Shown here one piece after another: positions 1-25,315 of a DNA stretch of 25,315 nucleotides. Source of the stretch: a virus. Location: positions 1-25,315 of IMG/VR virus record IMGVR_UViG_3300050033_000060. One strand, 5' to 3'. The notes below the pieces were generated by a model. That model was given only the letters and a program-made list of their open reading frames with translations, did not search any database and had not been told where the DNA came from. Each line of letters opens with the position of its first letter. Positions within the stretch are counted from its first letter, which is position 1. The position numbers and the translations under genes are program-made.

Positions 1-1
1 T

Positions 2-268
2 GTCTCGATCGGAGCGCGGCGGGCAGTAGCCGACCTGGCCCCCGCAGAGCCGCCGGCAGTAGCCGACCTGGCCCCCGCAGAGCCGCCGGCAGTAGCCGAC
101 CCGGCCCCGCTGAATTTCTTCAGCAAGGTGGAGAAGACCCTTCACGAAGCAGAGTCGGAATTGGCCAAACTGGAAGAAGAGGTCACGAATTTTATGGGCG
201 ATGAGACTCCCGATCCTGCGCCGCTTACTCCCGAAGAACAAACCGGCGCGGCCCCGCTCGCCGAATAA
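2..268 (+). CDS. Partial small acidic coiled-coil protein, possibly scaffold-like (5' end outside window)
   Basis: An open frame enters from the left edge and stops with TAA at 266-268, leaving the last 88 residues. It begins with two perfect copies plus a partial third of an 11-residue Ala/Pro-rich unit (AVADLAPAEPP). A short charged helix with heptad character follows (FFSKVEKTLHEAESELAKLEEEV), then an acidic Pro-rich tail. The composition and the place just before adaptor and tail genes resemble scaffold or other head-morphogenesis proteins of podoviruses, but that is positional inference. The downstream gene starts 23 nt later on the same strand, so the two are probably cotranscribed. No catalytic motif is visible. 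The frame is clear; the function is unknown. Confidence 0.7.
   Translation, partial: VSIGARRAVADLAPAEPPAVADLAPAEPPAVADPAPLNFFSKVEKTLHEAESELAKLEEEVTNFMGDETPDPAPLTPEEQTGAAPLAE
23..106 (+). repeat. Tandem 33-bp repeat (two perfect copies plus partial third)
   Basis: The unit beginning GCAGTAGCCGACCTGGCC occupies 23-55 and is repeated exactly at 56-88. A partial, slightly diverged copy starts at 89. The period is 33 bp, so the frame is kept and each unit adds 11 residues to the encoded protein. More copies may lie left of the window. Confidence 0.9.
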
Positions 269-291
269 AAACACAGAAAGGACCACACCCC

Positions 292-615
292 ATGAACAAC
301 GATCTTTTTGACAACCTTGACGGAGAAACCCTGGTGGTCACCACGCCTCCCGCCGCAGTTGCAGCCCCCAAGGAGCGCCGGTACGACATCATCATCGATG
401 AGGTTGAAGGACTTCCCGGTTTCGAGTACGTCGGGGTGAACGGCGAGGGTTTCCAGATCAAGCGCGGCGAGCCGGTGTCCGTCCCGGAGAAAGTCATCAA
501 CGCGCTGAAGAACGCGATCACCGTCGCGTATCGGAAAGTCCCCGATCCCCGTGACGGGTCGCGGAACATCCTCGTACCGTACAACCGTTCCACCATCCCC
601 TGGAGACTCGCGTAA
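292..615 (+). CDS. Conserved phage structural-region protein, 107 aa, unknown function
   Basis: A complete 107-aa frame starts at ATG with an AAAGGA-type ribosome site upstream. The N-terminal 35 residues are low-complexity (Pro/Ala/Val). A compact domain with the phrase DEVEGLPGFEYVGVNGEGF follows, then basic and hydrophobic segments ending PYNRSTIPWRLA. No enzyme motif or membrane segment is present. It sits between the acidic coiled-coil protein and the adaptor-like gene, so a head or connector accessory role is likely, but this rests on position only. Its TAA overlaps the ATG of the next gene by one base (TAATG), which suggests translational coupling. Confidence 0.75.
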   Translation: MNNDLFDNLDGETLVVTTPPAAVAAPKERRYDIIIDEVEGLPGFEYVGVNGEGFQIKRGEPVSVPEKVINALKNAITVAYRKVPDPRDGSRNILVPYNRSTIPWRLA

Positions 616-1283
616 TGACTCGCGTCGAACTTCTCGATGAATTGCGCGAAAAGTTGTCGGACACCCGGCGCCCTTACGCGTGGTCGGATACCCGACTGCT
701 CCGCATGATGGCGGACGGGGAAGATCGATTCTGCGAGGAGACCGGCTACTTCACGGACAACACCGCCTACACGATCACGACCACCGGCGGCGAAGCGCAC
801 TACCTGCTTCCGAGCGACCGGATCATCGAAGTGCTGGAGATATGGGACGGCGCGCACAAGCTGCGCAACTTCACCGAATTGGATCGTTCGCAGTATTACA
901 ACCTCCCGGCGATGCCGTGGAAACGCCCCATCGCTTGGCAGGTCGACCAGCAGACGGGGACGATCTCGCTTCTGGAGTTACCCCTTGACGGGTTGGTCCT
1001 CACGCTCAGGGTCCACAGGAGGGCGGCAAAACGCCTTGACCACAAGGTCGGCCCGAGCTATGATGTCGCGTCCCCGAGTATCCCCGTACAATGCCACCTG
1101 GCACTCGTGGAGTACGCTGCGGCCGAGGCTCTGCTGGATCACGACAAAGAGCTGCAGGACCCGGTGAAATCCAAGACTCATGCAGATCGTTTCAATGCCT
1201 ACCTCCACCAGGGACGTAAGCTGTTCACCCGGATCAACGGAGCTTCGATGCAGATTACCCCGGCGCAGCAGTACGTGGTTTAG
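615..1283 (+). CDS. Putative head-tail adaptor (connector) protein
   Basis: This 222-aa protein begins MTRVELLDELREKLSDTRRP. An acidic helical segment follows (WSDTRLLRMMADGEDRFCEETGYF), then a beta-rich middle (YTITTTGGEAHYLLPSDRIIEVLEIW) and a C-terminal helix with Tyr/Ala/Glu (LVEYAAAEALL, then a KTHADRFNAYLHQGRKLF segment). This layout, N-terminal helices carrying a DxxLLxMxxxGE motif and a small beta domain, is typical of podoviral and siphoviral adaptor proteins that ring the portal. It sits directly after the head-region genes and before tail genes, as expected. The start overlaps the preceding stop by one base. The assignment is by fold-like pattern and synteny, not a definitive motif. 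Confidence 0.6.
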   Translation: MTRVELLDELREKLSDTRRPYAWSDTRLLRMMADGEDRFCEETGYFTDNTAYTITTTGGEAHYLLPSDRIIEVLEIWDGAHKLRNFTELDRSQYYNLPAMPWKRPIAWQVDQQTGTISLLELPLDGLVLTLRVHRRAAKRLDHKVGPSYDVASPSIPVQCHLALVEYAAAEALLDHDKELQDPVKSKTHADRFNAYLHQGRKLFTRINGASMQITPAQQYVV

Positions 1284-1292
1284 GAGGTTTCC

Positions 1293-2234
1293 GTGGGCGC
1301 CGTCAAGTTCAAATTTCGCACCATGAATACCGTCAAAGAGCGGATAGACTCGAAGGATAAAGACGAGTCCGTTCCGCAGATGGTCGCGGTGAACGAAATG
1401 GTTCGGGCGTCGGACGTGGACTTACTGGCGGGTGATATCGCTGCGGTGCGGATGGGGTATCGGAAAATCCTCGACGGCGCTCACTCGCTGTGGAGCAACG
1501 GAGATGTCTGTTTCTTCGTGCGAACTTCAGTGCTTTACCAACTGCATGATGACTTGGGGGGCGCGACCGCGCTCGCGACCCTACGTACCGACGCACCGGC
1601 GGACTTCGCCGATGTCAACGGTGCGATCGCTTATACCAACGGGACCGACATCGGCTGGATAACGGATACCGGCGCCGAACCTTTTGCAGCACCGAAGAAC
1701 TTCAGACGATTCACCACGACGGTCGGGTCCGTGATCGAGGTGCCGAATAGCCTTGAACCGTTGCCGGCCGGTCAACTCATCACCCTCTACAACGCCACGC
1801 TCTGTGTCGCCTGCGGAAGCACGCTCGTGCGCAGTCGGCCGTACAATCTGGAAGCAGTCCACCGAGTTGGGGGTTACACTACCTTCGACAGTCCGCTTAC
1901 CATGCTCAAAGCGGTCGACGATGGTATCTGGGTGTCCACCGGATCACAACTGCTGTTCATCTCACAGGATGAAGACCCGATTCCGCAAGACCCCTATGTT
2001 GCAATCCCCGGCACCGCTGTCATGTCGAAAGGCGAACTGTTCGCCGGGGGGAAGATGAAGGGGCACGTCGTATGGTGGATGTCGCCACAGGGTGTTTGTG
2101 TGGGGGGAAATAGTGGGGAACTGTACGTCTTGTCGGAGCAGAAAGTTATTGTAGCACCAGGGCTACAGGGGGCGGCGCTCTTCAGGGACTTGGATGGTCA
2201 ACGGCACTACATCTCGACGGTGAATGGTGCGTAA
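1293..2234 (+). CDS. Putative tail nozzle/stopper protein, beta-propeller-like
   Basis: A 313-aa frame starts with GTG at 1293, preceded by GGAGG five bases upstream; the ribosome site decides the start. The sequence is beta-rich, with repeated blade-like strings such as GAHSLWSNGDVCFFV, GAIAYTNGTDIGWI, DGIWVSTGSQLLFIS and GKMKGHVVWWM, spaced 40-60 residues apart and separated by Pro/Gly turns. Phage tail nozzle or hub proteins often show such propeller blades. Position between adaptor and tail protein genes fits a podoviral nozzle. The protein is much shorter than the T7 nozzle (gp12), so equivalence is not claimed. No signal peptide or catalytic motif is visible. Confidence 0.5.
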   Translation: MGAVKFKFRTMNTVKERIDSKDKDESVPQMVAVNEMVRASDVDLLAGDIAAVRMGYRKILDGAHSLWSNGDVCFFVRTSVLYQLHDDLGGATALATLRTDAPADFADVNGAIAYTNGTDIGWITDTGAEPFAAPKNFRRFTTTVGSVIEVPNSLEPLPAGQLITLYNATLCVACGSTLVRSRPYNLEAVHRVGGYTTFDSPLTMLKAVDDGIWVSTGSQLLFISQDEDPIPQDPYVAIPGTAVMSKGELFAGGKMKGHVVWWMSPQGVCVGGNSGELYVLSEQKVIVAPGLQGAALFRDLDGQRHYISTVNGA

Positions 2235-2273
2235 ATAACCGCGGGCATCTAGCTCGCCAAGAGGACATCAATC

Positions 2274-3077
2274 ATGGCAAAAAACATCTCGACGGCATTT
2301 CGGAATTACTTGGCTCTTGGGGGCGGTTGGGCCGATGCGCTCTCCAACGGTCGCATCAAAGTCTACACGGGTTCCCAACCGGCCGATGCTGATTCAGCGC
2401 CGACCGGGACGTTGCTCGCCACCTTCACCGCAGCCTCCGGGTCGTTCACGGCTGAAACCACGGCAACGGCGACGATCCTGTACGCCGGGGCTTCCGGGTC
2501 GGTCAACAGCGTCACGGTAGGTGCGGTTCCGCTGATCCACGCTGTTGTGACTTTCGCGACGGACATCAACACCACGGCCGGGTTGGTCTGCACAGCGATC
2601 AATGCGGCAAAAGCGACTCACGGCTTCACAGCGACGGTCTCCTCGGCGACGGTAACGATCCACGCGCCGAAGAACTCAGGCGCCTACCTGAACGGTCTGA
2701 CGGTTGCCTCATCTTGCACGACTATCACGGCGGCCATCAACGGCAGTTCCTCGACGACTCTCGGGGGCACAGGGGCAACGGCGGGTGTTACCGCGGTCAA
2801 CGGTCTCACCTTCGGGGTGCCCTCGGCGGGTGTGGTGTCGAAAGATGCTACCGCCTGGAGCGGGGTTGCGGGGAACACCGGTACGGCCGGGTGGATGCGA
2901 TTCGAGGGCGAAGGCGCGGATGACCAATCGGCAGGAACGACCTACATCCGGTTCGACTGCTCGATAGGCACCTCGGGGGCGGACATCAACATCACCAACG
3001 CGACCATGACATCGGGGGCTGTCCAGACCTTCTCCCCCTTCACGATCACCATCTCTGCGGTGCAGACCGGGGTCTAA
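2274..3077 (+). CDS. Thr/Gly/Ala-rich tail-associated protein, 267 aa
   Basis: The frame starts at ATG with a GAGGA site upstream. The N-terminus (STAFRNYLALGGGWADALS, then GRIKVYTGSQPADADSAPTG) and the C-terminus (residues ~200-267, WMRFEGEGADDQSAGTTYIRF onward) look like one domain. A beta-rich, Thr/Ala/Val-rich segment rich in TATxT-type repeats (about residues 60-185) separates them, so an inserted domain is plausible. The phrase about a physical quantity (SNGRIKVYTGSQPADAD) is common in small phage tail or decoration proteins, as I recall the family. There are no enzymatic residues. A strong intrinsic terminator follows directly, so this gene closes a transcription unit. Confidence 0.6.
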   Translation: MAKNISTAFRNYLALGGGWADALSNGRIKVYTGSQPADADSAPTGTLLATFTAASGSFTAETTATATILYAGASGSVNSVTVGAVPLIHAVVTFATDINTTAGLVCTAINAAKATHGFTATVSSATVTIHAPKNSGAYLNGLTVASSCTTITAAINGSSSTTLGGTGATAGVTAVNGLTFGVPSAGVVSKDATAWSGVAGNTGTAGWMRFEGEGADDQSAGTTYIRFDCSIGTSGADINITNATMTSGAVQTFSPFTITISAVQTGV

Positions 3078-3083
3078 TCCTAC

Positions 3084-3107
3084 GGGGGGCTTCGGCCCCC
3101 CTTTTTT
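3084..3107 (+). terminator. Intrinsic terminator with UUCG tetraloop
   Basis: A perfect 7-bp stem GGGGGGC/GCCCCCC (3084-3090 with 3095-3101) closes a TTCG tetraloop and is followed by six T residues (3102-3107). It lies seven bases after the TAA of the 267-aa gene and 17 bases before the fibre gene, so it should limit read-through into the fibre gene. Confidence 0.9.
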
Positions 3108-3124
3108 AGTATCAAGGATATGTC

Positions 3125-6100
3125 ATGAACTTCGCGTGGTCTGCAGTAACCCCCGGAATACAAAGTAGTTCTTACGCCTACCAAGCTATTGCCTGCTCCA
3201 GCGATAGCAGCAAGGTCATTGCGGTATGTAATACCGGTACGACTCGGCGTGTCGCTATATCTACCAACTCGGGAACGTCATTCGCCGAAATTACTGGTTT
3301 CGCGGGAAATCCATTCAACTGCGCGGTTTCTGCGGACGGGTCGGTTTTTGCTGTAGCGGAATATAGTCCAACTGGTTATATACGCACGTCGGCTAATAAC
3401 GGGGGTTCATGGGCACAACAAACCGGTGCGGGTAACAGGTATTGGTTGGCGATAAAACTATCCACAACGGGGTCAGTAATATCAGGTATATCATCTTTCG
3501 GGGGAACAAATGTTCTAGTTCAGTCAACAGATAGTGGGGCAACATGGACAACTAGAACACTTCCCGCGGCAGTCAGTGTATACGTAAATATATTTGCGTG
3601 TTCTGACGACGGCGCGAAGATGATCTTAGCTTGCGGCGACGGATATATCTATACATCAACTAACCATGGGGCAACGTGGGCTAAGATTACAGCTTTAGGT
3701 TCACACACATGGCCTGCTGTTACTTGTAGTTCTGACGGAACTACCATGTGGGCTATGTACGGCGGTAATAGTTATTTCTTCTGTTCTACAGATTCGGGGT
3801 CTACGTTCGCGACTATTACGTCAGGCGGAAATCCCGTCCGCCAAGCTGTTGCGGCCTCTGCAACAAGTAGTAGCAGCCAAGTTGTTGTGGGACTTTACGA
3901 TACAGGGACAATCACTAATGAATATCCCATGCGATCGTCCGATCAGGGCGCGTCATGGGTTTCTGAGACAGCTGGGTGGGTTAACGGATCACTGTACCTC
4001 GCCTGGAGTGTCTGCGCAGTATCCCCGGATGGGCATACCATCTGGTTAGCTTCTGAGATTGTAAAGAAGGGGGTAGCACCTTGGTATATTGATTTTGAGC
4101 CTCGTGTAGGTGGTGTCGTTGCTGCCGGCGACATCGATACCGGGAAGTTCGCGTTCCTCACTGTTGGTGGGGTAAAGACGGCTTACACGCCTGATGCGTC
4201 GTTTACATGGTCAACCGCAACCGGTATCGCTGACGATCCGAGTTACGGTTATGCCTCAATGAGTTGTTCGCGCGATGGGCTTTCTATCGTGGCGACGACC
4301 GCCGACTATAGACTGATTACGTCAGCCGATGGCGGAACTTCGTGGAATGATCGTTCTGCCTTGGTATCGAATTGCCAGCATGCTAAAATCTCGGCGAATG
4401 GCGCGATAATAATCGCTGCGTCTGATCGGGACGGCTCGATTATAAATGCCGGGTGGATTTATGTATCTACCGATATGGGCGCTTCATGGACCGCAGCGAC
4501 AGCTCTTGGGCGAAAGGGCCAAGATGACCTGTGGAGCGGCGGTATCGCGCTGTCCAGCAACGGATCGCTGCTCTATGTCTGCTTAGGCACGGCGTTGATG
4601 CGTTCTTCGGACTCGGGCACCACGTGGGTGACTATCCCGTCGCCAAGTGGTTTAACCTTGGCGGATGTCGCATGTTCCTATGATGGGTGGAAACTCGTTG
4701 TATCTACAAGTCTTGGGGCAGCAAGTTGCTCAACCGACGGGGGACAAACCTGGTCGACGGCTACCACAGCGGCGTTCCTCTATGGTGATTTCCCGACGCG
4801 GGTTGCTATATCCGGCGACGGCGCAATAGTTTACGCCGCAGGTGCGACCACACTCCTCGGGCAATGCGTTCTGAAATCCACAAATGCGGGGCTTGCGTGG
4901 GCGCCTGTAGCAGCGACGGGGGATACAAACCAAGTCTATTCTGCTATCGCGACGGACGGGGACGGTCACACCCTGATCGCCGCCCCCCTCTACCATTCAA
5001 CTGTAGGACCGCTCTGTGTATCGGTTAACGGCGGCCAGAGTTGGACTCGTGACTCTGGCATCACTACGGGATTGGGGGTAAACACAGATTCCGCGACGAA
5101 CGGCATCGCCCTGAGCGACACCGGTGCGGTGGCCTTCGTAGGCACGACCAGCATCTACACAGGTTATGGTGTAGGCGGCGGCATCCGAATAAACACAGAC
5201 CTCGGGAATGTAACAGTCGGGGGCGTTGTTCTCGGTAGTACGATCACCGTAAGCCGGAATCTTGGGCTTGACGCACATGTGGGGGGAATTTCCCTGACGG
5301 GGACACTTCTCGTCCCACTAATGATCGATGCAGAACTCAGCGTCGGTGGCATCAACCTCACGGCTGTGATCCCCTTCATAAACTACCTCGACTTCGAGGC
5401 GAGTGTTGGCGGTATGGCATTCGACGCGGCTCTCGGGGCTACCACCAATCTCTCAGGAGCATTGCGCGTCGGGGGGATGACGCTCATCGCAGGCGCTCCG
5501 GTCTTCGGGGTCAATCTCGCCGTCGGCGGCGTGAAGACTACAGCGGAACTTCTTAGCACACGGAACCTGAGCGGCGCGCTCAACGTCGGCGGCATGAAGT
5601 TGTCGGCCGGCGAAGCGTTCCTCGGTTCGCTCTCGGCTGATCTCGTCGTCGGCCGGGTTCAGCTCACTGCGGGTCTCCAGATTAGTCAAAGTCTATCCGC
5701 CGCGCTCAACACCGGGGGCGCCCAGGTTACAGCCACAGAGTACAGTGGGGGGCTTCTCAGTGGCACGGTCAAGGTCGGCCGAGAAGTCTTCGCAATGGGT
5801 CTCTACGAAGCCTGCTACCTGTCCGCGAATCTGCATGTCGGTGGTCTCGGTCTCTATGCTATGCTGTTCGCTGCTGCAAAGGGTGACTTCGAGACTTGGG
5901 TGGTGAATGCCTTGACAATGGGGCACTCCACCTACACGAACTTCGGGTTCAACTCCCTGGTGCAGTTCCAAGGACAAGTCCTTGGGGCGTCCAGCAGTGG
6001 CATTTATGTTTTCGACGCCGAGAACGACGCCGGCACGGAGATCGTCGGGCGCATCTCGACGCTTACCACCGACATGAGCGCAACAGGCATGAAAATCTGC

Positions 6101-6361
6101 ACCAGGGCAACGCTCGACTGCCACGGCGATGGTGACGCAGAGGTGACGCTCGTCGCGGAGAATCTTGACGACGTTGAGGATAAGCTCGAATCTACCGATA
6201 GCGTCGAGATTGAGTCTCCGAGAACGTGGCGCAACGAGCGTCTGCGGTTTGGCCGCGGGATGAAAGCCCGGTACTGGCATACTCGCATCGAACTTCGGGG
6301 GCGGGTCAAGGTAGCTTCGCTAGAACTGACTGCGGATTCCGTGAGCGCGAGGGTGCGATGA
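3125..6361 (+). CDS. Tail fibre / receptor-binding protein with Asp-box propeller and VGG repeats
   Basis: The 1078-aa product has three parts. Residues ~45-640 carry about twelve Asp-box motifs (S-x-D/N-x-G-x-S/T-W/F), for example STDSGATW, STNHGATW, SADGGTSW, STDMGASW, SSDSGTTW and STDGGQTW, which indicate one or two beta-propellers as in sialidase- and BNR-type carbohydrate proteins. No sialidase arginine triad is recognised, so binding rather than cleavage is favoured. Residues ~690-918 hold eleven ~20-residue repeats built on L-x-A-x-L-x-VGG-hydrophobic. The last ~160 residues form a separate domain (ETWVVNALTMGHSTY to the C-terminus) rich in beta-strands and ending in a charged GRGMKARYWHTRIELRG phrase, resembling conserved ends of phage tail proteins. 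The 5' two thirds are AT-rich compared with neighbours. The start has AAGGA six to ten bases upstream. Confidence 0.8.
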   Translation: MNFAWSAVTPGIQSSSYAYQAIACSSDSSKVIAVCNTGTTRRVAISTNSGTSFAEITGFAGNPFNCAVSADGSVFAVAEYSPTGYIRTSANNGGSWAQQTGAGNRYWLAIKLSTTGSVISGISSFGGTNVLVQSTDSGATWTTRTLPAAVSVYVNIFACSDDGAKMILACGDGYIYTSTNHGATWAKITALGSHTWPAVTCSSDGTTMWAMYGGNSYFFCSTDSGSTFATITSGGNPVRQAVAASATSSSSQVVVGLYDTGTITNEYPMRSSDQGASWVSETAGWVNGSLYLAWSVCAVSPDGHTIWLASEIVKKGVAPWYIDFEPRVGGVVAAGDIDTGKFAFLTVGGVKTAYTPDASFTWSTATGIADDPSYGYASMSCSRDGLSIVATTADYRLITSADGGTSWNDRSALVSNCQHAKISANGAIIIAASDRDGSIINAGWIYVSTDMGASWTAATALGRKGQDDLWSGGIALSSNGSLLYVCLGTALMRSSDSGTTWVTIPSPSGLTLADVACSYDGWKLVVSTSLGAASCSTDGGQTWSTATTAAFLYGDFPTRVAISGDGAIVYAAGATTLLGQCVLKSTNAGLAWAPVAATGDTNQVYSAIATDGDGHTLIAAPLYHSTVGPLCVSVNGGQSWTRDSGITTGLGVNTDSATNGIALSDTGAVAFVGTTSIYTGYGVGGGIRINTDLGNVTVGGVVLGSTITVSRNLGLDAHVGGISLTGTLLVPLMIDAELSVGGINLTAVIPFINYLDFEASVGGMAFDAALGATTNLSGALRVGGMTLIAGAPVFGVNLAVGGVKTTAELLSTRNLSGALNVGGMKLSAGEAFLGSLSADLVVGRVQLTAGLQISQSLSAALNTGGAQVTATEYSGGLLSGTVKVGREVFAMGLYEACYLSANLHVGGLGLYAMLFAAAKGDFETWVVNALTMGHSTYTNFGFNSLVQFQGQVLGASSSGIYVFDAENDAGTEIVGRISTLTTDMSATGMKICTRATLDCHGDGDAEVTLVAENLDDVEDKLESTDSVEIESPRTWRNERLRFGRGMKARYWHTRIELRGRVKVASLELTADSVSARVR
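3257..5045 (+). repeat. Asp-box (BNR) repeat region in the fibre gene (approximate bounds)
   Basis: Twelve copies of an S-[TSA]-[DN]-x-G-x-[ST]-[WF] motif recur at intervals of 45-70 codons. The repeats are conserved in protein but not in DNA, which indicates old duplication. One odd break is a PRVGGVVAAG/LTVGGVKTAY segment near residues 327-350, where the C-terminal repeat type appears inside the propeller series. Confidence 0.8.
5189..5881 (+). repeat. Eleven-copy ~20-residue VGG repeat (approximate bounds)
   Basis: The reading frame cycles through LSGALRVGGMTLIAG, LSGALNVGGMKLSAG, LSADLVVGRVQLTAG, LSAALNTGGAQVTAT, LSGTVKVGREVFAMG, LSANLHVGGLGLYAM and earlier, more diverged copies such as IDAELSVGGINLTAV and LDFEASVGGMAFDAA. 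The period is 19-23 residues, with alternating hydrophobic residues around a Val-Gly-Gly turn. This suggests stacked beta-hairpins forming a shaft or stalk. Confidence 0.8.
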
Positions 6362-7155
6362 GCCGAATTATCCCTACCAGTTTGACCCCGGACTTCGCAG
6401 CGGGGGTCGTTGCCAAACGGAAAATGGCGAACGGCTTATTTGCCCAAGCGACGAGCCCGAACGGGCGGTTCTCGGATGGGAAGGTGTTTGTGGGTGGTGT
6501 ACACCAGCCCCACATACTTGAGGGGTTCAACGCTAATGGGCGCTTATACCCTGTATCACTGTCTGAACTTATGGTTGACATAAGCGCAGAGTTCGCAATA
6601 CTACAAAAACTGATAACTAGAGAGTCCAGCGCACTAGATACACCACTAGCTACGTCATATATATATATGGGACTTATGTCTGCAATTAATAGGTCGAAGC
6701 AGGTATATGTATTTGATCCTGCTGTGGGGGATTACACCAATATAGATGGGACTGTGTTTCCCCAATTGGTTGCAGCTTCGGATAAGTTTCTTGTGTCAAC
6801 CCCGGCTTTTTCGATCTGGTATAGCGATGCGTACCCTACCCAATCTTTAGGGCCTATGTTGGCGGGGGAGGATGTTGCGGTTCTGGGGCAACATAGACCG
6901 TGGGCACCCCCAGGGCATCCATGTGAAGTATGGGCCGCAGAAATTATCCTCACGCAACCTAATAAAGGTTATCGCTACTATACTCTAAGGTACACCGCAT
7001 TCGGGGACCATACATCTGGTAGCGGAGATACGATGTATTATGTACTGCGAACTGAGCAAGTAGATTCAGAAAATACTGTGATCTTCGCCGCAGAACAAGT
7101 AGTCACATACTGGAGTTATCGTTATATAGCAGCAAACTTTTTTGCCTTTAACTAG
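6358..7155 (+). CDS. Unknown virion-region protein, 265 aa
   Basis: I choose ATG 6358 because it overlaps the fibre stop as ATGA and gives a 265-aa product; a longer upstream start would run 132 bases into the fibre gene. I do not recognise the family. The first ~60 residues (SRIIPTSLTPDFAAGVVAKR, later GGVHQPHILEGFNANGRLYP) are GC-rich and look like a conserved phage N-terminus. The rest is aromatic-rich, especially Tyr (SYIYMG, IWYSDAYPTQ, GYRYYTLRYTAFGDHT, VTYWSYRYIAANFFAFN), and is encoded by markedly AT-rich DNA. Coupling to the fibre suggests a fibre-associated, chaperone or receptor-contacting protein. That is inference only. Confidence 0.7.
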   Translation: MSRIIPTSLTPDFAAGVVAKRKMANGLFAQATSPNGRFSDGKVFVGGVHQPHILEGFNANGRLYPVSLSELMVDISAEFAILQKLITRESSALDTPLATSYIYMGLMSAINRSKQVYVFDPAVGDYTNIDGTVFPQLVAASDKFLVSTPAFSIWYSDAYPTQSLGPMLAGEDVAVLGQHRPWAPPGHPCEVWAAEIILTQPNKGYRYYTLRYTAFGDHTSGSGDTMYYVLRTEQVDSENTVIFAAEQVVTYWSYRYIAANFFAFN

Positions 7156-7164
7156 GAGTAAGTC

Positions 7165-9006
7165 ATGTCCCAAGCATCTGATATAGTCACCCAAGCAATT
7201 GCGAACTCGGCAGACTTACTTTCCCGCGCGGAATCCGCTGCGACTGATCTTATTGCTTTCGCGAAATATACGGATAACTTCAACATAACTACGGGAGCTG
7301 TTACATCCGTCGGCGGTGGGGGTTTTGATCCCACCAACAAGTACCCCGATGTGGGTATCCTCCAGAGTACCCTAAACACGCTTCATTTTGGGGATGTTCC
7401 TGCAGTCATAAATGCCCCGGACATCACCTACGCCATCGGCCCCCCGCCGTCGGCCTATGACGGGGCTGCTCCGGAGACCGATGTCGGGACCGCGCCGACG
7501 CTCGCCGATCTCCCGGACATCGCCTCGTTTGTGGGCGACTACCAACCGCAGTTCGCGAGTCCTCCGGATGCCCCCCAGGTCACGCTCCCGGATGCACCGC
7601 AGTTCGCCGAGATTACGATCCCAGATGTCCCGAGTGTCAACCTACCGGTGCTCTCCGTGGTGCGCCCTGAGCTGGACCTCCCGATTCTGAACTCCCCCGA
7701 GATCAGTAGTTACTATGGGTTCAGCACCGAGACGGGTCGGGTCTACCAGTCGCTCACTCTCGATGCCGTGCAGGCTCAGCTGCTCTCGGATATCCAGACC
7801 GGCGGCCTTGGGATCGCGAAGCCTGTGCAGGACGCGATCTTCAATGAAGGGACCGAGCGTGATCTCCTTATCCTGAATGACGCCATCGCCGCTCTGGAGG
7901 ACGAGTATTCGCGCAAGAATTTCCCCTCCCCTCCAGGTGCCCTGCGGAAAGCCACCGAGGATTTAATCGGAAAATTCGCAGCCTCCCGGTCGGACACCGG
8001 GCGGAAGATCATCGCGTCGAGCGCAGAACTCGCGCAGAAGAACACGCAGTTCGCGGTCGATAGTCTGCTCAAGTCGGAGGAGATGCATATCCACTTCGCG
8101 ACTGCCTTCGCCGACAGGATGCTCTCTGTTGCGAAAGCCACGACTGATGCAGCGATCTCCTACTTCAATGTGCAGGTCGGCCGGTTCAATGCACAGCTCG
8201 ACCTCTACAAGTCCGATGTCGCTGTCTATGAGGCGAAACTCCGGGGGGAAACACAGAAGTTGGAGGTGTTCAAGTCCGGGCTGGAGGCGGCGAAGCTCCG
8301 CGGCGATCTGAACCTCCAACAACTCTCGGAGTATCGGGAGCGTGTTGCAGCCGTCTCAGTGGCGTACCAGCTTTACAGTGCTCAGATCAACAACTACAGC
8401 GTACAGGTAGGCGCCGAGAAAACGAAACTCGATTTCTATCGGACCAAGGCTGAGATCGCCCAGGCGATGGTGCAGGTCAAGGGTCTGGAGATGAACGCCT
8501 TCGAGGCGAAGGTGCGGGGGGCACAGACTGAGGTATCTCTTTACCAGGCCAAGATCGCTGCGGGCAACTCGAAGATCGAGGGCTTTAAGGCCGGGGTCGA
8601 TGCCCAGGCGAAACAGGCAGAGCTGAAGATTGGGATCGCGCGGGAATATAACGAGCGATACGGCCAGCAAGTCGCAGCGTTCAAAGCGCAGACAGAGAGT
8701 TTGACTTCCCGATATGCTGCGCAAACCTCCACGTACAACGCGCAACTGTCGGGGTATGCGGAACTCATGCGAGCTACCGCGGAGTCGGACCGGGTCTCCA
8801 TAGCCGTCGCGAATCTCCAGCAAGGTTACTGGAAAGCCAACGCAGATATGACGATCGCCAAGGCCCAGGTACTCAGTGCCCACATACTCGGGGTGGCCCA
8901 TTTGCAGGAGTCCGCGACAGCCGGGGCACTCGGCGCCTATGCTACAATGGCTCAGGGCGCGATGAGCGCAGTTACGGCCATAGCCCAGGTCACATCAACC
9001 ACGTAG
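7165..9006 (+). CDS. Large coiled-coil virion protein, 613 aa
   Basis: The start ATG has AGGAG seven bases upstream. Residues 1-60 are helical. Residues ~85-175 are a Pro/Asp-rich extended linker with repeated PDxP units (LPDAPQFAEITIPDVPSVNLPVLSV is the core). Residues ~290-600 are a long Ala/Gln/Lys/Glu helix with heptad-like spacing and repeated QVGAxxxK, KVRGAQTEV, KLRGETQKLEV and YQAKIAAGNSKIEGF segments. This is a classic elongated phage structural protein, perhaps a tail-tip, needle or internal scaffold component. No hydrolase motif is visible. The first ~80 codons share the AT-rich composition of the preceding gene, while the rest is GC-rich. A promoter for the next genes lies just after its stop. 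Confidence 0.7.
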   Translation: MSQASDIVTQAIANSADLLSRAESAATDLIAFAKYTDNFNITTGAVTSVGGGGFDPTNKYPDVGILQSTLNTLHFGDVPAVINAPDITYAIGPPPSAYDGAAPETDVGTAPTLADLPDIASFVGDYQPQFASPPDAPQVTLPDAPQFAEITIPDVPSVNLPVLSVVRPELDLPILNSPEISSYYGFSTETGRVYQSLTLDAVQAQLLSDIQTGGLGIAKPVQDAIFNEGTERDLLILNDAIAALEDEYSRKNFPSPPGALRKATEDLIGKFAASRSDTGRKIIASSAELAQKNTQFAVDSLLKSEEMHIHFATAFADRMLSVAKATTDAAISYFNVQVGRFNAQLDLYKSDVAVYEAKLRGETQKLEVFKSGLEAAKLRGDLNLQQLSEYRERVAAVSVAYQLYSAQINNYSVQVGAEKTKLDFYRTKAEIAQAMVQVKGLEMNAFEAKVRGAQTEVSLYQAKIAAGNSKIEGFKAGVDAQAKQAELKIGIAREYNERYGQQVAAFKAQTESLTSRYAAQTSTYNAQLSGYAELMRATAESDRVSIAVANLQQGYWKANADMTIAKAQVLSAHILGVAHLQESATAGALGAYATMAQGAMSAVTAIAQVTSTT

Positions 9007-9013
9007 TTTCACC

Positions 9014-9043
9014 TTGATAAAGCTGCGGTAGATGGCCTATAAT
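9014..9043 (+). promoter_or_regulatory. Near-consensus sigma70-type promoter
   Basis: TTGATA (9014-9019, five of six matches to the -35 consensus) is followed by an 18-bp spacer and a perfect TATAAT at 9038-9043. Transcription would begin near 9050, just before the AGGAG ribosome site of the gene at 9068. It lies in the only sizeable gap between these late genes. Confidence 0.8.
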
Positions 9044-9067
9044 GTGCGAAAATAGATAGGAGTTTTT

Positions 9068-10552
9068 ATGGCTCTCGACGATATCATCAACGCGGTTCGG
9101 AACGGTCTGCAAAGTTCCCCCTTCGCGGGGATGCTCAGCGGCGGCAATCCGCCGGAACCCGATCTGACAGCCCCCCGGCCGATCAACACCGGCGGGGTTC
9201 TGCGGCCGATGCCCGCGCGGAACATTGCCCCTGTTGATCCCAATACGCAGAAATATTCAATGGCCCCCGCGCGCGGGGAAGCTGATTTTAACCGAGGCGC
9301 CCGCAACATGGCGAACGGCATCCAGTCGATGTTCCCTGCCGGGAACAATCCCTACGAAACCGATCCCTCCAAGATCGCTCAGGCGTCAGGACCGATGACG
9401 GGCAGTATGCTCGAAGCTCCGCTTAACTACGGCGCGGCGCTCCTGCGCGCTGGCGCGGGCGCAGTTGGGAACTTTATGGGCCGGTTCGCTAATGACCCTG
9501 GTTTTGGGGTCACCCCCCCGAACACGATCTCCGCGCATACTCCGTCGATGGGGGCACCACTTCCCCAAGCGGCCCCGGCAACGCTCCCAGCACCGGTCGA
9601 TCAATCATATACGCCCCCCGTCGCTGCCCCGGTAGTTCGTGGCGGGTTCCGCCCCCCGGTCGCCGCCGCTCCTGCTCCCGCGGCCCCGCCGCCCTCCAGT
9701 GGCTATGTTGAGGTGCTTGGAGATAATGGGCAAGTTACCCAGCACACAGACTTGCCGGCGTACCAGAACTCGGTCTACACCCAAGGCGCTCGGATGATGG
9801 GTGACAGCGGAGGGGGAACTGGTCAGATCACCCCCGACATGATCGCGGCAGCACACGCGCGCGCGGAAAACACCTATGGTATGGCCGAGGCTCAGGCGGC
9901 TCGCCGGTACGCCGCCGGCCTCGAACGAGCGTACAATGCCCAGCAAACAGGTATCCTCAACCAGGCAACCGTTCAGCAGACCGGGGCCAACGTGGGGCGT
10001 TTGAACGCCGAGACGAACCAGATCAACTGGCACATGTCCCCCGAGGGGATCGCGGCGGCTCGTGAGTCCGAAGCACTGAAGCAAGGGTATGAGACCAACC
10101 GGGCGCTTGGTGTCGCAGGTCTCCGGGAAGAGGCGATGAACAACCGCACCAACGAGATCGCGGACAAAGAGACGCGCTTGGCGCAGGTCGAGGACGCCAA
10201 AACCTTTGCGGCCAAGAACGGCGTTGACTTCAATACCGCTTTAGCCGCAGTCCAAAACAACTGGCAACCGGTGAAATCCACGATGATGCCCAATTTCTTA
10301 GGGGGGCACAGCAAGGGTTTCCAGACTCCCGAGGGCGATTATGTTGCCACTGCGGATGCACCGGCACAGTTGCGGGGTGCCCAGCGAACCGGTGCTCTTC
10401 GTACTGGCGCGGGCGCGGCTCCTGCAGGTGCTCAGCGTGCTGGGACACGGGTTGTGCCCAAAAATCAAACCGCGCAATACAAAGGCCACACGATCACCTC
10501 CGACGGGCAGGGTCATTGGTTTGACGAGCAGGGCAAAGAAGTCACGGAGTAA
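9068..10552 (+). CDS. Ala/Pro-rich internal virion-type protein, 494 aa
   Basis: The frame starts at ATG with AGGAG six bases upstream and directly follows a strong promoter. Residues 1-190 are low-complexity and Pro/Ala/Gly-rich with repeated PAAPAPAAPPP-type runs. Residues ~255-400 form a helical, Ala/Gln/Glu-rich region (ARAENTYGMAEAQAARRYAA, NAQQTGILNQATVQQTGANV, REEAMNNRTNEIADKETRLA). The C-terminus ends in a short GHTITSDGQGHWFDEQG motif common at the ends of phage proteins of this kind. The next gene begins four bases after the stop codon, so the pair is probably translated together. A role as an ejected internal or core protein is inferred from position and composition. No enzyme motif is found. 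Confidence 0.65.
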   Translation: MALDDIINAVRNGLQSSPFAGMLSGGNPPEPDLTAPRPINTGGVLRPMPARNIAPVDPNTQKYSMAPARGEADFNRGARNMANGIQSMFPAGNNPYETDPSKIAQASGPMTGSMLEAPLNYGAALLRAGAGAVGNFMGRFANDPGFGVTPPNTISAHTPSMGAPLPQAAPATLPAPVDQSYTPPVAAPVVRGGFRPPVAAAPAPAAPPPSSGYVEVLGDNGQVTQHTDLPAYQNSVYTQGARMMGDSGGGTGQITPDMIAAAHARAENTYGMAEAQAARRYAAGLERAYNAQQTGILNQATVQQTGANVGRLNAETNQINWHMSPEGIAAARESEALKQGYETNRALGVAGLREEAMNNRTNEIADKETRLAQVEDAKTFAAKNGVDFNTALAAVQNNWQPVKSTMMPNFLGGHSKGFQTPEGDYVATADAPAQLRGAQRTGALRTGAGAAPAGAQRAGTRVVPKNQTAQYKGHTITSDGQGHWFDEQGKEVTE

Positions 10553-10555
10553 ACA

Positions 10556-13500
10556 ATGGCCGACATCTACGCAGGACTCCCCGCCGGTGCGCAGTTGACC
10601 CCCCAGGTGGCGGGTCTCCCCTCCGGGGCACAGCTTGACGCCCCCCCGGAAAAATCCTCCTTCGGCGCTGAGACCCTGAAAGCCCCTGCCCGGATCGTCG
10701 GTGGGATCGCTCAGGAGCTTGGTGAGGCAGGTCAGTTCCTCACCGGGAATCGCATCGGTGGCGGGATGCGCCATTGGGGTGAGCAGGTCCAGCAGCAGAA
10801 TGCGATGACCCCGGCTTTCCAGGCAGAGCACCCCATCCTTGCGCCTGTCGCCCAGGTGGCTGAAGGCGCGGCTAAACTGGCCCCCTACATGGTGGGCGAT
10901 GCTCTGCTCTCCGCAGTTGCTCCCGAGGTAGGTCTCCCGGCCGCTGCCGGCGTCATCGCCCGCGGTGCGCGGTTCGCTGCAGGTAAGCTCTCCACGATCG
11001 CGCTTCCCGGCGTCATGGGTGCCGCCCAGGGCCAGCAGTCCTATGAAAAGGGTGTGGCGAATGGCCTCTCCCCCGACGAGGCTCTGAAAGCCTCCTACGC
11101 CCCGGCCGCCACGACCGGCGCCGGGATGGCCCTCATGGGCCGAATGTCCAAAGCCGCGCAAGGCATCGGCGGCGCTGCGGAGTCGCTGGGTGGTCAGTTC
11201 GTTAAGCACGCCGCAGCGGATACCGGGATCATGATGGGGCAGGGGGTTGCCACCTCAGCGGCAGAGAAGTACAGTGGCACCGATGTCAACGCGAAGCCCC
11301 TCGATCAACTCAAAGACCCCAAGCAGTGGCTCAACGCGGCGCTCACCGGCGGCATGTTCGCGGGTCTCGGTGTCGGCACTGAAGCAATCAACCGTGCCGC
11401 TCTGCGCGCGCATCTTGCTTCGCTCCCGGAGTACCCGCGGGAGCAGTGGCATTCGTCCGTCGAAGGACTGGCCCAGGCGCTTCACCCGGACGATCCGGTG
11501 AAGCAGGCTCACGCCCAAGCGGGCATGCTCGACCGCCTGCAGAACGACGAACCGCCGATTGAACTTACCGATGTCGTTCCACCTGAGAAGACCGCCGATT
11601 CTGCCAAGGACTTGCAGGAGAGCTTGGTCCAGGGACTTACGGAGTCCGTCACCTCCGGGGGAGAGAAAGCCCCGCTCGACGCGCAGACCGACGCCGTAAC
11701 GACGAAGATTCTCGATGGGCTGAAAACCGAAGAACCGAAGATCGAAGTCCCTACGACTTCGCCGCATCTCGGCGGCGTAGAATCCGCTTCGCTCGATCCC
11801 AACGAGATCAGCGCAAACGTGTGGGCAAAGCAGGGTTACACCACGTGGGCAAAGGGCAAAGAACCGAACCCGGAAGCTGTGGCGATCCTCGCCGAGGGCA
11901 TCGGGCCCGACAAGAAGAAATTCCGAATCGTGCCGGATGGCGAAGAACGCGCCAATGGCCGAACACTGGAGCGCGGGAGGATTGAACCCCTTGAAGAACC
12001 TATCGCCGTACATCCCCAGGAAGCCGGAGGGCAAAATGAAACAGTTCAAGAAGCCGGGGGGATTCCGGCAGCAGAAACCGAAGGACGACCCGAGCAAGCT
12101 CCCGAGTCTGACCGCCTCGCTCCCGGAAACACTGAAACTCCAGGAGATGGACAAGCAGCAGTATCCCAAACCCCAGCAGAAGAAGTAGGGCCGAAGACCG
12201 CCGAGGTGAAGATGTTCCTCACCAAGGCAGATGAAAAAGCCCTGCGCGGCCTTGGGCACACGCCGGCCGAGATCAAGAAGATGACGCCCGAAGAGGGGGC
12301 ACAGAAACTCGCCGCCGGGGTGCCGGTCACCGACCGGGCGGCCGAGAACATCAAGCTCGCGAAAGCCGGCTATAAGGGCCGCGAGATTTCCGCTATGAGT
12401 GATACCGATCGTGACGCAGCTCTGCGCCAGATCGAGGCAAAAGCCTCGGTAACCGCGAAAGAGGCAGAACCCCTCACCGCTGAACGCGTAAAGAAATCTT
12501 TCCCCGGTCAGGACGTTCGGGAAACCCCCGAGGGCCACGAGGTCACTGCGGAGAACGGCACCAAGATTCGGATCACCATGACTGGCGAGATCGAATTCGA
12601 CCGGGCCGCAGTGGAGGCTGCTCATGGCCGCCCCCTGGAGGAAGGCGAGAAGCCGGTGGCGTCTTTCGTGAAGATGGGGAAAGAAGGGGTGATCTCCCTT
12701 ACTGAGAAAGGCGTGGGGGAGCTGGACCACGAGACTTTCCATGCTGCGGTAGCTCTGGCGCTCTCCAAGAAGCAGATCGAACAGGTCTTCAAGAAGTACG
12801 GGTCCGAAGAAAACGCAGCCAAGGCCTATCAGGATTTCCGCGACGGCGCTGCGCCGGCTACCGGGTGGTGGAACCGGATCAAGGAGCTGGCACTGAAACT
12901 CCGCGATCTAGTGATGCCGAACGCCGATACCGTGTTCAGGAAACTCACCAGTGGCGAGGTGTGGAAACAGAAGCAGGGCGAAGGCGGGGACGCACTGCGG
13001 CGGTTTATGGTCGCTGCGTGGCATGGCTCCCCCCACGACCACGATAAGTTCGACTCCACCAAGATTGGTACTGGCGAAGGTGGTGCGATGTTCGGGAAGG
13101 GTCATTACTTCGCAGGGGCAAAAGCTGTCGCTGAGCATTATCGGGACGCGCTTTCCGCAGGGCATGTGCCCGACTTTGAGGGGCTTGTTGAGAAAGCGGG
13201 TATTGACTGGCCGAAAGGGGCTGATTCGTTCGATACCAAGCGCGAAGTAATGCTTCAGTCGAACGCTGGAGATTCCGCCGAGCAGGCAGCGAAGCGCGTG
13301 CAGAACGCTAACCGCGCCGCGCGGGAGATTCCCGCCGAAAAGCTAGCCGAGTTAGTTACCGCGTTCCGAGAGGCACGAAAAGGAAAGCTCTACCAAGTAG
13401 AACTCGCACCAGAAGAACATGAGTATCTGAACTGGGACAAACCTCTTAGCGAGCAACCGGAAGTACTGGATAAGTTGGCAAACGGGCTGAGCGGGGAGCA

Positions 13501-16500
13501 ACTGACCGCAGCCAACTTGCGAGACACCGACACAGGCGGCGAAGTCTATCGCCGTTTGGTGCAAGTGGAGGGTAGCAAAGAGGCTGCGTCCGAGCTTCTG
13601 CGTTCACTCGGGATAAAGGGGAATAAGTACCTTGACGAGCAGAGTCGGGACAACACTGCCAAAGTGACACGCATCTGGGAGAATGAAAAATATCCAGAGC
13701 GCCCTCAGTGGCGAGTATCGTCTCAATCTGGATACAGCGAGTCGTTCAAGTCCGAAGCGGAGGCTTCGCGCGCCGCCGAAAAGCAAAACGCGGATAACCT
13801 CACCCACAACTACGTCATCTTCGATGACAAGGACGTGAAGATCGTAGCCAAGTTCTCCCTCGGTCGCCCCGAGGAGCAGCGCGAAGCGGTCAACGAAGCT
13901 GGGAAGAAATTCTTCAACTCAGACGACTTCACCCACATCATGGAGCGCGTCGGCACCAAGGCTCTGAGGTTCATCCAGGCCGTCGACCGGACCATCGTTA
14001 TGGCGTCGAAAGCGGCATGGGCGCGGCCAATCAAAGAGCATCTGGTGAATGTTCTGCGAGTCCGTGGGGACAAGCAGGCGTATATCCGCCAGCACGCCGA
14101 TGATGCTGTGCGTATCCAGTCCGCGCTCCAGAAAAACTTCAAAAGCGATGCCGATTTTCAGAAAGGGGCGAATCTCATCTACCGGATGACACTTTACCAA
14201 CTCGATCCCTTCCACCCCGCGAAGTCCCTCGACGAGCAGTGGAACGGGCCGAAGGCGGACGAGATCGCCGCCGCGCGCGAGCGCATGAAGATGGCCGATT
14301 TTACCAAGCTCCCCCCGTCCGAGCGTGATGCACTGAAAGCAACGGCGAACTCACAGGCGTGGACGCCGATCGGTGACTCTGCATACGCCCGGGCGAAGAC
14401 CATCGAGGCGGCTCGCGCAGAGATCAAGCAGCACCTCGCCGCGCTCTCCCCTGAGCAGCGGGATGGCGTCAAGCAGATGTTCGCTCAGATCGGGAAGGTA
14501 CATGACGAGCACATCGACGCCGTGCTGAAGCAGTTGGAAATCCGCACCGGCAAGGACTCGAAAGCGTACAAAGACCTCAAGCAGGAGCTTGAGACCCAGG
14601 CACGGCTCGCCGCCTACTTCCCGCTCTCCCGCCACGGCTATGAGTACATGGTGCGCACCTTCGCCCCCGGCGAGGACGGCAAGCGGGGCCAGCTCATCAA
14701 CGCCGAGGCATACAGGACTGAGGCCCAGGCTATTGAAGCTCGGGCGAAGCTGGCCGGCAAGGACAGCACCATCGAGAAGGCACCGCTGAACAAAGGGAAC
14801 AGCCCGACTAACATCCCGTCGTCGGTGCTTGCCAAGCTAGACGCCATCGCGGCGAAGCACGGCCTTGAAGGCAGCGAGCTGGAGGCGATGAAGGGCGATC
14901 TTGAAAAGCTGTGGGTGAACACCCTGAGCCGGGGCAGCATCCAAGGGTCCAAGTTGGAGCGCACCGGGGTTGCCGGCTTCTCCACAGACTGGATGCGGAC
15001 TTACGCCGAACACATGGCGAAGGAAGCCCGCGCGACGGCGCACGCGAAATACGATTGGCAGTTCGCCGACCAGTACAAAGTCATGAGGCAGAAGATCGAC
15101 GCCCTGCAAGCCCCCGGCGTGAATCACGACTCAGCGGCGTTGCTTAAGATGCAGGACATGACTGACTATCTGGAGAGTCAGGACCAGAAGCTCCAAGCCC
15201 AGCAGCAGACTGCGGTGCCTGTGCGCATGGCGAATCGCCTCGCCTTCATGACGATGCTCACCAGTCCGACCATGTGGATTGCCCACTTGGCGCAACCGAT
15301 CCAGTTCACCCTCCCGAAGCTCGCCGCGAAGTTCGGCCCTGGTGCTGCCTTGGAGTCGCACTACCAGTTCATGAAGAACTGGATGAGCGGCAAGTATGCG
15401 GATCATAAACTGGAGGCGTGGGACGCGGAGAACGGGCAAGTCGGGCACAAGGTTGCCGGTATGCTCTCCGATCTGCACTCGATCGACATAGAGACCTCGC
15501 GGCGGCTGGAGACCGCGGGGCACATTTCCGCTCAAGGCGTTGCTGCTGAAGCAGCGAAGATCGAGAACATCACTCCCGAGCAACGGGTGTTGCTGGAGCA
15601 GAAAGCCGCAGAGCAGTTGGTTGTCGATCGCGCACAGATACCCAAAGATGCTATTGACCAGAAGAAGTCGCTCAACGACCAGCTCCACGAAATTTATACA
15701 AAGTTCGACCAGACCGGCCGAGAATATTTGACCCTTCGGGTCGGGGCGATGGTGGGGACCACCGAACTCTCAGCGCCGTTCGACCTCCACGACGCTGCGA
15801 TCGGAGCGACGAAGCTGGATGACATCTCCAACAAGCTTACGCACACCGCAGGGTTCTTCCTGCGGAAAGGGGTTTCCGGGGCGCGTAAGGCAGCGGCGAC
15901 CGCAGCGATGGACCTTGCGTTCAAAGACGCGAAATTCCATACCGACGGAAAGTTCGACTTCGCGAAAGCCTTCGACTACATGGCGAAGGACATCGTGGAT
16001 GACACGCTTTACAACTACGACCCGAGCAACCGCCCCGCATTCATGAACACCAACGCTGGGAAGCTCATGTTCCAGTTCCAGTTCTTCCGGTTTCAGACCA
16101 TCGGCAAAGTGATCCAGCTCTCGATGGACGCCTACGGTAAGGAGTTCGCCCGCAACGTGGCGGCGGCCGAAGCCGAACATGCCCAGAACGTCGACATCTT
16201 CGGCAAGGATCACGCAGATAAGGTGCTGGCCGACGAGAAGACCCGGCTCACTACAGAGCGCCATCAAGCTCGCGCAGAGCTGGCTTACATGACTGCTTCA
16301 GGAATGGCCTTGGCCGGCGCTGCCGGCGCCCCCATTGCCATGGCTGTCAACAACAGCGCCGTCGCTGCGGTTTACAATGCGATCGCTTGGCTCTTCGAGG
16401 ACAAGGACGATCCGTGGCATTTTGGGGAGGATGTTTCACGCGGGCTGCACGCGGGGCTTGGGGACAACTTGGCGAATGTTTTGGAGAAAGGGTTGCCCTC

Positions 16501-17140
16501 AATCATCGGCCTCGATCTTTCCCAGCGACTTGGTGTGGGGGAAGCCTACGCGATCAACGGGGAACCCCCAGAGGGGATGACGGCCGGCGAACGGAGTGCA
16601 TGGTATGCCAACAAGATTCTCGGACCCGCATGGTCGATGGTAGGCGATTGGAGAAAGGCCGGGGATGCGATCTCAGAAGGAAACACCGGGGACGCCGTGA
16701 AGTACACCTCGCCGAACTTCGTGCGCAATTTCATCAAGGCCAACGATCTCAGCAACGGGGGCGTCAAGGTTGCCGGCAAAACGGTCATGCAGCCCGAAGA
16801 CGTGAGTATGTATGACATTGCGCTCCAGATGGCCGGGATCAACCCCTTGGACGTATCCTTGGCGAAAGAGGAGAGCCAATACCTGAAGAACATCTCCACG
16901 GAGCTTTCACAGCGGAGGTCACTGCTCATCCGGCATCTGGCCGAAGCCACGAGTGATGGGGACCAGGACGCGAAGGAGCGGGCGATAGAGAAAATCAACG
17001 CCTTCTCCACCACGCAACCCTCATTGAAGATCACCTCTCAGGAGTTGGCGAACGCAGTGAAGAAAGCACGGAGTAAGGCGGCGGGAACGTTGACGAAGAA
17101 AGAGCAGGCGATCAAGGCTGAGTACGGGGCCGAAGAGTAG
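10556..17140 (+). CDS. Giant polyvalent virion protein with zincin and ADP-ribosyltransferase-like domains
   Basis: The 2194-aa product starts at ATG with GGAG six bases upstream. Residues ~1-290 are hydrophobic and Gly/Ala-rich, as in DNA-ejection or membrane-inserting proteins. Residues ~290-560 are acidic linkers. H725-E-T-F-H729 is a perfect HExxH zinc-protease motif in GELDHETFHAAVALA. Residues ~820-1095 match the ADP-ribosyltransferase domain known from phage polyvalent proteins: WHGSP at 822-826, GTGEGGAMFGKGHYFA at 838-853, then LYQVELAPEEHEYLNW and NYVIFDDKD near 1085. Helical regions follow, and the C-terminal ~350 residues (FRFQTIGKVIQLSMDAYG, then LPSIIGLDLSQRLGVGEA) resemble large polyvalent-protein-associated domains of the LPD38 kind, from memory. 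Such proteins are thought to be injected with the DNA and act on host targets. Host substrate and activity are unknown. Confidence 0.8.
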   Translation: MADIYAGLPAGAQLTPQVAGLPSGAQLDAPPEKSSFGAETLKAPARIVGGIAQELGEAGQFLTGNRIGGGMRHWGEQVQQQNAMTPAFQAEHPILAPVAQVAEGAAKLAPYMVGDALLSAVAPEVGLPAAAGVIARGARFAAGKLSTIALPGVMGAAQGQQSYEKGVANGLSPDEALKASYAPAATTGAGMALMGRMSKAAQGIGGAAESLGGQFVKHAAADTGIMMGQGVATSAAEKYSGTDVNAKPLDQLKDPKQWLNAALTGGMFAGLGVGTEAINRAALRAHLASLPEYPREQWHSSVEGLAQALHPDDPVKQAHAQAGMLDRLQNDEPPIELTDVVPPEKTADSAKDLQESLVQGLTESVTSGGEKAPLDAQTDAVTTKILDGLKTEEPKIEVPTTSPHLGGVESASLDPNEISANVWAKQGYTTWAKGKEPNPEAVAILAEGIGPDKKKFRIVPDGEERANGRTLERGRIEPLEEPIAVHPQEAGGQNETVQEAGGIPAAETEGRPEQAPESDRLAPGNTETPGDGQAAVSQTPAEEVGPKTAEVKMFLTKADEKALRGLGHTPAEIKKMTPEEGAQKLAAGVPVTDRAAENIKLAKAGYKGREISAMSDTDRDAALRQIEAKASVTAKEAEPLTAERVKKSFPGQDVRETPEGHEVTAENGTKIRITMTGEIEFDRAAVEAAHGRPLEEGEKPVASFVKMGKEGVISLTEKGVGELDHETFHAAVALALSKKQIEQVFKKYGSEENAAKAYQDFRDGAAPATGWWNRIKELALKLRDLVMPNADTVFRKLTSGEVWKQKQGEGGDALRRFMVAAWHGSPHDHDKFDSTKIGTGEGGAMFGKGHYFAGAKAVAEHYRDALSAGHVPDFEGLVEKAGIDWPKGADSFDTKREVMLQSNAGDSAEQAAKRVQNANRAAREIPAEKLAELVTAFREARKGKLYQVELAPEEHEYLNWDKPLSEQPEVLDKLANGLSGEQLTAANLRDTDTGGEVYRRLVQVEGSKEAASELLRSLGIKGNKYLDEQSRDNTAKVTRIWENEKYPERPQWRVSSQSGYSESFKSEAEASRAAEKQNADNLTHNYVIFDDKDVKIVAKFSLGRPEEQREAVNEAGKKFFNSDDFTHIMERVGTKALRFIQAVDRTIVMASKAAWARPIKEHLVNVLRVRGDKQAYIRQHADDAVRIQSALQKNFKSDADFQKGANLIYRMTLYQLDPFHPAKSLDEQWNGPKADEIAAARERMKMADFTKLPPSERDALKATANSQAWTPIGDSAYARAKTIEAARAEIKQHLAALSPEQRDGVKQMFAQIGKVHDEHIDAVLKQLEIRTGKDSKAYKDLKQELETQARLAAYFPLSRHGYEYMVRTFAPGEDGKRGQLINAEAYRTEAQAIEARAKLAGKDSTIEKAPLNKGNSPTNIPSSVLAKLDAIAAKHGLEGSELEAMKGDLEKLWVNTLSRGSIQGSKLERTGVAGFSTDWMRTYAEHMAKEARATAHAKYDWQFADQYKVMRQKIDALQAPGVNHDSAALLKMQDMTDYLESQDQKLQAQQQTAVPVRMANRLAFMTMLTSPTMWIAHLAQPIQFTLPKLAAKFGPGAALESHYQFMKNWMSGKYADHKLEAWDAENGQVGHKVAGMLSDLHSIDIETSRRLETAGHISAQGVAAEAAKIENITPEQRVLLEQKAAEQLVVDRAQIPKDAIDQKKSLNDQLHEIYTKFDQTGREYLTLRVGAMVGTTELSAPFDLHDAAIGATKLDDISNKLTHTAGFFLRKGVSGARKAAATAAMDLAFKDAKFHTDGKFDFAKAFDYMAKDIVDDTLYNYDPSNRPAFMNTNAGKLMFQFQFFRFQTIGKVIQLSMDAYGKEFARNVAAAEAEHAQNVDIFGKDHADKVLADEKTRLTTERHQARAELAYMTASGMALAGAAGAPIAMAVNNSAVAAVYNAIAWLFEDKDDPWHFGEDVSRGLHAGLGDNLANVLEKGLPSIIGLDLSQRLGVGEAYAINGEPPEGMTAGERSAWYANKILGPAWSMVGDWRKAGDAISEGNTGDAVKYTSPNFVRNFIKANDLSNGGVKVAGKTVMQPEDVSMYDIALQMAGINPLDVSLAKEESQYLKNISTELSQRRSLLIRHLAEATSDGDQDAKERAIEKINAFSTTQPSLKITSQELANAVKKARSKAAGTLTKKEQAIKAEYGAEE
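12026..12030 (+). promoter_or_regulatory. Ribosome binding site inside the polyvalent gene
   Basis: GGAGG ends five bases before an ATG at 12036 in the +1 frame. The spacing is optimal, which is unusual inside a long coding region and is the main reason to consider the embedded ORF that follows. Confidence 0.45.
12036..12188 (+). CDS. Candidate embedded ORF, 50-aa basic protein overprinting the polyvalent linker
   Basis: In the +1 frame relative to the 2194-aa gene, an ATG with a GGAGG site five bases upstream opens a 50-codon frame ending at TAG 12186-12188. The product is rich in Lys, Gln and Pro (MKQFKKPGGFRQQKPKDD at the start, KQQYPKPQQKK at the end) and strongly basic. The main frame here is a low-complexity linker (QEAGGQNETVQEAGGIPAAE), so it is not under tight structural constraint and could tolerate overprinting. 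It could also be a chance ORF in GC-rich DNA. No family is recognised. Confidence 0.3.
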   Translation: MKQFKKPGGFRQQKPKDDPSKLPSLTASLPETLKLQEMDKQQYPKPQQKK

Positions 17141-17155
17141 CCCCGGAAAAATATA

Positions 17156-17195
17156 ACCCCGCCGCAGAGCCAGACGATTCTGGATGCGGCGGGGT
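17156..17195 (-). terminator. Intrinsic terminator for the leftward operon (possibly bidirectional)
   Basis: ACCCCGCCGCA pairs with TGCGGCGGGGT (17156-17166 with 17185-17195), an 11-bp perfect stem, and an inner CCAG/CTGG pair lies in the loop. Read leftward it is followed by TATATTTTT, so it suits the operon that ends with the bacterioferritin. Read rightward there is no T-run, so it would only weakly stop late transcription. Confidence 0.7.
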
Positions 17196-17312
17196 CTGTG
17201 GACTTTGTGGCGGGTTAAGTTGCCCACTAAACCTGGTCGCCGTGAATTTACCGGTGAGCCACAAGGTCTATGAAAAACGGCGGTAAGGTTCTCTTTGAAA
17301 ACCCGAGGGGTG

Positions 17313-17326
17313 GAGGTAGATACCTC
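17313..17326. repeat. Perfect 6-2-6 palindrome (GAGGTA-GA-TACCTC)
   Basis: The perfect inverted repeat lies 13 bases past the stop codon of the bacterioferritin gene, on its downstream side. It could be a protein-binding half-site pair or part of a 3' transcript structure. There is no T-tract, so it is not called a terminator. Confidence 0.45.
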
Positions 17327-17338
17327 TCGCCGCCAAAC

Positions 17339-17806
17339 CTATTCCTCCATCTGTTCTGCCAGATACCCCGGCAATTTGATGTCGCCGATCTCGCGTTGTG
17401 CCGACTCGATATCGTTGATGTGGTTCTCCTCTTCCGCCAAGTTCGCCTCGGCGATCATGCGCGTGCCGTTGTCGCCGATCTGGATGCAGAGTTTGACAAT
17501 CTCGTTGTAAGCGGCGCGGGCCTCCATCTCGCCCTTCAGATCTTGGCTCATCATCTCGGGGACCGTAGCACCGGTGAACGCCGGCACCTGAGCGACAGCT
17601 GGCACGCCATCGAGAAAGAGGATGCGATCCTGGAGTTTGTCGGCGTGTCCCATTTCCTGTTTCGCACGGGCCATCATGTAGCCGGCCAGCTTGTCATAGC
17701 CCCAGTTGGCGACCGTCGCTGCGTGGACGGTGTACTGGATGATCGCGCCGTACTCCCGCGCGAGTTGTTTGTTCAGTAAGTCAATGATTCTCTGGTCACC
17801 TTTCAT
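17339..17806 (-). CDS. bfr: Bacterioferritin
   Basis: The product is 155 residues from ATG 17806, chosen because AAGGAGGG lies six to seven bases upstream and because it gives the normal bacterioferritin N-terminus (MKGDQRIIDLLNKQL). A longer start at 17857 adds 17 unrelated residues. All diiron ferroxidase ligands are visible: E18, E51, H54, E93, E126 and H129, matching E. coli Bfr E18/E51/H54/E94/E127/H130. The haem-ligating Met52 in QEMGHAD is also present. Bacterioferritins form 24-subunit shells that oxidise Fe(II) and store Fe(III) and bind haem between subunits. Its ATG overlaps the TGA of the upstream 54-aa gene (ATGA), so it is translated with a phage operon. This is rare cargo for a phage. 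It could store iron or protect DNA, but this is inference. Confidence 0.93.
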   Translation of the reverse strand: MKGDQRIIDLLNKQLAREYGAIIQYTVHAATVANWGYDKLAGYMMARAKQEMGHADKLQDRILFLDGVPAVAQVPAFTGATVPEMMSQDLKGEMEARAAYNEIVKLCIQIGDNGTRMIAEANLAEEENHINDIESAQREIGDIKLPGYLAEQMEE

Positions 17807-17967
17807 TTTGTACCCTCCTTCAGGTAGAATTTCTTCAGCCACGGGCAGAATGGACAAACGAGTCGCCCCGTCTCGACAGGCCTACATGGTGCCGCGCGGC
17901 ACCCTTCTTGGTAGAGTTTCAGCATCTCTGCCTTGGTGCGCTTCGGGGTACGGGCGGGATCAGCCAC
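17803..17967 (-). CDS. Small four-cysteine protein, 54 aa
   Basis: A GTG start at 17967 overlaps the DUF3310 stop by eight bases and has GGGAG ten bases upstream. The product carries C23, C28, C38 and C41 (CRAAPC, then VCPFCPW), a pattern suited to binding one zinc or an iron-sulphur centre, with a basic N-terminal helix (ARTPKRTKAEMLKLYQEG). A longer ATG start at 18036 would overlap the neighbouring gene by 77 bases and is less likely. The stop overlaps the bacterioferritin start as ATGA, which supports a real, translated gene. No family is recognised, and function is unknown. Proximity to bacterioferritin invites a metal-related guess only. Confidence 0.65.
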   Translation of the reverse strand: MADPARTPKRTKAEMLKLYQEGCRAAPCRPVETGRLVCPFCPWLKKFYLKEGTK

Positions 17968-18217
17968 GTTCAGGATACTCCCACTCCAGAAGCAACTGCA
18001 AGTAGTGAATCGCTTTCTTAATGTCCTCGGCACCATGTTTAAGCTTGTGCCGGCAGACGTACTTTACCACGTTAGATTCACACCAATCCAGATGATTTCT
18101 TTGGCAGAACTCTGCGGGCTGGATGGACATATCCTTGTAGTGACCCCCGCCAATCTGGGTGTCGCTCGGTTTCGTGACAGGTTCTTCCTCTACCGGTAGC
18201 TGTTCTTCGCAGGTCAC
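17960..18217 (-). CDS. DUF3310-family protein, 85 aa
   Basis: GTG 18217 is chosen because GGAGG lies six bases upstream and it starts one base after the Nudix stop. A longer ATG at 18256 would overlap the Nudix gene by 38 bases. After a short acidic leader the protein has the DUF3310 signature: GGGHYKDMSIQPAEFC, then NVVKYVCRHKLKHGAEDIKK and AIHYLQLLLEWE. DUF3310 proteins are common in phages next to nucleotide-metabolism genes. Their biochemical role is not established, although some are annotated as nucleotide kinases. Here it sits between a Nudix hydrolase and small metal-binding-type proteins. The family assignment is confident; the function is not. Confidence 0.85.
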   Translation of the reverse strand: MTCEEQLPVEEEPVTKPSDTQIGGGHYKDMSIQPAEFCQRNHLDWCESNVVKYVCRHKLKHGAEDIKKAIHYLQLLLEWEYPERG

Positions 18218-18218
18218 T

Positions 18219-18638
18219 CTAAACCTCCGTCCAACTGAAATACTCGATCCGCTCATCGAGGCAAAGCTGCAACAATTTCTCTACGTTTCGAGCGCAGGCG
18301 TAACGCCCGAAAGCCTCATCAACCCTAGACAGTAAAACCTTCTCACTCTCCGTCGTTCGGCACCCGACCACCTCGTCGCTGAAGACAGAGAACACCGTCA
18401 CCCGCCAGTCCTTCCCAGAAAAATGCCCCCTGCGATCCCAGAGAAAGTCGGGGAGCCATACACCGGTTTCCTCAAAGAATTCCCGGCTCATCGCGGCGTA
18501 ATCTTCCTCCTTTCCCTCTATCTTGCCGCCGACGCCGTTCAGCAGACCGATGTTCACTTGTGGCCCGCGCTCCTTGCGAATGAGGACCACCCGCTCTCTT
18601 GCCTTGTCGAAGGCGAAACCCAGCACGTAATTTATCAT
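18219..18638 (-). CDS. Nudix hydrolase
   Basis: The 139-aa protein has a full Nudix box: G38-x5-E44-x7-R52-E53-F54-x-E56-E57-x-G59 in GGKIEGKEED...MSREFFEETGV, which coordinates metal ions for hydrolysis of nucleoside diphosphates linked to another group. The N-terminal strand (MINYVLGFAFDKARERVVL) is typical, and no membrane segment is present. The ATG at 18638 overlaps the upstream stop as ATGA. Its substrate cannot be read from sequence. Phage Nudix enzymes act on oxidised or modified nucleotides, capped RNA or ADP-ribose. The presence of an ADP-ribosyltransferase-like domain in the same phage makes ADP-ribose a possible substrate, but this is inference. Confidence 0.92.
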   Translation of the reverse strand: MINYVLGFAFDKARERVVLIRKERGPQVNIGLLNGVGGKIEGKEEDYAAMSREFFEETGVWLPDFLWDRRGHFSGKDWRVTVFSVFSDEVVGCRTTESEKVLLSRVDEAFGRYACARNVEKLLQLCLDERIEYFSWTEV

Positions 18639-18856
18639 AGGAAATACCCCACTCGGCGCATTTTCTTCTTCGCCTGTTGCCGCACGCGAGCGCGCATAAA
18701 GAAATCATTGGCCTGGAGCGCACAACATTTCTGGCTGCAAAATCTCCCACCCGTAGGATACTGCCGATGTGCGCTCGCAGTAAACGTGAACTCTTTCCCA
18801 CAGCGTTCACACTTACGTTGCTCGTCTACAAAATTATTTTTCTCGCGTAAGTTCAC
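18635..18856 (-). CDS. Zinc-finger-like small protein, 73 aa
   Basis: GTG 18856 is chosen because GGAGG sits seven bases upstream and the start overlaps the TGA of the upstream peptide (GTGA). The sequence has C16-x2-C19 followed by GKEFTFTASAHRQYPTGG and C40-x3-C44-C45, a CxxC/FCSxxC zinc finger of the type seen in HNH-associated and MYM/TRASH-like proteins. A strongly basic C-terminal helix follows (FFMRARVRQQAKKKMRRVGY), suggesting nucleic acid binding. The longer ATG start would extend into the previous gene. The downstream stop overlaps the Nudix ATG. Function unknown; a DNA- or RNA-binding role is plausible. Confidence 0.72.
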   Translation of the reverse strand: MNLREKNNFVDEQRKCERCGKEFTFTASAHRQYPTGGRFCSQKCCALQANDFFMRARVRQQAKKKMRRVGYFL

Positions 18857-18966
18857 TTCTTCACCTCCGGTAGCGGCCACCAGCCGGGACAGGCGGTGCC
18901 GCACAGTCCACATGTCCCTTCGCACATTTTCTCCCCGGTTCGTTTACAGCGGAAACAGGAACTCAT
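18853..18966 (-). CDS. Tiny six-cysteine peptide, 37 aa
   Basis: ATG 18966 has a GGGAGG site seven bases upstream. The peptide contains C4, C7, C15, C19, C22 and C26 (SCFRCKRTGEKMC, CGLCGTACPGWW), with two CxxC pairs. Its ATG overlaps the stop of the overlapping ORF at 18963 (ATGA), and its TGA overlaps the GTG of the next gene (GTGA), so it fits the operon exactly. Six cysteines in 37 residues could hold one or two zinc ions or an iron-sulphur cluster. No family is recognised. The start, ribosome site and stop-start coupling make a real gene likely despite its size. Confidence 0.7.
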   Translation of the reverse strand: MSSCFRCKRTGEKMCEGTCGLCGTACPGWWPLPEVKK

Positions 18967-20159
18967 AATAAATCCTCCCAAAGTCCCTGCTCCCGAGCGC
19001 AGTCGCTCGGGAGCATCAAGTCGCCTTTACTGCCTCGTTGGTTCGGTCCTCCGTGTTCAGCATCCGATGCCCGGATCGTGGGCCAGTCTTTTACGCTTCC
19101 GACTTGGTGGCTCAAGCTTGCGAAGCACCCCTCTGATCTATCCCCCATCCTAGCCACGAAGTTAGGGTCTGAAGCGATCTCAGTTACCCGAGGCGTGAGC
19201 CTTTGGCTCACGCCTGAGTCTTTCATAAAGCACTCGCCAAGCTCGCTCGGCGGTTGCCGGGACGACTCCGTTTCCGAGCAGTCGCAGTTCATCGACTCGG
19301 GAGTCGCAGGATTCAAACAGCTCGGCATTGTCCATCCGATCGGGAGTCCCATGAGAGTCTCGACCCACCTCGGAGAAAGTTTTCCCGCTGAAGGTGCGGC
19401 TTGGCTCCCACCAGTGCTGAGGCTCGCCGGGTCTTGAGGGCCAGAAGCGAGGTGAACCATTGTCCCGAGCGGCGGCGAGTTCCTCGCCGCCTGGCTCCCG
19501 CCCTCCATGTTCTTGGACTCGTTGACGCTGATTGTGGGCCACATCAAGACCTGAGAAACCAGAGCGGGAGAGGAACTCTCCCGCTCTGCGGGGCAATCCT
19601 CTGAGAGCTTCGCCTTCGGGGTCTGCCAAGCCTCGCCTTTGAGCGAGGATAAACACCCGTTTTCGCTGGTGAGGCGCGCCGACTTCAGCCGCGCTGAATA
19701 CTCCCCACGTTGTTCTGTAACCATCTTCTTCCAGATCGCTGAGGACTGTGGAGAGTCCCATCGAGATGTGCCCATCGACGTTTTCGAAGAAGCAGAACTC
19801 AGGCTGCATGAGTGCGATCTGCTCTCGGACAAAAGGCCAGAGATGCCGGGGGTCGTCGGCTCCGAGCCGCTTCCCCGCTGCAGAGAAGGGCTGGCAGGGA
19901 TACCCAGCCACAAGGATGCCCACTTTGCCGCGAAACGCTCGGCCAGGAAAGGTTTTAAGATTCGTCCAGATAGGTGCTGGGTCCAAGAGTCCCGCTTCCA
20001 TTTTTGCGACCAAGTTCGCGCAGGCGAAGGCTTCGATCTCACTAAAAGCGATGACGCGCAAATTTCGGATTGCTCGTCTAAGTCCGAGATGAATCCCGGC
20101 ATAACCTGCACAGAATTCCACGACATTAACGGGTGAACCGTCTTCGGTATGATCCACAT
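18963..20159 (-). CDS. Long ORF overprinting the methyltransferase, 398 aa
   Basis: Starting at ATG 20159, directly after the primase stop, a frame offset by +1 from the methyltransferase stays open for 398 codons and ends at TGA 18965-18963, overlapping the ATG of the six-Cys peptide. It shares the GGAGG at 20169-20173 (nine-base spacing). The product is Ser/Trp/Cys/Pro-rich, with motif-like strings WPTISVNESKN, SPRWVETLMGLPIGWTMPSC and WPTIRASDAEHGGPNQRGSK. I recall similar WPTP and WVEWLMGFPIGW strings in predicted proteins beside phage methyltransferases, but these may themselves be alternate-frame translations. The last 217 bases have no other coding frame, so at least this part is hard to explain otherwise. 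It may be a real overlapping gene, a frameshift product of the methyltransferase, or a shadow ORF. Confidence 0.45.
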   Translation of the reverse strand: MWIIPKTVHPLMSWNSVQVMPGFISDLDEQSEICASSLLVRSKPSPARTWSQKWKRDSWTQHLSGRILKPFLAERFAAKWASLWLGIPASPSLQRGSGSEPTTPGISGLLSESRSHSCSLSSASSKTSMGTSRWDSPQSSAIWKKMVTEQRGEYSARLKSARLTSENGCLSSLKGEAWQTPKAKLSEDCPAERESSSPALVSQVLMWPTISVNESKNMEGGSQAARNSPPLGTMVHLASGPQDPASLSTGGSQAAPSAGKLSPRWVETLMGLPIGWTMPSCLNPATPESMNCDCSETESSRQPPSELGECFMKDSGVSQRLTPRVTEIASDPNFVARMGDRSEGCFASLSHQVGSVKDWPTIRASDAEHGGPNQRGSKGDLMLPSDCAREQGLWEDLL

Positions 20160-20163
20160 TCAC
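19180..20163 (-). CDS. dcm: DNA (cytosine-5-)-methyltransferase
   Basis: From GTG 20163 (GGAGG five bases upstream, GTGA overlap with the primase stop) the 327-aa enzyme has the ordered C5-methyltransferase motifs. Motif I is FCAGYAGIHLG at 17-27 (AdoMet binding). Motif IV is GYPCQPFS with catalytic Cys90. Motif VI is FFENV with Glu127. Motif VIII is GAPHQRKR at 162-169. Motif X is LLGNGVVP at about 295-302. The target-recognition region between VIII and X is short and charged, so the target sequence cannot be read. Such phage enzymes usually shield phage DNA from host restriction or mark it for packaging or regulation. No cognate restriction gene is nearby, so it is an orphan type. A GTG at 20157 is another possible start; the ATG at 20391 would overrun the primase. 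Confidence 0.93.
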   Translation of the reverse strand: MNVDHTEDGSPVNVVEFCAGYAGIHLGLRRAIRNLRVIAFSEIEAFACANLVAKMEAGLLDPAPIWTNLKTFPGRAFRGKVGILVAGYPCQPFSAAGKRLGADDPRHLWPFVREQIALMQPEFCFFENVDGHISMGLSTVLSDLEEDGYRTTWGVFSAAEVGAPHQRKRVFILAQRRGLADPEGEALRGLPRRAGEFLSRSGFSGLDVAHNQRQRVQEHGGREPGGEELAAARDNGSPRFWPSRPGEPQHWWEPSRTFSGKTFSEVGRDSHGTPDRMDNAELFESCDSRVDELRLLGNGVVPATAERAWRVLYERLRREPKAHASGN

Positions 20164-23039
20164 TTCACCCTCCGCAAGCCCTCGATAGGCTCTGCCATCA
20201 TCGGCACGATCTTCGCCGCGACCCGGCCGAGCGCCGGCATGGACAAGTCGATTTCCCAGCAGGGGACCGACGACCCTGCATAATGTGTCCCGGCGCCCAG
20301 GACTTTCCGTCGATCGGTGGAGACGAGCGCACCCACAGATATGAGATAATTTTTGAGCGCCGTATAGGAGGCGAAGTTTTTCGCGAGCCATCCGCGCAGC
20401 TCTTGCCGACTGATAAACAGCTTGTTCTCCTCCCAGTAAACCCGGCCGTTGATCGCCCCCCTCGGCTCCTTGAGCATCACCACCATGCCACTGGTGAGGT
20501 CGCGCCCGGTTACCAAGATGCCGCTGGCGTTGTGGTCGAGGAATTGCCCGAGGAGATCGAGGTCGCTGGCGACGAGATCGTTCTTCGTCTCGCGCTGCCC
20601 GCGGATCAGATCGACAATCCAGTTAATCAAGCTCCCGATGTTCATCTCAATCAGCCCGAGCTTCTTCGCGATCAGCCCCCCGTAGATAGTGACCGCCGCC
20701 GCCGCGATCCAGAACCGCTCGGCCTGCAGCGCGTCGGTGCGGCGTTCAAGCTCGGCGATCAGGATGCGGAGCTTTTCAGCGTGCTCGGTCTGGTGGTCGA
20801 CAAGGTACTGGATGTAGATCGGACCCGCCTGGCCGTAGTGGCAGGTTACAGCATTGTGAATTTCGGCCCAGGTTGCACTACCAAGGGTACTCGTGGTGGG
20901 GATGGTGAGTTCCATGATGCGGTTCAATTCCGCCGAGGAGTCTGTTTTGAGGGCTGCGAGCTTGTCGGTGAGGGGATGGTTAGAGCTAACCACCGCAAGG
21001 GTGTTCCAGCTTGTCCTACCGCCGCGCTCGGCGCCCGTCTGTGTGAGCCGATTGCGGTCTTTGCCTTGTGTCACCCGGTAGACAAGATCGGACAGCGCCT
21101 CCGGGGTCATGTTACTCACCTCATCGATGTACGCCGGCAGGCTCCCATAAATGCCGAGCCGCGATATCACGGATGCCGCAGTGTCGTCTTTCTGGAGTAC
21201 GAGGTCGCTCGGTTTCCCATAAGTGGAAAGCCCCCAGCTCCCTGTCATCGTCTTACCGAGCCCGGTCGCCCCTACCATCGCGATCAGCGCCCCGGAGTGC
21301 CCCGTGAAGCGCATGAGCGGCGCACCGAACGCCTCGGCGGCGAATGAGAACGCCAAGCTCTCCATGCCGGGGGCCGACAGGTGCCGGGTCGAGGCTTTCC
21401 ACGTTTCGAGATTCCCTTTCTGACAGAACGCCGCGACGGCGGCCGAGGCCATCTTAGACATGCCACCCTTCACAGGCTCCTCGTTTGCCCGGTAAATCTG
21501 ATCGCCCAGGACGAAGGACAGGTCGCCCGTCTCAGGGTGCTCGGTCCACCCCATCTGCGTGTAGATATCATTCATGCGCACGGTGGCTCGGAGTTGTGCC
21601 ATGTACTCGCCCATGTAGGTCATCATGTGTTTCCTCGAATCGTTCCCTTGGACTTGGACATGCTCGTCGGCCATCGCCGTCAGAAAATCGACAGGCTTTA
21701 GCAGTAAAGCTGAGCGGACATTGAATTCGTGGTATAATCCAGTTACCGGCAAACGATGCCGGATCGTGACCACCTCATAACCCTTGCTGTGGTCCATGCC
21801 AAGCGAGACCGGATAAAGGTCTTCGGGGTAGAACCGCTCAGGCACCCCGCCGAAGTCGATAAAAAGGCCGTCTTCCGTGCGCAGGAAACCTTGGGGTAGG
21901 CTCCTTTGTTCCTCTTCGGTGATGGTTGCGACGAGTTCTGCATCCGGGTAACCCAAGACGATCGGTGACTTGATCTTCCCGGCGTGGGGGCACCCAACGC
22001 ATAGGGTCGCGTCGTCAGCTCCGATCTTTTGGCAGGTAGTCGGCCCGACGCCCGACGCCTTGTGGTGCTCCAGCTTCTCTTCCGTCGCTGCCGGGGAGTA
22101 GTCGGGGTGCCCGCTGCTCCACTCCTGCACAACGTCGTCGCCCTCTTCGCAGTGGCGCAGGACGCCGAGGAGGTCATACCAGACGGGTTCGGCAATGTTC
22201 CCGAGGGTATCCCGCATCACGCGAGCAGCGCGGCATTTATCAGCAACCTTGTGCGCCGAGGAGGGGGGGTGATTATCGCCGATCCCGGAGGCGAACGCGT
22301 CGTTAAGACCCTTGAACTCCTTTGGGGCGATCAACCCTTGCAGTGGTATTTTGACTCGTGCTGAGGCGGCAGTAACCGCAGCAGTGAATGCGCTGAACGA
22401 GGTGTTCGGGGCGTCGAAAATAATCCGGGTGAGTTTCGGATTCAGCGGGTCTTTACGGTTATGAACACCCATCGGCCGCAGGACCGACGCATTATCCGCC
22501 GTGCGCACCGGGTCGATCTCGAATTTGTGATGCTTTGCAAGGGCTTTTAGTTTTTGCCCGACGACTTTCCAACGCTGGGGGTCAATGGCTTCGTCCAGAA
22601 CCCAGTGAACGTAAAGCCCATTCCCCGATGACTCCACGAGGGGGGGAGGGAGCAGGGTGTCCTTTAGGAATTTTTTCAGGGCTACAACCCCGGCAACCTG
22701 CGTCGGGAACGGTTTTCCAGGGCCGCAGTCAATGTCCATAAAAAAGGAACGGAGCGCCACAGTATTGAGCTGGGAGCGCCGCGGTTTATAGTCGGCTGAC
22801 TTTGGGGGAAGCGTTCGGTTAAATTCTTCAGCAGCTCGGACGAGAGCTTTGTCGAAGGCGGCTTGGGCAACAAAAACCGTAACTTCCGCGTCGTCCAGAG
22901 CGTGGAGGTGGCGGTGTAGCTCCGCTATCCGCTCGAAAAACCTTTGGACTTTTGCTCCATTTTTGAGGAGGTGGACGGCACAATATAGGCTGTCTCCAGT
23001 CGCAGATTCGGCGGGCAGGACTCGACGCAGGTAGTCCAA
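20160..23039 (-). CDS. Primase-helicase (AEP-like primase plus DUF927-type helicase domain)
   Basis: The N-terminal half resembles an archaeo-eukaryotic-type primase: FFMDIDCG at D102/D104 (DxD metal ligands), ESSGNGLYVHWVLDE, then TADNASVLRPMGVHNRK. A short Cys/His cluster (CQKIGADDATLCVGCPH, about residues 336-350) may bind zinc. The C-terminal half is a DUF927-like ATPase: GATGLGKT with Lys596 (Walker A), PAYIDEVS with Asp639 (Walker B) and a VVSSNHP sensor. A winged-helix-like tail (NKLFISRQELRGWLAKNF) ends the protein. Priming and unwinding at the fork are the likely roles. TTG 23039 is chosen as start for its GGAGG six bases upstream and the family-like DYLRRVLPAE N-terminus; GTG 23099 (no visible SD) gives 979 aa. 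The stop overlaps the methyltransferase start. Confidence 0.88.
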   Translation of the reverse strand: MDYLRRVLPAESATGDSLYCAVHLLKNGAKVQRFFERIAELHRHLHALDDAEVTVFVAQAAFDKALVRAAEEFNRTLPPKSADYKPRRSQLNTVALRSFFMDIDCGPGKPFPTQVAGVVALKKFLKDTLLPPPLVESSGNGLYVHWVLDEAIDPQRWKVVGQKLKALAKHHKFEIDPVRTADNASVLRPMGVHNRKDPLNPKLTRIIFDAPNTSFSAFTAAVTAASARVKIPLQGLIAPKEFKGLNDAFASGIGDNHPPSSAHKVADKCRAARVMRDTLGNIAEPVWYDLLGVLRHCEEGDDVVQEWSSGHPDYSPAATEEKLEHHKASGVGPTTCQKIGADDATLCVGCPHAGKIKSPIVLGYPDAELVATITEEEQRSLPQGFLRTEDGLFIDFGGVPERFYPEDLYPVSLGMDHSKGYEVVTIRHRLPVTGLYHEFNVRSALLLKPVDFLTAMADEHVQVQGNDSRKHMMTYMGEYMAQLRATVRMNDIYTQMGWTEHPETGDLSFVLGDQIYRANEEPVKGGMSKMASAAVAAFCQKGNLETWKASTRHLSAPGMESLAFSFAAEAFGAPLMRFTGHSGALIAMVGATGLGKTMTGSWGLSTYGKPSDLVLQKDDTAASVISRLGIYGSLPAYIDEVSNMTPEALSDLVYRVTQGKDRNRLTQTGAERGGRTSWNTLAVVSSNHPLTDKLAALKTDSSAELNRIMELTIPTTSTLGSATWAEIHNAVTCHYGQAGPIYIQYLVDHQTEHAEKLRILIAELERRTDALQAERFWIAAAAVTIYGGLIAKKLGLIEMNIGSLINWIVDLIRGQRETKNDLVASDLDLLGQFLDHNASGILVTGRDLTSGMVVMLKEPRGAINGRVYWEENKLFISRQELRGWLAKNFASYTALKNYLISVGALVSTDRRKVLGAGTHYAGSSVPCWEIDLSMPALGRVAAKIVPMMAEPIEGLRRVK
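20169..20173 (-). promoter_or_regulatory. Shared ribosome binding site for two overlapping starts
   Basis: GGAGG at the 3' end of the primase gene is five bases from the GTG of the methyltransferase (20163) and nine bases from the ATG of the overlapping ORF (20159). Both spacings are functional, so one site could serve both frames. Confidence 0.6.
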
Positions 23040-23123
23040 GGTGAGCCTCCGGGGTGGTAAGTGTAGCCAAAAAGAAGGGAAGCCATTATCCTCCCCCACT
23101 TCACGGCCGAAGTCAAGATCGTT

Positions 23124-23216
23124 TCAATACCCCGTGTGGCAGCGCACGCCGCAAGCGAGAACCACGAAACTCAAGATGAAAAACCGCAGCAATTTCCGTT
23201 CTTTCTCTCGTCTCAC
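23124..23216 (-). CDS. Candidate 30-aa membrane or lipoprotein-like peptide
   Basis: In the gap between the HTH gene and the primase, a GTG four bases after the upstream stop opens a 31-codon frame. It has a basic start (MRREKERK) and a hydrophobic segment ending in a possible lipobox (LRFFILSFVVLAC). Small phage lipoproteins exist, for example receptor-blocking or spanin-type products. The ribosome site (GAAG) is weak, and the ORF is short, so this is only a candidate. Otherwise this 180-base gap holds no recognisable signal. Confidence 0.25.
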   Translation of the reverse strand: MRREKERKLLRFFILSFVVLACGVRCHTGY

Positions 23217-23219
23217 GTC

Positions 23220-23540
23220 TTACTTCGCAACGTAATTCTTCGCGTACCGCTTCGCCAGCTCAAGAGCACGAGCAGGGTTACCGCTCATACCTTTTACGTT
23301 CTGGTAGCGCTCCGGCATAGGGAAATCGCCACGGACCAACCCGCGCTTGATCGCTTTCAAAGTTTGACAGGCCGACTCATAGGTCGCTACGGTCTGTGGC
23401 TTCCGCCCACCGCACCACGAGTAGAACGTTGGCATGGTGATCTTCAACAGCGATGCCAACTCCCGGTGGGAAAGCCCCGCCAACTCCGCGATCTTGCGGA
23501 GCATTGTGAAGTCGAACGTCATATCGTCATGGATATTCAC
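23220..23540 (-). CDS. HTH (XRE-like) DNA-binding protein
   Basis: GTG 23540 with TAGGAG six to seven bases upstream gives a 106-aa protein. Residues ~14-47 form a helix-turn-helix of the Cro/C1 (XRE) type: LRKIAELAGLSHRELASLL, then KITMPTFYSWCGGRK, in which the second helix would contact DNA. The rest is helical and basic (ATYESACQTLKAIKRG, NPARALELAKRYAKNYV). It sits between the DHH-like gene and the primase and may control the replication operon. It could also be an RNA-polymerase or host-regulation factor. There is no dimerisation or cleavage domain as in CI repressors, so lysogeny control is not supported. Confidence 0.75.
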   Translation of the reverse strand: MNIHDDMTFDFTMLRKIAELAGLSHRELASLLKITMPTFYSWCGGRKPQTVATYESACQTLKAIKRGLVRGDFPMPERYQNVKGMSGNPARALELAKRYAKNYVAK

Positions 23541-23549
23541 TTTTAACTC

Positions 23550-24101
23550 CTACGCAACTTCGAAATGAGCACAATAGTCTGCCGGTGCGCAGCATGCATC
23601 TGATTCTGGAACACGTAATCCGCAGTGAGGGCAAGTCTTAGTTTCTTCGGTTACTTCCTCATAGAGGTAGTCCGCCTGTTCGCTCCGCGGGAGCGCGTTA
23701 AAGCGCAGGATCGCGGCGCCGGCAACGCACGCTTGGAACCGATCGAACTCCACCCACTCCTCCAGAGCCTCGGCCGTCCGCCCCATGGTCGCGAGGAATG
23801 CCCGAACCTCCTTGGAGTTCGGGAGCGCGTGGGTGATGTCTTCCACGTAACGAAGCACGTCGGGGACCGGGTAGTCGGTGACAGCCGAGACCCAGACATT
23901 GTGGGGCTTATCCCAGTCGGATATGCCGAGCGCATTATCGCCATCTGCAGTAACCCCGCTCGCATTCCCCAACGCCGTAAATACTACATCGGGGCGTTCC
24001 TTGTCGGCGTCGATGGCGACGCAGAGACCGAACCAGAGCGCGTAAGCGCAGGCAAAGCCTTTCAGCGTGTCGGGGTGATAAATGATGATTGTTTTGGACA
24101 T
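23550..24101 (-). CDS. DHH-like N-terminal domain with C-terminal zinc-ribbon-like motif, 183 aa
   Basis: ATG 24101 has GGAGG nine bases upstream. The N-terminus (TIIIYHPDTLKGFACAYALW) resembles phage DHH-family phosphoesterase-like proteins, which start with a YH..C.DGF.AA pattern, but the usual Asp before the Gly-Phe is Lys here. The protein is also about half the normal length and lacks a DHH motif. The C-terminus has C157-x2-C160 (CPHCGLRVP) and further Cys at 170, 171 and 177, likely a zinc ribbon. It may therefore be a degenerate or re-purposed DHH fold, or an unrelated fold with a similar first strand. Function is unknown. It leads the compact part of the leftward operon. Confidence 0.5.
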   Translation of the reverse strand: MSKTIIIYHPDTLKGFACAYALWFGLCVAIDADKERPDVVFTALGNASGVTADGDNALGISDWDKPHNVWVSAVTDYPVPDVLRYVEDITHALPNSKEVRAFLATMGRTAEALEEWVEFDRFQACVAGAAILRFNALPRSEQADYLYEEVTEETKTCPHCGLRVPESDACCAPADYCAHFEVA

Positions 24102-24155
24102 ACTAAATTACCTCCGGGGCGAAGCGGGTAAACCCTTGTCGGGTGTTCAAATCAA

Positions 24156-24178
24156 GGCCGGGAGTCGCCCCCCCGGCC
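24156..24178 (-). terminator. Possible hairpin/terminator between leftward genes
   Basis: GGCCGGG and CCCGGCC (24156-24162 with 24172-24178) form a 7-bp stem, in the 97-base gap after the 360-aa gene. Read leftward the downstream side is only TTGATTTG, a weak T-tract, so termination may be partial or it may be a structured leader. Confidence 0.35.
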
Positions 24179-24198
24179 CATCTTTCAAGACCCCCCGC

Positions 24199-25281
24199 CT
24201 AAATCTGCATCAACGCCGCGATGTCGGCTTCGGAGGCGTCGGCCAGGGAGACAGTGGCCGCGGGCCTATTCGCCGCCTGCGGGATGACCTTATCGGCGAT
24301 GTCCATCGGGAAGTCGATGTCGAGCACCCCGGCGCCGGCCGGCTTAGCTTCTGCGGCCTTAGCCGCCTCTGCCGCCTTCTTTGCCTCGGCAGCTTTCCGT
24401 TTCTCCTCGACCTTCGATGCCTTCTCGGCTTCCTTCGCTACTTTCTCAGCTTCAGCTTTCTGTGCTGCGAGTTCTGCCGCCGACGGGCCAGTCTGCTGCT
24501 GCTGCGCAACCGGAGACGCCACGGGCACCGTGCCATGGATGATCGCATGGACCTCAGGGCCGTCAATCATGGGGAGGACCGCATCGATCTGGGCATCCTG
24601 CAGAAGACCCCCGAACGCGAAAGCGTAGGTCGGGAAGTTCTTCGTCGGGTCGAAGGTGATCTTCGTCACGGCCGTCGGGAGGAAGACACCCATTGCGGAT
24701 AAATCCGTGCAGTATTTCTTCCACCCCTTGAGCGCCGTGGGCATGAGCACCAACCTCCAGATTTTCGGGGGGCACAGGATCGCCAGAGTCTTCCTATCCG
24801 AGCAGGCTTTCCCTTTACCAGGGTCGCCGTTCTGGTCGATGCCGCTGCCGAAGGCGTTCTGTGGGCAGCTCGCGCAGTTCGTGCATCGGGGAAGCGCCGA
24901 GCTGGGATCGGGCTTAGCACCGTCGTTGGAGAAGCAGTCCGGGGCGGCCGGCTCTTCACCGTCTTTGTACGGCACGGCGTACCACGCCTTGTCGAATCCG
25001 TCCTTCCCGGCCAGCACGATGGCGGTGATGGTGGTGATGGGTTGCCCGCGCAGCTCCTCGACTCTGTAGTCTGCGGGGTAAACCAGCGGCTCCGTAACGC
25101 CATTTTCCTTGGTGACGAAGCGGGTGGACTTGCAGCCGATCGTCGGTACTCCCCCGACGGAGATGCCGGAGGTCATGGCGAGCTGCATCGCCGCGAGTTT
25201 TGCCTGCATGGCCGGGTTGGCCGCAAGGTATTTCTGGATTGCGCTCATGCGCTCGGGGGCAACTGCTATTTCGTTTGCCAT
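24199..25281 (-). CDS. Conserved phage Cys-cluster protein, 360 aa, unknown function
   Basis: ATG 25281 has AAAAGGAG ten bases upstream. Residues 1-60 begin ANEIAVAPERMSAIQKYL and contain C50. A Cys-rich core follows: C116 (DCFSNDG), C133, C136 and C139 (RCTNCASCPQNAFGSG), and C160 (GKGKACSDRK), a plausible zinc-binding set. Residues ~265-320 are a low-complexity Ala/Lys/Glu helix (AAQKAEAEKVAKEAEKA), and the tail is acidic. I recall conserved phage proteins with a PDCFSNDG/GKACSD signature near replication genes, usually annotated as hypothetical. A DNA-binding or single-strand-binding-type role would fit the position, but I cannot support it further. It is the first gene of the leftward operon inside the window. 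Confidence 0.75.
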   Translation of the reverse strand: MANEIAVAPERMSAIQKYLAANPAMQAKLAAMQLAMTSGISVGGVPTIGCKSTRFVTKENGVTEPLVYPADYRVEELRGQPITTITAIVLAGKDGFDKAWYAVPYKDGEEPAAPDCFSNDGAKPDPSSALPRCTNCASCPQNAFGSGIDQNGDPGKGKACSDRKTLAILCPPKIWRLVLMPTALKGWKKYCTDLSAMGVFLPTAVTKITFDPTKNFPTYAFAFGGLLQDAQIDAVLPMIDGPEVHAIIHGTVPVASPVAQQQQTGPSAAELAAQKAEAEKVAKEAEKASKVEEKRKAAEAKKAAEAAKAAEAKPAGAGVLDIDFPMDIADKVIPQAANRPAATVSLADASEADIAALMQI

Positions 25282-25315
25282 GGTGATTGTGCTCCTTTTT
25301 CTGGGTTACCGCCCT

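Follow-up and report, generated by a model that had tools for sequence, protein, structure and literature searches.

The window, a 25,315-base IMG/VR record that is probably a fragment, encodes a 2194-aa protein which, on its sequence, belongs to the polyvalent proteins of the PLxRFG type. In it, a probable zincin-like metallopeptidase is followed by a well-supported ADP-ribosyltransferase (ART) domain, and the protein's closest relative found, in contig L092, retains the zincin region but not the ART. The combination of zincin and ART in phage polyvalent proteins has already been published (Iyer et al. 2017, PMC5512222), and the arrangement itself is therefore known; the absence of the ART alongside retention of the zincin is the part worth following.

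A giant gene at the end of the structural operon

The ORF lies at 10556-17140 on the plus strand. As read from the sequence, it starts with ATG, is preceded by a purine-rich, ribosome-binding-like GGAG, and is separated from the stop of the preceding gene by a gap of 3 bp. The frame, its length and the motifs HETFH (residues 725-729) and HGSP (823-826) were all found where an earlier note on this DNA had placed them. Directly 3′ of the stop, a 10-bp GC hairpin (17157..17194, +) is a candidate for the end of the late operon; it was read from the sequence, has no T-run and is absent from the hairpin scanner's listing. Peptide patterns found no whole-protein relatives in IMG/VR, and neither the whole protein nor the ART profile nor the scaffold had a credible sequence match in the PDB.

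The giant gene is the final member of a plus-strand run of structural genes, and the presence in the same run of an SU10-type head-tail adaptor (615..1283, +; PF24175, 50.9 bits against a cut-off of 27) places it in the structural operon. The run also encodes a head-closure-like protein (phrog_8040), a 1078-aa protein with BNR/sortilin repeats (3125-6361, +), a 613-aa structural protein two genes 5′ of the giant (phrog_10969; 7165..9006, +) and, directly 5′ of the giant, a 494-aa protein (9068..10552, +), 46 residues of which, near its end, are weakly like a 720-aa protein of phage Epa33 (E 0.001). The ORF of the 1078-aa protein overlaps the next one (6226-7155) by 136 bases. The 613-aa protein served as a synteny anchor: F116-like Pseudomonas phages and podovirus ctwe8250 encode relatives of it, again with a giant gene two or three genes downstream. 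The giants at the corresponding place in phages Epa33 and 8P are annotated 'structural protein', and that of Epa33 matches Pfam LPD23 and LPD3 and scores 786 bits against NF032893. The window's 979-aa primase/helicase-like neighbour has counterparts at 40-45% identity in the environmental contigs L077, L021 and L019, and the giants of these three each carry an HExxH motif, an ART and the scaffold. A polyvalent protein occupies the corresponding place in relatives, and gene order supports late expression of the giant gene, together with the structural genes.

Several genes beyond the operon deserve mention in their own right. Just past it lies a bacterioferritin-like gene (17339-17857, −; TIGR00754, 106.5 bits, below the cut-off of 125.55), which is present in few phage records and stands at the same place in L092, with DNA 83% identical. 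A NUDIX hydrolase gene (18219-18638, −; PF00293, 32.4 bits), also near the ART-bearing gene, could bear on ADP-ribose metabolism. In and beside a C5-cytosine methyltransferase gene, a 534-base block (window 19008-19541, L092 5751-6284) is 97.4% identical, with flanks at 79-83%, possibly reflecting a recent exchange. The methyltransferase locus has two long overlapping frames (19180-20391, −, and 18963-20159, −), both open in L092 too. A frameshift here was rejected: the 403-aa frame, which carries the Dcm match, is uninterrupted, and the second one is merely open, in a way that looks mechanical.

Domains of the 2194-aa protein

The C-terminal half (residues 1110-2194, 1085 aa; 13883..17137, +) is a helical PLxRFG scaffold, matching NCBIfam NF032893 ('PLxRFG domain-containing protein') at 239.2 bits against a curated cut-off of 100. 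The motif itself appears in a variant form, PLSRHG (1356-1361; 14621..14638, +), with F replaced by H, as in L092; its other fixed letters (P, L, R, G) do not vary in A3. A four-sequence scaffold profile matched the giant of Serratia phage Parlo (E 7e-78). The scaffold model (pTM 0.72) is almost entirely helical; searched against viral models it gave 47 matches at E<0.001, and it resembles phage giants, several of them named 'large polyvalent protein associated' (best TM 0.58/0.62). In PHROGs the scaffold is called 'DarB-like'. The 47 matches also include 'Internal virion protein D' of Roseobacter phages CRP-4 and CRP-5, a weak and partial likeness (E about 1e-5, TM about 0.3), and a PDB fold search, which covers the families listed there, returned nothing above background. 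Polyvalent proteins are large phage proteins recognized by having at least two functional domains that are unrelated to each other, and here these are the ART and the scaffold, together with the probable zincin.

Residues 816-1102 (13001..13861, +) form an ART domain of the H-Y-D type in a long variant. They match three phage proteins (E 4e-11 to 3e-25, 28-35% identity), and of the first 600 IMG/VR stretches picked out by pattern, 543 encode relatives. The strand-1 histidine H823 (13022..13024, +) and the strand-2 tyrosine Y851 (13106..13108, +) are invariant in 61 sequences, and the strand-5 aspartate D1091 (13826..13828, +) in a four-sequence alignment; this is the residue set described for polyvalent ARTs (PMC5512222), and with the ART fold of the predicted model it fits the Tox-ART-HYD2 type. 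As the score against Pfam ART-PolyVal (PF18760) was 20.4 or 24.7 bits, below the gathering cut-off of 31.2 and limited to profile positions 10-55 of 140, we treat the domain as a divergent, longer variant. An AF2 model built for residues 630-1110 is confident across most of the ART part. Its top match in VIA-align was chain 9k3a_B of the cyanophage A4 pre-ejectosome (Z 11.8, 155 residues, rmsd 5.2), followed by tankyrases (about 8), MbcT (7.4), other PARPs, the anti-CRISPR 6kyf (7.0) and diphtheria toxin (6.7); Foldseek also placed 9k3a_B first (E 0.14, probability 0.95). The chain is the product of gene 27 of Anabaena phage A-4L and contains YHGT and GTYF motifs of its own. Sequence matches, the conserved triad and the tankyrase/PARP-type fold of the model thus bear out the earlier proposal of an ART-like domain around HGSP, and the assignment of these residues as an ADP-ribosyltransferase is well supported.

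The preceding segment (residues 640-815; 12473..13000, +) is a probable zincin-like metallopeptidase. HETFH (12728..12742, +), the predicted zinc-binding and catalytic motif, is the sole HExxH in the protein; composition alone would give 0.09 in the whole protein and, for the 230 residues that precede the ART, 0.01. A candidate third zinc ligand, E752 (12809..12811, +), sits in SEENAAKAY (SEEEAAKSY in L092) and is conserved in L092. In the AF2 model a strand is followed by the HExxH helix and then by further helices, with E752 on the second helix after the motif; model confidence in this part is low, about 38-66 at and just past the motif. The region is under purifying selection (pN/pS 0.34). 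Of the 42 relatives that have space for it, 15 carry an HExxH motif 30-260 aa before the ART, where 0.24 would be expected. Pfam and NCBIfam zincin models found no match in the 2194-aa protein, and a search for zincin relatives of the HETFH type recovered only L092 again. Profile comparison (hhalign) with other zincins reached a probability of 49% at best, to one zincin class, and fell to 1% with HExxH masked, indicating that the match is mainly the motif. The zincin claim of the earlier note therefore keeps its motif, single in the protein, retained in the nearest relative and typical of relatives in its position, but it gains no confirmation from the profile comparison or the model. As a possible processing motif, [RK][FY]S was weakly enriched between the domains.

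The weakest part of the earlier description is that of a hydrophobic, ejection-like N-terminus. Residues 86-290 (10811..11425, +) are indeed rich in Ala/Gly (37%) and mildly hydrophobic (mean hydropathy +0.22), and from composition this may be an ejection or membrane segment, but a single 19-residue stretch reaches a hydropathy of 1.63, and homology to the N-termini of other giants was not significant, with shuffled sequences scoring equally well.

A close relative that lacks the ART

The L092 giant is 61% identical to the window protein over residues 611-814 (67% for the zincin segment 640-815) and 67% identical over the scaffold (1095-2194), and HETFH with its surroundings, including SEE(N/E)AAK, is conserved. 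What it lacks is residues 815-1094, exactly the ART. At the site are about 27 other residues together with a remnant of the last ART strand (its end, KI-AKFSLG), a scar which suggests that the ART was lost in L092. The upstream part of the L092 giant opens with a tandem AVAPE repeat (L092 1-150) that is absent from the window protein.

A wider set of 44 non-redundant scaffold relatives, each with more than 800 residues upstream of the scaffold, shows a similar imbalance. HExxH was found in 33 of them (45 motifs against 1.8 expected), and an ART of the window type in seven. With HExxH common, the ART sporadic and L092 without it, the zincin seems closer to the core machinery, and the ART appears to be exchangeable, optional cargo. 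The giant of another contig, L099 (4904-12526), closely resembles those of L100 and L021 and has a canonical PF18760 ART at residues 1385-1555, not one of the window type.

A tentative extension is that the stretch between zincin and scaffold is an exchangeable effector slot, where ART cassettes would come and go cleanly and the zincin would be kept as a release protease for whichever effector is loaded. This suggestion, which we regard as possible rather than probable, draws on the ART being present in the window and absent from L092, and on different ART types at different places in the L099, L100 and L021 giants.

Proposed role and known systems

Our data are consistent with a model, which we consider reasonably probable as a whole, where the giant protein would be made late alongside the structural proteins of a short-tailed phage, packed into the head via its scaffold as the packaging and ejection part, and ejected with the DNA. 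The zincin, binding zinc, would process the giant protein itself, freeing parts of it in the capsid or after entry, and the ART, as optional cargo, would use NAD+ in the host to ADP-ribosylate a host protein before phage gene expression, with defence or transcription as candidate targets. Operon position and synteny with giants annotated as structural speak for a late role in which the protein is virion-associated and ejected, as does, by analogy, the ART in the A4 pre-ejectosome; the literature searched contained no mass-spectrometry evidence for the giant proteins of relatives. The earlier idea that both enzymes are delivered with the DNA is supported as regards a late, probably virion-associated role, but an equal status of the two as host effectors seems less likely with the zincin near the core and the ART optional.

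Each element of this model has competitors. The HETFH segment could be degenerate or merely structural, leaving the ART as the sole enzyme: family models did not match, the profile score was weak, model confidence was low and a close homologue of the segment is known from one contig only. We nevertheless find this doubtful, given that L092, 67% identical here, retains both the motif and the probable third ligand, that HExxH lies upstream of the ART in relatives far above expectation, and that in the model a strand precedes the motif helix and further helices. If a zincin is present, it might instead be a host-directed effector protease injected beside the ART, as Iyer et al. allow for some polyvalent zincins (PMC5512222). 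We think this unlikely, because HExxH occurs in three-quarters of the scaffold relatives whatever other cargo they carry, a distribution more in keeping with processing than with a variable effector.

Late expression with the structural genes, as judged from gene order, would also suit an ART that acts in the producing cell or the virion, by self-modification or by blocking superinfection, and not in the newly infected cell; against this stand the ART of the same fold in the A4 pre-ejectosome and the precedent of T4 Alt, which is packaged in the head and injected (PMC5512222), and we consider such a role distinctly improbable. Zincin and ART domains are also found in some N4-like virion RNA polymerases (PMC5512222), but kinship of the window protein with these polymerases is hardly credible, as family-model searches gave no polymerase match and the C-terminal half is helical and of the PLxRFG type.

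We return to the favoured model of a late-made, head-packed and ejected protein with a self-processing zincin and a host-acting ART, for which known systems offer several parallels. The polyvalent proteins of Iyer et al. (PMC5512222) likewise combine a zincin-like peptidase and an H-Y-D ART in a single large protein, although the ART of the window is a long variant below the PF18760 cut-off and its zincin is too divergent for current models. The NF032893 giants of Serratia phage Parlo and Pseudomonas phage Epa33 have a homologous C-terminal scaffold, and that of Epa33 the corresponding late-operon place; they differ in carrying methyltransferase, helicase or LPD domains and the motif PLSRFG rather than PLSRHG. 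Gene 27 of A-4L (9k3a_B; 1717 aa) shares an H-Y type ART fold within a podovirus virion protein and was missed by the sequence profile; the likeness seen is that of the ART fold. T4 Alt and the Dar proteins of P1 are precedents for injected head proteins (PMC5512222; PMC12810830). Alt, a late, head-packaged and injected ART, resembles our protein as a model of working, but its R-S-E active site belongs to a different ART clade from H-Y-D (PMC5512222). DarB and DdrB of P1 are large head proteins injected with the DNA, and DdrB, which contains a zincin, undergoes processing (PMC5512222); a helicase or methyltransferase domain was not found in the window protein.

Overall, the window protein is a further clear example of an ART that sits on a PLxRFG scaffold and is probably virion-associated, and its fold links it to an ART within a phage particle. 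Two close relatives, of which one has the ART and the other does not, represent a natural experiment on the role of the ART and on whether cargo is released by the zincin.
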